From Phaeacidiphilus oryzae TH49 (GTDB taxonomy: Bacteria > Actinomycetota > Actinomycetes > Streptomycetales > Streptomycetaceae), in contig NZ_JQMQ01000005.1 of NCBI RefSeq assembly GCF_000744815.1, forward strand, positions 814,055-878,054: a stretch of DNA of 64,000 nucleotides, in the 5' to 3' direction. The notes below the pieces were generated by a model. That model did no database searches. It had not been told where the DNA came from and worked only from the letters and a program-made list of their open reading frames with translations. Shown here piece by piece: positions 1-64,000 of the stretch. Positions within the stretch are counted from its first letter, which is position 1, and every line of letters starts with the position of its first letter. The position numbers were made by a program, and so were the translations under genes.

Positions 1-3000
1 TAGCTGGAGTCGACCACGTTCCCGTTCGGCTTGGTCTCGGTGGCGACCTGGCCGGAGGGGGTCCAGGTGAAGGAGGTGGTCTTCGGCGACGGGTCGCTGC
101 CGGACTCCTTGTTCACCACCTGGGTGAGGAGGTTGCGCACGTCGTACTGGAAGGAGTCGACCTCCTGGTCGTGGGTGCGCGAGGTGGTGTTGCCGTCCGC
201 GTCGTAGTTGAACGAGGTGGTGTGGACGGCGCTGCCGGACTTGTTCTCCTTGAGCGTCGTCAGCTGGCCGGCCTGGTCGTAGCTGGCCGCGTAGTCGTCG
301 ACCCGGGCGTTCGGCGAGTTGTCGGCCAGGTCGGTGAGCTGGCCGTCGGGGTCGTAGGAGTAGGTGAAGGAGACGGGCTTGGGCTGGGTGTCACCGGAGT
401 TGTCGCGGACCAGCTTCACCGCGTCCGCGGTCACCGCGCCGCCGGAGTTCTCGGCGAGCGAGATGCTCTGGCCGGTGCCGTCCTGGGTGAAGGCGTAGGA
501 GCCCAGGGAGACCCAGGTGCCGGTGTTCTTGGTCTGGTCGACGGTGACCTTGCTGCTGCCGCTGCTCCCGGTGACGGTGTAGGAGGCGCCGGTGGCGGCG
601 CCGCTGACGCTCGGGTAGTCGACGAAGACCTGGTAGGTGCCGTCCTCGGGGATGTTCAGGTTCCAGGTGAAGCTGTCGGAGCCGGAACCGGCCGAGTGGG
701 TCAGGTAGTCGTAGCCCTGGTAGCCGGTGCCGCTGCCGGAGGAGGCCCAACTGCCGGTCGCCGAGACGTTCTGCGCGTCGGAGTCGTCGACCAGGGCGAC
801 CTGGAGGCCGACCGGGACGCCGTTGTCGGTGCGGGTCTCGATCTTGCCGTCGGGGTAGTAGCCCCAGCCCTGGGTGCGCGAGGAGGAGCCGCCGGCCGAG
901 GTGATGGTCCGGGCGGTCTGCTGGCCGTCGGCGTTGTAGTCGTACGAGGTGGTGATGGACCACGGGTCGGTGGTCGCCTTGGTCCAGCCGTTGTCCCAGT
1001 AGCTGAAGGTGGTGTCGTTGCGGACCGACTGGCCCTGCGAGGGCGGGGCGCTGACCTTGCTCATCCGGCCGGCCGCGTCGTAGGAGTAGTCGGTCTCCGG
1101 CGCGGTCTTGTAGGTCGGGTCGTTCGGGTTGTACGCCCCGAACACCTTGGAGGTGCGGTTGTCCGCGTCGTACTGGGTGGTCGTGGTGTACGCGCCGGCG
1201 ACGCCCGAGGCGACACCCCGCGGGGTGATCACCGAGGTCTCGTTGCCGACCTGGTCGTAGGTGTACTCCGTGGTGTCGTACGCGATGGTGCCGTTGGACG
1301 ACGAGTGGGGGTTCTGGACCTTGGTGGTCTGCCCGTTCTGGTCGTAGGAGTAGAGGGTTGCGTTGCCGTTCTCGTCGGTGGTCGAGGTCTGCAGGCCGTC
1401 CACGTCGTACGAGGTGGACTTGTAGTGGCCGGCCGCGTCGGTGACCTTCACGGCACGGTGGTCCAGGTCGTACTCGTACTTGCTGGTGTAGCCGCTGGTG
1501 TTGTACTTCAGCGGGTCGATGACCTCGGAGACGTTGCCCACGTCGTCGTACTGGGTCGTGGTGACGTGGTTGTTCGGGTCGGTGACCGTGGTCGGCTCGC
1601 CGTCCGCGTCGTAGCCGTAGTTCGTGGTGTACGAGCCGGCGGCGGCCCCGGGGACGTTGCCGTTTGGAGCGGTGGAGCTCGACTCGTCGCCCACGTTGTC
1701 GTAGGCGTAGGTCGCGGTCCGGATCGGCGAGGTCGAGGTGTCCTGGGGCAGGGTCGTCGAGGTGTTCTCGTCGTTCGCGTCGTAGACCGCGGTGGTCACC
1801 GCGCCGTTCGGGGCGGTGGACCTGGTGACGTTGTCGTTGGCGTCGTAGGTGGGCGCCGGGGTGGTGATGTACACCCCGCTCGCCTGGTCCTTGGGCACCT
1901 TGCTGGTGGTCGGGCGGCCGAACACGTCGTAGCCGTAGCTGGAGGTGTGGTTCAGCGCGTCGGTGACCGAGACGACGTTGCCGCGGATGTCGTAGGCGGT
2001 GGTGGTGGGGTTGGTCAGCGGGTCGGTGGTGGTGTCCGGGTAGCCGGAGGGGTCGTAGCCGGAGTAGGTGGTGGTGTGCTGGTCGGCGTCGGTGACGGAG
2101 GTCAGCTCGCCCAGGGCGTCGTAGCCGTAGGCGGTGGTGTAGCCGGAGCCGGCCGCCACGCCGTCCGGGTCCTGGACGCTGGTCAGGTTGCCCTTGCCGT
2201 CATAGCCGAACTTCCATTGCCGGCCGCCCGCGCTGGTCTTGCCGGTGAGGTCGGCGACATGCCCGCCGAGCGAGGTCTGGTACGTGTACGTGGTCCCCGC
2301 GGTGTTGTTCTGGTTGGCGACCGCGTCCTTGTAGCTCAGTGGATCGCCGGTGTTCGGGTCGTAGGTCCAGGTGGTCTGGGCGCCGTTGTTCTCGATCAGG
2401 CTGGTGACGTTGTTGTCGGAGTCCCAGCCGACCGAGATCTTGCGGTTCAGCGGGTCGACGGACTGCAGCAGCCGGCCGTCGGTGTCCAACTGGTAGGTGT
2501 AGGCGTGGCTGTTGGCGTCGGTGACCGTGGTCTGCACGGTGGCGTTGGCGATCGCGCCGGGCTCGGTGTACGCGAAGCCGGTGGTCTTGCCGCGGCGGTC
2601 GGTGACCGACTGGGTCCACCAGTGCACCTTGGGGTCGGTGACCGGGTCGTAGTACTTCAGGTTCGTGGTGTTGCCGCGCGGGTCGGTGACGCCGACCAGC
2701 TTGACGTTCTTCATCCCCTGCGTGGCGTCGTAGGTGAACCTGAAGGTCTTGGCGGCGGTGTTGCCGGCCCCGTCGACCAGCTGCCCGAGGAGGCCGTTGG
2801 TGGTGTAGAGGAAGTCCACCACCCGGCCGTCGGCCCCGGTGGGATCGGCGATCCCGGTGATGTCGCTGATCGACTTGACGTGGTCGATGATGTTCGGGTC
2901 GGTCAGGTTCGTCCCGGACTGGACCGCTCCGGTGGAGTCGACGTACTGGTAGTCGTCGCCCTTCTGGAAGTAGTCGACCTTGAGGGTCTGCCGGCCCACC

Positions 3001-6000
3001 GGGTCGGTGATGTAGGTCAGGAACTCCTCCGGCTTGTTCTCCGACTTCCGCGAGGTGTAGGTGAAGTCGGCCTCGTTGCCGTTCTTGTCGACCATCGCGG
3101 TCGGGTAGCCCTCGCAGTCGTAGAAGAACTGCGTGCGGTCGGGCTTGGTCATCTCCCAGGCGCGGGCGTTGGTCACCTGCGGCCCGCAGCTGGCCAGTTG
3201 CTGCAGATACAGGTGGAGCCCGGCCGGGGCGGTCCAGCTGGAGCTGGTGGAGTCCCAGGTGAAGACGTGGCTGGTGCCGTCACCGTCGGTGAAGGTCACC
3301 TCGGTGGGGTTGGGGTTGGGGTGGAAGTCCAGCGGGGTGCCCAGCCGCGTCGGCGTGGACAGCTGCACCGACCAGCCGAAGCCCGTCGTGGAGTCGGTGG
3401 TGTCCAGCGAGTTGTAGGACATCCGGGCGAAGGTCGAGAAGCCCCGGGAGGGGTTGGAGAAGGCGTTGTAGTTCCACACCGTGTTGCCCGAGGAGGCGTT
3501 GGTGTAGAGCGCCGAACCGGCACCGGTCGCGGTGGTCGTGTACTGGTAGAAGTTCTCCAGGCCGAGCTGGTTGGAGCCGGGCTCCTTCACCCCCACCGCC
3601 TGGGCCAGCGAGCCGATGCCCCCGGCCGAGGTGGAGAGGTAGCTGCCGGTGCTGGTGTTCTCCATGTCCCAGGAGAGGGTGTACGCCTCACTGGTGTTGG
3701 TGTCCGTCGGCGTCGGCGGGGTGACCGTCGCGTTCACCGTCTGCTGGCTGCCGGGCTGCATGTCCGCGGGCAGGGCGGTCTGCACCTGGTTGCCGCTGCC
3801 GGTGACGTCCGTGCCGTCGGGCAGCGTCCAGTGGTACGTCAGCTTCTCGTTCGAGGCCGACCAGGTGGAGGCGGTGGTGTTGTTCAGCGTCACCGGCACC
3901 GTGTAGCTGCTGCCCGGCGCCATCTTCTGCGGGGTGGTGGGCGCGTAGTAGGTGTTGCCGGGGGTGGGGTCGAGGTAGGTGACCACCAGGGTCGGCGAGA
4001 GGATCGGCTCGGCGGTGTTCGTCCCCGCGAACAGGGTGCGCTCCTGCGGGCTGCTGGAGGACTCGCCGGCCAGCTTCACCTCCAGGCCGTGGTTCGAGCT
4101 GGGCGTGTTGACCCAGCCCTGCACGATCGAGGTGGCGTCGAACTCCTGCCGGTTCGGGTCGTTGGTCAGCCCGGAGACGGTGCCGTCGGCGGTGGTGGCG
4201 TAGTCGCCGCCCGCGGTGGTCCAGGCGGTGGCCGAGTCGGCGTTCTTCCAGGTGACCTGCGAGCGGGTGAAGCTCCGGGTCAGCGCGTGGAGTTCGTAGA
4301 CCGCCCCGGAGGTGCCGGTGGTCGTCTGCTCCTGCCACAGCTTCAGATGGGCGTCCATCACGGTGGCGTCGGTCGGGATGGACGAGGGCAGCGCCCCGAA
4401 GTCGAAGACGCCGCGGGCGGTGCCGTAGGTGCCGGAGTCGTCACCGACCTCCACCCACTGCTGCGGGCTGCTCGACGTGCCGTCCACCAGGGTGTTGAGC
4501 ACCGTGCCCGGCTGCGCGGAGGACAGCGTGCCGGCCGCTCCCTGCCGGATCAGCACCGTGGTCAGACCGGCCTTCGGCAGCCGCACCAGCTGGGTGGGCC
4601 CGGGGATGACGCTGCCGTTCGCGGTCTTCACCGCGACCATGTAGTAGTACGCGTTGCCGTACGGGTCGCTGGAACTCGTCGGCGTGGGCTGGGCGGTGCT
4701 GTCGGTGAACGAGGTGGAGCCGGAGGCGACCGGGGCCACCTCGGTCGAGGCGCTCGGCGTGAAGGTCTGGTACACGCTGCGGTGCACCTGGTACTCGACG
4801 ATGTCGTTGCCGGCGTTCCCGGTGTTGTTCACATAGGCCGGCCAGGAGAGCTCCGCTCCGGTGGAGTGGATCACGGTCGGCGGGTTCACCGAGACGCCGG
4901 GGGCGCCGTAGGTGATCACCAGCTGCGGGGCGTTGACCGCCTCGCCGTTGTAGGCGTAGATGCTGCCCTCGTACCGTGGGCCGCCCTGGACGCCGGTGCT
5001 GCCCTCGGTCTTCCCCTGCACCACGAAGCCGTTGTCGGCGGTCGAGCCGTTCAGCCAGGACTGCACCAGCGAGGTGACCGGGTAGGAGTTCCAGACCCCG
5101 TAGGTGGACGCCGCCTTGGTGGTGGAGCCGGCCAGCGCGCCGGAGATGCCGCTCGCGTTGTTCCAGGTCGCCGTCGTCGCGTCCCAGGCCGCCGTGGCCT
5201 GGTGGGCCTCCAGCGGGACGCTGGTGGTGCAGGTGGTGTGGCACTGGTCGAAGTACAGGTTGAGGTTCGCCGAGGTGATCGTGGTGTTCGCGGGCACCGA
5301 CGGCAGCGGGAACCTGATCAGGGCGCGGGAGACCCCGGTGGTGGTGTTGCCCACCGAGAGCCGCCAGCTGGTGTCGTAGTTGGTGGACGCCCCGTCGGAG
5401 GAGATCATCACGTTCGACGCGGTCGAGGGCGTGGGCGCGTCCACGATGGTCGGGTCGATGGTCACCGGGTACTGCCGGGCCTTCGCCGCCAGCCAGCCGG
5501 CGTCCGGCCGCTCGGTCACCCGCAGGGTCCCGGTCCTCGCGTTCCAGACCATCGACTGGGCGACCCCGGTCGAGTAGACCTTCCCGTACGGGGAGGAGGC
5601 GTCCGCCTTGGCGTCCGACATGTACGGCGCCGGGATGACGAACACCGCCTGGCCGGACTCCCCGCCGTAGAAGGCGATCGAGCCGTCCGGCCGCTGCTTA
5701 GGGGTGAGTCCGCCGACCTTGAAGGTGAAGCCGAAGGAGGGGCTCGTTCCGGCCGCGGGGGCCTTCGGCAGGACGATGCTCTCCTTGACGCCGCCCGCGC
5801 CCACCCGGTAGTCCAGACCGGCCCCGCCGGGCAGCACGCCGGCATAGCCGACCGTGTCGCCGGAGACCTTGGGGGCCCGCGCTCTGCCGCCGTCCGCGCC
5901 CAACTGGACGAAGGCCGAGCCCTCCTCGACCCGGACCAGTGCGGCCGGGTCGGAGGAGAAGTAGGTGTGGAAGGAGTTGCCCTCACTGCCGAGCGAGAAG

Positions 6001-6437
6001 CCGCCGGGGTGCGAGACCTTGGACACCGTGGTGGAGATGGACTTCCAGGCGCCCTCCTTGTCCCGGTAGTGCACCGGGGCCGCGGAGAGCACCTCCTGGG
6101 TCCGCCCGTCCGAGAGCCGGTAGAAGCTGGCGTCGGCGGTCCGGCGGGAGGTCAGCTCGCCGACCCGGTGGGCGTGCGGGTCCACCTTCGGCGCATGGGT
6201 GGTCGAGCGGCCGCCGGGCGCCTGCCACTTGAAGGTCGAGTCGGTCAGTTTCGGGGTCTTCCCGGTGCCGAACCAGCCGAACGGGTCGTACCAGGAGCGG
6301 TTCCGGTGCGGAGTCGAACTCGCTGACGGCTTCCCGGTGTTCGTATGCGCGGTCGCGGCATGCGCCGCTTGCGGCAACCCGGCGGCCAGCACCGAGGACA
6401 CCGCCAGCGCGGCGGCAGTTCGTCGCAGGCTGTGCAT
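1..6437 (-). CDS. Secreted RHS/YD-repeat protein, N-terminal 2145 residues (3' end outside window)
   Basis: One open frame runs from ATG 6437 off the left edge, so the C terminus, where RHS proteins usually carry a variable toxin domain, is not visible. Residues 1-27 are a Sec signal peptide (RR, hydrophobic core, AHA-A cut). About 330-510 and 640-820 look like two DNRLRE-type beta-sandwich domains separated by an FN3-like stretch, followed by an Ig-like segment near 825-920 and an RHS head region near 950-1120. From about 1250 the chain is dense in YD repeats (YDxxGNxTxxxDP). A golvesin-C-terminal-like sandwich (about 1855-2004, with VALVDDSDAQNV and VTADAVKLVRD) interrupts the YD repeats. 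Likely a cell-surface or secreted polymorphic-toxin type protein; the effector activity is unknown. Large open frames on the opposite strand here are shadows. Confidence 0.9.
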   Translation of the reverse strand, partial: MHSLRRTAAALAVSSVLAAGLPQAAHAATAHTNTGKPSASSTPHRNRSWYDPFGWFGTGKTPKLTDSTFKWQAPGGRSTTHAPKVDPHAHRVGELTSRRTADASFYRLSDGRTQEVLSAAPVHYRDKEGAWKSISTTVSKVSHPGGFSLGSEGNSFHTYFSSDPAALVRVEEGSAFVQLGADGGRARAPKVSGDTVGYAGVLPGGAGLDYRVGAGGVKESIVLPKAPAAGTSPSFGFTFKVGGLTPKQRPDGSIAFYGGESGQAVFVIPAPYMSDAKADASSPYGKVYSTGVAQSMVWNARTGTLRVTERPDAGWLAAKARQYPVTIDPTIVDAPTPSTASNVMISSDGASTNYDTSWRLSVGNTTTGVSRALIRFPLPSVPANTTITSANLNLYFDQCHTTCTTSVPLEAHQATAAWDATTATWNNASGISGALAGSTTKAASTYGVWNSYPVTSLVQSWLNGSTADNGFVVQGKTEGSTGVQGGPRYEGSIYAYNGEAVNAPQLVITYGAPGVSVNPPTVIHSTGAELSWPAYVNNTGNAGNDIVEYQVHRSVYQTFTPSASTEVAPVASGSTSFTDSTAQPTPTSSSDPYGNAYYYMVAVKTANGSVIPGPTQLVRLPKAGLTTVLIRQGAAGTLSSAQPGTVLNTLVDGTSSSPQQWVEVGDDSGTYGTARGVFDFGALPSSIPTDATVMDAHLKLWQEQTTTGTSGAVYELHALTRSFTRSQVTWKNADSATAWTTAGGDYATTADGTVSGLTNDPNRQEFDATSIVQGWVNTPSSNHGLEVKLAGESSSSPQERTLFAGTNTAEPILSPTLVVTYLDPTPGNTYYAPTTPQKMAPGSSYTVPVTLNNTTASTWSASNEKLTYHWTLPDGTDVTGSGNQVQTALPADMQPGSQQTVNATVTPPTPTDTNTSEAYTLSWDMENTSTGSYLSTSAGGIGSLAQAVGVKEPGSNQLGLENFYQYTTTATGAGSALYTNASSGNTVWNYNAFSNPSRGFSTFARMSYNSLDTTDSTTGFGWSVQLSTPTRLGTPLDFHPNPNPTEVTFTDGDGTSHVFTWDSTSSSWTAPAGLHLYLQQLASCGPQVTNARAWEMTKPDRTQFFYDCEGYPTAMVDKNGNEADFTYTSRKSENKPEEFLTYITDPVGRQTLKVDYFQKGDDYQYVDSTGAVQSGTNLTDPNIIDHVKSISDITGIADPTGADGRVVDFLYTTNGLLGQLVDGAGNTAAKTFRFTYDATQGMKNVKLVGVTDPRGNTTNLKYYDPVTDPKVHWWTQSVTDRRGKTTGFAYTEPGAIANATVQTTVTDANSHAYTYQLDTDGRLLQSVDPLNRKISVGWDSDNNVTSLIENNGAQTTWTYDPNTGDPLSYKDAVANQNNTAGTTYTYQTSLGGHVADLTGKTSAGGRQWKFGYDGKGNLTSVQDPDGVAAGSGYTTAYGYDALGELTSVTDADQHTTTYSGYDPSGYPDTTTDPLTNPTTTAYDIRGNVVSVTDALNHTSSYGYDVFGRPTTSKVPKDQASGVYITTPAPTYDANDNVTRSTAPNGAVTTAVYDANDENTSTTLPQDTSTSPIRTATYAYDNVGDESSSTAPNGNVPGAAAGSYTTNYGYDADGEPTTVTDPNNHVTTTQYDDVGNVSEVIDPLKYNTSGYTSKYEYDLDHRAVKVTDAAGHYKSTSYDVDGLQTSTTDENGNATLYSYDQNGQTTKVQNPHSSSNGTIAYDTTEYTYDQVGNETSVITPRGVASGVAGAYTTTTQYDADNRTSKVFGAYNPNDPTYKTAPETDYSYDAAGRMSKVSAPPSQGQSVRNDTTFSYWDNGWTKATTDPWSITTSYDYNADGQQTARTITSAGGSSSRTQGWGYYPDGKIETRTDNGVPVGLQVALVDDSDAQNVSATGSWASSGSGTGYQGYDYLTHSAGSGSDSFTWNLNIPEDGTYQVFVDYPSVSGAATGASYTVTGSSGSSKVTVDQTKNTGTWVSLGSYAFTQDGTGQSISLAENSGGAVTADAVKLVRDNSGDTQPKPVSFTYSYDPDGQLTDLADNSPNARVDDYAASYDQAGQLTTLKENKSGSAVHTTSFNYDADGNTTSRTHDQEVDSFQYDVRNLLTQVVNKESGSDPSPKTTSFTWTPSGQVATETKPNGNVVDSS

Positions 6438-6547
6438 CACGGGCACCCTTCACTTCGACTGGAACGGCGGGAGCGACAGTCCACTCCCATCACTCCAATC
6501 AGCGCAGGAGGCTCCGAATCCGTGACACCCCCGACGGCCGAATCGGC

Positions 6548-6561
6548 GTGATCCACGTCAC
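6548..6561. promoter_or_regulatory. Crp-like palindrome upstream of the RHS gene
   Basis: GTGATCCACGTCAC fits the streptomycete Crp motif GTG-N6-GNCAC and matches 9 of 10 arm positions of GTGAC-N4-GTCAC. It lies 111 bp upstream of the RHS start, in the 260-bp divergent gap shared with the lipoprotein gene. Site function is inferred from the motif only. Confidence 0.4.
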
Positions 6562-6697
6562 AGAGGCCCCCAAGGTTCCCCACAGGCAGCCCTTTTGGGG
6601 TTCTCGTTCGCGGTATAAATCGTTCCGCCTGTGATTGCATGTTCATCACAGGAGTGCCACGCGACCCCCAAGTCCCCCGTATGCCCAGGAGGGCGTT

Positions 6698-7159
6698 TTG
6701 ACCCGGTTCCCCTCCCGTCGGCCGGACCGCGCCCTCGCTGCGGCGGCCCTCACCCTGAGCCTCGCGGGCGCGTTGACGGCCTGCTCCGGCGGAGACGGTG
6801 GGCACGGCTCGCAAGCGGGCCGGGCCGGCGCCGGCCACCGACTGACCCTCACCGTCGAGGGTCATGGCACGGCCGCGCTCAACTGGTCGGCAGCGCACGG
6901 CGGCAGCCTCGCGCACGCCGCGCTGCCCTGGCATCTGACGCTGCCCGCCGGACGGTCCGCCGACGCCGTCGACCTCAGCGTGGTCCTGGACGGCAGTGGC
7001 GGCCGGGCCACCTGCAGTATCGCCGTGGACGGCCGACGGGTCGTCAGTTCCCTGGCCCAGGGCCGCTTCGGCCGGGCCAACTGCCGGACACCGGGCCTGG
7101 GTTCGGGCGCCGGCACGGATTCGGGTTCGGTCTCCGCCGCCGATCAGGCGAATGGCTGA
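6698..7159 (+). CDS. Lipoprotein with MmpS-like domain
   Basis: TTG 6698 is chosen because AGGAGGG lies just upstream and because it gives a short positively charged n-region; an upstream in-frame ATG at 6635 would bury the signal. The signal peptide ends in a lipobox LTAC (Cys 29), predicting a diacylglyceryl-anchored extracytoplasmic protein of about 153 residues. The mature part (LTLTVEGHGTAALNW, LPWHLTLPAG, TCSIAVDGRRV, ANCRT) resembles the MmpS/transport-accessory beta-sandwich, with two cysteines placed as in that fold. The gene overlaps the following sigma-factor ATG by 8 bp, so the two are probably translated together. A TATAAA box at about 6615 may belong to its promoter. It may be a sensor or target of the sigma factor; that is inference. 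Confidence 0.75.
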   Translation: MTRFPSRRPDRALAAAALTLSLAGALTACSGGDGGHGSQAGRAGAGHRLTLTVEGHGTAALNWSAAHGGSLAHAALPWHLTLPAGRSADAVDLSVVLDGSGGRATCSIAVDGRRVVSSLAQGRFGRANCRTPGLGSGAGTDSGSVSAADQANG

Positions 7160-7763
7160 CTCCGCCGCTGCCGCCGCCACCCGGCGGCGGGCCGCGGAAC
7201 TGGAGGCCGCCGTACAGGGCGCCAGAACCGGCGACGAGGACGACTTCCGCGCCCTGTACCGGGAGTTGGGCCCCCGGCTGCTCAACTACGTGCGAAGCAT
7301 CGTCGGCGAGGCGGACGCCGAGGACGTGGCCGCGGAGACCTGGGCCGCGATCGCCCGCGGGCTGCCCCGCTTCACCGGCGACGCCGACGGCTTCCGCGGC
7401 TGGACCACGACCATCGCCCGCAATCGCGCCCGCGACCACCTCCGCCGGCGGCGGCCCGTCCTCCCCATGCCCAACGAGGAACTCCCGGTGGCCACCGCCG
7501 TGGACGACACGGCGGTGGAGGCGGTCGACGCCCTCTCCACCGCGGTCGCCCTCCGCCTGATCGCCGGGCTGCCGCCGGACCAGGCACAGGCCGTGCTGCT
7601 CCAGGTCGTGGTGGGGCTGGACAGTCCGAGCGCGGCCACCCTGCTGGACAAGAAGGCGGACAACGTGCGCGCCGCCACCCGCAGAGGACTCCGGTCACTG
7701 GCTCGCCGCCTCCACCTCGATGTGGCACCATCGTCGAATCCCGTACCTCGGAAGGCCCGATGA
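7152..7763 (+). CDS. ECF-type RNA polymerase sigma factor
   Basis: 203 residues. Region sigma-2 spans about residues 25-100 (ALYRELGPRLLNYVRSIVG, AEDVAAETWAAIARGL, GWTTTIARNRARDHLRRR) and sigma-4 about 135-195 (LPPDQAQAVLLQVVVGLDSPSAATLL, NVRAATRRGLRSLARRL), the two-domain layout of ECF sigma factors that direct core polymerase to stress or envelope promoters. ATG 7152 sits inside the end of the lipoprotein gene, and the gene ends in an ATGA overlap with the next one, giving a three-gene coupled unit. The protein downstream has a membrane segment, as anti-sigma factors often do, but lacks the usual zinc HxxxCxxC motif. Sigma-4 sequence is somewhat divergent. Target promoters are unknown. Confidence 0.88.
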   Translation: MADSAAAAATRRRAAELEAAVQGARTGDEDDFRALYRELGPRLLNYVRSIVGEADAEDVAAETWAAIARGLPRFTGDADGFRGWTTTIARNRARDHLRRRRPVLPMPNEELPVATAVDDTAVEAVDALSTAVALRLIAGLPPDQAQAVLLQVVVGLDSPSAATLLDKKADNVRAATRRGLRSLARRLHLDVAPSSNPVPRKAR

Positions 7764-8620
7764 CCCGCGCTCCCACCGGCCCGCCGGGCCCCTCCGATCC
7801 GGAGCCCGGCTCGGCAGCAGACCCGCAGCCCCCCGCCGAGCTGACCCCGGAGGAGGCGGACGCCCTGATCGAGCAGGCCCGTTCGGGCCGGCTGACCGGC
7901 CAGGACCCGCTCTCCCAGCTGCTCCGGGCGGCCATCAGCGCCCCCGAGTCGGCACGCGGCGAGGAGGCCGCGGTCGCCGCCTTCCGCGCCGCCCGGCGCG
8001 AGCGGCTGCGGGAGCGCCGGCAGTGGTCCCGGATCGTCTCCTGGCTGCGCAACCGCGGCGGCGCCCTGGCCATCGCGCTGCTCGGCCTCGGCGCGCTCGC
8101 CGGGGTCGCGGCCGCGGCGGAGCGGCACGGGCTGCCGGTCCGGCTTCCGTTCGCCCACTCCGCCACGCGGCCGTCAGCGCCCGGAGACGCCTCACCGCCG
8201 ACCTCTCCGGCGCCGCCGCAGCAGGCCACCGACTACACCCTGCGGGAGCCGGCCCCGCCCGCGACCCGGTCGGCCGGACCTCAGGGCAGCAGCCGGGGCC
8301 GGACGGCGACCCAGCCGGCCGCGACTCCGGCCGAGCCCGGCGACGACACGGGCAAGGGCAACGGGGAGGGGGAGGGGAACGGCAACGGCAACAGCAAGGG
8401 CAGGGCCAACGGCAGCGGTGAAGGCAAAGGCACAGCCAAGGCCCACGCCGCCGCCCACGCCGCGTCCCCCACCACCCCCGCCCGGGCCTCGTCCGCCCAC
8501 CCCGATGCCGACCCGAAGCCCCCGAAGTCCCCGAAAGCCCGGCCGAGTCGAGTGATTGCGGGCGCCTCGAAGTTCCACGGGCGCCCACTCGCCGATCCGG
8601 AGGGCCCCGGTCTGTCCTGA
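7760..8620 (+). CDS. Single-pass membrane protein, possible sigma-factor partner
   Basis: 286 residues beginning at ATG 7760, overlapping the sigma gene stop (ATGA). Residues 1-95 are a cytosol-like acidic/basic helical region (ELTPEEADALIEQARSGRLTG), residues about 96-117 form one hydrophobic segment (GGALAIALLGLGALAGVAAAA), and the remaining part is a disordered Pro/Ala/Gly tail with a Gly-Asn-Glu-Lys-rich run near residues 195-225. The topology (cytoplasmic N, one helix, extracytoplasmic tail) and position fit a membrane-bound regulator of the adjacent ECF sigma factor, but no anti-sigma domain is recognisable. No function is assigned beyond this. Confidence 0.65.
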   Translation: MTRAPTGPPGPSDPEPGSAADPQPPAELTPEEADALIEQARSGRLTGQDPLSQLLRAAISAPESARGEEAAVAAFRAARRERLRERRQWSRIVSWLRNRGGALAIALLGLGALAGVAAAAERHGLPVRLPFAHSATRPSAPGDASPPTSPAPPQQATDYTLREPAPPATRSAGPQGSSRGRTATQPAATPAEPGDDTGKGNGEGEGNGNGNSKGRANGSGEGKGTAKAHAAAHAASPTTPARASSAHPDADPKPPKSPKARPSRVIAGASKFHGRPLADPEGPGLS

Positions 8621-8637
8621 GCGGCTCACCTCCCGGC

Positions 8638-8671
8638 GCCCCCGGCCGCCAGAACGTCGGCGACCGGGGGC
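8638..8671. terminator. GC hairpin between convergent genes
   Basis: GCCCCCGG (8638-8645) pairs with CCGGGGGC (8664-8671); the 18-nt interval contains a further CGCC/GGCG pairing. It lies between the ends of the membrane-protein gene (8620, plus) and the exporter gene (8749, minus) and could terminate both. No T-run follows. Confidence 0.5.
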
Positions 8672-8748
8672 ACGGGTACCGCCGCCGAGGCTCCGTGCCG
8701 TCCGCTCCCCCGCGCCCGAGGCGGTGGGAACAGACGGATCGCACGAGG

Positions 8749-12330
<3,582 letters not shown>

Positions 12331-12442
12331 GACCGCGCCCGCCCCGCCATCCGGCGCAGTCCGAGCGGCGGGGCGCGGGCGGCGGCCCGCAGACTGGCCG
12401 GGTACCGCACCGCGAGTCGAACCACCAGGCAGGGAAGCCGCC

Positions 12443-13045
12443 ATGAGCCACCGTCACCGCCATCCCTCGTCCCGCCGCAAGGACCTCGGGCTGCTCGCCC
12501 TGCGACTCGGCACCGGAGGAGTGCTCTTCGCGCACGGCGCGCAGAAGCTCTTCGGCTGGTTCGGCGGCGGTGGGCTGGACGCCACCGCCGGCGCCATGGA
12601 GCACATGGGCTTCCGCCCCGGCCGGCAGAACGCCATGGTCGCCGGGTTGAGCGAGGCCGGCGGCGGGGCGCTGCTCGCCCTCGGCGCGGCCACCCCCGCG
12701 GCCGGCGCCGCAGCCACCGGCGCCATGGCGGCGGCCGTCTCGGTGCACGCCCCGGCGGGCTTCTTCGCCACCTCGGGCGGCTTCGAGTACCCGGCCTTCC
12801 TCGGCTTCGTCGCCGCCGGGATCGGCCTGGCCGGGCCCGGCCGGTACTCCTTCGACCACCTCACCTGCCATGTCCTCGACCGGCGGTGGGTGGTCGGCAC
12901 CGCCTTCCTGGCCAGCGCGGGCGCCGCCTACGCCGTACTCCAGAAGCGCACCGAGAACCTCCGCGCAGAGGCCCTGCGCGCCGAGGACGAGGCGCGTCGC
13001 GCCTCCGCCACCGAGGACACCGAGGACAGCCCGCGCGACCTCTGA
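12443..13045 (+). CDS. DoxX-family membrane protein
   Basis: 200 residues starting at ATG 12443 behind CAGGGAAG. Four hydrophobic segments follow a basic N terminus; LALRLGTGGVLFAHGAQKLFGWFGG and GLSEAGGGALLALG are typical of the DoxX/SURF4 fold. Family members are small plasma-membrane proteins linked to quinone or redox-stress functions, with no settled reaction in actinomycetes. The last 45 residues are charged and repetitive (RAEALRAEDEARRA). It lies 113 bp behind the PfkB kinase gene and may be a separate transcription unit. Downstream is a 385-bp repeat tract facing the convergent hydrolase gene. Confidence 0.88.
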   Translation: MSHRHRHPSSRRKDLGLLALRLGTGGVLFAHGAQKLFGWFGGGGLDATAGAMEHMGFRPGRQNAMVAGLSEAGGGALLALGAATPAAGAAATGAMAAAVSVHAPAGFFATSGGFEYPAFLGFVAAGIGLAGPGRYSFDHLTCHVLDRRWVVGTAFLASAGAAYAVLQKRTENLRAEALRAEDEARRASATEDTEDSPRDL

Positions 13046-13430
13046 CCCGCGCCCGCGGTATCCGCCTGCGGAGGCAGGCCCGGCAGGCCGGGCACGCCGC
13101 AGGCCCGGCAAACCCACCAACCCGGCAAGCCGGGCACGCCCGACGGGCCGCAGGCCCCGGCAGGCCCCGCAAGCCCGGCAAGCGCGGCAAGCCCACGAGC
13201 CCGGCAAGCCCGACGGGCCGCAAGCCCGGCAGGCCCGACGGGCCGCAAGCCCGACGGGCCGCAGGTCCGCAGGCCCGGCAAGCCCACGAGCCCGGCAGGC
13301 CGCAGGCCCGCAAGCCCACGCGCCCCCCGCACGCCCGGCAAGCCCGCACACCCCCACGCCCGGCAAGCCCGCAGGCCCTCCGGCGCGCCCGCGCGCCCGC
13401 ACGCCCGCGCGCCCGAGGAACCCGCAGCTC
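13046..13430. repeat. Degenerate short-repeat tract between convergent genes
   Basis: 385 bp built from imperfect 9- to 12-bp units around GCCCGGCAAG, with a second unit GACGGGCCGCAAGCCCG seen three times. Some copies form compact hairpins, for example GCCCGGC-AA-GCCGGGC near 13116-13131. Open frames through it (Arg-Gln-Ala-Arg, Pro-Gly-Lys-Pro runs) exist in several frames and on both strands, as expected of a repeat and not of a gene. It separates the 3' ends of the DoxX and serine-hydrolase genes. A similar tract lies at 28516-28965, also between convergent genes. Confidence 0.75.
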
Positions 13431-14930
13431 TCAGACCCCTCGCCAGCCCTCCGGGTCCACCCCGCCCGGCACGGCCGCGGACCCCGCGCCCGTCGCCGGG
13501 TAGGGCGCCCGGGTCAGCACGAACGAGCCCAGATCGAGGTGGTCGGCCTCGCCGTCCGGGCCGCGCACCACCCGCAGCCGCTCGCCGGCGTAGTAGCCGT
13601 CCAGTCCGGTCCAGCAGTCCCGGCCGGGGCCGGGACGGAACCGCGAGGCGCGCCCGCCGCCCCCGCCCACCGGGGCCAGCTCCAACTGCCCGCCGTCCGC
13701 CCCACCCGCCGCATCCCCCGCATCCGCCCCGTCCGAGGCCCGCAGCCGCAGCGCGAAGCACGCCGGCCCCCAGTACCAGGGCCCGGTCAGCGCGAGGACC
13801 GCCTCGTCCACGGCGTCCGCCGGCAGCGGGCGCCACGGCTCCGGGATCCGCGGCTCGCGCTCCGCCGTGATCCGCACCAGGTCGATCGCGGCCCCGGCCG
13901 GGTCCACCTCGGCGGTCGCGTTGGCCAGCACGATCCCGGCCAGCCCCTCCTCTGCGTCGCACCAGAGCCCCGCCCGGAAGCCTGGCATCGACCCGGAGTG
14001 CCCGAAGTACACCCGTCCCTGACGGCGGACCAGCTGCAACCCCAGCCCGTACCCCCCGCCCCACTCCGCGCCCTCCGGCGGCGCGACCGGCCGCCGCATC
14101 TCCGCCAGCGCCGCCGGGCCGAGCACCCGCTCGTCGCCCCGGATCAGAAAGCGCGCCCAGCGGGCCAGGTCCTCGACGGTGGACCAGAGCTGCCCGGCGG
14201 GGGCCATCCGCCCGGTGGCGGTGTGCGGCTCGGGCAGCAGCACGTCGGCCCAGGGATGGACGGCCCAGCCGCCGGCGTGCGGCGGCTCCGGGTCGAGAGT
14301 GGTGCGCCGCATCCCCAGCGGTTCGAGGACCTCGGTCCGCAGCACATCCCCCCAGGACCTTCCGCGCACCGCCTCGACCACCCCGCCGAGCAGCGCGTAC
14401 CCCGGGTTGGAGTAGTGGAAGGCCCGTCCGGGCGGCAGCCGCAGCGCCGACTCCGGCGGCCCGGCCAGCACGTCCGCCGGCTCGGGCCGCAGCCCGCCGT
14501 CCGTCCGCTCCCACCACGGGCCCGGCGTCTCGGCCGCCAACCCGCCCGTGTGCGAGAGGAGTTGGGCGAGGGTCAGCTCGGCGGCGTCCGCCGGCAGCCC
14601 GTCCACCCACTTCCCGACCGGCTCACCGAGCCCGAGCAGCCCCTCCTCTCGCAGCCGCAGCACCAGCACCCCGGCGAAGGTCTTGCTCAGCGAACCGATC
14701 CGGTACTGCACGTCCGGCGTCGGCCCGTGCCCGGGTACGGAGGTCCGTGACCCGGTCCACACCAACTCGCCGTCCCGGACCAGCCCGGCCGCCAGCGAGG
14801 GCGCCCGCCCCCGCGACTGCTCCTGCGCGATCCGCCGCAGCAGCTCCCGCGCCGTCCCCGGCAGCGGCTGCTCCGCCGCCCGCGTCGAATCGCTCGACTC
14901 CGCCGACCCGTTCCACGACCCTGTGACCAT
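13431..14930 (-). CDS. Serine hydrolase of the class C beta-lactamase/penicillin-binding family
   Basis: 499 residues. The three active-site motifs are present: S80-L-S-K83 in YRIGSLSKTFAG, Y-S-N in FHYSNPGYALLGG near residue 167, and H-S-G in YFGHSGSMPGF near residue 320. The first serine is the nucleophile. The last 140 residues form a separate C-terminal lipocalin-like beta domain (WTGLDGYYAGERLRVV). No signal peptide is seen, so a cytosolic esterase/peptidase-like role is likelier than antibiotic resistance. ATG 14930 is chosen over GTG 14951 because GGGGGAGAG lies 8 nt upstream of it; this ATG shares the CATG with the divergent DUF402 gene. Confidence 0.85.
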   Translation of the reverse strand: MVTGSWNGSAESSDSTRAAEQPLPGTARELLRRIAQEQSRGRAPSLAAGLVRDGELVWTGSRTSVPGHGPTPDVQYRIGSLSKTFAGVLVLRLREEGLLGLGEPVGKWVDGLPADAAELTLAQLLSHTGGLAAETPGPWWERTDGGLRPEPADVLAGPPESALRLPPGRAFHYSNPGYALLGGVVEAVRGRSWGDVLRTEVLEPLGMRRTTLDPEPPHAGGWAVHPWADVLLPEPHTATGRMAPAGQLWSTVEDLARWARFLIRGDERVLGPAALAEMRRPVAPPEGAEWGGGYGLGLQLVRRQGRVYFGHSGSMPGFRAGLWCDAEEGLAGIVLANATAEVDPAGAAIDLVRITAEREPRIPEPWRPLPADAVDEAVLALTGPWYWGPACFALRLRASDGADAGDAAGGADGGQLELAPVGGGGGRASRFRPGPGRDCWTGLDGYYAGERLRVVRGPDGEADHLDLGSFVLTRAPYPATGAGSAAVPGGVDPEGWRGV

Positions 14931-15423
14931 GGCCGTACTCTCCCCCACCACGCCACTGGCGATCCACCTGATAAAGGCCCCCCGCCCCTGCGTCGGCTAC
15001 GCCGCCACCGTCCTCGCCGACGACGGCGACCGGATCACCGTCCGCGCGCCCTGGACCGGCCCGCCCGAGTACGACCTGGGCTACACCACCTTCGCCGCCG
15101 GCGACCTCTTCACCGAGTACTACTGGCGCAGCCGCTGGTACTCGGTCAAACGGGTGGACGCGCCGGACGGCACCACCAAGGGCTATTACTGCGACATCTG
15201 CCGCCCGGCCCGCCTGACCGGCGCGCCCGCCACCCTCCACGCGGTCGACCTCCACCTCGACCTCTGGCTCTCCGGCGACCGCCGGACCCTCGCCGTCCTC
15301 GACGAGGACGAGTTCGCCGCCAGCGGCATCGAGCAGCGGGCACCGGCGACCGCCGCCCGGGCCCGCGCCGCCCTCGCCGAGCTGGAGTCGCTGGCCCGGG
15401 CGACCGGACTGTCGGACTTCTAG
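14929..15423 (+). CDS. DUF402-family nucleotide phosphatase-like protein
   Basis: 164 residues. Contains the DUF402 core: GDLFTEYYWRSRWYSVKRVDAPDG, KGYYCDICRPARL, HAVDLHLDLWLSGDR, and LAVLDEDEFAASG, with Asp/Glu residues placed as metal ligands. Characterised DUF402 members hydrolyse nucleoside di- and triphosphates with Mg or Mn, so a cytosolic housekeeping phosphatase role is likely. ATG 14929 overlaps head-to-head with ATG 14930 of the hydrolase, and no ribosome site precedes it, so a leaderless transcript is possible; GTG 14923 two codons earlier is the alternative. Exonuclease III follows after 6 bp and is probably co-transcribed. Confidence 0.85.
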   Translation: MAVLSPTTPLAIHLIKAPRPCVGYAATVLADDGDRITVRAPWTGPPEYDLGYTTFAAGDLFTEYYWRSRWYSVKRVDAPDGTTKGYYCDICRPARLTGAPATLHAVDLHLDLWLSGDRRTLAVLDEDEFAASGIEQRAPATAARARAALAELESLARATGLSDF

Positions 15424-15429
15424 TCCAGA

Positions 15430-16257
15430 ATGTTCCCCATGGCCACCACCGTCACCGCCGTCACCACCGTCACCACCGTCAACGTCAACGGCCTGCGCGC
15501 CGCCGCCCGCAAGGGCTACCAGGAGTGGCTCGCCGCCACCTCGGCCGACGTCGTCTGCCTCCAGGAGGTCCGCGCCGAGCCCGAGCAGCTTCCGGCCGAG
15601 GTCCGCGAGCCGGAGGGCTGGCACACCGTCTGGGCCCCGGCGGCCGCCAAGGGCCGGGCCGGGGTCGCGGTCCTCTCCCGCGAGGAGCCGCTCGCCACCC
15701 GGATCGGCTTCGGCTCCGCCGAGTTCGACACCTCCGGCCGGTACGCCGAGATCGAGCTCCCGGGCCTGGTGGTGGCCAGCCTGTACCTCCCCTCCGGCGA
15801 GGTCGGCACCGAGCGGCAGGACGAGAAGGAGCGCTTCATGGCCGAGTTCCTGCCCTTCCTGATCGAACGCCGCGCCAAGGCCGCCGCCGAGGGCCGCGAG
15901 GTCGTGGTCTGCGGCGACTGGAACATCGCCCACACCGAGAACGACATCAAGAACTGGAAGTCCAACCAGAAGAACTCCGGCTTCCTCCCGGAGGAGCGCG
16001 CCTGGCTCACCCGCGTCCTCGAAGAGGCCGGCTACGTGGACACCGTCCGCCACCTCCACCCCGACCAGCCCGGCCCCTACTCCTGGTGGTCCTACCGAGG
16101 CCGAGCCTTCGACAACGACGCGGGCTGGCGGATCGACTACCAGCTGTCCACCCCGGGCCTCGCCGCCCGCGCCGCCACCGCCACGGTCGAACGGGCCCCC
16201 AGCCACCCGGAGCGCTGGAGCGATCACGCGCCGGTCACCGTCACCTACGCGGCCTGA
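15430..16257 (+). CDS. xth: Exodeoxyribonuclease III (AP endonuclease)
   Basis: 275 residues, the usual length. All endonuclease/exonuclease/phosphatase-fold motifs are seen in order: NVNGLRAA (Asn), VVCLQEVRAE (metal Glu), SLYLPSGEV (Tyr), VVCGDWNIAHTENDIKNWKSN (Asp, Asn), FLPEERAW, WWSYRGRAFDNDAGWRIDYQL (Asp) and SDHAPV (catalytic Asp-His). It cleaves DNA 5' of abasic sites and removes 3' blocking groups in base-excision repair in the cytosol. ATG 15430 or ATG 15439 could be used; the first is 6 bp from the preceding stop. The N terminus has a Thr-Val repeat (TVTAVTTVTTV) that does not disturb the first beta strand. Confidence 0.92.
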   Translation: MFPMATTVTAVTTVTTVNVNGLRAAARKGYQEWLAATSADVVCLQEVRAEPEQLPAEVREPEGWHTVWAPAAAKGRAGVAVLSREEPLATRIGFGSAEFDTSGRYAEIELPGLVVASLYLPSGEVGTERQDEKERFMAEFLPFLIERRAKAAAEGREVVVCGDWNIAHTENDIKNWKSNQKNSGFLPEERAWLTRVLEEAGYVDTVRHLHPDQPGPYSWWSYRGRAFDNDAGWRIDYQLSTPGLAARAATATVERAPSHPERWSDHAPVTVTYAA

Positions 16258-16308
16258 GAGAGAACGGGCCCACCCCTCGTCTCCGCAGCCCGGCATACGG
16301 AGCCGAGG

Positions 16309-17481
16309 TCAGCGGTCGGCGGACAGCACGGCGGCAAGGCCGTCCTGCAGGTCCCTGACGAAGAACTCGGGGACTTCGAGCGACGGGAAGTGGCCTCCGA
16401 CCTCGGGCGCACTCCAGCGGACGATCCGCCGGTAGCGCTCCTGCGCCCAGGTGCGCGGGCACTTCTCGACGTCGCGGGGGTAGGCGGTGATCGCCGACGG
16501 GACGTCGACCCGCAGTTCGGGGTCCAGCGAGTTGTGGCTCTCGTAGTAGATGCGGGCCGCCGACGCGCCGGTCCGCGTCAGCCAGTACAGCGTGACGTCG
16601 TCGAGCACGCGGTCTCGGGAGATCGTCTCGAACGGGCTGTCCTCGGTGTCCGACCACTCGGCGAACTTGTCGAGGATCCAGGCGAGTAGCCCCACCGGCG
16701 AGTCGACGAGCGAGTAGCCGATCGTCTGCGGCCGGGTCGCCTGCTGCTTCGCGTACGCCGCGCGGTGGCGCCAGAAATGCCGGGTCTCCTCGGCCCACCT
16801 GCGCTCCTCCGCCGTCAGTCCGTCCGTCGTCAGACCGGGCGGCGCCTCCGCGAACGTCGTGTGGATGCCGAGCACGTGCTCCGGGAACCGGCCGCCGAGG
16901 ACCGTGGTGATGTTGCCGCCCCAGTCGCCGCCATGGGCGGCGAACCTGCGGTAGCCGAGCCTTCCCATCAGGTCCACCCATGCTGCCGCGATCTTCTCGG
17001 TTCCCCACCCGGTGGCGGCCGGCTTGTCGCTGTAGCCGAATCCCGGCAGCGAGGGGACCACGACATGGAACGCCGGCGCGTCCGCATCTGCCGGCTCTGC
17101 CAGCTCGTCCACCACATCGACGAACCGGGCGACGCTGTCCGGCCAGCCGTGGGTCAGGATCAGCGGCGTGGCGTCCGCGCGCGGGGACCGGCGGTGCAGA
17201 AAGTGGATTCCCAGGCCGTCGATGGTCGTGCGGAACTGGCCGATCCGGTCGAGGCGCTCCTCGAACGACCGCCAGTCGTAGCCGGTGCGCCAGTAGTCCA
17301 CGACATCGACGAGATCGGCGAGCGGAACGCCCTGGTCCCATCGGCCGGGGCCAAGCGCGGCGCCGTGGACCGTCTCGGCCTCCGGCAGCCGCGCCGCGGC
17401 CAGTCGCGCCCGCAGATCGTCGAGGTCGGCGTCGGTCGCGCGGGCTTCGAATGCCTGCACGTCGCTGCTGGGACGGGACAT
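16309..17481 (-). CDS. Epoxide hydrolase (alpha/beta fold, microsomal type)
   Basis: 390 residues. Residues 1-110 form the epoxide-hydrolase N-terminal lid (VQAFEARATDADLDDLRARLAAARLPE). The oxyanion motif HGWPDSV and the nucleophile elbow HGGDWGGN (catalytic Asp) follow, with the catalytic His in EVGGHFPSLEVPE near the C terminus, so the triad is complete. It should open epoxides to diols through an alkyl-enzyme ester. ATG 17481 has the strong ribosome site GAGGAGGA. The gene is divergent from a CGNR regulator over 90 bp holding two matched palindromes, which suggests that regulator controls it, perhaps in response to an epoxide or related toxic compound. Confidence 0.9.
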   Translation of the reverse strand: MSRPSSDVQAFEARATDADLDDLRARLAAARLPEAETVHGAALGPGRWDQGVPLADLVDVVDYWRTGYDWRSFEERLDRIGQFRTTIDGLGIHFLHRRSPRADATPLILTHGWPDSVARFVDVVDELAEPADADAPAFHVVVPSLPGFGYSDKPAATGWGTEKIAAAWVDLMGRLGYRRFAAHGGDWGGNITTVLGGRFPEHVLGIHTTFAEAPPGLTTDGLTAEERRWAEETRHFWRHRAAYAKQQATRPQTIGYSLVDSPVGLLAWILDKFAEWSDTEDSPFETISRDRVLDDVTLYWLTRTGASAARIYYESHNSLDPELRVDVPSAITAYPRDVEKCPRTWAQERYRRIVRWSAPEVGGHFPSLEVPEFFVRDLQDGLAAVLSADR

Positions 17482-17510
17482 GAGTCCTCCTCGCCATCGT
17501 GGCCATGCCG

Positions 17511-17529
17511 GAACCGTCTAAGACGGTTC
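17511..17529. promoter_or_regulatory. Perfect 19-bp palindrome, operator candidate 1
   Basis: GAACCGTCTAAGACGGTTC has 9-bp perfect arms around one central base. It begins 30 bp upstream of the epoxide hydrolase ATG, where it would cover that gene's promoter. Its centre (17520) is 41 bp, close to four helical turns, from the centre of the second copy (17561). Confidence 0.6.
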
Positions 17530-17551
17530 TAGCAGGCCTCCGACCACGCCG

Positions 17552-17570
17552 CAACCGGCTAAGGTGGTTC
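17552..17570. promoter_or_regulatory. Degenerate second palindrome, operator candidate 2
   Basis: CAACCGGCTAAGGTGGTTC repeats the layout of the palindrome at 17511 (AACC..CT-A-AG..GGTT). It ends 1 bp before the CGNR ATG and contains TAAGGT, a plausible -10 element for a leaderless transcript of that gene; no ribosome site is present. Confidence 0.5.
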
Positions 17571-17571
17571 C

Positions 17572-18147
17572 ATGACCGCTGAGTTCCCTGACTTCCGCCT
17601 CGGCAACGTGCTGGCCACCAGCTTCACGGGGACGCTGTCCGAACGTCACGGCGAGACCGTGGAACGCATCCCCACACCGCAGCGACTCGTCGACTGGCTG
17701 ACGGTGAGCGGCCTCGCCGTCGACACCTGCACCGCCGCCCAGCTCGACAGCGCCCGGGAACTCAGGGAGGCGATCCATGCCGCCGCGACGGCGGCCGCCG
17801 CGCAGCGCCCACTCCCCGCGGCCGCCGTCCAGGTCATCAACGACTTCAGCACTCAGGGGCGGGCCGCGGCGGTCCTCACGCCCGAGGGCAAGCGGCGCTG
17901 GCGGCTCAGCTCGGCCTCCTGCGTGGAGGACGCTCTCAGCGTGATCGCCGCCGACGCGGTCGGCATCATCGCGGGCGAGCGGGACGGCAGGCTGGCCATG
18001 TGCGCGTCGCCGACCTGCCAGGCCGTCTTCTTCGATACCAGTCAGAGCCGCACCCGCAAATGGTGCGACATGAACACCTGCGGGAATCGCCAGAAGAAGG
18101 CGCGCTTCATCGCCAACCGGCGGAAGAACGCCGAATCGTCGGAGTGA
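17572..18147 (+). CDS. CGNR zinc-finger/ABATE-domain transcriptional regulator
   Basis: 191 residues. The N-terminal part (about 5-140) resembles the ABATE ligand-sensing domain; the C-terminal part has the zinc-finger signature CASPTCQAVFFDTSQSRTR, then KWCDMNTCGNRQKKARF, with the four metal cysteines and the eponymous CGNR. Family members are actinobacterial one-component DNA-binding regulators. The start at ATG 17572 follows the second palindrome directly. Divergence from the epoxide hydrolase and the paired palindromes point to control of both genes by this protein. The operator assignment is inference. DNA glycosylase follows after 179 bp. Confidence 0.85.
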   Translation: MTAEFPDFRLGNVLATSFTGTLSERHGETVERIPTPQRLVDWLTVSGLAVDTCTAAQLDSARELREAIHAAATAAAAQRPLPAAAVQVINDFSTQGRAAAVLTPEGKRRWRLSSASCVEDALSVIAADAVGIIAGERDGRLAMCASPTCQAVFFDTSQSRTRKWCDMNTCGNRQKKARFIANRRKNAESSE

Positions 18148-18326
18148 TCGGGTCGGCTCCCCGCGGGCGACGCCGGGTACGCGCCGTCCACGTCCACGTC
18201 CTCCCTCCGGGCCGGCGCGGCCGACCGACGCGGCTGGCCGGCCGGTCGCCGGGCCGAAGGCGGGCGGCAGCCGGGTTACGCTGATCACTGTCCGCTTTCC
18301 GGTAGCTCGTGAACGTCGAGGCGGCC

Positions 18327-19187
18327 ATGCCTGAACTGCCCGAAGTCGAAGCCCTGACCGGCCTGCTGGCCGAGGACGCGGTCGGCCGGGAGGTCGAGCG
18401 GGTGTACCCGGTCTCCTTCTCGGCGCTGAAGACCTACGACCCGCCGGTCTCCGCGCTGGAGGGCCGCACCCTCGACGCCGTGGCCCGGCACGGCAAGTTC
18501 CTCGACCTCGCCGCCGGCGACCTCCACCTGGTGTTCCACCTGGCCCGGGCCGGCTGGGTGCGCTGGCACGACACGCTGCCCGACGCCCCGCCGCGCCCCG
18601 GCAAGGGCCCGCTGGCGCTGCGCGTCCGGCTCTCCGGTGGCGCCGGCTTCGACCTCACGGAGGCCGGCACCCAGAAGCACCTGGCCGTCTATCTGGTCCG
18701 CGACCCCCTGGAGGTACCCGGGGTCGCCCGCCTCGGACCGGACCCGCTCTCGCCGGACTTCACCCAGGAGGCCTTCGCCGCTCTGCTGGGCGGCGAGAAG
18801 CGGCAGATCAAGGGGTTCCTCCGGGACCAGAGCGTGATCGCCGGGATCGGCAACGCCTACTCGGACGAGATCCTCCACGCCGCCCGGATGTCCCCCTTCA
18901 AGCCCGCCGCCAACCTCACCGGCGAGGAGATCGCCCGCCTCTACGCGGCGATCGGCGAGACGCTGGGCGCCGCCGTGGAGCGGGCCCGCGGGGTCCCGCT
19001 GCGCTCGCTGAAGTCGGAGAAGAAGAGCGGCCTCCGGGTGCACGGACGTACCGGCGAGCCCTGCCCGGTCTGCGGGGACACCATCCGCGAGGTGTCCTTC
19101 AGCGACTCCTCGCTGCAGTACTGCCCCACCTGCCAGACCGGCGGCAAGCCGCTGGCCGACCGCCGCCTCTCCCGCCTCCTGAAGTGA
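18327..19187 (+). CDS. DNA glycosylase/AP lyase of the Fpg/Nei family
   Basis: 286 residues. ATG 18327 is chosen because the family needs Pro2 as catalytic nucleophile: the mature start is PELPEVEAL, with Glu3. An in-frame GTG at 18309 would mask it. Other landmarks are the catalytic lysine region RHGKFLDL, the helix-two-turns-helix QSVIAGIGNAYSDEILHAA, and a C-terminal zinc finger C-P-V-C ... C-P-T-C-Q ending in GGKPLADRRLSRLLK. It excises oxidised bases and nicks the strand in base-excision repair. The zinc-finger tip departs from Fpg (no QRTT), so it fits the actinobacterial Fpg/Nei-like branch; exact base preference cannot be told. Confidence 0.88.
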   Translation: MPELPEVEALTGLLAEDAVGREVERVYPVSFSALKTYDPPVSALEGRTLDAVARHGKFLDLAAGDLHLVFHLARAGWVRWHDTLPDAPPRPGKGPLALRVRLSGGAGFDLTEAGTQKHLAVYLVRDPLEVPGVARLGPDPLSPDFTQEAFAALLGGEKRQIKGFLRDQSVIAGIGNAYSDEILHAARMSPFKPAANLTGEEIARLYAAIGETLGAAVERARGVPLRSLKSEKKSGLRVHGRTGEPCPVCGDTIREVSFSDSSLQYCPTCQTGGKPLADRRLSRLLK

Positions 19188-19190
19188 CCG

Positions 19191-19214
19191 GGCCCCGTCC
19201 GGCGGGCCTCTTTT
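19191..19214 (+). terminator. Short hairpin with T-run after the glycosylase gene
   Basis: GGCCC (19191-19195) and GGGCC (19204-19208) form a 5-bp stem with an 8-nt loop, followed by TCTTTT. It starts 3 bp after the stop codon and is a weak intrinsic terminator candidate. Confidence 0.45.
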
Positions 19215-19302
19215 GTAGAGTGGCGGAACAAAACGTTCTGCCCGTCTGCTGCCCGCCGCCGCCCGCGGGCGCCCGCCGCCCGCCGTCCCGAGGAGCCCGC
19301 TG

Positions 19303-19977
19303 ATGTCCACCCGTCCGACGACGACCGTGTCCGCGCGCGCCCTGCTGCTGGACATGGACGGCACCCTGGTCAACTCCGACGCCGTCGTCGAGCGGATCTG
19401 GCGCGGCTGGGCGGCGGAGAACGGCGTGGACGCCGAGGCGGTACTGAGCGTCGCCCACGGCCGGCAGGGGCACGCCACCATGGCGCTGCTGTTCCCCGAG
19501 CGGCCGCACGCCCAGAACCTCGCCGACAACGAACGACTGCTGGAGAGGGAGCGGAACGACACCGAGGGCGTGGTCCCCATACCGGGAGCCCCCGCCCTCC
19601 TGGACGCGCTGCTCGCGCAGGGCATCGCCCACGCCCTGGTCACCTCGGCCGACGTACCGCTGTCCGAGGCCCGGATGGCGGCCGCCGGAGTCCGCTACCC
19701 GGCGGTCCGGATCACCGCCGAGAACGTCTCCGCCAGCAAGCCCGACCCGGAGGGCTTCCTCAAGGGCGCCGCCGAGCTCGGCGTCGATCCGGCGGACTGC
19801 CTCGTCCTCGAGGACTCCGAGGCCGGCATCGCCGCAGGGCGCGCGGCCGGGATGCGGGTGGTGGGCGTCGGCCCGCGCGCCGCCGCCCACCGGCCCGACC
19901 ACCACGTCCAGGACCTGACCGGAGTCCGGGTCGAGGCCGGTCCGGTGCCCGGAAGCGTGCGACTCCACCTCGGCTAG
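19303..19977 (+). CDS. HAD-superfamily sugar-phosphate phosphatase/mutase-like hydrolase
   Basis: 224 residues, ATG 19303 behind CGAGGAG. Motif I LLLDMDGTLVNSD supplies the nucleophilic and acid Asp, motif II is ALVTSADVP, motif III lysine is in SASKPDPEGFL, and motif IV is LVLEDSEAGIAAG. The helical cap between motifs I and II places it in HAD subfamily IA near beta-phosphoglucomutase and sugar-phosphate phosphatases. It should dephosphorylate a small cytosolic phosphate ester; substrate is unknown. The upstream gap has an inverted repeat GCGGAAC-N5-GTTCTGC near 19223-19241 that may be regulatory. Confidence 0.85.
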   Translation: MSTRPTTTVSARALLLDMDGTLVNSDAVVERIWRGWAAENGVDAEAVLSVAHGRQGHATMALLFPERPHAQNLADNERLLERERNDTEGVVPIPGAPALLDALLAQGIAHALVTSADVPLSEARMAAAGVRYPAVRITAENVSASKPDPEGFLKGAAELGVDPADCLVLEDSEAGIAAGRAAGMRVVGVGPRAAAHRPDHHVQDLTGVRVEAGPVPGSVRLHLG

Positions 19978-20013
19978 TCGCGCAGGGTTCCGGCTCCGGC
20001 CAGAGGCCCGGGC

Positions 20014-21210
20014 CTAGGCGTACTCCGCGAGCAACCGCCCCACCTGCGGCACGTCCACATACCGGGCCAGCCCGGCCAGCACCACCCGGGCCCGCTCCGC
20101 CGTCCGCTCGGAGGCGATCTCGGCAGCCAGCTCCAGCACCCGCCGCGCGGTGCCGGCCGCCGCCTCGGGTTCGTTGGCGTCGGCGTAGGCCACCGCCAAC
20201 CAGGAGAGGTAGAGCGCCAGTTCGCGGGCGCGGGTGGCGTCGTATCCGGCGAGTACCTCGGTGAGCAGCGGCACCGCCTTCAGCGGGCGGTGCAGCTCGG
20301 TGAAGCAGCGGGCCTCCATCACCCGCAGCTCGCCGGCGTCCACCCAGTACAGCCAGGCCGGCTCGGCCGGGCCCCCGCCCTGGGCGCCGTGCCGGTCCAG
20401 GGCCTCGGCGGCCTCGCCGAGTGCCCGGACGGCGGCGCCGGCCTCGCCTGCCTTGGCCCGAGCCCAGGCGACCCGGTCCCAGAACAGGGCACGCGCCCGC
20501 GGCGGGGCGTCCTCACCCGCCGCCGCCAGCGCCCCCTCGGCCAGGGTGACGCCGTCCCTGACCCGGCCGGTGTTGCTGAACTGGTAGCCCATCGTCCCCA
20601 TCAGCTGCCCGGTCAGCGTGCCGTCGGCCGCCTCGCGCGCGGCCGAGACGCCCAGCCGGTAGATGTCCGCCGCCCGGTCGTACTGCCCGGCGTCGGACGC
20701 GATCCAGCCGACGATCTGCGCCAACTCCCCTATCGCGAGCAGCAGTCGGCGGCCGACCTGCTCGCTGTAGGAGGCCTCGCCGTGCAGCCGCACGGCCGCG
20801 TCGAGTTCCCGCGCGGCCGGGCCGAGGAGGTCGCCGCCGGCCAGCACATCGTCCGCGAGCCGCAGCCCGTGCACCCGCGCGGTCAGGTCCCGGACCTCGC
20901 CCTCGCCGATCCGCCGGCCGCCGCGCTCCCGTCCCCGGGCGCCGCCCAGCCGCTCGGACCGGGGCACCAGTTCGGCGAGGGTGGCGGCCGACGCGTCCAG
21001 GGCGTACAGCGGCACGCCGAGGGCGCGGACCACGAACGGCAGCCATACCGTCGGACGGCGACGCCCGGTCTCCCAGCGGTACACGTCGACCCGGCCGAGC
21101 CGGTCCGGCGGAACGCCCGCGGCACGGCAGATCTCCCGCGCCAGTCGCGCCTGGCTCCAGCCGAGCGCCTCCCGATGGTGGCGGATCCGTCCGCCGACCC
21201 CTGCCCACAT
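20014..21210 (-). CDS. XRE-family regulator with C-terminal TPR-like repeats
   Basis: 398 residues from ATG 21210. Residues about 5-65 form an XRE helix-turn-helix (IRHHREALGWSQARLAREICRAAGVP, VYRWETGRRRP), and residues 120-395 are all-helical repeat pairs such as AQIVGWIASDAGQYDRAADIYRLG and LTGQLMGTMGYQFSNTGRV, a TPR-like sensor domain. Longer in-frame extension upstream to 21909 is not supported because it would run through the divergent small gene. Such DNA-binding TPR proteins are common developmental or antibiotic regulators in streptomycetes, often with small partner proteins. Its divergent neighbour at 21287 may be such a partner. No ribosome site is obvious. Confidence 0.82.
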   Translation of the reverse strand: MWAGVGGRIRHHREALGWSQARLAREICRAAGVPPDRLGRVDVYRWETGRRRPTVWLPFVVRALGVPLYALDASAATLAELVPRSERLGGARGRERGGRRIGEGEVRDLTARVHGLRLADDVLAGGDLLGPAARELDAAVRLHGEASYSEQVGRRLLLAIGELAQIVGWIASDAGQYDRAADIYRLGVSAAREAADGTLTGQLMGTMGYQFSNTGRVRDGVTLAEGALAAAGEDAPPRARALFWDRVAWARAKAGEAGAAVRALGEAAEALDRHGAQGGGPAEPAWLYWVDAGELRVMEARCFTELHRPLKAVPLLTEVLAGYDATRARELALYLSWLAVAYADANEPEAAAGTARRVLELAAEIASERTAERARVVLAGLARYVDVPQVGRLLAEYA

Positions 21211-21286
21211 GGCCCAACGCTGGCATACATCCTGGCCGACACGCGGCAACTCCCGCAGAACCACCCGACGGAGGACCCTCGGCAGC

Positions 21287-21484
21287 ATGACCACCCCCAC
21301 CCAGGTCCCCGCCCCCGCGGACTGCCCCGACTGCCTGGCCCTGGCCCGCGCCCTCACCGAGGCCAGACGCACCCGCGACCGGCCCGCCGAGACGGAGATC
21401 CACACTCGCCTCAAGCACCACTGGTCGGAGACCCACCGAAGCGAACCGCCCCGCCCGCAGGGGCCGCGCGGCTCTACCTGCTGA
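21287..21484 (+). CDS. Small uncharacterised protein with CPDC motif, divergent from the XRE regulator
   Basis: 65 residues starting at ATG 21287, with GGAGGA about 11 nt upstream. The N terminus reads PAPADCPDCLALARALTEARR and is followed by a charged helical stretch (DRPAETEIHTRLKHHWSETH). The CxxC pair plus a later Cys near the end could bind metal or form a disulfide. It shares a 76-bp divergent gap with the XRE-TPR regulator, so the two are probably regulated together. Codon use is like its neighbours. I do not recognise the family. Confidence 0.6.
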   Translation: MTTPTQVPAPADCPDCLALARALTEARRTRDRPAETEIHTRLKHHWSETHRSEPPRPQGPRGSTC

Positions 21485-21562
21485 GCGGCGCCAGGAGAGG
21501 GGTGCCAGGAGCACCAGGCAGCCTCCGCGCGCCGGCGCGCCCGGGCGGGAAGACTGGGCGGT

Positions 21563-22414
21563 ATGGCTATGGCAGGGAAGACCGTACTGATCACCGGGGC
21601 CACCGACGGGCTCGGTCGGATGCTCGCCGGGCGGCTCGGCGCCGACGGGGCCCGGGTGCTGGTGCACGGCCGCGACACCGGCCGGGCCGAGGAGGTGCGC
21701 CGGGAGATCCTCGCGGCCGGCGGCCCGGAGCCGCTGCTGCTGACCGCCGACCTCGGTTCGCTGAAGGAGGTGGACGGGCTGGCGGACGCCGTCCTCGGCG
21801 CTCTCGACCGGCTCGACGTGCTGGTCAGCAACGCCGGTGTGGGCTTCGGCGCGCCGGAGGCCGGGCGGCAGCTCAGCAAGGACGGCGTCGAGCTCCGCTT
21901 CGCCGTCAACTACCTGGCCGGATACCGGCTGACCCGGCGCCTGCTGCCGCTGCTGCGCCGCTCGGCCCCGGCCCGGGTGCTCAACATGGCGTCGGTCGGC
22001 CAGCAGGCCCTGGACTTCGACGACCTCATGCTGGAGCGGGCGTACGACGGCGTCGACGCCTACCGCCGCAGCAAGCTGGCGCAGATCATGTCGGCCTTCG
22101 ACCTGGCCGAGGAGCTGCGCGGCAGCGGGGTCACCGTGAACGCGCTGCACCCCGCCTCGCTGATGGCCACCACCATGGTCCGCGAGGCGGGCTGGTCCAC
22201 CATGAGCACGGTGGAGGACGGCGCCGAGGCGGCCCTCCAGCTGATCGCCGGACCGGAGTTCGCCGACACCACCGGCGAGTACTTCGAGGGCCCGCACTCC
22301 CCCACCCCGGCCCGGGCCAAGCCCCAGGCATACGACCCGGAGGCGCGCGCCCGCCTCCGCCAGGCCACCGACCGCCTGCTCGCAGACGCCGGCCGCCCAC
22401 CGATCGAGGACTGA
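21563..22414 (+). CDS. Short-chain dehydrogenase/reductase
   Basis: 283 residues. The Rossmann NAD(P) motif is VLITGATDGLGRML (TGxxxGxG), the structural motif is LVSNAGVGFG (NAG), and the active site has Ser in NMASVG and Tyr-Lys in DAYRRSKLAQ, so the catalytic set Ser-Tyr-Lys is complete. VHGRDTGR after strand 2 suggests NADPH preference. The end (GEYFEGPHSPTPARAKPQAYDPEARARL) is typical of retinol-dehydrogenase-like SDRs. It reduces or oxidises a carbonyl/alcohol of unknown identity in the cytosol. It stands alone on the plus strand, 78 bp after the small CPDC gene. Confidence 0.9.
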   Translation: MAMAGKTVLITGATDGLGRMLAGRLGADGARVLVHGRDTGRAEEVRREILAAGGPEPLLLTADLGSLKEVDGLADAVLGALDRLDVLVSNAGVGFGAPEAGRQLSKDGVELRFAVNYLAGYRLTRRLLPLLRRSAPARVLNMASVGQQALDFDDLMLERAYDGVDAYRRSKLAQIMSAFDLAEELRGSGVTVNALHPASLMATTMVREAGWSTMSTVEDGAEAALQLIAGPEFADTTGEYFEGPHSPTPARAKPQAYDPEARARLRQATDRLLADAGRPPIED

Positions 22415-22555
22415 GTAGCTGGCGCGAGCGGCCCCTCTTCGGCCAGGATTACGCCCCGGCGAACGGCGAACGGCAAACGGCAAACGCCGGCCGCCGGCCG
22501 GTAGACCGGCGGACCCGGGGGGCCGCCGGCGGGGACGGCAGGAGGGGGCCGGGTC

Positions 22556-23239
22556 GTGACGGAGGATCAGCCCGAAGCGATGGCCGGGGAGCACGCGGAC
22601 GAGCAGGCCGAAGCGCATCCGAAGGAGCACATCGCCCCCGGCAGGCTCCAGGCCTTCAGCGACGGCGTGGTGGCGATCGCCGCGACCCTGCTGATCCTCG
22701 AGGTGAAGGCGCCCGCCTCGGACGAACCGGTCTGGGCGGGCCTGCGGCACGAATGGGGCGCGCTGGCGGCGTACGCGGTCAGCTTCGTGATCATCGGTCT
22801 GGCCTGGATCCACCACCACAACCTCTTCCACCAAGTTCGCCGGGTGGACCGCACGCTGCTGCTGCTCAACCTCGGCATGCTGGCCACGATCGCCTTCCTC
22901 CCGCTGCCCACCGCCACCCTCGGCAACCACCTCCGCGGCCACGACGCCACCGCCGCCGCGGTCTTCTACTCGCTCTCGATGGCCGCGGCATCCGGCTGGT
23001 TCACCCTGTTCTGGCAGCACCTGTGCCGGCACCCCGAGCTCCTCCACCCCGCCGCCCGCGGGCAGTCGGCGGCGGCCCGGCGGCAGTCCCTGCTCGGCCC
23101 TGTCGGCTACCTCGCCGCCGCCCTGGTCGCGCCGGCCAGCCCGCTCGGCTCGCTCGGCCTCAGCGCCCTGCTGGTGCTGTACTTCCTGGCCGGCCGGGGC
23201 GCCCCGGCCGGCCGCGTCCGGATCAGGTCCGGAGGATGA
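22556..23239 (+). CDS. TMEM175-family (DUF1211) potassium channel-like membrane protein
   Basis: 227 residues, GTG 22556 preceded by AGGAGGG. Residues 32-50 hold the family signature RLQAFSDGVVAIAATLLILEV, where the FSD helix lines the channel pore, followed by about five more membrane helices (AYAVSFVIIGLAWIHHHNLFHQV, LLLLNLGMLATIAFLPLPTATLG). Bacterial members are tetrameric K+-permeable channels. The N-terminal 27 residues are His/Glu-rich and cytosolic. No gene partner is evident. Confidence 0.87.
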   Translation: MTEDQPEAMAGEHADEQAEAHPKEHIAPGRLQAFSDGVVAIAATLLILEVKAPASDEPVWAGLRHEWGALAAYAVSFVIIGLAWIHHHNLFHQVRRVDRTLLLLNLGMLATIAFLPLPTATLGNHLRGHDATAAAVFYSLSMAAASGWFTLFWQHLCRHPELLHPAARGQSAAARRQSLLGPVGYLAAALVAPASPLGSLGLSALLVLYFLAGRGAPAGRVRIRSGG

Positions 23240-23451
23240 TCCGCTCGACGACCGTCCGGGTCGTGGCGGTGCGGAGATAGAGCTCCGCGGACAGGAGAGA
23301 CACGGCAGAGGACCCGCCCCTGGCCCGGCCGACCCGCCGAGAGACGACCGTGGCCGTCACCTCCGACAGCGCGAACACCGCGGCGAACACCGGCAGTCGG
23401 CTACCCGCAGCATGCAGCGGACGCCCGCCGAGCCGCACCCCGTCCGGCTCG

Positions 23452-24795
23452 TCACGCCGCCGGGTGCCGGTCCGCCCGCCGAGGCTGTGCAGCGAGCGCG
23501 CTCCAGACCGCCGCGAACCCGATGGCCCCCAGCGCGATCGAGGCCGCCGCCCTCCCCGGGCCGAACGCCGCCGCCAGCGGTGCCACCGCCAGCGAGGAGA
23601 CGCCCTGGAGGGCGGTGGAGAGGGTGAATGCCAGCACCATCACGCGCCCCCGCAACCGGTCCGGCGTCGCCGTCTGCAACCCGCTCAGGGCGAGGACCGC
23701 GCAGGCCCCCACGCCGACATGGCCGAGCACCGCCGCCGCCAGGCCCGGCAGCAGGCCGTACGCCCGCGCCAGCAGCAGGTAGCCGGCGCCGAAGAGGGCC
23801 AGCGCCGCTCCCCCGGTACGCAGCAGCCGCCCGTCCGAGCCCCGGGCCAGCCGTCGGCCGAGGAACGGGCCGAGCACCGCGCCGACGCCCTGCGCCAGGT
23901 ACATCACGCCGACGCCGCCCGCACCGACCTGGAACCGCGCCAGCGCGAAGACCGGAAGCAGACCCACCACCCCATAGCAGAGCCGCAGTCCGGCGGTCAG
24001 CCACAGCAGACGCCCGACCAGCGGAGTGCGCCGGACGAAGCGCCACAGCTCGACGGTGTCGGCGGCGACACCCCCGCGGTCGCGCCCACCGTGACCCGCG
24101 CCGCCGCCCGCGCCCGCGCCGCCACCCGCGCCCTCGCCCCCGCCCCCGACGGGCTCCGCGGAGAAGTCCCCGCGGATCCGCGCGATCAGCCAGGCCGACA
24201 GCAGGAACGACACCGCGTCGCAGCCCAGCGTCGCCGAGGTGCCGAAGGCGGCCGTCACCACCCCTCCGAGCCCCGCCCCTACCAGCAGCCCCGCCGAGTA
24301 GACCCCACCCAACAGCGTTTGTGCGTAAGGAAGTTGACGGTCAGTCACCAGATTGGGCAGTGCCGCCTGCGGAACCGGCCCGGCCACCGCCGCGCACCCG
24401 GACAGCGCGGCCAGCGAGCCCAGCGCCAGGGGGACGCTGCCGGTCCGGAACGCGGCCAGCAGGCCGGCCAGCGGCAGCAGCGAGGCCAGGTCGCAGCCGA
24501 TCCGCAGCCGCCGCCGGTCCCTACGGTCCGCCAGCGACCCGACCAACGGCATCAGCAGAACACCGGGCAGCGACTCCACGGCGAACAGCAGCGCCGTCCA
24601 CCCCGCGGATCCGGTCCGCCGGTAGACGAAGCCGCTCAGCGCGACGAACGTGAACCAGTCCCCGACCAGGCTGACCGCGACGGCCCCGTACAGCCGCCGG
24701 AAGTCGCCGCTGCCCCGCAGCAGTCCGACCGTTCCGGACCCGGCCGCGCCTCCGGGCAGCACGACACGAAAGAACCCACCCACACCAGACACCAT
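23452..24795 (-). CDS. MFS exporter (macrolide-efflux/MdfA-like group)
   Basis: 447 residues with about 12 hydrophobic segments. LYGAVAVSLVGDWFTFVAL in helix 1, LVGSLADRRDRRRLRIGCD as the loop 2-3 motif and LPNLVTDRQLPYAQTLLGGVYSAGLLVGAGLGG are typical of the MFS_3/MefA-like exporters that pump macrolides or other lipophilic compounds out of the cell. The central loop between helices 6 and 7 contains a Gly/Ala low-complexity insert (GGGGEGAGGGAGAGGGAGHGG). The substrate is unknown. It is convergent with the TMEM175 gene (212-bp gap) and lies upstream-facing the LacI gene's 3' end. Confidence 0.85.
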   Translation of the reverse strand: MVSGVGGFFRVVLPGGAAGSGTVGLLRGSGDFRRLYGAVAVSLVGDWFTFVALSGFVYRRTGSAGWTALLFAVESLPGVLLMPLVGSLADRRDRRRLRIGCDLASLLPLAGLLAAFRTGSVPLALGSLAALSGCAAVAGPVPQAALPNLVTDRQLPYAQTLLGGVYSAGLLVGAGLGGVVTAAFGTSATLGCDAVSFLLSAWLIARIRGDFSAEPVGGGGEGAGGGAGAGGGAGHGGRDRGGVAADTVELWRFVRRTPLVGRLLWLTAGLRLCYGVVGLLPVFALARFQVGAGGVGVMYLAQGVGAVLGPFLGRRLARGSDGRLLRTGGAALALFGAGYLLLARAYGLLPGLAAAVLGHVGVGACAVLALSGLQTATPDRLRGRVMVLAFTLSTALQGVSSLAVAPLAAAFGPGRAAASIALGAIGFAAVWSALAAQPRRADRHPAA

Positions 24796-24942
24796 GACTC
24801 CAGCACAGCGAACGCCCGGCCGCCGGCCGTACGACCGAGGACCGCGCGTGACGACGGATCAGAGAACGCCGTATCGGCGGCCGTTCGGCCGCCCGCTGGT
24901 TCGGCTAGTCACGGGTGCGCTGCATGGCGTGCATCGTACACG

Positions 24943-25995
24943 TCAGGGCTTCGCCGGCACCCCTCCGCGAGTGCTGCTCTCCCGGACCACCAGCCGGTGC
25001 CGGGCGGTGACGTGCTGGGAGTCGAGCCCGGCCTGCCAGCCCTGGATCCTGGCGGCCAGGAGCAGCAGCGCCCGTTCGGCGATCTCCCGCTTGTCCGGGG
25101 CGACGGTACTGAGGGTGGGCGCGTGGTAGCGGCCGTCCTCGGTGTCGTCGAAGCCGACGACCAGGAGGTCGTGCGGGCTCCGCAGACCGCGCGCCCGCGC
25201 CGCGTGGAGGGCGCCGAGGGCCAGCTCGTCGGTGAAGCAGAAGACGGCGTCCGGCGGTTCGGGCAGGTCGAGCAGCGCGTTCATGGCCCGGTGACCGTCG
25301 GCGCGGTGCAACGACTCGACCACGGCCTCCCGTTCGGGGGCCGGCGCCATCCGGGCCTCGCGCAGCGCCTGGTGATAGCCCTTCAGCCGGAGGGGGGCGG
25401 TGCGATTGTGGAGATGCGGCTGGAGACCGAGCGCCGCGGGGCGCCGGGCGCCCTCGGCGATCAGGTGGCGGGTCGCCTCGCACGCGGCGGCGACGTTGTC
25501 GATCGCCACATGGTCGGCGGCGCCGCCCGGCTCGACCTCGCCGAGGACCACGGTCGGCACCCGCTCGGCGTGCAGCGCTATCTCGTCCGGGGTCACCGAC
25601 CAGGGGCTGATGATCAGGCCGTCCAGCACCGGCCCGGCGGCGCCGGAGAGGAGGTTCCGCTCGCGCTCCGCCTGCCCGGCCGTCTGGTCGATGAGCACGG
25701 TCCAACCGCGCTTCTGCGCCGCGTCGATGAGCAGTCCGGCGAGTTCGCCGAAGTACGGCGAGCCGATCTCCGGGACGGCCAGCCCGATCAGCCCGGTACG
25801 CCCCTGCCGCAGGTTGCGGGCGGCGAGGTTGGGCCGGTAGCCGGTCTCCTCGATCGCGGCCAGCACCCGGGCCCTGGTCTCGGCGGCCACCTGGCCGGCC
25901 CCGCTGACGACGTTCGACACGGTGCGCACCGACACGCCCGCGATCGCGGCCACGTCCTTGAGTCTCGCCGCCACCGGCCGCAGCTCTCCTCCCAC
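24943..25995 (-). CDS. LacI-family transcriptional regulator
   Basis: 350 residues. Residues 10-65 are the LacI helix-turn-helix and hinge (RLKDVAAIAGVSVRTVSNVVSG, RPNLAARNLRQG), and residues 70-345 the periplasmic-binding-protein-like sensor (IGLAVPEIGSPYFGELAGLLIDAA, DGLIISPWSV, DAVFCFTDELALGAL, LLVVGFDDTEDGRYHAPTLSTV). It should repress the divergent phytanoyl-dioxygenase/sugar-porter genes until a small ligand, probably a sugar-like compound, binds. Two overlapping palindromes of LacI type lie in the 133-bp gap. Confidence 0.92.
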   Translation of the reverse strand: MGGELRPVAARLKDVAAIAGVSVRTVSNVVSGAGQVAAETRARVLAAIEETGYRPNLAARNLRQGRTGLIGLAVPEIGSPYFGELAGLLIDAAQKRGWTVLIDQTAGQAERERNLLSGAAGPVLDGLIISPWSVTPDEIALHAERVPTVVLGEVEPGGAADHVAIDNVAAACEATRHLIAEGARRPAALGLQPHLHNRTAPLRLKGYHQALREARMAPAPEREAVVESLHRADGHRAMNALLDLPEPPDAVFCFTDELALGALHAARARGLRSPHDLLVVGFDDTEDGRYHAPTLSTVAPDKREIAERALLLLAARIQGWQAGLDSQHVTARHRLVVRESSTRGGVPAKP

Positions 25996-26060
25996 ACGGT
26001 GATCTTCTCACGCCGCTCCGAACCCCGGGGCCGGGGGCGAAAATGACTGGGAGAAGACTA

Positions 26061-26086
26061 TTGCAACGTTGCATGCCACGTTGCAA
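26061..26086. promoter_or_regulatory. Tandem overlapping LacI-type operators
   Basis: TTGCAACGTTGCAT (26061-26074) and ATGCCACGTTGCAA (26073-26086) are two LacI-family operator palindromes with a central CG, sharing two bases, so their centres are 12 bp apart. They lie 65 bp upstream of the LacI start and 43 bp upstream of the dioxygenase start. Confidence 0.75.
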
Positions 26087-26128
26087 TACTAAGCGGGCCC
26101 AGCCTCCCTCCCATCGATGCGAGGAGCC

Positions 26129-26989
26129 ATGTCCGTTCCGACGACCCGTCCGCCCCAGACCCCGACCGCCGCCCCCACCGGGCCCGAGATCGGCACCGCC
26201 GTCCGCGAGCTCTACACCGACGGCATCACCGCCCGGCGAGCCGCCTTCCCGCCCGAGTTCGCGGACCGGCTCCGCGAGGACATCGAGGCGGCCTTCGCGG
26301 ACGCCCGTACCCGGGAGGGCGGGGCGGTGGGACGCGGCCCCAACCGCTACTACGTCGAGATCCACCCCGAGCAGATGCGCGGCTTCGCCGAACTGGCCGG
26401 CCACCCCTGGGTGCGGGCGGTCTGCGAGTCGGTGCTCGGCCCCGACTACCGGATCGTCGAACTCGGCTTCGACATACCGATGGAGGGGGCGGTCAACCAG
26501 CCCTGGCACCGCGACTTCCCCTCACCGCCCGCCACCCGCGAGGACCACCGCCTCACCTCCCTCGCCTTCAACGTGACGGCGGTCGACACCGAACCGGACA
26601 TGGGCCCCTTCGAGATCGCCCCCGGCACCCAGTGGGAGACCGGCGAGGGATTCGACCACGAGATGTTCCCGGACCGGGCCGAGTACCCGCGCTACGAGGC
26701 GCGCGCGGTCCGCAAGTACCCGAAGCGCGGCGACGTCTCCGCCCGCTCCGCGCTGACCGTCCACCGCGGCACCGCGAGCAGCTCGCCCACCGCACGGCCG
26801 GTGCTGGTGCTCGGGGTCGACGCCCCCGGCGCCGGCAACGAGGCCCACCACGACATGGCGGTCACCCATGGATACTGGTCGACACTGCCGGACTGCGTCC
26901 GCGAGCACCTCCACGCCCGCGTCGTGGACGAGCTGGCGCCGGTCGTGCAGCAGCACACCATCGAGGGCCTGATCATGGGAGACGCATGA
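26129..26989 (+). CDS. Phytanoyl-CoA dioxygenase (PhyH) family Fe(II)/2-oxoglutarate oxygenase
   Basis: 286 residues. The iron-binding facial triad is seen as H-x-D in NQPWHRDFPSP near residue 125 and a distal His in ALTVHRGTASS near residue 210, with the 2-oxoglutarate Arg a few residues on in SPTARPVLVLGV. The enzyme should hydroxylate a small molecule with O2 and 2-oxoglutarate. ATG 26129 is close behind CGAGGAG; ATG 26117 is the alternative. The stop overlaps the sugar-porter start (ATGA), and the divergent LacI regulator and operators suggest one inducible uptake-and-oxidation unit. Confidence 0.88.
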   Translation: MSVPTTRPPQTPTAAPTGPEIGTAVRELYTDGITARRAAFPPEFADRLREDIEAAFADARTREGGAVGRGPNRYYVEIHPEQMRGFAELAGHPWVRAVCESVLGPDYRIVELGFDIPMEGAVNQPWHRDFPSPPATREDHRLTSLAFNVTAVDTEPDMGPFEIAPGTQWETGEGFDHEMFPDRAEYPRYEARAVRKYPKRGDVSARSALTVHRGTASSSPTARPVLVLGVDAPGAGNEAHHDMAVTHGYWSTLPDCVREHLHARVVDELAPVVQQHTIEGLIMGDA

Positions 26990-28515
26990 GCCGCCGCGCC
27001 GACACCCGCGCGACCGCCGCCGCCGATGACGCCTCCGCCGCCGATGCCTCCGGCTCCTCTTCCGAGGGGTCCGTCCGCCGCCAGCCGCTCCTGCTGTACG
27101 CCGTGGCGGCGGTCTCCGCCCTCGGCGGGCTCCTCTTCGGCTACGACACCGGCATCATCTCCAGCGCCCTCCTCGACCTCGGCCGCGACCTCGGCCTCGG
27201 CACCGGCCAGCGGGAGATCGTGGTCAGCGCCATCCTGGTGGGCGCCATCATCGGCGCCCCGGTGTCCGGGCTGCTGAGCACCCGGATCGGCCGGCGGCCG
27301 GTGGTGATCGGCGTGGCGCTGGTCTTCGCCTGCGGCGCACTGGTCTCCGCCGTCGCCCCCGACGTCCTCGTCCTCGTCCTCTCCAGAGTGGTCCTGGGGC
27401 TGGCGGTCGGCGGGGCGTCCAACACCGTTCCGGTCTACATAGCGGAGACCGCCCCGCCGGCGCTGCGCGGCCGGCTGATGGTGCTCTTCCAGCTCATGGT
27501 GGCGATCGGCCAGCTCGTCTCGTACCTGGTCGGCTACCTGCTGGCCGGGCCGGGCGGCTGGCGCTGGATGTTCGGCCTGGCCGCGATCCCGGCGCTGGTG
27601 CTGGCCGCGGGGATGCTGCCGCTTCCGGAGAGCCCGCGCTGGCTGATCGAACGCGGCGCAGCGGATCGCGCCCGTCAGGTGCTCGGCCGGCTCCGGCCGG
27701 CAGGCGCGCGGCTCGCCCGGGCGGTGGACGAGGAGATCGCCGAGATCACCGCCGTCTGCCGGGCGGGGGACGCGGCGCCGCGCGGCCTGCGCGCGACCCT
27801 GCGGGTCCTGGGCTCCCGGCGCCTCCGCCCCGCACTGCTGGTGGCCCTGGGCGTCGCCGCGTTCTCCCAACTCACCGGCATCAACGCGATGGTGTACTAC
27901 GCGCCGAGCATGCTCACCGATGCGGGCTTCGGCGGGTCGGTGGCACTGATCACCGGGATCGGGATCGGCGTCATGCTGGTGCTGGCCGGCATCACCGGCG
28001 CGCTGAGTGTGGACCGGATCGGCCGCCGCCGGCTGCTGCTGTGGCTGATGCCCGCCTCGGGCGCGGCGATGGCGCTGCTGGCCGTGGGCTTCCTGCTGCC
28101 GGGCGGCGGGCCCCGCCAGTGGACCGTGATCGGGGCCCTGTTCGCCTACATCTTCTGCAACGGCGCCGGAATGCAGTCGGTGGTGTGGCTGCTGGCCCCG
28201 GAGGTACTGCCGCTGTCCGTACGCGGACCCGCCACCAGCCTGGCCACCGCCACCGTCTGGGGGTTCGACCTGCTGATCGCCGCCACCGCGCTGTCCGCGG
28301 TGCAGGCCTTCGGCCTGGCGCCGACGCTGCTCACCTACGCGGTGATGAACGCGCTGTGCTGGGTCTTCGTCCGGCGCCGCGTCCCGGAGACCCGCGGCCG
28401 AACCCTGGAGGAGGTCGAACGCCTGCTCTGCGGCCCGGCGCCCACCCACCCAGGTTCCGAGGCCTCTCAGCCCCCACCCTTCGTCGCAGCCGGCCCCGAG
28501 CACCCGCAGCGGTGA
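26986..28515 (+). CDS. Sugar-porter family MFS transporter
   Basis: 509 residues with 12 predicted membrane segments. Family signatures are complete: GGLLFGYDTGIISSALL in helix 1, RIGRRPVV in loop 2-3, YIAETAPPALRGRL after helix 4, PESPRWLIERG after helix 6, QLTGINAMVYYAPSML in helix 7 and RRVPETRGRTLEEVE at the C end. These transporters bring sugars, polyols or related compounds in, usually with protons. ATG 26986 overlaps the dioxygenase stop, so the genes are translationally coupled. The substrate is probably also the LacI ligand or its precursor; its identity cannot be told. Confidence 0.92.
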   Translation: MSRRADTRATAAADDASAADASGSSSEGSVRRQPLLLYAVAAVSALGGLLFGYDTGIISSALLDLGRDLGLGTGQREIVVSAILVGAIIGAPVSGLLSTRIGRRPVVIGVALVFACGALVSAVAPDVLVLVLSRVVLGLAVGGASNTVPVYIAETAPPALRGRLMVLFQLMVAIGQLVSYLVGYLLAGPGGWRWMFGLAAIPALVLAAGMLPLPESPRWLIERGAADRARQVLGRLRPAGARLARAVDEEIAEITAVCRAGDAAPRGLRATLRVLGSRRLRPALLVALGVAAFSQLTGINAMVYYAPSMLTDAGFGGSVALITGIGIGVMLVLAGITGALSVDRIGRRRLLLWLMPASGAAMALLAVGFLLPGGGPRQWTVIGALFAYIFCNGAGMQSVVWLLAPEVLPLSVRGPATSLATATVWGFDLLIAATALSAVQAFGLAPTLLTYAVMNALCWVFVRRRVPETRGRTLEEVERLLCGPAPTHPGSEASQPPPFVAAGPEHPQR

Positions 28516-28965
28516 CCGAGCAGCACCGGAAGGGCCCCCCCGGGCCGGCCCCATCAACCCCCCGGCCATCAGCCCCCCCCGGCCACCGCCCCTCCCGGCC
28601 AGCCCGAACATCCGACAGAACCGCCGGCCCCGCACCGCACCGCACCGTCACCGGCAGCCCCATTCCCCGCCACGCCCGGCGCCCACGGGGCGCGGCGGCA
28701 CGAGGGGAAGCACAGGGGCGCCGCAGCCTGAGAGGCGCGACAACGCGGCAAGCCGGGCCCGCCAGGCAAGCCTGACAGCGCGGTAGGCCAGACAGACCCA
28801 GGAAGCGCGGCAGCCCCCGCGCCCCGGCCAGGCACAGCAAGCAAGAAAGCCCCCCAGGCTTGGCCGGCACGCCAGCGGGGCGAGCCCGACAGGCCCGCCC
28901 CACGCGCAAGCGCGGCCAGCGCGGCACGCGCGGCAGCGCCCCAGCCCCTAGGCCGCGCCCCGCCC
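28516..28965. repeat. GC-rich low-complexity/short-repeat spacer between convergent genes
   Basis: 450 bp without a credible gene. The first part is C-tract-rich; from about 28740 it carries scattered imperfect units of the type GCGCGGCAAGC and GCCAGGCAAGCC, similar to the tract at 13046-13430. It separates the 3' ends of the sugar porter and the P450 gene. Confidence 0.5.
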
Positions 28966-30579
28966 TCACCTCCGGTGGAGGCGCAGTCGGAACCCGGCCG
29001 GCATCAGGGTCAGGCGTTCGGCGACGCTCAGTCGGTAGCCGGGATCCGGCTCCAGCTCGTACCGCCGGACCAGGAGGCCCAGCACCAGCACCGCCTCGTG
29101 GAGGGCGAACTGGCGCCCGATGCAGGCCCGGGCGCCGGTCCCGAAGGGCTTGAAGACGTGGGCGGGCCGTCCGCGCACCGCCTCCGGCGCGAACCGCTCC
29201 GGGTCGAAGGACTCGGCGTCCTCGCCCCAGGCCTCCGGGTCGCGGTGCAGCAGTCCGGCCAGCACCAGCGCCCACGCGCCCCGCCGCATCGGATGCGCGC
29301 CACCGGTGACGTCCTCGCCGCCGAGGACGGTGTCCTGCCGCGCCTCACGCGCGAACGCGGGGGCGGTCGGCCACAGCCGCAGCGACTCGTCCAGCACCCG
29401 CCGCAGGTAGCGCGCCTTGGCCACCTGCTCATACGAGGGCTCGGCGCCGTCCGGCCAGATCCGGTCGGCCTCCTCGCGCGCCCGGGCCAGCACCTCGGGG
29501 TGCTTGGCCAGGTAGTAGAGCGCGAAGGAGAGCGCGCCCGAGGTGGTCTCGTGCCCGGCCACCAGGAAGGTCACCACCTGGTGCCGGATGTTCCGCGCCG
29601 AGAGCCGCTCCCCGGTCTCGGGGTGGGCGACGGCGAGCATCCGGTCCAGCAGATCGCCCGAGCCGTCGGAGCCGCCGGCGGCCCGCCGCGCCTCGACGAC
29701 CTCGTCCACGGTCTGGTTGAGCAGCTCCAGATCGCGTTCGTTGCGCTGCATCGCCCCGCGCATGGCGGTGCGCAGCACCAGCGGCGGCACCAGGTTCCGC
29801 CGCTGCGCGAAGGAGAGGCCGCCGACCATCGCGGTGACGAAGGGGTGTGGCTCGCTCCGCTCGAAGGAGCCGAAGTCGTGGCCGAAGCCGGTGCGGGCGA
29901 TGGTCTCCAGGGTCAGCTTGGTCATGTCGCCGGAGACGTCCACCTCCTCGCCGTCCCGCTCGGCGGCGTCCCAGCGGTCGATCAGCCGGCCGGCCACGTC
30001 CAGCATCACTGGGTGGTAGCCGGCCATCGCGTTCCGGCTGAAGGCGGGGGCCAGGATGTCGTGCGCCAGCTGCCAGTTGGGCTCGTGGTTGTAGGCGGTG
30101 AAGAGGCCGTCGCCGGCGACCGGACGGAGGTTGGCCACGCCCAGGCCGACGTGCTTGGCGAACCGGGTCTCATCGCAGATGTCGGCGGTGAGGCCGGCGC
30201 CCCAGACGAAGACGATCTCCTTGCCGAATGCCTTGCGGCGGAATATCGGGCCGAGCCCGCGCCCCATCGCCATGGTGTCCTGGAGCGGACGGCTCACCCG
30301 CAGCCGGCGCCCGCTGAAGAGATCGCCGAGGAGGGGCAGCCGGTGCGGCGGATGCGGTATCCGGTCCAGCCGCGGCCAGCCGTCCTCGGCGTCCCGGAAA
30401 CCCTTCGGCAGCGGCGCCTCGGCACCGCCGCCCGTTCCGCCGCCGCTCGCCCCGCCGGCAGACGCATCGCCGGCAGACCCAGCGACCGCCGCGCCCACGA
30501 CGCCGTCGCCGTCGCCGCCGACGCCGGCCCCCGCGCCCGGCCCCGTCACCCCGGCCGATGAAACCGCCGACTGCGCCAT
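28966..30579 (-). CDS. Cytochrome P450, CYP102-like heme domain without reductase
   Basis: 537 residues from ATG 30579; a GTG at 30648 would add 23 residues but has no ribosome site. After a Gly/Ala-rich 50-residue lead come the proline-rich hinge RIPHPPHRLPLLGDL, the I-helix oxygen motif FLVAGHETTSGALSFAL, the ExxR motif ESLRLWPTAP, and the heme-thiolate loop FKPFGTGARACIGRQFALHEA with the axial Cys. The sequence style is that of the P450-BM3 (CYP102) heme domain, which is normally fused to its flavin reductase; here the chain ends right after the P450 fold, so an external redox partner is needed. A fatty-acid-like substrate is possible. It is divergent from a TetR gene. Confidence 0.88.
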   Translation of the reverse strand: MAQSAVSSAGVTGPGAGAGVGGDGDGVVGAAVAGSAGDASAGGASGGGTGGGAEAPLPKGFRDAEDGWPRLDRIPHPPHRLPLLGDLFSGRRLRVSRPLQDTMAMGRGLGPIFRRKAFGKEIVFVWGAGLTADICDETRFAKHVGLGVANLRPVAGDGLFTAYNHEPNWQLAHDILAPAFSRNAMAGYHPVMLDVAGRLIDRWDAAERDGEEVDVSGDMTKLTLETIARTGFGHDFGSFERSEPHPFVTAMVGGLSFAQRRNLVPPLVLRTAMRGAMQRNERDLELLNQTVDEVVEARRAAGGSDGSGDLLDRMLAVAHPETGERLSARNIRHQVVTFLVAGHETTSGALSFALYYLAKHPEVLARAREEADRIWPDGAEPSYEQVAKARYLRRVLDESLRLWPTAPAFAREARQDTVLGGEDVTGGAHPMRRGAWALVLAGLLHRDPEAWGEDAESFDPERFAPEAVRGRPAHVFKPFGTGARACIGRQFALHEAVLVLGLLVRRYELEPDPGYRLSVAERLTLMPAGFRLRLHRR

Positions 30580-30653
30580 CGCCCTGCCCCGCCTCTCCGC
30601 CGCGGCGCCGCCGCACTGCCGCGCCCCCGCGCCGCCGTCCTGTTGCACACGGA

Positions 30654-30688
30654 TTCAATAACGCGAACAGTCTGCTGCCGTAATTGAA
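30654..30688. promoter_or_regulatory. Inverted repeat between P450 and TetR genes
   Basis: TTCAATAACG (30654-30663) and CGTAATTGAA (30679-30688) are inverted copies with one mismatch, 15 bp apart. The site is AT-rich against the background and lies 24 bp upstream of the TetR ATG, so it is the best operator candidate for that regulator. Confidence 0.45.
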
Positions 30689-30712
30689 CCCGCGTCAAGT
30701 AGTGTCTTCTCC

Positions 30713-31357
30713 ATGGCAGCAGCACGCCCAGCGCGCGGCGACCGAGCCGCCCGGTCCGCCCCGGCCGGCCAGTCCGCCAGGACCGGCCGGACCAGACTGA
30801 GCACCGAGGAACGGCGCGAGCAGCTGCTCTCGGTGGGCGCGCGGCTCTTCGCCCAGAGCCCGTACGACGACGTGTGGATCGAGCAGGTCGCGGAGATCGC
30901 GGGCGTCTCGCGCGGACTGCTGTACCACTACTTCCCGAACAAGCGGGACTTCTTCGCCGCCGTGGTGCGCCGGGAGAGCGCGCGGATGCTCCGGCAGACC
31001 GCGGCCGTCCCGGGCGTGCCGGTGGACGACCAGCTGCGCTCCGGGATCGACACCTATCTCCGCTACGCCGAGGCGAACGCCCACGGCTTCCGCGCCTTCC
31101 ACCGCGCGCAGGCGGCCGGCGACCCGGGGGTGCGCGCCGCCTACGAGGCCGGGGTGGCCGCGCAGGAGGAGCAGATCCTCCTCGCCCTGGCGGAGGACGG
31201 AAAGCCGCCCTCGGCGACCGACCGGCTGGCCGTCCGGGGCTGGCTCGCCTTCATGACGACGGTCTGCCAGCAGTGGCTGGAATCCCCCGACGAGACCCCC
31301 AGGGACGCCGTCCGCGAACTCTGCGCCCGCGCGCTGCTGGGCGCCTTGGCACGCTGA
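30713..31357 (+). CDS. TetR-family transcriptional regulator
   Basis: 214 residues. Residues 28-80 form the TetR DNA-binding domain (STEERREQLLSVGARLFAQSPYDDVWIEQVAEIAGVSRGLLYHYFPNKRDF), and the rest is an all-helical ligand and dimer domain (TetR C-terminal type with WLAFMTTVCQQWL). ATG 30713 follows an AT-rich 64-bp stretch after the P450 GTG. Divergent placement suggests control of the P450 gene and itself. A basic Ala/Arg-rich tail of 27 residues precedes the HTH. Confidence 0.9.
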   Translation: MAAARPARGDRAARSAPAGQSARTGRTRLSTEERREQLLSVGARLFAQSPYDDVWIEQVAEIAGVSRGLLYHYFPNKRDFFAAVVRRESARMLRQTAAVPGVPVDDQLRSGIDTYLRYAEANAHGFRAFHRAQAAGDPGVRAAYEAGVAAQEEQILLALAEDGKPPSATDRLAVRGWLAFMTTVCQQWLESPDETPRDAVRELCARALLGALAR

Positions 31358-31370
31358 GCCGGGCCCGGTC

Positions 31371-31871
31371 TCAGACGCACCCCACCCGCGCGTCCAGGAG
31401 CTTTCCGAAGCACACGCTGCCCGGCGCCTCCGCGTAGTAGCCGAAGCCCGGTATCCGCTCGTACCCCTCGGACTCGTACAGCGCGATGGCCTCCGGCTGC
31501 TCCGTGCCGGTCTCCAGGATCATCCGGCGCAGGCCGGCCTTCGCCGCCTCCTCCTCCAGGAACCGCAGCATCCGCCGGGCCAGCCCGCGGCCCCGCGCCG
31601 CCGGCCGGGTGTACATCCGCTTGAGCTCGACATCACCCGGCAGCAGCCCGTCCCCGTCGTGGAGGCGGTCGGCGTGCGCCCGCCAGCCGCCCGAGACCAT
31701 CGGCTCGCCGTCCAGGTACCCCAGGGCGTACAGCCCCGCCGGGGCGCGGAAGTGCGCCGGGTCGACATGCGACAGGTCGGGGTCCCCGTAGCGGCGGACG
31801 TACTCCTGCTGGACCTCGGCGGTCAGCAACTCGGCGTCGGGGTGGTCGTAGCCCAGAATGCGAATCTCCAC
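31371..31871 (-). CDS. GNAT-family N-acetyltransferase
   Basis: 166 residues. The acetyl-CoA binding loop is ELKRMYTRPAARGRGLARRML (R-x-x-G-x-G/A pattern) followed by the beta-4/alpha-4 segment RMILETGTEQPEAIALYESEGYERI, typical of GNAT enzymes that acetylate small amines or amino groups. Substrate is unknown. It is convergent with the TetR gene across 13 bp, and ends in a conserved-looking FGYYAEAPGSVCFGK. Confidence 0.87.
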   Translation of the reverse strand: MEIRILGYDHPDAELLTAEVQQEYVRRYGDPDLSHVDPAHFRAPAGLYALGYLDGEPMVSGGWRAHADRLHDGDGLLPGDVELKRMYTRPAARGRGLARRMLRFLEEEAAKAGLRRMILETGTEQPEAIALYESEGYERIPGFGYYAEAPGSVCFGKLLDARVGCV

Positions 31872-31905
31872 CCGAACAGGCTAACGAACCGCACCGACAG
31901 TCACG

Positions 31906-32316
31906 TCACCCCCCGAAGCGCTCCACCAGCTCGTCCTTCCCGAACATCCGCGCCGTGTCCAGCGCCGTCGGCGTGCCCGCCCGGGGGTCCGCCCCGCCCG
32001 CCAGGAGCGCTTCCACCACCTCGTCGGCGCCCTTGAAGACGGCGCCGGCGAGCGGCGTCTGCCCCCGGTCGTTGGCCTTGTCCGGCGCGGCCCCGCGCCC
32101 CAGCAGCGCGCGCACCGCGTCCGCGTGCCCGTGGTAGGCGGCGAGCATCAACAGGCTGTCCCCGCTGCCGTTGCAGAGATCGACCGGCACCCCGGCGTCG
32201 ACGTAGGCGCCGAGCGCGCCGGCGTCCCCGCTCCGCGCGAGATCGAAGATCCTCCCGGCCAGCTCCACCACCTGCGGGTCGAGCTCTTCCCGCTGCCCCG
32301 GCCCCTGCTCCGACAT
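31906..32316 (-). CDS. Ankyrin-repeat protein
   Basis: 136 residues from ATG 32316, behind GGGAGGG at some distance. Three to four ankyrin repeats run from about residue 20 to the end: ARSGDAGALGAYVDAGVPVDLCN, GDSLLMLAAYHGHADAVRALLGRGAAPDKAN, GQTPLAGAVFKGADEVVEALLAGGADPRA. The final repeat reads TALDTARMFGKDELVERFG. Small soluble ankyrin proteins of this type act as protein-binding modules; no partner is evident. A longer in-frame start at GTG/ATG 32382 adds Arg-rich sequence unlike the rest and is not preferred. Confidence 0.85.
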   Translation of the reverse strand: MSEQGPGQREELDPQVVELAGRIFDLARSGDAGALGAYVDAGVPVDLCNGSGDSLLMLAAYHGHADAVRALLGRGAAPDKANDRGQTPLAGAVFKGADEVVEALLAGGADPRAGTPTALDTARMFGKDELVERFGG

Positions 32317-32490
32317 CGCCGAATCCCTCCCCCTGCGGTCCGCGCCCCTCGGGCGCACCGCCCATCCTGCCGTATCTCGCAACCCGGGAGCGCTTGCAAG
32401 GAGTTCGACGCACTTTCACCCGATTGCAGCTTTCCACCCAGATTTACGCTTTGTCACCATAGGAGAACGCACTGTGACAGGAGTAGCGCC

Positions 32491-32685
32491 ATGATCCTCT
32501 CCATCTCCGGCGTCGTACTGCTCGGGGTGATCGCCTTCCTCTTCTTCCGCAAGGACGGAATGAAGATCTCGCACGCCCTCGTCTGCGCACTGTTCGGGTT
32601 CTACCTCGCGGGGACCGCGATCGCGCCGAGCATCCGGGCCGGCGGGGCCAGCCTGGCCAGCCTGGTCAGCGGGATCCACTTCTAG
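32491..32685 (+). CDS. Small two-helix membrane protein paired with the FtsK-like gene
   Basis: 64 residues from ATG 32491, with ACAGGAG 8 nt upstream. Residues 1-19 (MILSISGVVLLGVIAFLFF) and 28-48 (HALVCALFGFYLAGTAIAP) are membrane segments joined by the basic loop RKDGMKIS, and the tail is Gly/Ser/Ala-rich. Small proteins of this design recur in streptomycetes next to FtsK/SpoIIIE-like membrane proteins, as is the case here (67 bp before the next start). They resemble plasmid-spread (Spd) type membrane proteins in shape. Function is unknown; coupling to the neighbour is inferred. Confidence 0.75.
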   Translation: MILSISGVVLLGVIAFLFFRKDGMKISHALVCALFGFYLAGTAIAPSIRAGGASLASLVSGIHF

Positions 32686-32752
32686 CGGCGCCGCGCCCGC
32701 AGGCCGTGCGCCCGCAGAACCGAGAAGGCCAACCGGAACCGGTGGAGACCCG

Positions 32753-34573
32753 ATGACTTTGCAGGACCAGCTAGCCCGCAGCCGCGAGCTCGCCCGTACG
32801 GCGGGCGACCACGCGGCGGACATGTTCTCGCCCCTGCTCACCATCGGCCGAGGGCTGCGCAGCCACGCCCGCTGGGCCAGGGAGCGCTGGGGCGCGCTGC
32901 CGAAGGAGCGCAGGCTGCCGACCCTGCTGATCGGCGCGGCGATCATCGGCGGGGTGGTGATGCTTCCGTACGGTCCGCTGATCGCGGTGGTGACGCTGAT
33001 GGGCTCGGCCGCCTGGGCGGGGCGCGACCGCACTCCCCCGGAGGCCCCCGGACCGGACACCTCGGACCTCAAGCTGGGCGCGATCTACACCGCCCTCACC
33101 CCTTACCTGAGCCACGAGAACGACCCCGAGCCCCTCTACCGGCACGGGAACGGGCACGAGGACTACAAGGAGGCCTTCACCTCCTGGGAGTTCGACGAGG
33201 ACGGCCGGCTGGCCAAGCTGGACCTCAAGTACCCGGCGTACTTCACCGACACCGAGCCGCACGCCCGGGCCCGGATCGAGCACGTCATCCACGGCAAGGC
33301 CGGCCGCTCGCGGGAGTACCGCTTCCTGTGGGAGCTGGAGACCAACCAGCTCCAGGCGGAGGCGCTGGTCCCGCTGCCCACCGACATCGCCGCGCAGCGC
33401 TTCGTCACCTCCCCGGGCGAGATCGTCCTGGGCTTCACCGACCCCGCCTCCGCCTCCCGGACCATCCCGGTCCGGCAGGGCGGCAGCACCGAGCACCAGC
33501 CGCCGGTGCTGTGGCGGACCGGGCCGCGCTCCACGGAGCCGCACCTGCTGGCGCTCGGCGCCCCCGGGCACGGCACCTCCACCCTCCTCCGCTCGATCGC
33601 CCTCCAGGCGCTGAACGGCGGCGACCTGGTGGTGATCGACGGCGCGGGCACCGGAGAGCACGCCTGCCTGGTCGGCCGGCCGGGCGTCCACACGGTGGAG
33701 ACCAGCCTCCACGGCGCGCTGGCCGCGCTGGAGTGGGTGAACAACGAGACCCAGCGCCGGCTGGACGTCCTCAACCAGGCGAAGCACACCGGCGGGGTGC
33801 CCCCGGCGGACGCCCTGCGCCCGCTGTGGCTGCTCCTCGACCACCCCTCGGAGCTGAGCGAGCTGGCCCACGCCGAGGAGCGCACCGACCCGCAGGACCT
33901 GCTGGACACCGCGCTGCGGCACGGCCGAGCGGCCCGGATCACCGTGGTGGTCGCCGACCATCTGGAGGCCCTGGAGCGGATCAAGCCCACCGTCCGCGCC
34001 TCCTGCCGGGCCCGGGTGGCCCTGGGCGCCCTGGACCCGGACGCCGCGCCGCAGGTGCTGGGCGCCGCGCTGGACATCACCCCCGCCCTGTACACCCCGC
34101 CCGGCCGCGGCTACGCCCGGATCGGCAACCTGGCGGCGGTCCGGCTCCAGGTGCCGGAGACGCCGGACCCGCTGGACGAGGAGACCTCGGCCGAGCTGCG
34201 CGAGGCGGTGGTCGGCCTGCTCCCGTTCCGCGACTCGCGCACCGAGGCCTCCGCCGAGGAGCTCTCCTCGGGGGCGGCGGCGGCCGCCGCACCGGTCGCG
34301 GGTTCGGCGCCCGCGGCCGGCGCGGGCACGGTGCCGGGCTCCTCCGGCCCGGAATCCGGCTCGGGCCCGGCGGTCCCTGGCGCGGCGGTCCCGGGCACGG
34401 CGGTCCCCGGCACGGCCCCGCGTCCGGTGCCGGAGACCGAGAGCGCGACGGCCGAGAAGCCGCCGCCGCGGCTGCCGGACGAACTCGCCAAGGAGTTCGA
34501 CCGGCTCAGCCTGAAGCAGCTGCCGATCAACGAACCGGAGCCCAGGACGGCCCCCACCAGGCGAATGAGCTGA
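32753..34573 (+). CDS. FtsK/SpoIIIE-like membrane protein with degenerate P-loop
   Basis: 606 residues. Two membrane segments lie near residues 60-95 (LPTLLIGAAIIGGVVMLPYGPLIAVVTLMGSAAW). Residues about 230-490 have the fold order of an FtsK/SpoIIIE motor domain: LLALGAPGHGTSTLLRSIALQAL at the P-loop, DLVVIDGAGTGEHACL, ALRPLWLLLDHPSEL at Walker B and RAARITVVVADHLEAL. The P-loop lysine is replaced by Thr (GAPGHGTST), and Walker B ends Asp-His and not Asp-Glu, so ATP hydrolysis is doubtful. The C-terminal 110 residues are Ala/Pro/Gly low complexity (PGAAVPGTAVPGTAP) closing with a short conserved-looking end. It probably serves as a membrane scaffold for DNA- or septum-linked functions; that is inference. 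Confidence 0.78.
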   Translation: MTLQDQLARSRELARTAGDHAADMFSPLLTIGRGLRSHARWARERWGALPKERRLPTLLIGAAIIGGVVMLPYGPLIAVVTLMGSAAWAGRDRTPPEAPGPDTSDLKLGAIYTALTPYLSHENDPEPLYRHGNGHEDYKEAFTSWEFDEDGRLAKLDLKYPAYFTDTEPHARARIEHVIHGKAGRSREYRFLWELETNQLQAEALVPLPTDIAAQRFVTSPGEIVLGFTDPASASRTIPVRQGGSTEHQPPVLWRTGPRSTEPHLLALGAPGHGTSTLLRSIALQALNGGDLVVIDGAGTGEHACLVGRPGVHTVETSLHGALAALEWVNNETQRRLDVLNQAKHTGGVPPADALRPLWLLLDHPSELSELAHAEERTDPQDLLDTALRHGRAARITVVVADHLEALERIKPTVRASCRARVALGALDPDAAPQVLGAALDITPALYTPPGRGYARIGNLAAVRLQVPETPDPLDEETSAELREAVVGLLPFRDSRTEASAEELSSGAAAAAAPVAGSAPAAGAGTVPGSSGPESGSGPAVPGAAVPGTAVPGTAPRPVPETESATAEKPPPRLPDELAKEFDRLSLKQLPINEPEPRTAPTRRMS

Positions 34574-34683
34574 GTCCTGAGCGACTCCCCGCGGCCCTCC
34601 TCCCGGCGAACGCCGGCAGGAGGGCCGCATCATCTGTAAAGAACATGTTGACGGCCTGCACAGAACCCGCTGAACTCGAACAC

Positions 34684-35049
34684 ATGAGCATCTACGAAGA
34701 GATCGGCGGCGCGCCGGCCCTGTCCGCCGCCGTGGAGGAGTTCTACCGAAGAGTCCTGGGGGATCCCGAGCTGACCGGGTACTTCGAGGGCGTCGAGACC
34801 GCCCGGCTGAAGGGGCATCAGCGCGCCTTCCTGACCGCCGCACTGGGAGGGCCCGAGCTGTATGCGGGGCGCCCCCTGGACGAGGCGCACCGGCCCCTGG
34901 AGATCCCCCCTGCCCACTTCGACCGCGTGGTCGTCCACCTGGCCGACACCCTCGACGCGCTGTCCGTCCCGCCGGCCACCATCGACCAGATCGCGGGCCG
35001 ACTCGCCCCGCTGAGATCCGCCATCGCCCCGGACCCCGACCCGGCCTGA
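34684..35049 (+). CDS. glbN: Group I truncated hemoglobin (copy 1)
   Basis: 121 residues. Aligned by eye to mycobacterial trHbN: SIYEEIGGAPAL at the A/B start, Tyr21 at B10 in EFYRRVLGD, Gln46 at E11 in RLKGHQRAFL, and the proximal heme His69 in LDEAHRPLEI. These proteins bind O2 and detoxify nitric oxide. ATG 34684 has no ribosome site, and ATG 34645 would add 13 residues; TTGACG at 34648 may be a -35 box, which would favour the shorter form. A second copy lies 1 kb downstream beyond a STAS gene. Confidence 0.9.
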   Translation: MSIYEEIGGAPALSAAVEEFYRRVLGDPELTGYFEGVETARLKGHQRAFLTAALGGPELYAGRPLDEAHRPLEIPPAHFDRVVVHLADTLDALSVPPATIDQIAGRLAPLRSAIAPDPDPA

Positions 35050-35418
35050 CCGAGCCTCAGGAGGGCGGGGTCTTTCCTTCGGCGTTCAGTCGCTCCGGCA
35101 CCCCGGGAGACCCTGCCCTCCGCCCGGTCCCGAAATCCCTCGCATAGTTCGTAGGCATATTCCGCAACCGAAGGGACATCGAAGCTTCAAGGCGGGTAAG
35201 CGGACGATTATATTCGTCGACCGGCGTCACGACTGGGATTTGATGGTCATTCACCCGGACAGGTAGTCATCCTCGTCACCGGAACGTTTCTTCGCTTCAC
35301 ACGGCTACCGTGCGCTCTAGCGTGTACGTTCGCACACCGCCGCCCCTGACCCCGGTCGGCCGAGCTGATCCCGGACGCACGCCTGCACTCGTGCGGGTGG
35401 CTGACACAGGGGGCTGCG
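35050..35418. other. 369-bp intergenic region between globin 1 and the STAS gene
   Basis: Base composition is less GC-rich than elsewhere, notably 35140-35260. It contains a long inverted repeat at 35060-35121 (listed separately). A 65-codon frame on the minus strand (35057-35254) has third-position GC near 60 percent, far below neighbours, and no ribosome site, so it is not called. The STAS gene promoter should lie in the right half; no consensus could be fixed. Confidence 0.5.
35060..35121 (+). terminator. Long inverted repeat after globin 1
   Basis: The 13-mer GGAGGGCGGGGTC (35060-35072) pairs with GACCCTGCCCTCC (35109-35121) at 12 of 13 positions across a 36-nt loop, starting 11 bp after the globin stop. 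It may act as a terminator or 3' stabiliser. Confidence 0.45.
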
Positions 35419-35865
35419 GTGACGCCCAAGGTCGAGAACGACCCCGCTCCGCTCTGCCGCGTACGCCAGTACCGGACACACGGGTTCACCGTGTTGGAAC
35501 TGCACGGCGAGATCGACCTCACGGGACTGTCCATCCTGCTCCACCACATAGAGGAGGCGACGGCCGGCCGGGAGCCCTGCGTGGTCGTCGACCTCACCCA
35601 CATCACCTTCCTCGACGCCTCCGGCCTGCGGGTGCTCAGCCGCCTCTACCGCCGGACCCTCCAGCACCGCGGCACCGCCGCCGTGGTCTGCCCCTCCGGC
35701 TTCGTCCGCCGCGTCCTGGAGCTCGCCAAGGTGCCGGGCTTCCTCACCACCGTACGGACCCTGGACGAGGCGCTCGTGCCGAACCCCCCGAACTCCCCGA
35801 ACTCCCCGAACCCCCCGGACCGCACCGCGCCGCGCAGCCCCCAGCCGGACACCCAGGACTTCTAG
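35419..35865 (+). CDS. STAS-domain anti-sigma-factor antagonist
   Basis: 148 residues, GTG 35419 preceded by AGGGGG. The STAS core is clear: TVLELHGEIDLTGLSILLHHIEEA, CVVVDLTHITFLDASGLRVLSRLYRR, where the Ser of DASGL is the site phosphorylated by anti-sigma kinases, then TAAVVCPSGFVRRVLELAKVPGFL. Unphosphorylated antagonists bind the kinase and release a sigma factor. No kinase is adjacent; the gene lies between two globin genes, which suggests a stress link. The last 25 residues are a repetitive Pro-Asn-Ser tail (NPPNSPNSPNPPD). Confidence 0.9.
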   Translation: MTPKVENDPAPLCRVRQYRTHGFTVLELHGEIDLTGLSILLHHIEEATAGREPCVVVDLTHITFLDASGLRVLSRLYRRTLQHRGTAAVVCPSGFVRRVLELAKVPGFLTTVRTLDEALVPNPPNSPNSPNPPDRTAPRSPQPDTQDF

Positions 35866-36010
35866 CCGCCCCGCCGCGCGACGGCGCCGCCCCCTCGCCC
35901 GCTTCGTTTCCCACCCCTCACGGGCGCTCCCGAGCCGTATGAGAAGGGCTTCACTGCGAGTTGACGCCCCGTTGACCGCGTGTGCCCACGACCGGCGTGG
36001 ACTGGATGCC

Positions 36011-36394
36011 ATGAGCATCTACGAAGAGATCGGCGGAGCACCGGCGCTGGCGGCGGCCGTGGACGAGTTCTACCAGAGGGTACTGGGCGACCCGGAGCTC
36101 TCCGGGTACTTCGAGGGCGTAGAACTGGCCCGCCTCAAGGGCCACCAACGCGCTTTCCTGGCGGCCGCGTTGGGCGGCTCCGAACTCTACGCGGGCCGTC
36201 CCCTCGGCGAGGCCCACCGCCCGCTGGGCGTCCAGCCCGCCCATTTCGACCGCGTGGTGACCCACCTGGCCGACACCCTCACCTCCCTCTCCGTCCCCCA
36301 GCCCACCATCGATCTCATCGCCGGCAAACTGGCCCCGCTGAAAGCCGAGATCGCCCCGGACCGCACCCCCACCCAGCCCCAGACCACCGGCTGA
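36011..36394 (+). CDS. glbN: Group I truncated hemoglobin (copy 2)
   Basis: 127 residues, about 80 percent like copy 1 by eye over the globin core. It keeps Tyr21 (B10), Gln46 (E11) and the proximal His69 in LGEAHRPLGV. Differences are mainly in the loop after His69 and the C-terminal tail (TPTQPQTTG). ATG 36011 lacks a ribosome site; TTGACG (35961) and TTGACC (35972) lie upstream as possible -35 boxes. High similarity including the first 12 residues suggests a recent tandem duplication with the STAS gene between. Confidence 0.9.
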   Translation: MSIYEEIGGAPALAAAVDEFYQRVLGDPELSGYFEGVELARLKGHQRAFLAAALGGSELYAGRPLGEAHRPLGVQPAHFDRVVTHLADTLTSLSVPQPTIDLIAGKLAPLKAEIAPDRTPTQPQTTG

Positions 36395-36633
36395 CCCCTC
36401 CCCCGGCCACGGCCGCCCCCGCCACCGATCGGAAGCGCCCCGGTCGGCCGCAGCGGAGGGCGGCCGCGCCGCTTCTGACGCGGTGTCACGTTTCCACGGC
36501 GCACAGGCGGTCTGGGCCCGCAGGGCCTTGACAGCGCATGGTCGCTCGGGCTCAATGCTGTGCCAATGGTCTGAATCCATTCCTTTGGCGGCCCGGTGGT
36601 CGTCCTCGTGTACCGCACCCGTGGAGGTGCCCG

Positions 36634-38199
36634 TTGTCCACAGAGGTTCCCCGACAGCGCGACCACAGAGACGCCGACGAGCAGCGGCTTCATGAGCTGG
36701 GGTACGTCCAGGAGTTGGCCCGGACGATGTCCGGGTTCTCCAACTTCGCCGTGTCGTTCACCATCATCTCGATCCTGTCCGGCTGCCTGACGCTCTACGG
36801 CTACGGCATGAACACCGGCGGCCCGGTGCTGATCACCTGGGGCTGGCCGGTGGTCGGCGGGATGACGCTGCTGGTCGGGCTGGCGATGGCGGAGGTCTGC
36901 TCGGCCTATCCGACCGCCGGCGGGCTGTACTACTGGGCGGCGAAGCTGGGCGGGCGGCATGCCCCGTTCGCCGCCTGGACCACCGGGTGGTTCAACATCA
37001 TCGGGCAGATCGGCGTCACGGCCGGGATCGACTTCGGGGCGGCGTCCTTCATCAACGCGCTGCTGGATCTGCAGGGCTGGTTCTCCGCCACGCCCGGGCA
37101 CACCGTGCTGATCTTCGGGCTGGTACTGCTGCTGCACTGCGTCCTCAACACCTTCGGGGTGCGGCTGGTGGCGCTGCTCAACAACGTCAGCGTGTGGTGG
37201 CACGTCCTCGGCGTGCTGGCGATCGTGCTGCCCCTGGCCATCGTCCCGGCGCACCACCAGTCGGCCGGCTTCGTGTTCGGGCACTTCACCAACACCACCG
37301 GGTGGGGGTCCAGCGTCTACGTCGCCCTCCTCGGCCTGCTGCTGGCGCAGTACACCTTCACCGGGTACGACGCCTCCGCCCACATGACCGAGGAGACCAG
37401 GGACGCGGCCCGCAGCGGTCCGCGCGGGATCGTGCTGTCCATCGTCATCTCGCTGATCGCGGGCTGGGTGCTGCTGATCGGCATCACCTTCGCGATCCAG
37501 AACTACGGCGCGGAGGCCGGCAGTTCGACGGGTGTCCCGCCGGCCCAGATCTTCATCGACGCGGTCGGGACGACCGGCGGCAAGCTGCTGCTGCTGGTCG
37601 CGATCGGCGCGCAACTGTTCTGCGGGATGAGCTCGGTGACCGCCAACTCCCGCATGATCTACGCCTTCTCGCGGGACGGTGCGCTGCCCGGCTCGGCCTT
37701 CTGGCACCGGATCAACGGCCGGACCCGTACCCCCACCAACGCGGTCTGGCTGGCCGCCGTCGGCGCCTTCGTCCTCGGGCTGCCGTATCTGTGGAACACC
37801 ACCGCCTACGCCGCCGTGACCTCGATCGCCGTGATCGGCCTCTACATCGCCTACGTCATCCCGGTCTTCCTGCGGGTCCGGCAGGGCGACCGGTTCCAGC
37901 GCGGGCCCTGGCACCTCGGCCGCTGGTCGCGGGTGGTGGGCGTCGCCGCGGTGGCCTGGACCTGCGTCATCACCGTGCTGTTCATGCTGCCCACCGGCAA
38001 TCCGGTGACGGCGACCACCTTCAACTACACGCCGATCGCGGTCGGTGTGGTGATCGGCTTCGCCGGCGTCTGGTGGCTGGTGTCGGCCCGCCGCTGGTTC
38101 ACCGGCCCGAGGGTGCAGGAAGAGGTGCGCCAGGAGGACGCCGCCGTCGGCGCCGGCGCCCTCACCCCCGAGGCCGGACCGGATTCGGCGGCTCTCTGA
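36634..38199 (+). CDS. APC-family amino acid permease
   Basis: 521 residues from TTG 36634, chosen because GGAGG lies 7 nt upstream and the frame upstream is Arg/Trp/Cys-rich non-protein-like sequence. About 12 membrane segments begin after ELARTMSGFSNFAVSFTIISILSGCLTLYGYGM, with consensus loop MAEVCSAYPTAGGLYYWAAKLG and LLAQYTFTGYDASAHMTEETRDAARSGPRGI, the pattern of the GABA/choline/amino-acid permease branch of the APC superfamily. It imports an amine-type nutrient by proton symport. TTGACA at 36528 is a possible -35 box. GDPD follows after 47 bp. Confidence 0.9.
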   Translation: MSTEVPRQRDHRDADEQRLHELGYVQELARTMSGFSNFAVSFTIISILSGCLTLYGYGMNTGGPVLITWGWPVVGGMTLLVGLAMAEVCSAYPTAGGLYYWAAKLGGRHAPFAAWTTGWFNIIGQIGVTAGIDFGAASFINALLDLQGWFSATPGHTVLIFGLVLLLHCVLNTFGVRLVALLNNVSVWWHVLGVLAIVLPLAIVPAHHQSAGFVFGHFTNTTGWGSSVYVALLGLLLAQYTFTGYDASAHMTEETRDAARSGPRGIVLSIVISLIAGWVLLIGITFAIQNYGAEAGSSTGVPPAQIFIDAVGTTGGKLLLLVAIGAQLFCGMSSVTANSRMIYAFSRDGALPGSAFWHRINGRTRTPTNAVWLAAVGAFVLGLPYLWNTTAYAAVTSIAVIGLYIAYVIPVFLRVRQGDRFQRGPWHLGRWSRVVGVAAVAWTCVITVLFMLPTGNPVTATTFNYTPIAVGVVIGFAGVWWLVSARRWFTGPRVQEEVRQEDAAVGAGALTPEAGPDSAAL

Positions 38200-38246
38200 C
38201 CGGTGAACGCTGACCGCCGACCGCCTTCGGTCGCATACTGATCGAT

Positions 38247-39101
38247 GTGCTTCCCGCCAGGCATCCGTTCCTGACCGCCGCGCCGGGCCCGCTGGCCTTC
38301 GCCCACCGGGGCGGCAGCCTGGGAGGCCCGGAGAACTCCCTCCCCGCCTTCGCGCGGGCGCTCGGCCTCGGCTACCGCTATCTGGAGACGGACGTCCGCG
38401 CCACCTCCGACGGGGTCCTGATCGCCTTCCGGGACTCCCGCCTGGAGCGGGCCACCGACTCCGGCGGGACCGTCGACGAGCTGCCCTGGCGCGCGGTGCG
38501 CACCGCCCGGCTGGCCGGCCGGGAGCGGATACCGCGCTTCGAGGAGCTCCTCGACGCCTTCCCCGAGGCGCGGTTCGCGGTGGACCTGGGGACGGATGCC
38601 GCGGTCCGCCCGTTCGCCGCCGCGGTCCGCCGCGCCGGGGCCTGGGAGCGGGTCTGCGCCACCTCCTGGTCGGACGCCCGGCTGGCGGCGGCGCGCGAGG
38701 CGGCGGGACCCCGGTTGGCACTCGGACTGGGGCGGCGTGCCATGCTGGGACTCCGCCTCCGCGCCCTCCCCGGGGTTCCGGGCGCGGTTCCGGTCGACCG
38801 GCTGCTCGGTCGGGCGCTGCGCCGGGGCGCGGTCTGCGTGCAGATTCCCGCGGGGATGGCGGACCCGCGGTTCGTCCGGCTCGCCCACCGGCTCGGCCTC
38901 CAGGCCCACGCGCGCTCCGCGGGCGACCGGCGGGAGATCGGCGAGCTGCTGGACCGGGGGGTGGACGGGCTGATCGCGGACCGGATCGACGTCCTGCGGG
39001 CGGCCCTCCGCGCCCGGGGCCTGTGGGCGGAGCCCGCCGGCGGCGCGCGGGTCGGGCCGGAGAGGAAGGCAGAAGAAGGGGAAGGCCGCATCTCGGATTG
39101 A
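38247..39101 (+). CDS. Glycerophosphodiester phosphodiesterase-like protein with altered active site
   Basis: 284 residues, GTG 38247. The TIM-barrel GDPD landmarks AFAHRGGSLGGPENSLPAFARAL and YLETDVRATSDGVLIAF are present, giving the first catalytic His, an Arg and metal Glu/Asp ligands. The next conserved element, normally H-D, reads FRDSRLERATD, so the second catalytic His is Arg (codon CGG). The later metal-strand element reads AVDLGTD where an acidic residue and Lys (D/E-x-K) are usual. The protein may be inactive as a diesterase or bind another ligand. Homologues cleave glycerophosphodiesters to glycerol-3-phosphate in the cytosol or at the membrane. Confidence 0.82.
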   Translation: MLPARHPFLTAAPGPLAFAHRGGSLGGPENSLPAFARALGLGYRYLETDVRATSDGVLIAFRDSRLERATDSGGTVDELPWRAVRTARLAGRERIPRFEELLDAFPEARFAVDLGTDAAVRPFAAAVRRAGAWERVCATSWSDARLAAAREAAGPRLALGLGRRAMLGLRLRALPGVPGAVPVDRLLGRALRRGAVCVQIPAGMADPRFVRLAHRLGLQAHARSAGDRREIGELLDRGVDGLIADRIDVLRAALRARGLWAEPAGGARVGPERKAEEGEGRISD

Positions 39102-39132
39102 GCCGAAGGGCTCCGCCGGTGTCCGGCGGGGA

Positions 39133-39146
39133 GTGACTCAGGTCAC
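39133..39146. promoter_or_regulatory. Crp-like palindrome upstream of rbpA
   Basis: GTGACTCAGGTCAC is a perfect GTGAC-N4-GTCAC palindrome, the best of four such intergenic sites here. It lies 16 bp upstream of a possible housekeeping promoter TGTGAC-N18-TACAAA (39162-39191) of rbpA. Confidence 0.45.
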
Positions 39147-39239
39147 CGAATGCCAGCCAGATGTGACAAAAAGGGCGCCTCTGGGTACAAACTTGGGCGG
39201 CACTGCGGAGGGCACGCGTCAGGCACCTGGTCTCGGGCG

Positions 39240-39265
39240 GGAATCTTCGACCGGTGCCGCACGTT
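39240..39265 (+). promoter_or_regulatory. Sigma-R type promoter of rbpA
   Basis: GGAAT (39240-39244), exactly 18 bp, then GTT (39263-39265) matches the sigma-R consensus GGAAT-N18-GTT. In Streptomyces coelicolor rbpA is a known member of the sigma-R thiol-stress regulon, so the same control is expected here. The ATG is about 60 bp downstream. Confidence 0.8.
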
Positions 39266-39325
39266 GAGCCGAATGACGAAGACAGACATCCAGTCCTGTG
39301 GGCTAAAGCCCGGGAGGCACTTTTC

Positions 39326-39700
39326 ATGAGTGAGCGAGCTCTCCGCGGCACGCGACTCGGGGCGACCAGCTACGAGACCGACCGCGGTATCGATCTGGCC
39401 CCTCGCCAAACCGTCGAGTACGCATGCCAGAACGGCCACCGCTTCGAGGTGCCGTTCTCCGTGGAAGCCGAGATTCCTGCCGTCTGGGAGTGCCGGTTCT
39501 GCGGTTCGGAGGCCCTGCTGCTGGACGGCGAGTCGCCGGAGGAGAAGAAGACCAAGCCGGCGCGTACCCATTGGGACATGCTGATGGAGCGCCGGACCAG
39601 GGAGGAGCTGGAGGAGGTGCTGGAGGAGCGGCTCGCGGTGCTGCGCTCCGGCGCCATGAACCTGGCAGTCCACCCCCGGGACAGCCGCAAGTCCGCCTGA
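39326..39700 (+). CDS. rbpA: RNA polymerase-binding protein RbpA
   Basis: 124 residues, the length of the S. coelicolor protein. It begins SERALRGTRLGATSYETDRG, followed by the zinc-ribbon-like core YACQNGHRFEVPFSVEAEIPAVWECRFCG and the sigma-interacting C-terminal helix MERRTREELEEVLEERLAVLR, with the basic linker KKTKPARTHWDML. RbpA binds RNA polymerase and primary sigma factor and stabilises the open complex in actinobacteria. GGGAGG precedes ATG 39326; the in-frame ATG 39254 lies before the sigma-R promoter start and is not used. A very stable terminator follows. Confidence 0.97.
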   Translation: MSERALRGTRLGATSYETDRGIDLAPRQTVEYACQNGHRFEVPFSVEAEIPAVWECRFCGSEALLLDGESPEEKKTKPARTHWDMLMERRTREELEEVLEERLAVLRSGAMNLAVHPRDSRKSA

Positions 39701-39719
39701 CGAAGGCGTCCGCGACAGC

Positions 39720-39772
39720 ACGCGACGGCGAGGGCCGCGATCCGGATGGGATCGCGGCCCTCGCCGTCGCGT
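39720..39772. terminator. 24-bp perfect stem-loop between rbpA and fxsA
   Basis: The arms 39720-39743 and 39749-39772 are fully complementary over 24 bp with a 5-nt loop (GGATG). It lies between the convergent ends of rbpA (39700) and fxsA (39799), so it can terminate transcription from both sides even without a T-run. Confidence 0.85.
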
Positions 39773-39798
39773 CGTCGCGGGGTCCCGCGCCCCCCGGC

Positions 39799-40395
39799 TC
39801 AGCGCTCCAGCGGCGGACGCCGGTCCGCGCCGGGGTCCCCGGGCGGCGGCGGGTTGTGGTAGTCGTACGGGCCCTGCTCGGGGTCGACGACCTCGCCCTG
39901 GACCACCTTGCCGTCCGGGCGGTGGATCCGGACCTGCTGCACCGTCGGGTTCCGGTTGAGCAGCCGCTGCGGGATCCGGGCCAGCAGGGCACCGGTCGGC
40001 GGGAAGAGGCAGAGCAGTCCGAGGACGTCGGTGAGGAAGCCCGGGATCATCAGGAAGACGCCGGCCGCCGCGGTGTTCCCGAGCCGCTGCCCGGAGGGGG
40101 CGGCCTCGGCCTCTCCGGAGCCCGCCGACCCGGAGGCCGAGGCGGAGGCGGAGGCCGGCTGCGCCCGGCGCATCGCGTTGCGCAGCGCCGCCGCCCCCGC
40201 CCTGCGCAGCAGGGCGCTGCCCACCAGCACCCCGGCGAAGAGCAGGGCGATCACCAGCAGCCCGCTGGTCGCCCGGGCGACCAGCACCATGCAGTAGATC
40301 TCGGCGGCCGCCCAGAGGAGCACCAGCAGGGGCAGCCAGCGCCCGATGCGTGCGCGCGAACGGGAGCGTCGTCCAGGGGCAGAGGTAGCGGCCAC
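39799..40395 (-). CDS. FxsA-family membrane protein
   Basis: 198 residues. Four hydrophobic segments: WLPLLVLLWAAAEIYCMVLVA, LLVIALLFAGVLVGSALL, and GVFLMIPGFLTDVLGLLCLFPPTGALL, the last being the family hallmark. FxsA was named for suppressing F-plasmid exclusion of phage T7 in E. coli; in actinomycetes it is a conserved membrane protein of unknown role. A Ser/Ala/Glu linker (SASASASGSAGSGEAE) separates the halves, and the C-terminal tail is Pro/Asp-rich. It ends convergently to rbpA. Confidence 0.88.
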   Translation of the reverse strand: MAATSAPGRRSRSRARIGRWLPLLVLLWAAAEIYCMVLVARATSGLLVIALLFAGVLVGSALLRRAGAAALRNAMRRAQPASASASASGSAGSGEAEAAPSGQRLGNTAAAGVFLMIPGFLTDVLGLLCLFPPTGALLARIPQRLLNRNPTVQQVRIHRPDGKVVQGEVVDPEQGPYDYHNPPPPGDPGADRRPPLER

Positions 40396-40523
40396 GCTCT
40401 CAGCCTTCCGCAGTTTTCCGGGGTTCTCGCTTCCCCCTGGTCAAACGGGTGGCCGAGGCGCGGTGTTCCGCGCTCCCGCGGTGTTCCGCCCTCCCCCGGC
40501 GTTCCGCGCTCCCCCGCCGTCCC

Positions 40524-41288
40524 TCAGCTGCGGCCGAGACGGGAGCGGACGCCCCACACGGTGACCCGGCCGAGGGCCTCCAGCACGATGGAGCGGCTCA
40601 TCTTGCTCGCCCCCAGCTCCCGCTCGACGAAGGTGATCGGCACCTCGACCACCCGGTAGCCCTTCCGGACGGCCCGCCAGGCCAGGTCCACCTGGAAGCA
40701 GTAGCCCTGGGAGGCCACCTCGTCCATGCCGAGCCCCTCGAGGGTGGCCCGGCGGAAGGCCCGGTAGCCGCCGGTGATGTCGCGGAGTTGGACGCCCAGC
40801 GCGAGGCGGGAGTACATGCTGCCGCCGCGGGAGAGGACCTCCCGGCTCTTCGGCCAGTTGACGACCCGTCCGCCGGTCACCCAGCGCGAGCCGAGCACCA
40901 GGTCGGCGCCCGTCTCCAGCCCGGTGAGCAGCCGGGGCAGCTCCTCCGGCTGGTGCGAGCCGTCCGCGTCCATCTCGACCAGGACGTCGTAGCCGCGGTC
41001 CAGGCCCCAGCGGAAGCCGGCCAGGTAGGCGGCGCCCAGGCCCTCCTTGCCCGCCCGGTGCATCACCTGGAGGTTGGGGTCCTCGGCGGCGAGCTCGTCG
41101 GCCAGCCGCCCCGTTCCGTCCGGGCTGTTGTCGTCGGCGATCAGCACGTGCGCCTCGGGCACGGCAGCGCGGACCCGGGCGGTGATCCGGGGCAGGTTCT
41201 CGATCTCGTTGTACGTCGGGATGATCACCAGGATCTTGCCCAGGTCGGCGAACGAGCGCTCGCCGACCGGCTCTTCGGACGTGGTCAC
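40524..41288 (-). CDS. ppm1: Polyprenol-monophosphomannose synthase (GT2)
   Basis: 254 residues from GTG 41288, with GAGAGG 7 nt upstream; an in-frame GTG at 41306 would cover this ribosome site. GT2-fold motifs: ILVIIPTYNEIENL, VLIADDNSPDGTGRLAD, DVLVEMDADGSHQPEELPRLL (D-x-D metal/GDP-mannose site), ITGGYRAFRR and YRVVEVPITFVERELGASKM. It transfers mannose from GDP-mannose to polyprenyl phosphate at the inner membrane face, feeding protein O-mannosylation and glycolipid synthesis. It lies 78 bp downstream of lnt; in mycobacteria the two activities are found fused in one protein. Confidence 0.92.
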   Translation of the reverse strand: MTTSEEPVGERSFADLGKILVIIPTYNEIENLPRITARVRAAVPEAHVLIADDNSPDGTGRLADELAAEDPNLQVMHRAGKEGLGAAYLAGFRWGLDRGYDVLVEMDADGSHQPEELPRLLTGLETGADLVLGSRWVTGGRVVNWPKSREVLSRGGSMYSRLALGVQLRDITGGYRAFRRATLEGLGMDEVASQGYCFQVDLAWRAVRKGYRVVEVPITFVERELGASKMSRSIVLEALGRVTVWGVRSRLGRS

Positions 41289-41366
41289 GTACCGGCCTCT
41301 CTCCACTGCCCGCCCCCGGGCCGCTCAACACGACTTATGACGCCGATTCGCACAGACGTCACACAG

Positions 41367-43010
41367 TCAACTCCTTGCACGACGGCGTGTGCGCAGCATA
41401 GCGGCCCCCCACGCCAGCACGCCAAGGCCGGTCAGGAACCACTCCGGTCCCGCGCCCAGCCGGTCCGCGAGGGTGCGCTGGTCACGCAGCGGGACCCGCT
41501 CCTCGACGGTGGCCGCGGTGGCCAGCTTCGTCTTGGCGACCACTTTGCCGTCCGGGGCGATGAAGCCGCTGATCCCGCTGGTCGCGGAGATCACCACGGC
41601 CCGCCCCGTCTCCATCGCCCGCAGCCTGGAGATGGTGAACTGCTGCTCGGGCTGGTCGGTGCGCTCATAGGTGGCGTTGTTGGTCGGCACCACCAACACC
41701 CGGCCGCCCTTGTCCACCGCCGAGCCGATCACGTCGTCGTAGGCGACCTCGAAGCAGATCGCCTCGCCGATCACCGCCGGGCCGACCTTGAGCACCCCGG
41801 GGGTGTGCCCGGGGGCGAAGTCCACCGGGATCCGGCGGAGCGCGGTGACGAACCTGGTCAGCACCGAGCGGAACGGCACGTACTCGCCGAGCGGGACCAG
41901 GTGCTGCTTGGCGTAGTGGGCGCCGGGCCCGGTGGTCGGGTCCCAGACGATGCTCTCGTTGTAGTACCGCCCGCCGGGCGCGTCGGTGAGCGTACCGATC
42001 AGGACCGGGACGCCGATCGCCCTGACCGCGGTGTCCATCGCCGAGTAGACCTCCGGGTAGCTGTACGGGTCCAGGTCGGAGGCGTTCTCCGGCCAGACCA
42101 CCAGGTCCGGCTTCGCCACCCGGCCGGCCGCCACCTCGGCGGCGAGCTTCTCGGTCTCCCGGACGTGGTTGTCCAGCACCTGCATCGGGCGGCCGAGGAA
42201 GTCCATCCCGGCGTGCGGGACGTTGCCCTGGACGATCGCGATCCTGGCGTAGGCGGGCCCGGCGGAGCTGCTCTGGCCGGCCGTGGGCAGCGGCACGAAC
42301 CGCCCGACGGCCCCGACCGCGACCGCGGCCACCACCAGCACCGCCGCCCAGCCCACCCGGGCCCGGCGGGTGGTGAGGACCGCGGCGGCCAGCAGGGCGC
42401 CGCTGAGCGCCACCGCGAAGCCGACCAGCGGCTGCCCGCCGATCGCGGCAAGCGGGGCGAACGGGGAGTCCGCGCTGGTCAGGCTGAGCCGGCCCCAGGG
42501 GAAACCACCCAGCGGCCAGCGCCCGCGCAGCGCCTCCTGGCCGACCCACAGGCAGGCCGTCCACAGCGGCCACCAGGGCAGCCGGCCGACCACCGCGAGG
42601 GCCGCGCCGAGCAGCGCGAAGTACAGCGCCTCGACCGGCGAGAGCACCAGCCAGGCGTCGGCGCCGATGGAGCCGTTGAGCCAGTAGAGCAGCCAGAGGA
42701 AGAACGGCAGCGCGAACGCGAAGCCGGTCCAGGCGCCCTGACGCCAGGTCACGCCCCGGGTGAGGAGGGAGAGCGCGGTCACCGCCAGCACCGAGAGCGG
42801 CCACACCCCGTACGGGGGGAAGGCCAGGGTCAGGGCGAGTCCGGCGGCCGCCGCAAGGCCCGTGCGGGCGGCGTTGGCCCGGGCCGCGCCGGCGATCCGG
42901 CGCAGGCGGCCCACCCGCGGCGGGTCGGCCTCCGGCCTCGTCGCCGTGGACGCTGAGGGCTCAGCGGACTCAGCGGACTGGTCCGCGCTGGGCTCGACCG
43001 GCACCACCAC
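41367..43010 (-). CDS. lnt: Apolipoprotein N-acyltransferase
   Basis: 547 residues from GTG 43010, which has AGGAG 5 nt upstream; the frame extends to 43154 but the extra 48 residues are not protein-like. Eight or so membrane segments in the N-terminal half (LALTLAFPPYGVWPLSVLAVTALSLL onward) are followed by the nitrilase-type domain with the catalytic triad: Glu in LVVWPENASD, Lys in HYAKQHLVPLGEYVPF, and Cys in IGEAICFEVAYDD. It N-acylates the lipid-modified cysteine of lipoproteins in the membrane, using phospholipid. It forms an operon with ppm1, the standard actinobacterial arrangement. Confidence 0.93.
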   Translation of the reverse strand: MVVPVEPSADQSAESAEPSASTATRPEADPPRVGRLRRIAGAARANAARTGLAAAAGLALTLAFPPYGVWPLSVLAVTALSLLTRGVTWRQGAWTGFAFALPFFLWLLYWLNGSIGADAWLVLSPVEALYFALLGAALAVVGRLPWWPLWTACLWVGQEALRGRWPLGGFPWGRLSLTSADSPFAPLAAIGGQPLVGFAVALSGALLAAAVLTTRRARVGWAAVLVVAAVAVGAVGRFVPLPTAGQSSSAGPAYARIAIVQGNVPHAGMDFLGRPMQVLDNHVRETEKLAAEVAAGRVAKPDLVVWPENASDLDPYSYPEVYSAMDTAVRAIGVPVLIGTLTDAPGGRYYNESIVWDPTTGPGAHYAKQHLVPLGEYVPFRSVLTRFVTALRRIPVDFAPGHTPGVLKVGPAVIGEAICFEVAYDDVIGSAVDKGGRVLVVPTNNATYERTDQPEQQFTISRLRAMETGRAVVISATSGISGFIAPDGKVVAKTKLATAATVEERVPLRDQRTLADRLGAGPEWFLTGLGVLAWGAAMLRTRRRARS

Positions 43011-43594
43011 CCGGGCTCCTGGCTTTTCTCGTCTCCGACAGAACGCCACGAAGCTACCGCACTCCGTTCGCCGGAGCGGGCGCGGTCCAGGCGGCGGCCG
43101 ACGACGGGTCGGCGCGCACGGCGGCGCCGAGGACCCGAAAGTCAACGAGCGCACCCGGACACCCTTCGGTCCGACCTGGGGCCCGCCGGCTGCGGGTCGA
43201 CCGAGAGCCGTTGTCTACTGAGCGTCCGGGCTGCGCCCGTGTCACACCCGATCCGACCGGACCCGGTTGGCCTTGCCGGCGCCCGCGCTCCCCGCGCCGC
43301 CGACACTGGACCTGGCTGCCTTTCGGCGGCGCCCCGCGGGGGTGTCGCCGGTGGCCCAGCTGCGGACTCGGGTTTTGCGTGGAGGTTTCCGGTCGGTTTG
43401 GTCCCACAGGACTCGTCTGGTGGACGTCGCCGAAACTACTCGCCGTCGCCCGCCGCCTGTCAACCACCCCCTGAACTGTGCAAACGTCAGGAACGTGCAG
43501 GTCAGACGGGTGCTACCGGGGCGGCCGCGACAGGCCGTACGCACGTCGTTCGGCGGTACGCGCGGCCAGCCTCACCCGCCCGGCCCGCACTCGA
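43011..43594. other. 584-bp intergenic region upstream of lnt
   Basis: No convincing gene on either strand: the open frames here read as Arg/Pro-rich sequence in several frames at once. The notable element is a minus-strand promoter at 43433-43463 (listed separately), more than 400 bp before the lnt start. A GC stem-loop of imperfect pairing lies near 43323-43347 (GGCGGCGCCCC facing GGGGGTGTCGCC). The stretch 43260-43470 is less ordered and could hold a leader or small RNA. Confidence 0.4.
43433..43463 (-). promoter_or_regulatory. Housekeeping-type promoter on the minus strand, far upstream of lnt
   Basis: On the minus strand TTGACA (43463-43458) is followed after 19 bp by TAGTTT (43438-43433), which fits TTGAC-N-TANNNT with a spacer one base longer than ideal. 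The expected start near 43426 gives a leader of about 415 nt to lnt. Confidence 0.5.
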
Positions 43595-45247
43595 TCAGTC
43601 CTGCCCGCCGGGGCCGTCGGCGGCCTGGTGGATCAGCACGCCGGCCACCGCGGTGGCCAGACAGCGGGGCAGTTCCCGGCCCGGCGTCAGGTCCGGCAGG
43701 CCGGGGGTGCCGGAGCGCGGGTCGGTGGACCAGTTGGCCACCCGCTCGTCCGGGGCCTGCACCACCAGCTCGGTGGACTCCCACACGGCGTAGTCCGCCG
43801 GCGCGCCGGGGACCAGCACGCCCGCGTCGTCCCGGCCGATCGCCCGCCAGCCGCCGCGGGTGTGGGCGGTGAAGGCGCCGCGCACCGAGATCCGGTGCTC
43901 CGGGGTGCGGTGGAAGGCGGCGGCCCGGACGGCGCCCCACGGGTCGAGGGGGGTGACCGGCGCGTCGGAGCCCAGCGCCAGCGGGACGCCGGAGCGGGCG
44001 AGGGCGGCGAACGGGTTGAGGGCGGCCGCGCGCTCCCGCCCGAGCCGGGCCGCGTACATCCCGTCGGGCCCGCCCCAGGCGGCGTCGAAGCCGGGCTGCA
44101 CCGAGGCGGTGAGGCCGAGCTCGGCGAACTCGGCGATCAGCCGCTCGTCCAGCAGCTCGGCGTGCTCGACGCGGTGCCGCAGCGCCCGCACCCGGGCCGC
44201 GCCGACCCGCTCCGACGCCGCCCGGACGCCCTGGACCAGCGCGTCGAGGGCGGCGTCGCCGATGGCGTGGAAGCCCGCCTGGAGGCCGGCCTCGGTGCAG
44301 GCGGCGACGTGCTCGGCGACCTCCTCAGCGGTGAGGTAGCGGGCGCCCTCGGCCTCCGGGGCGTCCGCGTAGGGGGCGCGGAGGCAGGCGGTGTGCGAGC
44401 CGAGGGCACCGTCCACGAAGAGGTCGCCGCCGACGCCGAAGGCGCCGAGCCGGCGGGCGGTCTCGATGCCGGCCGGTCCTGCCTCCCCCCAGTAGCCGAC
44501 CACTCGGGGGGTGCAGCCGGCCGCGGCGGCGTCGATCAGCTGGCGGAGGTCCTCCGGGGAGGAGATGTCCGGGCCGGCGCACTCGTGGAGGGTGCCGATG
44601 CCCAGCGAGGCGGCCCGGCGGAGGGTGGCCCGCTGGGCGTCGGCGCGCTGCTCCGGCGTCAGATGGGCCAGCGCGGCCCGGCGGACCGCGTGGTGGGCGT
44701 CCCGGCTCAGCGGGCGCTCGGGGTGGTATCCGGCGGCGCCGGCGAGCTCGGGGGCGGCCAGGGCGCGGAGGGCGGTGGAGGCGATCGCCGAGTGGACGTC
44801 GGTCCGTGAGAGGTACGCGGCGGCGCCGCCGACCGCGGCGTCCAGCTCCTCGGTGCTGGGCGCCCGGCCCTCGGGCCAGCCGCTCTCGTCCCAGCCGTGG
44901 CCGAAGACCACCCCGGAGGAGCCGGCGGAGGCGGCCTCCGCGCGCTGCTGCTTGGCGTACTGCTCGATCCGGTGGAGGGCCTCGGCGAGGGAGGGGCAGC
45001 CGGTGAGGTCGAGGCCGGTGAGCGCGAGGCCGGTGGCGGTGGCGTGCACATGGGCGTCCACGAAGGCCGGGGTGACCAGTGCGCCTGCCAGGTCGACGAC
45101 CTCCTCGGCGGCCTGCGCGTAGCTGTCCGCGGCGGTCTCGCCGCCGACCCAGGCGACCGTCCCGTTCTCCACCAGCATGGCGGTGGCGAAGGGGTCGGCG
45201 GGGCTGTACACGCTGCCGCCGCGGAGGAGCACGGTTGGGTGGTTCAT
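43595..45247 (-). CDS. Metal-dependent amidohydrolase (YtcJ-like, Amidohydro_3)
   Basis: 550 residues. The N-terminal metal pair is in FVDAHVHATATGL (H-x-H), further ligands are in LHECAG, FHAIGDAALDALV (His), HRVEHAELL (His) and the catalytic Asp in LALGSDAPVTPLDPWGAV. The long insertion between the first His pair and the TIM barrel (HGWDESGWPEGRAPS) is characteristic of YtcJ-type hydrolases that act on amide or carbamate bonds of unknown compounds. Metal-binding residues appear complete. The upstream Lrp regulator gene ends 30 bp before its start and faces the same way, so both may be one unit. Confidence 0.9.
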   Translation of the reverse strand: MNHPTVLLRGGSVYSPADPFATAMLVENGTVAWVGGETAADSYAQAAEEVVDLAGALVTPAFVDAHVHATATGLALTGLDLTGCPSLAEALHRIEQYAKQQRAEAASAGSSGVVFGHGWDESGWPEGRAPSTEELDAAVGGAAAYLSRTDVHSAIASTALRALAAPELAGAAGYHPERPLSRDAHHAVRRAALAHLTPEQRADAQRATLRRAASLGIGTLHECAGPDISSPEDLRQLIDAAAAGCTPRVVGYWGEAGPAGIETARRLGAFGVGGDLFVDGALGSHTACLRAPYADAPEAEGARYLTAEEVAEHVAACTEAGLQAGFHAIGDAALDALVQGVRAASERVGAARVRALRHRVEHAELLDERLIAEFAELGLTASVQPGFDAAWGGPDGMYAARLGRERAAALNPFAALARSGVPLALGSDAPVTPLDPWGAVRAAAFHRTPEHRISVRGAFTAHTRGGWRAIGRDDAGVLVPGAPADYAVWESTELVVQAPDERVANWSTDPRSGTPGLPDLTPGRELPRCLATAVAGVLIHQAADGPGGQD

Positions 45248-45277
45248 GTACTCCAGTGTGGCGGGCCGCCGGCCGGG

Positions 45278-45718
45278 TCAGAGACGCGGGGGCCGGGCCT
45301 CGTAGGGAGTGGAGAGGACCACGGTGGTCCGGGTGGAGACGCCGGCCGCGGAGCGGATCCGGGCGAGGAGGTTCTCCAGGTCGCCGGGGCCGGCCACGCG
45401 GACCTTGAGGATGTAGTTCTCGTCGCCGGCGACGCTGTGGCAGGCCTCGATCTCGTCCAGCGGGGCGAGCCGCTCGGGGACGTCGTCGGGGGCGCTGGGG
45501 TCGAACGGTTTGACCGAGATGAACGCGGTCAACGGCAGGGCCACCGCCTCGGGGTCGACGACGGCGGCGTAGCCGCGGATGACGCCGCGCTGCTCCAGGC
45601 GGCGCACCCGCTGGTGCACCGCCGAGGTGGACAGGCCGGTCGCCTTGCCCAGGTCGGTGTAGCTCATCCGTCCGTCCGCGACGAGCAGCCGGACGATCTG
45701 CCGATCGAGTTCCTCCAC
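45278..45718 (-). CDS. Lrp/AsnC-family transcriptional regulator
   Basis: 146 residues from GTG 45718; the frame reaches 45799 but homologous proteins begin at VEELDRQIV. The HTH (ADGRMSYTDLGKATGLSTSAVHQRVRRLEQRGVI) is followed by the RAM/AsnC ligand-binding domain (LPLTAFISVKPFD, IEACHSVAGDENYILKVRVAGPGDLENLLARIR, TTVVLSTPYEARPP). These are oligomeric regulators that respond to amino acids. It may control the amidohydrolase downstream, 30 bp away. The promoter side is a 362-bp intergenic region holding a Crp-like site. Confidence 0.9.
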   Translation of the reverse strand: MEELDRQIVRLLVADGRMSYTDLGKATGLSTSAVHQRVRRLEQRGVIRGYAAVVDPEAVALPLTAFISVKPFDPSAPDDVPERLAPLDEIEACHSVAGDENYILKVRVAGPGDLENLLARIRSAAGVSTRTTVVLSTPYEARPPRL

Positions 45719-46080
45719 CCGCGTGACCCTACTGGGCCGCGCGGCCGCCGCGCTCGGCGCGCCGGGCTTCGGGCGCGTCCGCCCCTGCTCGCACCACACC
45801 TCGACGCGACCCCGCGGCGGCCTCGACGGGACCCCGGCGCGATCTCGGCGCGACCCCGATGTGATCCCGGTGTGACCAAGGCCACAGGCGATGGATGGCT
45901 ATCGGGAGCCGCGCAGGATTATCGGATGCCGTGGGCGGGAAGCTCTCGCTACGGTCGGCCTGCGATCACTGCACGATCGGTCAGCGATCCGCGATATCCG
46001 GCTCGTCAATTGGGGCTTGACGAACCGTCACCGGCCGGCACACCGTCGCCCTGGCCCTGATCATTTGTTGGGGGAAGCAG
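45719..46080. other. 362-bp divergent intergenic region (Lrp / 46081 gene)
   Basis: Promoter region for both flanking genes. Contains the Crp-like site 45872-45885, repeated direct GATCTCGGCGCGACCCC-like runs near 45825-45860, and an ordinary ribosome site GGGGGAA before ATG 46081. TTGACG near 46017 is a possible -35 box without a clear -10. No gene is credible within it. Confidence 0.45.
45872..45885. promoter_or_regulatory. Crp-like palindrome in the Lrp divergent region
   Basis: GTGACCAAGGCCAC fits GTG-N6-GNCAC and matches 9 of 10 arm positions of GTGAC-N4-GTCAC. It is 154 bp upstream of the Lrp start and 196 bp upstream of the 46081 gene. Confidence 0.35.
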
Positions 46081-46458
46081 ATGCCCGCAGTTGACGAGCG
46101 CATTGGCGCGGCCGTGGCCGAGGATTCCACGACCGCCGAGTGGGAGGGCACCGACGACTGGTTCCCGGGAAGTGACCCGGGCGACGCCGAGAACTGGGAG
46201 ATCCACCGGGTGCGCTGCCCCGAGTGCGACCGCCCGATCGCCCTGCTGGGCGACGAGGAGCGGCTGCCGCAGCACGCCCTGCTGCCGACCGCCTGGAGCC
46301 CGTTCTCCTCGGACGTCTGCGACGGCTCCGGCCGCGGAGTCGCGGACGCCGTCCGCCTCGACGGCGAACCGCGCGACGGCGCCAGCGAGTTGGCCGCGCT
46401 GCTGCGCCTGCCGGCGGAGCTGGACTGGCGCCGGCAGCCGTTCTCGCACGCGGGCTGA
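46081..46458 (+). CDS. Conserved-looking small protein with CPECD motif
   Basis: 125 residues from ATG 46081 behind GGGGGAA. The N half is acidic (AEDSTTAEWEGTDDWFPGSDPGDAENW), then VRCPECDRPIALLGDEERLPQHALLPTAWSPFSSDVCDGSGRGVADAVRLD. Cysteines in C-P-E-C and DVC could bind a metal as a three- or four-ligand knuckle with His. Codon use is normal for the genome. I do not recognise a family name; such short acidic zinc-knuckle proteins are common and uncharacterised in streptomycetes. Confidence 0.72.
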   Translation: MPAVDERIGAAVAEDSTTAEWEGTDDWFPGSDPGDAENWEIHRVRCPECDRPIALLGDEERLPQHALLPTAWSPFSSDVCDGSGRGVADAVRLDGEPRDGASELAALLRLPAELDWRRQPFSHAG

Positions 46459-46479
46459 GGACGCGTTCCCGACTCCCCC

Positions 46480-46506
46480 GGGTGTCGCGCCTGCGGTGCG
46501 GCACCC
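46480..46506. terminator. Hairpin between convergent genes
   Basis: GGGTGTCGC (46480-46488) and GCGGCACCC (46498-46506) form a 9-bp stem with one G-T wobble and a 9-nt loop, between the ends of the 46081 gene and the beta-helix gene. Confidence 0.5.
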
Positions 46507-46539
46507 AGGGAAGCGGGGTTGACGCCGGTTGCCGTGCCG

Positions 46540-49209
46540 TCAGGAAGCCGTCGTCGCCTGGACGCTCGTCGGCGCGCCGGTGCCCGTTCCGGTGATGGCG
46601 GCGATCGTGAAGGTGTAGGCGGTCGCCGGCCGCAGTCCGCCCACCACGCGGAGCATCGCGTGGTTCGCCGGCTGGGTGGTCAGGACGTCGCGGCCGGTCA
46701 GCGTCAGCACGCGGCCGTCCGAGACGGTCACCCGGTACCCGATGACGGGGGTGTCCCCCGTGCTCGCCGGACCGGACCAGTGGAGGCTGACCGCCGAGGC
46801 GGAGGCCTTCGCCGAGACGCCGGTCACGGCGCCCGGTAGCGCGCCCGTCCCAGGCCCGGGGGTCACCGGCGCGGACGGCAGCGACTCCGGGGAGTCGCCG
46901 GCCGCGTTCCGCGCCGCCACCGTCACGGTGTACGCCGTACCGTCCGCCGCCCCGCCCAGCTCGGCGTAGGCCGTGCGGGCGAAGTCGGCCGCGGGGACCT
47001 CCGCGTGGAGCGCGCCGCCGCCGCCCACCGGGGTCGCCGTCACCTCGTAGGCCGTCACCGGAGAGCCGTTGTCCTGGTAGGTCGGGTTCCAGGTGGCGTA
47101 GACCGCGTGCTCCGCGGCGAAGGTGCCGACCCGCATGGGTGCGGCGGGAGTCGACGGGACGTCGGTCGTCCGCACCCCCAGCACCCACCGGTCGGCCGGC
47201 TCGATCCCGGCCGCCGCGGTGACGTCGGCGGGGACCTCGTCGGGCGAGGCGATCAGATGGTTCCCCTGGGTGACCACGCCCTTGCTGGTGCCGTCCGCGT
47301 CGCCCTGCTCCCACCAGTTGCCGGAGATCAGCGTCGGGTCCTTGTCACCGAGGGCGTCCCGGTAGTCGGTGTGGGTGGAGCCCACGTCGGCATAGCTGAC
47401 CCCGTACATCACGTTGCCGCTGATCGTCTCGTAGGTGCAGCCGTTGTCGGTGTAGACGGCCTTGCCGAAGCCGTACTGGTCGTGGACGAGGTTGCCGGTG
47501 ACCTTCTCGCCGGTGGCCATCGAACTGCCGGTCAGGCCCTGGGTGTAGATCCCGCCGCCGTCGTCCAGGGTCTGCATGTGGTCGTGGATCAGGTTCTGCG
47601 CGACCTGGTTGTCGTGGGAGTAGTTGGCCGTCGCCGGCTGCCCGATCTTGTCCGGCCAGCCGCCCCAGCCCATCGAGATCGCCGAGTACGCGGTGTGGTC
47701 GATCTGGTTGTGCGCGATCACGTCGTGGACGCTGTAGCCGTTGATGATGCCGACGCCGCCGTGGTACTCGACCGGCAGCGCGTACAGGTGGTCGTCGGTG
47801 ACCTGGTTGTCCTGGGTGCGGTGGGCGGGGTCCGCCGGGTCGGTCGCGTCGACGCCGCCGAGCTCGATCCCGTTGCCGGAGATGTCGGTGAAGACGGAGT
47901 CGTGGACCACCGATTCCTGTGCCCCGTCGCCGAGTTCGAGGCCGGCGGCGCCGAGGTGGGTGAAGACGTCGCCGCTGAACTCGACCCGCTGGGCATGCTG
48001 GAAGGAGACGTTGCCGGGCTCCTTGGTCCAGGCGCCGTACGGGCAGCTGCCGCCGGGGGCGTAGCCGCACAGGCCCTCGGTGGCGTAGCCGGTGTCGCCG
48101 GTGATCGTGTAGCCGCCCTGGATCTCCGAGAAGCCCTCGGGGCTGGAGGGCTGGAGCCAGGTGGCGTACTCGAAGCGGAGCCCCCGGAAGGCGAGGTCGT
48201 GCGCTCCGCTGCCGGTGACCAGCTGCTGGAGGCGGGCGGCCTCGATATCCGAACCGTTCGGGTTCCGGCCGGGCCCCGACCTGGGCGCGTAGTAGTAGAT
48301 CCGGTGGGCGGCGCGGTCGAAGTACCACTCCCCCGGCTTGTTCAGCAGTTCGTAGGCGTTCTCGACGGCGGACGGGGTGGCGCCGTTGGAGAGGGTGCCC
48401 GGGCCGACCATGTCGACCGTCCGGCCGGGGTTGTCCGGGAAGACCACGCGCCTGGTCGAGTTGTTCCAGCAGGGCTGGGCCATGGTGATGGTGGTGCCGC
48501 TGACCGAGGCGATCGGGCAGCGCGGCTCGGTCCAGCCGCCGAGCCCCTCCACCTGGTCGTTGAAGACCTTGGCGCCGCCGGTGTAGACGAACTCGATGTC
48601 GGCGGGGTCGTGCCAGTGCGCGAGGAGGTCGGAGGAGGCCGTGTAGCCGGTGGCGGTCTGGGTGAGGGAGACCGGGACGGTGCCGCTGGTGCGGTCGGCG
48701 CGGACGCCGTCCACATAGAGCTGGCGGGTGTTCCGCAGCCCGGCCGGCGCCTTGGCGGACCATACGCCCGGCCGGCCGGCCACCGGCGACCAGCCGGTGA
48801 CCCGGCTGCCGCCGCTCAGCACGGTGGCCCCGGAGCCCTGCCAGACCACCTTGTGGCCGTTGGAGCCGGAGTCGGCGCCGGTCAGCTGGAGGGCGGAGGA
48901 CAGGCGGTAGGTGCCGGGGGCCAGATGGACCGTCAGGTCGGCGGCGAGGTCCCGGTCGCGGGCCCGGACCAGCTGCTGGGCGCGGGCCAGGGTCTCCACC
49001 GGGCGGGCGGCCGTGCCGGGGGCCCGGTCGCTGCCGTCGGGGGCGACCCAGACGTCGCTGCCGCCGGGCGTGGCGGCGGTGGCGGTGGTGGCAGCGGTGG
49101 CAGTGGCGGCGGTGGCCGCGGTGGCCGCGGTGCCGCCGAGGAGAGCGGCCGCGGCGGCCAGCGCGGAGGCCGCCGCGAGCGATATTCGTGAGCGCGTACG
49201 CTTCAACAT
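46540..49209 (-). CDS. Secreted right-handed beta-helix protein with two FN3 domains
   Basis: 889 residues. Residues 1-30 form a signal peptide, followed by an Ala-Thr repeat linker to residue 47. DVWVAPDGSDRAPGTAARPVETLARAQQLV begins a pectate-lyase-like parallel beta-helix that runs to about residue 660, with coil motifs such as NVSFQHAQRVEFSGDVFTHLG, SVVHDSVFTDISGNGIELGGV, VIAHNQIDHTAYSAISMGWG and GGGIYTQG. The N-terminal insert (LYVDGVRADRTSGTVPVSL, GEWYFDRAAHRIYYYAPRSG) resembles GH141-type glycosidases. Two FN3 domains follow (about 690-790 and 795-889). It is probably an extracellular polysaccharide-active enzyme; catalytic acids were not identified with confidence. Confidence 0.85.
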   Translation of the reverse strand: MLKRTRSRISLAAASALAAAAALLGGTAATAATAATATAATTATAATPGGSDVWVAPDGSDRAPGTAARPVETLARAQQLVRARDRDLAADLTVHLAPGTYRLSSALQLTGADSGSNGHKVVWQGSGATVLSGGSRVTGWSPVAGRPGVWSAKAPAGLRNTRQLYVDGVRADRTSGTVPVSLTQTATGYTASSDLLAHWHDPADIEFVYTGGAKVFNDQVEGLGGWTEPRCPIASVSGTTITMAQPCWNNSTRRVVFPDNPGRTVDMVGPGTLSNGATPSAVENAYELLNKPGEWYFDRAAHRIYYYAPRSGPGRNPNGSDIEAARLQQLVTGSGAHDLAFRGLRFEYATWLQPSSPEGFSEIQGGYTITGDTGYATEGLCGYAPGGSCPYGAWTKEPGNVSFQHAQRVEFSGDVFTHLGAAGLELGDGAQESVVHDSVFTDISGNGIELGGVDATDPADPAHRTQDNQVTDDHLYALPVEYHGGVGIINGYSVHDVIAHNQIDHTAYSAISMGWGGWPDKIGQPATANYSHDNQVAQNLIHDHMQTLDDGGGIYTQGLTGSSMATGEKVTGNLVHDQYGFGKAVYTDNGCTYETISGNVMYGVSYADVGSTHTDYRDALGDKDPTLISGNWWEQGDADGTSKGVVTQGNHLIASPDEVPADVTAAAGIEPADRWVLGVRTTDVPSTPAAPMRVGTFAAEHAVYATWNPTYQDNGSPVTAYEVTATPVGGGGALHAEVPAADFARTAYAELGGAADGTAYTVTVAARNAAGDSPESLPSAPVTPGPGTGALPGAVTGVSAKASASAVSLHWSGPASTGDTPVIGYRVTVSDGRVLTLTGRDVLTTQPANHAMLRVVGGLRPATAYTFTIAAITGTGTGAPTSVQATTAS

Positions 49210-49301
49210 GCTGGAAACGTAGGATCAATATGACGGGTCGTCAAGAAGACTTACCACAAGAGCCATTGAGAGTCGCTGACGACGACAGCATGCCCCTCGA
49301 T

Positions 49302-50492
49302 TCATCGGATATCTTCCGGGCGGAGGAGATGCCGGCCGATCACCATCCGCTGCACCTGGTTGGTGCCCTCCACGATCTGCAGCGCCTTGGCCTCCCGCAT
49401 CCAGCGCTCCACCGGGTGGTCGGCGGTGTAGCCGTATCCGCCGAGCACCTGGACGGCGTCCGTGGTCAGCCGCATCGCCGCGTCCGTGCAGAACAGCTTG
49501 GCCATGGCCGCCTCCTTGCCGAAGGGCCGCCCGGAGTCCCGGCGCCGGGCGGCGGCCAGGTAGAGGGAGCGCCCCGCCTCCACCGCGGTGGCCATGTCCG
49601 CGAGGAGGAAGGAGACGCCCTGGTGGCGGGCGATCGGATGGCCGAACTGCTCGCGCTCCCGGGCGTATCCGGCGGCGTACTCGACCGCGGCCCGGGCCAG
49701 GCCGACCGCGCAGGCGGCGATGCCGAGCCGGCCCGAGTCGAGGGCCGCCAGGGCGATCGGGAAGCCCTGGCCCTCCGCCCCGATCCGGCGCTCGGCCGGC
49801 ACCCGGACGCCGTCGAAGTGCAGCTGGGCGGTGGGCGAGCCGCTGAGGCCCATCTTGCGCTCGGGGGCCGCGGCGGTGAGCCCGGGGGCGTCGCCCGGGA
49901 TCAGCAGCGCGGTGATGCCGTGCGAGCCGGTGTCCGCGGTACGGACCAGGGCGGTGTAGAAGTCCGCCCGGCCGCCGTGGGTGATCCAGGCCTTGGTGCC
50001 CTCGACGGTGTACTCGCCGCCCTCCCCCGCCCGCGGGTCGAGGACCGCGCGGGTCCGCAGGGCGGCGGCGTCCGAGCCGGACTGCGGCTCGGAGAGGCAG
50101 TAGGCGCCCAGCAGCTCTCCCCCGAGCATCTCCGGCAGCCAGCGGCGCCTCTGCTCCGCGGAGCCGAAGACGGCCGGCGCGTGGCAGGAGAGGGTGTGGA
50201 CGCTGATCCCCATCGCCACGGTCAGCCAGGCCGACGCCAGCTCCTCCAGCACCTGGAGGTAGACCTCGTAGGGCTGCTCGCCGCCGCCGTACTCGGCCGG
50301 GTACGGAAGGCCGAGCAGCCCGGAGCGGCCGAGGGTGCGGAAGACCTCCCGGGGGAACCTCCCCTCGGCCTCGCACGCGGCCGCGCGCGGCCGCAGTTCC
50401 CGGTCGGCGAGTTCGCGGGTGAGGGCGAGCAGCTCTGCGGCCTCCTCGGTGGGCAGCTGCCGGTCCACCGTCGCGCGCGCGGTCGTGCTCAT
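49302..50492 (-). CDS. Acyl-CoA dehydrogenase
   Basis: 396 residues from ATG 50492, with CAGGAGG about 12 nt upstream; the frame extends upstream to 50753 through Arg/Pro-rich sequence and the divergent kinase gene. The FAD/CoA motifs are present: LGAYCLSEPQSGSDAAAL, YTVEGTKAWITHGGRADFYTAL, FDGVRVPAERRIG, AVEYAAGYARERE QFGHPIARHQG and VLGGYGYTADHPVERWMREAKALQIVEGTNQVQRMVI, whose Glu in VEGT is the catalytic base. It oxidises an acyl-CoA to the enoyl-CoA, passing electrons to ETF. No other beta-oxidation gene is next to it, so the acyl chain is unknown. It is divergent from the kinase-like gene across 118 bp. Confidence 0.93.
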   Translation of the reverse strand: MSTTARATVDRQLPTEEAAELLALTRELADRELRPRAAACEAEGRFPREVFRTLGRSGLLGLPYPAEYGGGEQPYEVYLQVLEELASAWLTVAMGISVHTLSCHAPAVFGSAEQRRRWLPEMLGGELLGAYCLSEPQSGSDAAALRTRAVLDPRAGEGGEYTVEGTKAWITHGGRADFYTALVRTADTGSHGITALLIPGDAPGLTAAAPERKMGLSGSPTAQLHFDGVRVPAERRIGAEGQGFPIALAALDSGRLGIAACAVGLARAAVEYAAGYAREREQFGHPIARHQGVSFLLADMATAVEAGRSLYLAAARRRDSGRPFGKEAAMAKLFCTDAAMRLTTDAVQVLGGYGYTADHPVERWMREAKALQIVEGTNQVQRMVIGRHLLRPEDIR

Positions 50493-50610
50493 GGCGTGGG
50501 TCGCCTCCTGCCTCTCGTACCACCGCCGGCATCCCGCCCGGGATGCAGCGCACGGCTCCGACCAGGCAGGATGGGCCGACACCCAACCTGCCCGCCGCCG
50601 AGGTCGCCGC

Positions 50611-51477
50611 ATGGACAGCAGCAGCCCCACCGCCGGCCCCGCCGCCCGGTGCCGAATCGCCGAGCTGGCCGGGCGGTTGCGCGGGCTGGCCCCCTCCTGC
50701 GGGCAGACCCGGCTGGTCGGCGTGGACGGCTTCGCCGGCTCCGGCAAGACCACCTTCGCCGCCCGGCTGGCCGCGGAGCTCGGCGGCGCGCCGGTGGTTC
50801 ACCTGGACGACTTCGCCACCCACGAGGACTTCTTCGGCTGGACCGACCGCCTCACCGAACTGCTGCTCGACCCGCTGGCGGCCGGCCGGACCGCCCGCTT
50901 CCCGGCCTACGACTGGGTCGCCCGCCGGTTCGCCGGGGAAGTGGAGGTGCCGGCGGCGCCCGTGGTCCTGGTGGAGGGGGTGGGGGCGGGCCGGCGGCGG
51001 CTGCGGCCGTATCTGGCGGAGCTGGTCTGGATGCGGGTGGACGGCGCCCCCGGCGCGGGGCGCCCGGAGGGCGCGGCCGCACCGGATGCCCCGGGGGCCC
51101 CGGATGACCCCGCTGCCTCGGGCGACGCCCGCGCCCCGGGTGACGCCCGTGGCGCCGATGACCCTGCGGTCCCTGACGAGCCTGACGTCTCTGACGCCCC
51201 CGACGTCTCTGACGACCCTGGCGAGACCGACGTACCCGGCGGTTGGGCCGAGGCGGGCTCCGCGGAGGCCGCCCATGCCCGCGGAGAGGCCCGGGACGGA
51301 CCGGAGTTGGCCGAATTCTGGCATTGCTGGATCGCCGAGGAGGCTGCTCACTTCGCCGCCGACCCCAGTCGCGAGTACGCCGGGATCGTGGTCGACGGGA
51401 CCACCGGGGAGATCCACACCCGTCCCCCGCGCCCCATGGGGGCGCCCGCGCGGTCCCCTCGCGACCCCTCCCGCTGA
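50611..51477 (+). CDS. Uridine-kinase-like P-loop kinase with acidic low-complexity insert
   Basis: 288 residues from ATG 50611. The P-loop is VGVDGFAGSGKTTFAARL at residues 36-53, the Asp-rich substrate strand is VHLDDFATHEDFFGWTDRL, and VVLVEGVGAGRRRLRPYLAELVWMRVD is the Walker B-like strand; these match the uridine kinase/udk-like nucleoside kinase family that phosphorylates a small nucleoside-type substrate with ATP. Residues about 148-207 are an Ala/Asp/Pro repeat insert (DAPGAPDDPAASGDARAPG ... DEPDVSDAPDVSDDPG) placed where the family has a short loop. The C-terminal part (ELAEFWHCWIAEEAAHFAADPSREYAGIVVDG) is normal. The exact substrate is unknown. Confidence 0.8.
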   Translation: MDSSSPTAGPAARCRIAELAGRLRGLAPSCGQTRLVGVDGFAGSGKTTFAARLAAELGGAPVVHLDDFATHEDFFGWTDRLTELLLDPLAAGRTARFPAYDWVARRFAGEVEVPAAPVVLVEGVGAGRRRLRPYLAELVWMRVDGAPGAGRPEGAAAPDAPGAPDDPAASGDARAPGDARGADDPAVPDEPDVSDAPDVSDDPGETDVPGGWAEAGSAEAAHARGEARDGPELAEFWHCWIAEEAAHFAADPSREYAGIVVDGTTGEIHTRPPRPMGAPARSPRDPSR

Positions 51478-51604
51478 CCGCACGATCCGCCACGGAGCGT
51501 GATGGCCGCCGCCGGCGTCGCACCGCGACAGGCCCTGCGGCACCTCTCCCAACTGCACGTATCCGAATGGGTCCGCAGCCTGCGCACGGGCTTCGCCAAG
51601 CGGC

Positions 51605-51634
51605 TTGACCGCCGCCCTGGGCAGGAACTACGTT
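51605..51634 (+). promoter_or_regulatory. Housekeeping-type promoter of the candidate small RNA
   Basis: TTGACC (51605-51610), exactly 18 bp, then TACGTT (51629-51634) fits the streptomycete primary-sigma pattern TTGAC-N18-TANNNT. Transcription would begin near 51641, in a region with no good coding frame. Confidence 0.6.
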
Positions 51635-51640
51635 CATCAC

Positions 51641-51720
51641 GCGGCGTGGATCGGAGATCCCGCCGCCCACAGCACGCAGGCTCCGGTCGTTCCCCCGTGA
51701 CCGGAGCCTGCGTCCTTTTT
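51641..51720 (+). ncRNA. Candidate ~80-nt small RNA
   Basis: The stretch between the promoter at 51605-51634 and the T-run at 51716-51720 can fold into two consecutive stem-loops. The first (51643-51664) pairs GGCG with CGCC and GGATC with GATCC around a GGA loop, with one bulged T. The second is the terminator stem 51674-51713. A short single-stranded linker (CGCCGCCCACAGC region) separates them. A 94-codon frame in this interval (51499-51783) is Arg-rich, crosses promoter and terminator, and is not taken as a gene. The RNA could be a trans-acting regulator; expression is not proven. Confidence 0.5.
51674..51720 (+). terminator. Strong intrinsic terminator
   Basis: ACGCAGGCTCCGGTC (51674-51688) pairs perfectly with GACCGGAGCCTGCGT (51699-51713): a 15-bp stem with a 10-nt loop, followed by CC and five T (51716-51720). 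This is the only classical stem-plus-T-run terminator clearly seen in the window. Confidence 0.9.
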
Positions 51721-51819
51721 CGCTGCCGGATCGGGGCCGCTCGAATACGCTCCGTCACATTCCGTGCCCCGCAGGGTACTTGATCCCGTCAGGTCCGGCC
51801 GACGGCGGTCCTGGTACCC

Positions 51820-51834
51820 CCGGAACACTTCCGG
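51820..51834. promoter_or_regulatory. 15-bp palindrome upstream of the AAA ATPase gene
   Basis: CCGGAA-CAC-TTCCGG, a perfect 6-bp inverted repeat with a 3-bp spacer, 178 bp before GTG 52013. A TACGAT box near 51853 follows. Possible operator. Confidence 0.4.
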
Positions 51835-52012
51835 ATCAGCGCGCCACAGGTACGATGCCGAGGGGAACGCAGCTGTACCAGCTGAACCGCAGCCGGTAGC
51901 GGCGAGCGGTGCGAGCGACCGCGAGGGACGGGGCAGATGCACGGGTACCCGGGCCACCCGGGCCGCGACTGCCTGAATCACGGGCTGCGGCCGGAGCACA
52001 GGGCGGGGGGCG

Positions 52013-54289
52013 GTGCGAGTGGCTGGTGAGGACGGCGGACGGCGGTCCAGGCACCTGGCCGACAGGGCCTGGTTGCGCGCCATGGACGCCTACGCGGCCG
52101 GCGCCTACGGCCGCGCCGAGGAGGAGTTCCGGGCCGCGGTGGGCCACGACCCCGGGATGGCCGACGCCTGGCTGGGTCTCCACGCCCTCCGCTCCGAGGC
52201 CGCGACCGCGCTGCTGGCGATGTACCGGCACCGCGAGCGGTTCGGCGAGCAGCGCCGCCGGCACCGCCGGCCGCTCAGCTCCTGGTACTGGCTGGGCTGG
52301 TGGGTGCAGCCGGTGCTGGAGAACGAACGGGACCTCGCGCTCGCGCACGCCTCGCACTGGCTGGACGGCCGCCATCTCGCCGATCTGGACCGGGCGTTGA
52401 CCCAGTGCCCGGCCCCGGAACGGGACCCGGCCGTCCGGTTTCTGCACGCCTGCCGCTCGTATCTGGTCAAGGACTGGGAGCAGCTGATCCGGGACACCGA
52501 CGGGCTGCTCGACGACGCTCTGCTGGGCATCGAGGCGGGACTCTTCAACGGCATGGCGCGGGTGCGCCTCGACATGTGGGGGCAGGCCGAGCTGCCGCTC
52601 GCCGCCTCGCTCGCGCGCTGCCGCTCGGAGCAGCCGCAGCGCAAGGAGCTCCGCTACTGGCTCGGCCGCGCCTACGAGGGCGGCGGACGCAGCGCGGCCG
52701 CGCTCTCCCTCTACCGCGCGGTGCACCGGGTCGATCCGGCGTTCATGGACACCGCGGCCCGGCTGGCCGCGATCACCGCCGAGGACGGCGCCGACCCCGA
52801 GCTGCTCGACCAGGCGGCGGGCGCGGACGGCGCCGCCGGCGCGACGGGCGCGGCCAGTCGGCTGCCGCGGCCCAAGCACGCCGCCGGGCCCGGGAGTTCG
52901 GGCGGGGGCGGAGGATCCGGAGGCTTCGACTCGCTGCTGGACTCCCCGTACGAGCCGCAGGTGGACGCGCTGGAGGCGGGCGAGTCCGGAAGCGCCGGCC
53001 CGGCCGACGCCGACCTCTGCGAGCCGGGCGGGGCCGAACCGGACGAAGGCCCCGACTACGCCGCTTCCGGCTCCGGCACCGGCTCCGGGCCCGGCTCCGA
53101 CTTCGGCGGGGACGATCCGGCGGGCGCCGTCGACCTCAGCGACTTCGGCGGCCCCGGCGACCTGGCGGACGCGGTGGACGCCGTGCTGGACGGCGGCCCC
53201 GCCGACCGCGGTGACCGCGCCGACCGCACCGGCACCGGCACCGGCTACCCGCTGGCGCCCTGGCCCTGGCAGGGCCCGGACGGCTCCGGCGGCGCCGGCG
53301 GGTCAGGCGACACCGACCTGCCGGCCCCCCTGCTGCCGGTCGGCCCGACGACCGCCGGATCGGACTTCGCCGAGGAGGACGTCGGCGACGGCCGCACCGC
53401 CGGTCGCCGCCCCGACCGGGCATACCTGGACGCGGTGCTGGCCGAGCTCGAGGGCATGGTCGGGATGGAGCCGGTGAAACGTCAGGTCCGGGCGCTGTCC
53501 GCGCAGTTGCGGATGGCCAGGCTGCGCGCGGACCAGGGTCTGCCGGTGCAACCGCCGAAACGGCACTTCGTCTTCTCCGGCCCGTCCGGAACCGGCAAGA
53601 CCACGGTGGCCCGGATCCTCGGACGGGTCTTCCACGCCCTCGGCCTCCTCTCCGGGGACCATCTGGTCGAGGCCCAACGGGCCGACCTGGTCGGGGAGTT
53701 CCTCGGGCAGACCGCCGTCAAGGCGAACGAGCTGATCGACTCCGCGCTGGACGGCGTCCTCTTCATCGACGAGGCGTACTCCCTCGCCAACTCCGGCTAC
53801 AGCAAGGGCGACGCGTACGGCGACGAGGCGCTGCAGGTGCTGCTGAAGCGGGCGGAGGACAACCGCGACCGGCTGGTCATCATCCTGGCCGGCTACCCGG
53901 AGGGGATGAGCCGCCTCCTCCTCTCCAACCCCGGCCTGAACTCCCGCTTCACCACCCGGGTGGACTTCCCCTCGTACCGGCCGAGCGAGCTCTCCGCGAT
54001 AGGCGCCTCGCTGGCCGGCCGGGACGGCGACCGCTGGGACCCGGACGCGCAGGAGGAGCTGGAGTCCATCTGCCGCCATGTGGTCGGCGAGGGCTGGATA
54101 GACGACCTCGGCAACGGCCGCTTCATCCGCACCCTCTACGAGAAGTCCTGCGCCTACCGGGACCTCCGGCTGAGCGCGCTCCCGTCCCTCCCCGACCGCG
54201 AGGACCTGGCCACCCTCCGCCTCCCGGACGTCGTCCAGGCCTACGGAGAACTGATCGCCAACCGCGGCGACACCACCCCCGGGAGCTAG
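52013..54289 (+). CDS. EccA-like (CbxX/CfqX type) AAA ATPase with N-terminal TPR-like domain
   Basis: 758 residues, GTG 52013 behind GGGGGG. Residues 1-260 are helical TPR-like repeats (AYAAGAYGRAEEEFRAAVGHDPGMADAWLGLHAL), 265-475 an acidic Gly/Pro/Asp linker, and 478-745 an AAA module: GMEPVKRQVRALSAQLRMARLR, Walker A FVFSGPSGTGKTTVARIL near 522, Walker B GVLFIDEAYSLANSGYSKGD near 580, the arginine-finger region SNPGLNSRFTTRVDFPSYRP and the C-terminal helical domain. The domain order is that of EccA ATPases of type VII (ESX) secretion, which act as hexameric unfoldases in the cytosol. No other ESX gene is within the window. Confidence 0.85.
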   Translation: MRVAGEDGGRRSRHLADRAWLRAMDAYAAGAYGRAEEEFRAAVGHDPGMADAWLGLHALRSEAATALLAMYRHRERFGEQRRRHRRPLSSWYWLGWWVQPVLENERDLALAHASHWLDGRHLADLDRALTQCPAPERDPAVRFLHACRSYLVKDWEQLIRDTDGLLDDALLGIEAGLFNGMARVRLDMWGQAELPLAASLARCRSEQPQRKELRYWLGRAYEGGGRSAAALSLYRAVHRVDPAFMDTAARLAAITAEDGADPELLDQAAGADGAAGATGAASRLPRPKHAAGPGSSGGGGGSGGFDSLLDSPYEPQVDALEAGESGSAGPADADLCEPGGAEPDEGPDYAASGSGTGSGPGSDFGGDDPAGAVDLSDFGGPGDLADAVDAVLDGGPADRGDRADRTGTGTGYPLAPWPWQGPDGSGGAGGSGDTDLPAPLLPVGPTTAGSDFAEEDVGDGRTAGRRPDRAYLDAVLAELEGMVGMEPVKRQVRALSAQLRMARLRADQGLPVQPPKRHFVFSGPSGTGKTTVARILGRVFHALGLLSGDHLVEAQRADLVGEFLGQTAVKANELIDSALDGVLFIDEAYSLANSGYSKGDAYGDEALQVLLKRAEDNRDRLVIILAGYPEGMSRLLLSNPGLNSRFTTRVDFPSYRPSELSAIGASLAGRDGDRWDPDAQEELESICRHVVGEGWIDDLGNGRFIRTLYEKSCAYRDLRLSALPSLPDREDLATLRLPDVVQAYGELIANRGDTTPGS

Positions 54290-54420
54290 CGCCGACGGCC
54301 CCCGGCTCAGCGCCGCGGGCGCGAGACGGGGGCGGGGCGACCGCAGGGGAGCCGCGGCGACCAACCCGCCAAGGCCCCGCGCCCGCCCGGCGGCGGCCGC
54401 CGAGCGCGGCAGCGCACGGC

Positions 54421-55680
54421 CTACGCGCCGTGCGCCAGCGCCTCGCGCCAGGAGACGCGCGCCCCGCTGCGGAGCACCGAGTTGCGGTAGACCCGCGCGG
54501 CCAACCGCACCATCGCGGCCGCCAGCCCCAGCGTCAGCGCCAGCGAGAGCGCGATCTGCCACCCCGGCACCGGCCCAAGCGCCAAGCGCATCGGCATCAG
54601 CACCGGTGAGAAGAACGGCACGATCGACAGCGCCGCCACGCCCCCGTTGTCGGGATTGCTCGGCAACACCGAGATCCCGATCACCCAGGCCGCGATGATC
54701 GGCATGATCACCGGGAACTGGACTCCGCCCAGATCCTCCTGCCGGGAGACCAGCGCCCCCGCCGCGGCGAACAGCAGCGAGTACAGCGCGAACCCCGCCA
54801 GGAACCAGACCAGGCACCAGCCCAGCGTCCCCAGCGAGCTGCCCAGCGGCAGCGTCAGCGTGCCGGTGGACTCGGCGGCCGCCAGCCCCGCTCCCCCGAC
54901 CACCACCAGCTGCAGCAGCCCCAGCGCACCGATCCCCAGCACCTTGCCGACCATCAGCCGGGCCGGCCGCATGGTGGCCAGCAGCAGTTCGACCACCCGG
55001 CTGTTCTTCTCCTCGACCACCCCCTGGGCGATCATCGGCCCGGCCATCATGAACGAGCCGTAGAGGAGCAGACCGGCGACGATCCCGAGGACCAGTCGCT
55101 GGGTGTTGGCGCCCCCGCGCGGGCGCAACACGTCCACCTGGACGTTCGCCGCCCCCGCGGCCGCGGCCACCTTCGCCGGATCGCCGCCCAGCGCGGTGAT
55201 CTGCCGGTCCAGCACCAGCTCCCGGGCCACGCCGCCGAGCGCCCCGCGCAGGGTGCCGTCCATCTGGCGGTCGACGGTCACCGCGAGCCCGCCCGGCGAG
55301 GACTCCACGAACGCGGACAGGCCGCCCGAGCGCACCTGCGCCAGCGCCTGCGTGCGGTCCGAGAACTGACGGGTCGTCACCTTCTCTCCAGCGGCCGTCC
55401 CGGCAGCCCGGATCGGCGCGGAGAGCCCGGCGTCCGCCCGCAGCAGCCCGACCGTGCGGGTCGGTGTGCCGCCCTTCACCAGGTGCAGCACGACGGAGAG
55501 GCCGACCACCGCGATCACCAGGATCACCAGGGTGATCCGGAACCCGCGGGAGCGCAGCCGCACCCGCAGCTCGCGCCCGGCCACCAGACCGATCGCCCGC
55601 AGTACCGGCGCGCTACCCGCGCTACCCGCGCTACCCGCGCCGACCGCCCCGCCCGCGCTTCCCGTGTGTCCCGCGCTCAC
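54421..55680 (-). CDS. ABC-2 type transporter permease (NatB-like)
   Basis: 419 residues from GTG 55680, which has AGGAGG 7 nt upstream and lies inside the end of the ATPase gene. After a Gly/Ser/Ala repeat lead (nine-bp repeats encode GSAGSAGSA), one helix near residue 50 (GFRITLVILVIAVVGLSVVLHLV) is followed by a large extracytoplasmic domain of about 160 residues and five more helices with the exporter motif ARLMVGKVLGIGALGLLQLVVVGG and the conserved VVEEKNSRVVELLLATMRP segment. It pairs with the ATPase as a heteromeric ABC exporter, akin to NatAB; the substrate is unknown. Confidence 0.87.
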   Translation of the reverse strand: MSAGHTGSAGGAVGAGSAGSAGSAPVLRAIGLVAGRELRVRLRSRGFRITLVILVIAVVGLSVVLHLVKGGTPTRTVGLLRADAGLSAPIRAAGTAAGEKVTTRQFSDRTQALAQVRSGGLSAFVESSPGGLAVTVDRQMDGTLRGALGGVARELVLDRQITALGGDPAKVAAAAGAANVQVDVLRPRGGANTQRLVLGIVAGLLLYGSFMMAGPMIAQGVVEEKNSRVVELLLATMRPARLMVGKVLGIGALGLLQLVVVGGAGLAAAESTGTLTLPLGSSLGTLGWCLVWFLAGFALYSLLFAAAGALVSRQEDLGGVQFPVIMPIIAAWVIGISVLPSNPDNGGVAALSIVPFFSPVLMPMRLALGPVPGWQIALSLALTLGLAAAMVRLAARVYRNSVLRSGARVSWREALAHGA

Positions 55681-56656
55681 CGTCCGACCTCCTGTCGTTC
55701 CGCACCCGCCGCACCCGCCGCACCCGCCGCAGCCCCGTCGCCCCGGCGACCCCGCCGCCCTCGGCGACCACATGCCGGAAGAGTTCCGCGAGGCCCGGCC
55801 GGTGCCGGGCGAACTCCCGTACCGGGCCGGTCCCCAGGGCGGCCTTCAGCACCGCCTGGTCGTCCGCGCCCGGCGCCAGTTCGAGCAGCGTCCGCCCGGC
55901 CTCCTCCTCCAGCACCGTCACCCCGGGCAGCCCGGCGGCCCAGCCGGCCGGCGCCTCCGGGGCGTCGACCAGCAACCGCTCCCCTGCCTCCGAGCGCAGC
56001 TCACCCACCGGCCCGCAGGCGACCATCCGCCCGGCCCGGACGATCCCGACCCGGTCGCAGAGCCGCTCCACCAGCTCCAGCTGATGACTGGAGAAGATCA
56101 CCGGCGCACCGGCCCGCGCCCGCTCCCGCAGCACCTCGGCCAGCACGTCCACCGCCACCGGGTCGAGCCCGGAGAAGGGCTCGTCCAGCACCAGCACCTC
56201 GGGGTCGTGCACCAGCGCCGCGGCCAGCTGCACCCGCTGCTGGTTGCCCAGGCTGAGCTTCTGCACCTCGTCGCCGCGTCTTGCGGCGACCCCGAGCCGC
56301 TCCGTCCACTCCTCGGCGGCCCGGGCGGCGGCGGCCCGGCCGAAACCGTGGATCCGGGCCAGGTACTCCAGCTGCTCGCCCACCCGCATCCGGGGATAGA
56401 GCCCGCGCTCCTCCGGCATATAGCCGATCCTGGCCCGCGCGGCCTCGTCCAGCGGCCGCCCGTCCCAGCGGACCTCGCCCGCGTCCGGGGCGAGGACGCC
56501 GAGCATGATCCGCATCGTGGTGGTCTTCCCTGCCCCGTTGCTGCCGACGAAGCCGAACAGCTCCCCCGCCCGGACGTCGAAGGCCATCCCGTCCAGCGCC
56601 TGGACCGCGCCGAAACGCTTGGAGAGCCGGTCGACCTCCAGCACACGTTCACTCAT
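55631..56656 (-). CDS. ABC transporter ATP-binding protein (NatA-like)
   Basis: 341 residues. Nucleotide-binding motifs are complete: Walker A FVGSNGAGKTTTMRIM, Q-loop IGYMPEERGLYPRM, signature KLSLGNQQRVQLAAAL (degenerate L-S-L-G-N), Walker B LVLDEPFSGLDPVAVDVL, and the switch His in IFSSHQLELVERL. Residues 215-310 form a C-terminal regulatory domain seen in ABC-2 exporters, and the tail is Arg-rich (VRRVRRVRNDRRSDGERG). It overlaps the permease start by 50 bp. The ATG is divergent from the SPFH operon across 77 bp carrying a perfect palindrome. Confidence 0.92.
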   Translation of the reverse strand: MSERVLEVDRLSKRFGAVQALDGMAFDVRAGELFGFVGSNGAGKTTTMRIMLGVLAPDAGEVRWDGRPLDEAARARIGYMPEERGLYPRMRVGEQLEYLARIHGFGRAAAARAAEEWTERLGVAARRGDEVQKLSLGNQQRVQLAAALVHDPEVLVLDEPFSGLDPVAVDVLAEVLRERARAGAPVIFSSHQLELVERLCDRVGIVRAGRMVACGPVGELRSEAGERLLVDAPEAPAGWAAGLPGVTVLEEEAGRTLLELAPGADDQAVLKAALGTGPVREFARHRPGLAELFRHVVAEGGGVAGATGLRRVRRVRRVRNDRRSDGERGTHGKRGRGGRRG

Positions 56657-56677
56657 CGCATCGCACCTCCAGGGAAA

Positions 56678-56689
56678 AGTGATATCACT
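56678..56689. promoter_or_regulatory. Perfect 12-bp palindrome between ABC exporter and SPFH operon
   Basis: AGTGATATCACT is a perfect palindrome in the 77-bp divergent gap. It overlaps or abuts candidate promoter boxes of both genes (TATCAC on the minus strand, TAGGTT at 56695 on the plus strand). A second small inverted repeat, GTTG-GAGA-CAAC, lies at 56697-56708. The RHH protein encoded in the operon is the natural candidate to bind it; this is inferred. Confidence 0.6.
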
Positions 56690-56733
56690 ATGCTAGGTTG
56701 GAGACAACACAATCCGGAGCAAGGAGCCCAGCG

Positions 56734-57642
56734 ATGACCCCCACCGACCCCACGGGCGCACTGCCCCAGCTCCCCAAGCCCCGCGTGACCGAGCGCCGGA
56801 TGTCCGGGGCGCCCGGTCTGCTGATGCTGCTGGTCTGCCTGGTACTGCTGGGCGCCGGCGCCGCCCTGGTGGCGACCGCCACCGGCCCGGGAACGGCCGC
56901 CGCCGGCCTCGTGGTGGCGATCATCGGCTTCTTCTCCCTGCGCGGGCTCACCATCGTCGCGCCCGGCCAGGCCCGCGTCGTCCAGCTGCTCGGCCGCTAC
57001 CGCGGCACCCTCCGCAAGCCCGGGCTGACCTGGGTCAACCCCTTCACCACCCGCCGCACGGTGTCCACCCGGATCCGCAACCTGGAGACCGAGACCTCCA
57101 AGGTCAACGACTCCGACGGCAACCCGATCGAGATCGCCGCCGTCGTGGTCTGGCAGGTCGAGGACACCGCGCAGGCGGTCTTCGAGGTCGACGACTACCG
57201 CAAGTTCGTCGCGATCCAGTGCGAGACCGCCGTCCGGCACATCGCCAACTCCTTCCCGTACGACGCCCGGGAGACCGGTGCGCGTTCCCTGCGGGACAGC
57301 GGCGAGGAGATCACCGCGCTGCTCGCGCAGGAGATCGGCGCCCGGGTCACCGCGGCCGGCGTCACCATCGTCGAGTCCCGGATCACCCGGCTCTCCTACG
57401 CGCCGGAGATCGCCCAGGTCATGCTGCAGCGGCAGCAGGCCGGCGCGGTGGTGGCCGCCCGCCGGCGGATCGTCGAAGGCGCCGTCGGGATGGTCGAGCT
57501 GGCCCTGGCCAGGCTCTCCGAGCAGGACATCGTCGAACTCGACGAGGAGCGCAAGGCCGCGATGGTCAGCAACCTGCTGGTCGTCCTGTGCGGGGACCGG
57601 GGGACCCAGCCGGTGGTCAACACCGGGTCGCTGTACCAGTGA
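56734..57642 (+). CDS. SPFH/Band 7 domain membrane protein
   Basis: 302 residues from ATG 56734 behind AAGGAG. Residues 26-65 hold two hydrophobic segments ([34 protein letters not shown]), then the SPFH core: [77 protein letters not shown], and the helical tail [36 protein letters not shown] proteins are lipid-linked scaffolds that oligomerise at the membrane and often guard other membrane proteins. The stop overlaps the RHH gene start (GTGA), so they form one translation unit. Confidence 0.92.
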
Positions 57643-57863
57643 CGGCCGAGCGCAAAAAGGTACTGCTGCGGCTCGACCCCGCCGTCCACGACGCGCTCGC
57701 CCGCTGGGCGGCGGACGAGCTGCGCAGCACCAACGCCCAGATCGAGTTCGTCCTGCGCCGCGCCCTCGCGGACGCCGGCCGGATGCCCAAGGAGGCCGGC
57801 CGGATCCCGCGCCGGGGCCGGCCCCGCAAGACCGACTCACCATCGGAGGACGAGGAACCATGA
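57639..57863 (+). CDS. Ribbon-helix-helix DNA-binding protein
   Basis: 74 residues from GTG 57639, overlapping the SPFH stop. The beginning [46 protein letters not shown] is a complete RHH fold: a beta strand (KVLLRLD), helix 1 and helix 2 with the SxNxxIEFxLR pattern of Arc-like dimers. The tail ([17 protein letters not shown]) contains an AT-hook-like GRPRK and an acidic end. RHH dimers bind short palindromes, so AGTGATATCACT at 56678 is the likely target, giving autoregulation of the operon. GPP34 follows with an ATGA overlap. Confidence 0.88.
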
Positions 57864-58486
57864 GCCGTTCCGAGCGGACACTCTCCGGGCTCAGCCTGCC
57901 CGACCGCCTCTACCTGCTGGCCCGGCGCCGGGGCAGCGACTTCGCCCTGGTGCTGCGCGCCGCCGCGCTCACCGATCTCCTCCAGCGCGGCCTGGTCGAG
58001 GACCGGGACGGCTGCCCGGCGCCGACCGGCGCGGCGGCGCCGGCCTCCCTGGACCCGTACCTGGCGCGGGTGCTGGAGTCCCTCGCGGACTCCCGCGGCC
58101 GGAGCTGGCGGCGCTGGGTGGGCCGGGCGCGCGGGCGCGAGTCGCGCACGGTGCGCGACGCCCTCGCCGAACGGGGCGTGATCGAGCTGGAGGAGCGGCG
58201 GTTCCTCGGGCTGATCCCGTACCTCTCCCCGACGCCGGCGGACGAGTCGGTCGTGGAGGCGCTGCGAGCGCAGGCCGCGGCGACGCTGGAGGGGTCCTCC
58301 GAGGAGGCGGGCGCGCTGCTGGCGCTGGCCGCGGCGGGCGACGTCCGGTCGATCCTGCCGGGACGCGAACGCCGCGCCCACAAGGCGAGGCTCGCCGAGT
58401 TGACCGCCGCGGCGGGGCCGGCCGTCCCGGCCCTCCGCGCCGCCCTGCGCTCCCGCCGCGCGGCGCGGGCGTCCTCCGGGGGCTGA
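57860..58486 (+). CDS. GPP34/GOLPH3-family protein
   Basis: 208 residues from ATG 57860 behind GAGGACGAGGA, overlapping the RHH stop. Landmarks of the GOLPH3/VPS74-like fold: LSLPDRLYLLARR at the N terminus, VLRAAALTDLLQRGLVEDRDG, SRTVRDALAERGVIELEERRFLG (the helix-turn that binds phosphoinositide in eukaryotes), and a C-terminal helical end (RRAHKARLAELTAAAG). Bacterial members are membrane-associated proteins of unknown partner, widespread in streptomycetes. Position in the SPFH-RHH operon suggests a role at the same membrane platform. Confidence 0.87.
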   Translation: MSRSERTLSGLSLPDRLYLLARRRGSDFALVLRAAALTDLLQRGLVEDRDGCPAPTGAAAPASLDPYLARVLESLADSRGRSWRRWVGRARGRESRTVRDALAERGVIELEERRFLGLIPYLSPTPADESVVEALRAQAAATLEGSSEEAGALLALAAAGDVRSILPGRERRAHKARLAELTAAAGPAVPALRAALRSRRAARASSGG

Positions 58487-58567
58487 CGGCGCGGCCGTTG
58501 AGCTGGGCCGTTGAGCTGCCGCGTTGAGCCGGGCGTTGAGCCGGCCCGCGACCCGGGCGCCGGCCGG

Positions 58568-59641
58568 CTACCCGTCCGCGCGATGGGACGGGTCGTGGAC
58601 CTCGCCCACCAGCTCCTCCAGGACGTCCTCCAGCATGGCGACGCCCAGCGCGCTGCCGTCCCCGTCCGCCACGACCGCCAGATGCGCCGCCGCCCGGCGC
58701 ATCGCGCCGAGGGCGTCGTCCAGCGGCAGCCCCGCCGGCAGCGTCAGCAGCGAGCGCCAGCCGGACTGCCGGATCGGCGCGTCCAGCCCGCCGTCGGCCT
58801 CCATCTCCAGCACGTCCTTGACGTGGACGTATCCCCGGACCACGCCGTCCCCGCCGACCACCGGGTACCGCGAGAAGCCGGTCTTGGCGACCAGCAGCTC
58901 GATGTCCCTCGGCGTCGCCGACTCGTCCACCGCGACCAGCCGGTCCATCGGCAGCACCACCTCGCGGACCGGTCGCCGCCCCAGCTCCAGCGCGTCCTCC
59001 AGCCGCTCCTGCTGGCCCGGCCGGAGCAGCCCGGCCTCCCGGGAGTCCTGCAGCAGCAGGGTCAGCTCCTCGGCGCTGAAGACCGACTCCACCTCGTCCT
59101 TGGGCTCCACCCGGAAGAGCCGCAGCACCAGGTTGGCCGAGCCGTTGCAGACCGCGATGACCGGCCGCAGCACCCGGGCCAGCGCGGCCAGTGCCGGGCC
59201 CAGCCGCAGCGCGGCCTTCTCCGGGGCGGCCAGCGCCATGTTCTTGGGCACCATCTCGCCGATCACCATGTGGAAGGCGACCACCAGCAGCAGCGCCACC
59301 AGATACGAGAACGGGTGCACCAGGCCGCCCGGCAGCCCTACCGCCCGCCACACCGGCTCCAGCAGATGCGACACGGCCGGCTCGGCGACCGCGCCGAGCA
59401 GCAGCGAGCAGACGGTGATGCCGAGTTGGGCCGCGGCCATCATCCGGGAAAGGTTCTCCAGCGCGTAGAGCACGGTACGCGCCCGCCGGGCGGTCGCCGC
59501 GTCCACGCTTCCGTCGTCCTCGCCCTCCGCCAGCGGCTCGATCTGCGAGCGCCGCACCGAGACCAGGGCGAACTCCGCGCCCACGAAGAAGCCGTTGCCG
59601 AGCAGCAGCAGCACCGCGAAGAAGACCTGCAGACCGTTCAT
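58568..59641 (-). CDS. CNNM/CorC-like membrane protein with CBS pair (second gene)
   Basis: 357 residues from ATG 59641, which overlaps the upstream gene's stop (ATGA). Residues 1-200 are a DUF21 (CNNM) transmembrane domain (LQVFFAVLLLLGNGFFVGAEFALVSVRRSQIEPL, HMVIGEMVPKNMALAAPEKAAL), followed by a CBS pair (RPVREVVLPMDRLVAVDESATPRDIELLVAKTGFSRYPVVGGDGVVRGYVHVKDVLEM and SLLTLPAGLPLDDALGAMRRAAAHLAVVAD) that senses nucleotides or Mg. It lacks the CorC_HlyC C-terminal domain of its neighbour. Family proteins handle Mg2+/Co2+ homeostasis. Confidence 0.9.
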   Translation of the reverse strand: MNGLQVFFAVLLLLGNGFFVGAEFALVSVRRSQIEPLAEGEDDGSVDAATARRARTVLYALENLSRMMAAAQLGITVCSLLLGAVAEPAVSHLLEPVWRAVGLPGGLVHPFSYLVALLLVVAFHMVIGEMVPKNMALAAPEKAALRLGPALAALARVLRPVIAVCNGSANLVLRLFRVEPKDEVESVFSAEELTLLLQDSREAGLLRPGQQERLEDALELGRRPVREVVLPMDRLVAVDESATPRDIELLVAKTGFSRYPVVGGDGVVRGYVHVKDVLEMEADGGLDAPIRQSGWRSLLTLPAGLPLDDALGAMRRAAAHLAVVADGDGSALGVAMLEDVLEELVGEVHDPSHRADG

Positions 59642-60987
59642 CGCGCGCCCTCCCCCGGCTTCGCCGGCCTCCCCGGCTCCTCCGGCGCGCCGGTGCGCAC
59701 CAGCCGGACCCGCTCGGTCCGGTGCCGCTCGACGTCCAGCACGGTCAGCCGCCACCCGGGCAGCTCCGCACTCTCGCCGGGCGCGGGCAGCCGGCCGAGG
59801 AGGTCGGCGACCAGACCGGCGACCGTCTCGTACGGGCCCTCGGGGGCGTGGAGGCCGATGGACGCGAGCTGGTCCACCCGGCAGCCGCCCTCGGCGTCCC
59901 AGGCCGGGTGCCCGTCCACCGGGGCCACGGTGCGCAGCTCCGGCAGGTCCTCCGGGTCGTGCTCGTCCTGCACCGAGCCGACCATCTCCTCGACGATGTC
60001 CTCCAGGGTGACCACCCCGGCGGTGCCGCCGTACTCGTCGACGACCACGGCCATCGGCTGGCGCCGCCGCAGCCGCTCCAGCAGCCGCTCGGCCGGCAGG
60101 CTCTCCGGCACCAGCAGCGGCGGGGCCGCTATCGGCGTCACCGGCCGCTCCCCGCGCTCCTCGCGCGGCACCGCCAGCGCCTGCTTGAGGGTGACCACGC
60201 CGGTGATCTCGTCGATGCCCTCCCGGTAGACCGGGAAGCGGGAGAGGCCGGTGGCCCGGGCCAGGTTGAGGACGTCGGCCGCGGTGGCCCGGTCCTGCAC
60301 GGCGACCACGTCGACCCGCGGGGTCATCACGCTCTGCGCGGTGAGCCCCTCCAGGCCGAGGGTGCGGACGAAGAGGTCCGCGGTGTCCTCCTCCAGGGCG
60401 CCGGCCTGGGCGGAGTGCCGGGCCAGCGAGATCAGCTCCTCGGCGCTGCGCGCGGAGCCCAGCTCGTCGGCCGGCCGCATCCCCATCGCCCGCACGATCC
60501 GGTTGGCGCTGCCGTTGAGGAGGGCGATCAGCGGCCGGCAGACGGTGGAGAAGAGCCGCTGCGGTCCTGCGACCGCGCGGGCCACCTGCAGCGGGCGGGA
60601 GACCGCCCAGTTCTTGGGCACCAGCTCGCCGATCACCATCTGGAAGAGGCTGGCCAGCACCATGCCCAGGATGTACGCGACGGTGTGCTGGGCCTCGGCG
60701 GGCAGCCCGAGGGCCTTCAGCGGGGCGTCCAGCAGCCGGGAGAGCGCCGGTTCGGCGAGCATGCCGACCACCAGCGAGGTGACGGTGATGCCCAGCTGGG
60801 CGCCGGAGAGCTGGAACGAGAGCGAGCGGACGGCGGCGAGCACCGAGCGGGACCGCCGGTCCCCGGCGTTCGCGGCCCGCTCCACCTCCCCCCGCTCGAC
60901 GGTGACGAGGGCGAATTCGGCGGCCACGAAGAGGCCGTTGGCGAGCACCAGCGCGAGGGCCGCGAGAAGCAGCAGGGCGGTGGTCAT
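59638..60987 (-). CDS. CNNM/CorC family membrane protein with CBS pair and CorC_HlyC domain (first gene)
   Basis: 449 residues from ATG 60987. The DUF21 transmembrane domain occupies residues 1-195 (ALVLANGLFVAAEFALVTVERGEVERAA, VIGELVPKNWAVSRPL), CBS domains are at about 215-340 (VMTPRVDVVAVQDRATAADVLNLARATGLSRFPVYREGIDEITGVVTLKQAL) with EDIVEEMVGSVQDEHD ending them, and a CorC_HlyC domain (345-430) ends the chain. These are ion-export-linked Mg/Co proteins once called hemolysin C-like. With its coupled neighbour it gives the common actinobacterial pair of CNNM genes. Confidence 0.92.
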   Translation of the reverse strand: MTTALLLLAALALVLANGLFVAAEFALVTVERGEVERAANAGDRRSRSVLAAVRSLSFQLSGAQLGITVTSLVVGMLAEPALSRLLDAPLKALGLPAEAQHTVAYILGMVLASLFQMVIGELVPKNWAVSRPLQVARAVAGPQRLFSTVCRPLIALLNGSANRIVRAMGMRPADELGSARSAEELISLARHSAQAGALEEDTADLFVRTLGLEGLTAQSVMTPRVDVVAVQDRATAADVLNLARATGLSRFPVYREGIDEITGVVTLKQALAVPREERGERPVTPIAAPPLLVPESLPAERLLERLRRRQPMAVVVDEYGGTAGVVTLEDIVEEMVGSVQDEHDPEDLPELRTVAPVDGHPAWDAEGGCRVDQLASIGLHAPEGPYETVAGLVADLLGRLPAPGESAELPGWRLTVLDVERHRTERVRLVRTGAPEEPGRPAKPGEGAR

Positions 60988-61119
60988 CGGGCCACCCCTT
61001 GCGGGATGGCGGTACTACTGGACGGGTCGTCCATGGAGGGGTTCGACTCTCCTGGTCGGTAGAGGGCGGAAGCGGCGCCCGACGCCGGGCGCTTCGAACA
61101 AGGATGCCTGATGGGGGCT

Positions 61120-61133
61120 GTGGCCCGGGTCAC
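61120..61133. promoter_or_regulatory. Crp-like palindrome upstream of the CNNM pair
   Basis: GTGGCCCGGGTCAC matches 9 of 10 arm positions of GTGAC-N4-GTCAC. It is 133 bp upstream of the first CNNM start, beyond the end of the PH-domain gene. Confidence 0.3.
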
Positions 61134-61175
61134 GACACCCGCCTGGGGAGACCCCCGGGGGGCCGCCCCGGCTGC

Positions 61176-61658
61176 TCAGCGGCGGTCGGCGGCGGTGCCG
61201 TATACCTCCGCGCAGGCGCGCAGCGCACGGGCGGCGCGCGCGGCCTGCTCGCGCCCGCCGGCCGGTTGGATGCCGACGGCGGAGACCGTTCCGCCGTCGG
61301 CGAGGTCGAGCACCGCCCAGGGGTCGCCCAGGCGGAGGTTGACGCCCAGCACCTCGGGCCACTCCAGCCGCCGGGTGCGGACGAAGTTGACCACGGTGAT
61401 CCCGTTCCGGTCGGCCTTCACCTTGGGCCGGGCCAGCACCGCCATCAGCCCGCCCAGAAGCAGCCCGACGGCGGCTATCCCGAAGCGGTCGTTGAGCTTC
61501 CAGTCCTCCGGCATCGCCGAGGCGAGCCAGGAGAAGAAGCTCAGGTCGAGGACGGCGAGGGCGTAGAGGACGGCCCGGGACCGGCCCGGCTGCCAGGTCA
61601 CAGGCAGTCGCGGGGCACCCGGCACGGTGCCGTGCTGCTCCCCCACGTCGGTGGTCAC
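61176..61658 (-). CDS. PH-domain (bacterial PH) membrane-associated protein
   Basis: 160 residues. After a short N tail come two hydrophobic segments (VLYALAVLDLSFFSWLASAM and FGIAAVGLLLGGLMAVLA) and then a beta-rich domain with the pattern KVKADRNGITVVNFVRTRRLEWPEVLGVNLRLGDPWAVLDLADG, the bacterial PH-like fold. Members sit in the membrane with the PH domain in the cytosol; role unknown. It lies 47 bp downstream of hisG in the ribBA-ribH-hisE-hisG row, the order also found in other streptomycetes, and is probably co-transcribed. Confidence 0.85.
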   Translation of the reverse strand: MTTDVGEQHGTVPGAPRLPVTWQPGRSRAVLYALAVLDLSFFSWLASAMPEDWKLNDRFGIAAVGLLLGGLMAVLARPKVKADRNGITVVNFVRTRRLEWPEVLGVNLRLGDPWAVLDLADGGTVSAVGIQPAGGREQAARAARALRACAEVYGTAADRR

Positions 61659-61705
61659 GTCCTCTATCGTTCCTCCGGCGGCGCCGCCGAACCCTCCGCC
61701 GGATC

Positions 61706-62551
61706 TCAGAGCCGGCAGGCGTGGATGTCGGTGACCAGGATCGCCCGGGCGCCGATCGCCCAGAGGTCGTCCATGATCTTCTGCGCCTCGTGCCGGAGCA
61801 CCATGGCGCGGACCGCCACCCAGCCCTCGCTATGCAGCGGGGAGACCGTCGGCGAGTCCAGGCCGGGGGTGAGCGAGGAGGCCTCGACGACCTTCTCGGC
61901 CCGGACGTTGTAGTCCATCATCACGTACCGCCGGGCCACCAGGACGCCCTGCAGCCGGCGCAGGAACTGCTCGCTCTGCGGGGTGTCCTCGGCGCCGAGC
62001 GGGCGCACCACCACGGCCTCGGAGACCAGGATCGGCTCGCCGAAGACCTCCATCCCGGCGTTCCGCAGGCTGGTGCCGGTCTCCACCACGTCCGCGATCA
62101 CGTCGGCGACGCCGAGCTGCACGGCGGTCTCGACGGCCCCGTCCAGCTTGGTGATCTCGGCCTCCACGCCGTGCTCGGCGAGGTGCTTGCGGACCAGGCC
62201 GGTGTACGAGGTGGCGATCCGGCGGCCGGAGAGGTCCTTCACCGTCTCGGCGACCGCGGGCGGGCCGGCGAACCGGAAGGTGGAGCGGGCGAAGCCGAGC
62301 GAGAGGATCTCCTCGGCCTCCGCCCCGGAGTCCAGCAGCAGGTCGCGGCCGGTGATGCCGATGTCAAGGCGGCCGGAGCCGACGTAGATGGCGATGTCCC
62401 GGGGCCGCAGGAAGAAGAACTCCACCTGGTTCTCCGGGTCGACCAGCACCAGCTCCTTGGAGTCCTTGCGCTGCCGGTAGCCGGCCTCATGGAGCATCTC
62501 CGCCGCCGGTACCGAGAGCGAGCCCTTGTTCGGGACGGCGATGCGCAGCAT
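61706..62551 (-). CDS. hisG: ATP phosphoribosyltransferase, long form
   Basis: 281 residues from ATG 62551. MLRIAVPNKGSLS and GRLDIGITGRDLLLDS belong to the two-lobed periplasmic-binding-like catalytic core, DVIADVVETGTSLRNAGM is the PRPP-binding loop, and the last 75 residues (MMDYNVRAEKVVEASSLTPGLDSPTVSPL) form the ACT-like domain that gives histidine feedback inhibition in the long form. It joins ATP to PRPP in the first step of histidine synthesis. The frame reaches 62740 but the extension is not protein-like. It follows hisE by 62 bp. Confidence 0.96.
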   Translation of the reverse strand: MLRIAVPNKGSLSVPAAEMLHEAGYRQRKDSKELVLVDPENQVEFFFLRPRDIAIYVGSGRLDIGITGRDLLLDSGAEAEEILSLGFARSTFRFAGPPAVAETVKDLSGRRIATSYTGLVRKHLAEHGVEAEITKLDGAVETAVQLGVADVIADVVETGTSLRNAGMEVFGEPILVSEAVVVRPLGAEDTPQSEQFLRRLQGVLVARRYVMMDYNVRAEKVVEASSLTPGLDSPTVSPLHSEGWVAVRAMVLRHEAQKIMDDLWAIGARAILVTDIHACRL

Positions 62552-62613
62552 GAGAGGAAGTGCCTTTCGGGAAAGAGGAACTGAGGGACGGTCAGCGATC
62601 GGTGGAGCAGGGG

Positions 62614-62883
62614 TCACAGATGCTTGTAGACGTCCTCCAGGCGGAGACCGCGCGCGATCATCATCACCTGGAGGTGGTACAGCAACTGGGAGATCTCCTC
62701 GGCGGTGCGGTCGTCCGACTCGTGCTCGGCGGCCATCCACACCTCGGCGGCCTCTTCGACCACCTTCTTGCCGATCGCGTGCACGCCCAGGCCGACCAGC
62801 TCCGCGGTACGGGAGCCGGTCTCGCCGGCGGCGGCCTTCTGCTGGAGCTCGGCGAAGAGCTCCTCGAATGTCTTGAGCGCCAT
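62614..62883 (-). CDS. hisE: Phosphoribosyl-ATP diphosphatase
   Basis: 89 residues, usual for the separate HisE. The MazG-like metal helix motif is [37 protein letters not shown], where the Glu/Asp set of E-E-x-x-E ... D coordinates Mg. It cuts PR-ATP to PR-AMP in the second step of histidine synthesis. It is upstream of hisG in the same direction and 95 bp downstream of ribH. The C terminus [11 protein letters not shown] is complete. Confidence 0.96.
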
Positions 62884-62978
62884 GATGCCCCTACCCTACG
62901 GCCTCCGGGTGGCCGGCCGGTGAACCGCCCGCCACCCGGGCCTCTCTCCCAGGCGCGGCGCGCGGGGCAGGATCGTGC

Positions 62979-63461
62979 TCACCGCTGCTCGGCCAGCCCG
63001 CGCAGCAGGACGGCGGTGGCCACGGCGGCCTCGACGGCCTCCTTGCCCTTGTCCTCGTGGGAGTCCGGGAGGCCCGCCCGGTCCAGCGCCTGCTTCTCGT
63101 CGTCGCAGGTGAGCAGGCCGAACCCGATTGGGACCCCGGAGTCGAGCGCGACCCGGCTCAGGCCGTCGGTGGCGGCCTGGCACACGTAGTCGAAGTGCGG
63201 GGTGCCGCCGCGGATGACGACGCCGAGGGCGATCACCGCGTCGTACCGGCGCGCGGCCAGCGCCTGCGCCGCGACCGGGAGTTCGAAGCTGCCCGGGACC
63301 CGGACCACGGTGGGGTCCTCGATGCCGAGGGCGGAGAGGGCGCGCCGGGCGCCGTCCAGCAGACCGTCCATCACCGGCCGATGCCACTGGGCGGCGACCA
63401 CCGCCACCCGCAGGTTCTGGCAGTTCTCCACGCTGAGCTCGGGGGCTCCCTGACCGGCCAC
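62979..63461 (-). CDS. ribH: 6,7-dimethyl-8-ribityllumazine synthase
   Basis: 160 residues from GTG 63461, with GAGAGGA 8 nt upstream; the frame extends to 63545 in non-protein-like sequence. Conserved active-site segments: [51 protein letters not shown] (with the catalytic His of PHFDYV) and the [16 protein letters not shown] region. It condenses 5-amino-6-ribitylaminouracil with dihydroxybutanone phosphate in riboflavin synthesis and forms icosahedral 60-mers or pentamers. Its place right after ribBA is the normal order. Confidence 0.96.
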
Positions 63462-63552
63462 GGAATTGGTCCTCTCGGTTCTGACTGGGTACCGCTCTGT
63501 ACAGTTTCCTGACGGTTCGGGGGGATTCTCCCGCGCCCGTCCCACGCGTCGG

Positions 63553-64000
63553 CTACGCCGCGCCGCCGGCCCCCAGCGCGTCCAGCCAGGGCAGGTCGTG
63601 GCCCATCCGGTCGCGCTTGGTCAGCAGGTAGCGGAGGTTGTGCTCGCCGGCCTGCACCGGCACCGGCTCGCGGCCGGCGACCGCCAGGCCGTACCGCTCC
63701 AGGGCGGAGACCTTGTCCGGGTTGTTGGTGAGCAGCCGGACCGAGTCGATCCCCAGGTCGGCCAGGACGGCCGCACCGGTGCCGTAGTCCCGGGCGTCGG
63801 CGGGCAGCCCCAGGTCGAGGTTGGCGTCGACGGTGTCCCGGCCCTCCTCCTGCAGCTGGTACGCCTGGAGCTTCTGCAGCAGCCCGATCCCGCGGCCCTC
63901 GTGGCCGCGGAGGTAGACCAGCACCCCGCCCTCCTCGGCGATCCGCTCCAGGGCGGCGTGCAGCTGCGGGCCGCAGTCGCAGCGCTGGGAGCCGAGGACG
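63553..64000 (-). CDS. ribA: GTP cyclohydrolase II domain, C-terminal part of ribBA (5' end outside window)
   Basis: 149 codons are visible and the frame continues past the right edge. [18 protein letters not shown] supplies zinc-binding cysteines of the GTP cyclohydrolase II module, followed by [57 protein letters not shown] and [17 protein letters not shown], all conserved. It opens GTP in the first step of riboflavin synthesis. In actinomycetes this domain is usually fused to dihydroxybutanone phosphate synthase (ribBA); the N-terminal part lies outside the window and that fusion is therefore inferred. Confidence 0.93.

Follow-up and report, generated by a model that had tools for sequence, protein, structure and literature searches.

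The question raised by positions 51605-51720 of the window, by which we mean the whole 64,000-nt stretch of DNA that was analysed, part of a 7.8-Mb genome, is whether they hold a small RNA (sRNA) gene of their own and, if so, which bases of the RNA are the working ones. The interval lies between a small kinase-like gene at the SCO1433 position (50335-51477, + strand; start uncertain, probably near 50635; best NCBIfam model PRK06547, under its curated cut-off) and an EccA/CbxX/SpoVK-like AAA+ ATPase gene at the SCO1434 position (52019-54289, + strand; start GTG 52013 or 52019). In the ATPase, of about 756 residues, Pfam finds AAA, AAA lid and the N-terminal domain of EccA1, each over its cut-off, and the NCBIfam models EccA, SpoVK and CbbX match it, all under theirs; a search of viral contigs that finds close relatives only gave no relatives of it, and a plasmid collection searched with 51480-51760 gave no match. 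As argued below, 51605-51720 very probably hold a genuine sRNA gene, and the main and new finding is that its terminator loop is kept as sequence while the stem beneath it is kept as structure.

It was claimed in the initial annotation that a promoter TTGACC-N18-TACGTT precedes the RNA and that no gene lies directly upstream on this strand. Both claims hold: the −35 box TTGACC (51605-51610), an 18-nt spacer and the −10 box TACGTT (51629-51634) make up the sRNA promoter at 51605-51634 (+), and the kinase open reading frame stops at 51477, 127 bp 5' of the −35 box. Since a strict sigma-70 consensus scan does not call this promoter (0 found), the call rests on conservation: the pattern TTGACN, 17 or 18 nt, T(A/T)NNNT is present 5' of the sRNA in 220/220 loci, a set that was picked by the loop plus the ATPase gene and not by promoters, with repeats of one genome kept and the window and L001 each counted. 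The RNA would be about 80 nt long (51641-51720, +), with a predicted start about 7 nt past the −10 box and an end that is likewise predicted; it scores 70.1 bits with the covariance model R1, the window being one of the 30 training sequences of that model. Because the promoter resembles a tRNA promoter, a tRNA relic was first considered; it was rejected, as ARAGORN detects no tRNA anywhere in the window and none in L001-L030.

The RNA folds strongly, the free energy of 51638-51725 being −55.2 kcal/mol against a shuffle mean of −30.8 (sd 3.0; z −8.1), with 0/200 shuffles as stable. Two stem-loops had been described before a terminator hairpin; the terminator hairpin stands, while only one stem-loop precedes it, giving two hairpins in total. 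The first hairpin, GCGGCG.GGATC-GGA-GATCC.CGCCGC (51641-51666, +), differs in length and sequence among species with its pairing mostly retained. Then come an unpaired linker of 7 nt, CCACAGC (51667-51673, +), and the terminator hairpin (51674-51713, +), where the 15-bp stem claimed before is found again as 51674-51688 pairing with 51699-51713 around the loop GTTCCCCCGTG (51689-51699, +; the last G closes the stem), followed by the run TTTTT at 51716-51720 (+). A simple scan of 44000-60000 found 2 terminator-like sites, with 1.4 expected by chance, having 17 pairs (G-T included) at the sRNA terminator and 5 at the other site. The T-run is stronger than in most relatives: among the 133 distinct RNAs of the first set a five-T run occurs once, in the window's own, and 91 have at most two T; runs of five or six T also occur in the diverged loci L197, L206 and L216.

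Both stems were checked in relatives, and compensatory changes occur in the first as well as in the terminator stem. In an alignment of 45 members, including diverged lineages, 17/20 pairs are changed on both sides and 97.3% of the cells are paired (83.1% in shuffles), with 123 double-changed cells against 27.6 in shuffles, a covariation reached by 0/500 shuffles; this alignment was fitted to the model, so that its counts lean to structure. In alignment A1, made with MAFFT from 30 members, 8/20 pairs are changed on both sides, which again 0/500 shuffles reach. While many stem columns vary in this way, GTTCCCCCG is invariant in 45/45 aligned members and the next T is kept in 42/45. Note that the family members share descent, so that the counts are non-independent, and that the invariance of the loop is partly a selection effect, since the pattern used to fetch the named loci contains the loop and both BLAST and the model favour it. 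The best independent support for it is given by G002, G018, G029 and G057, which have the same loop on quite different stems and are missed or weakly scored by the model.

The loop GUUCCCCCG, being identical in 45/45 members while the stem is rewritten, is therefore proposed as the seed of the RNA. The initial annotation had placed the seed in the linker, which is probably wrong: in the family the linker carries an AGAC that is conserved in part (31 to 39 of 45 per letter), from which the window genome departs, and the best conserved candidate is instead the terminator loop GUUCCCCCGUG. It had also been considered that conservation restricted to the terminator stem would reduce the element to the end of the kinase transcript; conservation was found to extend to the promoter and to the first stem. 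In the first hairpin of the diverged members L196, L199, L202, L203, L204, L229 and L230, a recurring GTTGATC followed by CGCAAC is seen, which suggests a second conserved feature, one that the window genome is without.

The relatives were collected in several ways. Apart from the window's own locus, the first BLAST found 29; in 28 of them (L002-L029) the ATPase gene adjoins the match, in 27 of these together with the kinase gene, and the remaining one, L030, has neither and is unrelated. An exact-hairpin scan of named genomes matched at least 120 stretches, and among the matches listed Streptomyces makes up nearly all titles, three being Actinacidiphila and one bearing the label Streptosporangium. 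The model R1, which was built from 30 diverse members, reached diverged members: the family loci fetched after it have the ATPase gene in 37/37 cases and a kinase match in 31/37, and their loop is exactly GTTCCCCCGTG in 34/37 and GTTCCCCCGCG in three. Orthologues outside the family were considered, as 116/246 class genomes match R1 at E up to 0.1, and were rejected. Listed best-first over these 246 class genomes, at least 22 of which are family members, the R1 matches above 46 bits all belong to the own family, and the three best outside matches by E-value (L207-L209) are without the ATPase gene and without the loop and are therefore taken as generic hairpins. Because of such generic matches the family tally of 143/150 by R1 is too high as a count of orthologues, and unrelated matches such as L030 are among the 261/297 of the BLAST tally.

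Among the genomes where the R1 match is weak or absent, 19 were looked at for the ATPase gene, and a match to it is present in 18/19 (in G137 only 44% identical). Of the 18 loci inspected, four are without the ATPase N-terminus and one ends at 47 nt, leaving 13 usable, where the same-loop hairpin is found in four (G002, G018, G029 and G057) and a degenerate form of loop and hairpin, with the promoter present, in G119. No such hairpin is in the stretch read in the other 8/13 (G065, G073, G007, G017, G115, G097, G028 and G001), with fewer than 600 nt readable in G028 and G001; G073 has TTCCCCGTG at the usual distance, which might be a degenerate remnant. From the same-loop, degenerate and hairpin-free loci together it follows that R1 misses some members, and in other genomes the sRNA seems to have been lost or altered past recognition.

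By its gene order, with the kinase and ATPase genes at the SCO1433 and SCO1434 positions, and by the published description, the RNA is very probably the orthologue of scr1434/sar6912/svr1031. In Moody 2013 (PMC3765725) these are transcripts that three Streptomyces show in RNA-seq and on Northern blots. They are named after the right-hand gene and highly expressed, the Northern signal peaking in aerial hyphae and during sporulation, and the stem-loop of the scr1434 type is very stable and has a C-rich loop. The window sRNA has its place in the SCO1433-SCO1434 gap, with the SCO1434 orthologue directly to its right. The SCO1431 tail-anchor peptide, taken from PMC3087755, is found in 48/220 loci, in 48/48 of them upstream on the opposite strand at a median of 2.56 kb; at L045 the gene order is SCO1431-like, C39-peptidase-like, kinase, sRNA, ATPase, where the C39 label is a reading by eye and the numbers SCO1432, SCO1433 and SCO1434 are counted along this order. 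Thus the conserved promoter, the compensatory changes of the first stem and the gene order matching scr1434 support the small RNA that the initial annotation had proposed. Searching the literature by the names of the three sRNAs and by SCO1434 and SAV6912 brought up no functional study, and Rfam 15 gave 0 matches at gathering score over the whole window.

The best explanation of these data, to which we give a probability of roughly 0.62, is an independent sRNA gene, orthologous to scr1434, whose loop pairs with G-rich Shine-Dalgarno regions. An ordinary housekeeping-type promoter would give an RNA of about 80 nt ending in the terminator hairpin, which would hold the loop GUUCCCCCGUG out single-stranded; the loop would base-pair with G-rich Shine-Dalgarno regions and the pairing would block ribosome binding, in the manner of the C-rich loops of B11, the mycobacterial 6C RNA (RF01066). 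A study by Mai et al. in 2019 is said to concern 6C pairing. In M. abscessus the C-rich loops of B11 repress a reporter via the eccB4 5' UTR, which holds six G, and mutation of both loops abolishes the repression (PMC10470900). It is by analogy with this action of B11 that the window loop should pair with G-rich start regions, and the first candidate target would be the mRNA of the adjacent EccA/CbxX-like ATPase.

The best loop partner within the window's ATPase leader is the Shine-Dalgarno region of the gene, GGCGGGGGGCGG (52002-52013, +), with a predicted and not specific loop pairing of −18.2 kcal/mol, and in the ATPase leader of L015 and L017, CGCGGGGGAAC, all 11 positions pair with one G-U. 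Against a background of 502 start regions, which are simple-rule predictions from 800 kb of three genomes, the ATPase start region is among the strongest 5% in 159/219 loci and among the strongest 10% in 205/219. Among 13 neighbouring gene families the ATPase comes first, the median fraction of the background at least as strong being 0.042 with the next at 0.235, and of 47 ortholog pairs not one has both members within the strongest 8%. The rank of the ATPase pairing in the three genome samples is high and not unique (12/289, 12/105 and 1/111). Equally strong complementarity is present in eight ATPase genomes with no detected sRNA, with fractions of 0.000-0.096, while five weakly matched genomes with the sRNA have fractions of 0.052-0.104. 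The complementarity thus does not follow the sRNA, which weakens it as proof of targeting and makes the target only suggestive; the G-rich Shine-Dalgarno sequence may exist for its own sake, which would explain the complementarity, and we consider it doubtful that the ATPase mRNA is the specific target. For the loop variant CCCCCGCG (L200, L201 and L210), no matching leader change was seen by eye. Perfect complements CACGGGGGAAC gave 48 matches in six genomes, where each genome contributes its own sRNA gene as one match, against 14 matches of the reversed pattern, a weak control; when the 30 matches with loci were compared among themselves by BLAST, only the sRNA loci were alike, and no second conserved target was found among these 30 of the 48.

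The same independence of the neighbouring complementarity from the presence of the sRNA would be expected if the RNA is real and its loop is fixed by the binding of a protein rather than by pairing with mRNA, as would a loop that is near-invariant over its whole length, the flanking G and U included, stricter than pairing with a G-run needs. We know of no candidate protein that binds the loop. In mycobacteria such C-rich loops work through pairing (PMC10470900), and we hold protein binding to be an unlikely ground for the conservation.

A further explanation is that the hairpins belong to a cis 5' leader, or attenuator, of the ATPase gene that causes premature termination. The ATPase gene does adjoin in 28/28 and 37/37 of the family loci checked, and functional sRNAs can stem from 5' UTR attenuation, as noted in Moody 2013 (PMC3765725). 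By contrast, the conserved promoter-like element of the ATPase gene, GGTACGAT (51849-51856, +), lies 3' of the hairpin: GGTACSAT sits between the sRNA and the ATPase gene in 220/220 loci, and the ATPase mRNA appears to have its own promoter. Moreover, the distance from the loop to a fixed near-start codon varies, for example from 192 nt in L202 to 789 nt in L222, and an attenuator is in our judgement quite improbable. Just past the promoter-like element, window positions 51862-51869 read GGGGAACG, which over its 8 nt is perfectly complementary to CGTTCCCC of the terminator hairpin, and GGGGAACG is found in the leader of 8/144 loci (the window and L001 each counted) against 1.7 expected from simple shuffles. 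Finally, that the hairpin only terminates kinase-gene transcription and makes no RNA of its own is hardly credible, for although it is strong and lies 3' of the kinase gene on the same strand in 206/209 kinase-match loci (220 in total), a correctly spaced promoter stands 5' of it in 220/220 loci, the first stem covaries, the invariant loop is not needed for termination, most relatives have a weak T-run and the scr1434 Northern data (PMC3765725) speak against it.

We return to the sRNA gene with a pairing loop as the preferred reading. A near-invariant loop on a covarying stem pinpoints the bases to mutate, so that work in S. coelicolor or S. venezuelae could test directly whether the C-rich loop pairs; such pairing in these GC-rich genomes was left open in Moody 2013 (PMC3765725), and very few Streptomyces sRNAs have a functional characterisation (PMC8388888). 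The sRNA merits an Rfam family of its own. The fuller picture, in which the loop is an anti-Shine-Dalgarno seed that restrains the adjacent ATPase mRNA and other mRNAs with G-rich starts in sporulation, as a separately arisen regulator like B11/6C, is speculative and rather unlikely to be right as a whole.

The loop GTTCCCCCGTG is also carried by two more hairpins of the genome, at G000:C4:236482-236497 (−; L274) and G000:C5:1256847-1256862 (−; L292), both shortly 3' of a TAGGAT −10-like box, which could be siblings of the sRNA. Hairpins with CCGTTCCCCCGTGCGG were rejected as a conserved family, the string being present in only 9/121 family genomes. One and the same loop CGGGGGGGAGA (TCTCCCCCCCG on the reverse strand) sits on a stem of 12 bp in genomes of two genera, at L237:7612-7647 and L263:7893-7928, and these hairpins are possibly 6C or another C-loop sRNA.

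As to known systems, the window sRNA occupies the same place as scr1434, between an SCO1433-type kinase gene and an SCO1434-type ATPase gene, is likewise conserved across species, and has the stable stem-loop with the C-rich loop that the published description gives; the two are likened by gene order and this description, not by sequence, and the window copy has a stronger T-run than most relatives. The 6C RNA has two hairpins with about six C in each loop, as is also visible in the RF01066 model consensus. The identity of the window sRNA with 6C RNA was rejected, the score being 29.8 bits (E 0.053 in 541 bases) where the cut-off is 47, with no 6C match in 14 relative loci at E up to 10; the loop of the first hairpin is without a C-run and that of the second has five C, so that the C-rich loop is on one hairpin only. 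Elsewhere in the genome, at G000:C5:3813530-3813608 (+; L031), there is a 6C RNA that passes the Rfam cut-off with 51.1 bits. Nevertheless, the window sRNA and 6C/B11 are both short actinobacterial RNAs of two hairpins with a C-rich second loop, and they likely share the same working mode.
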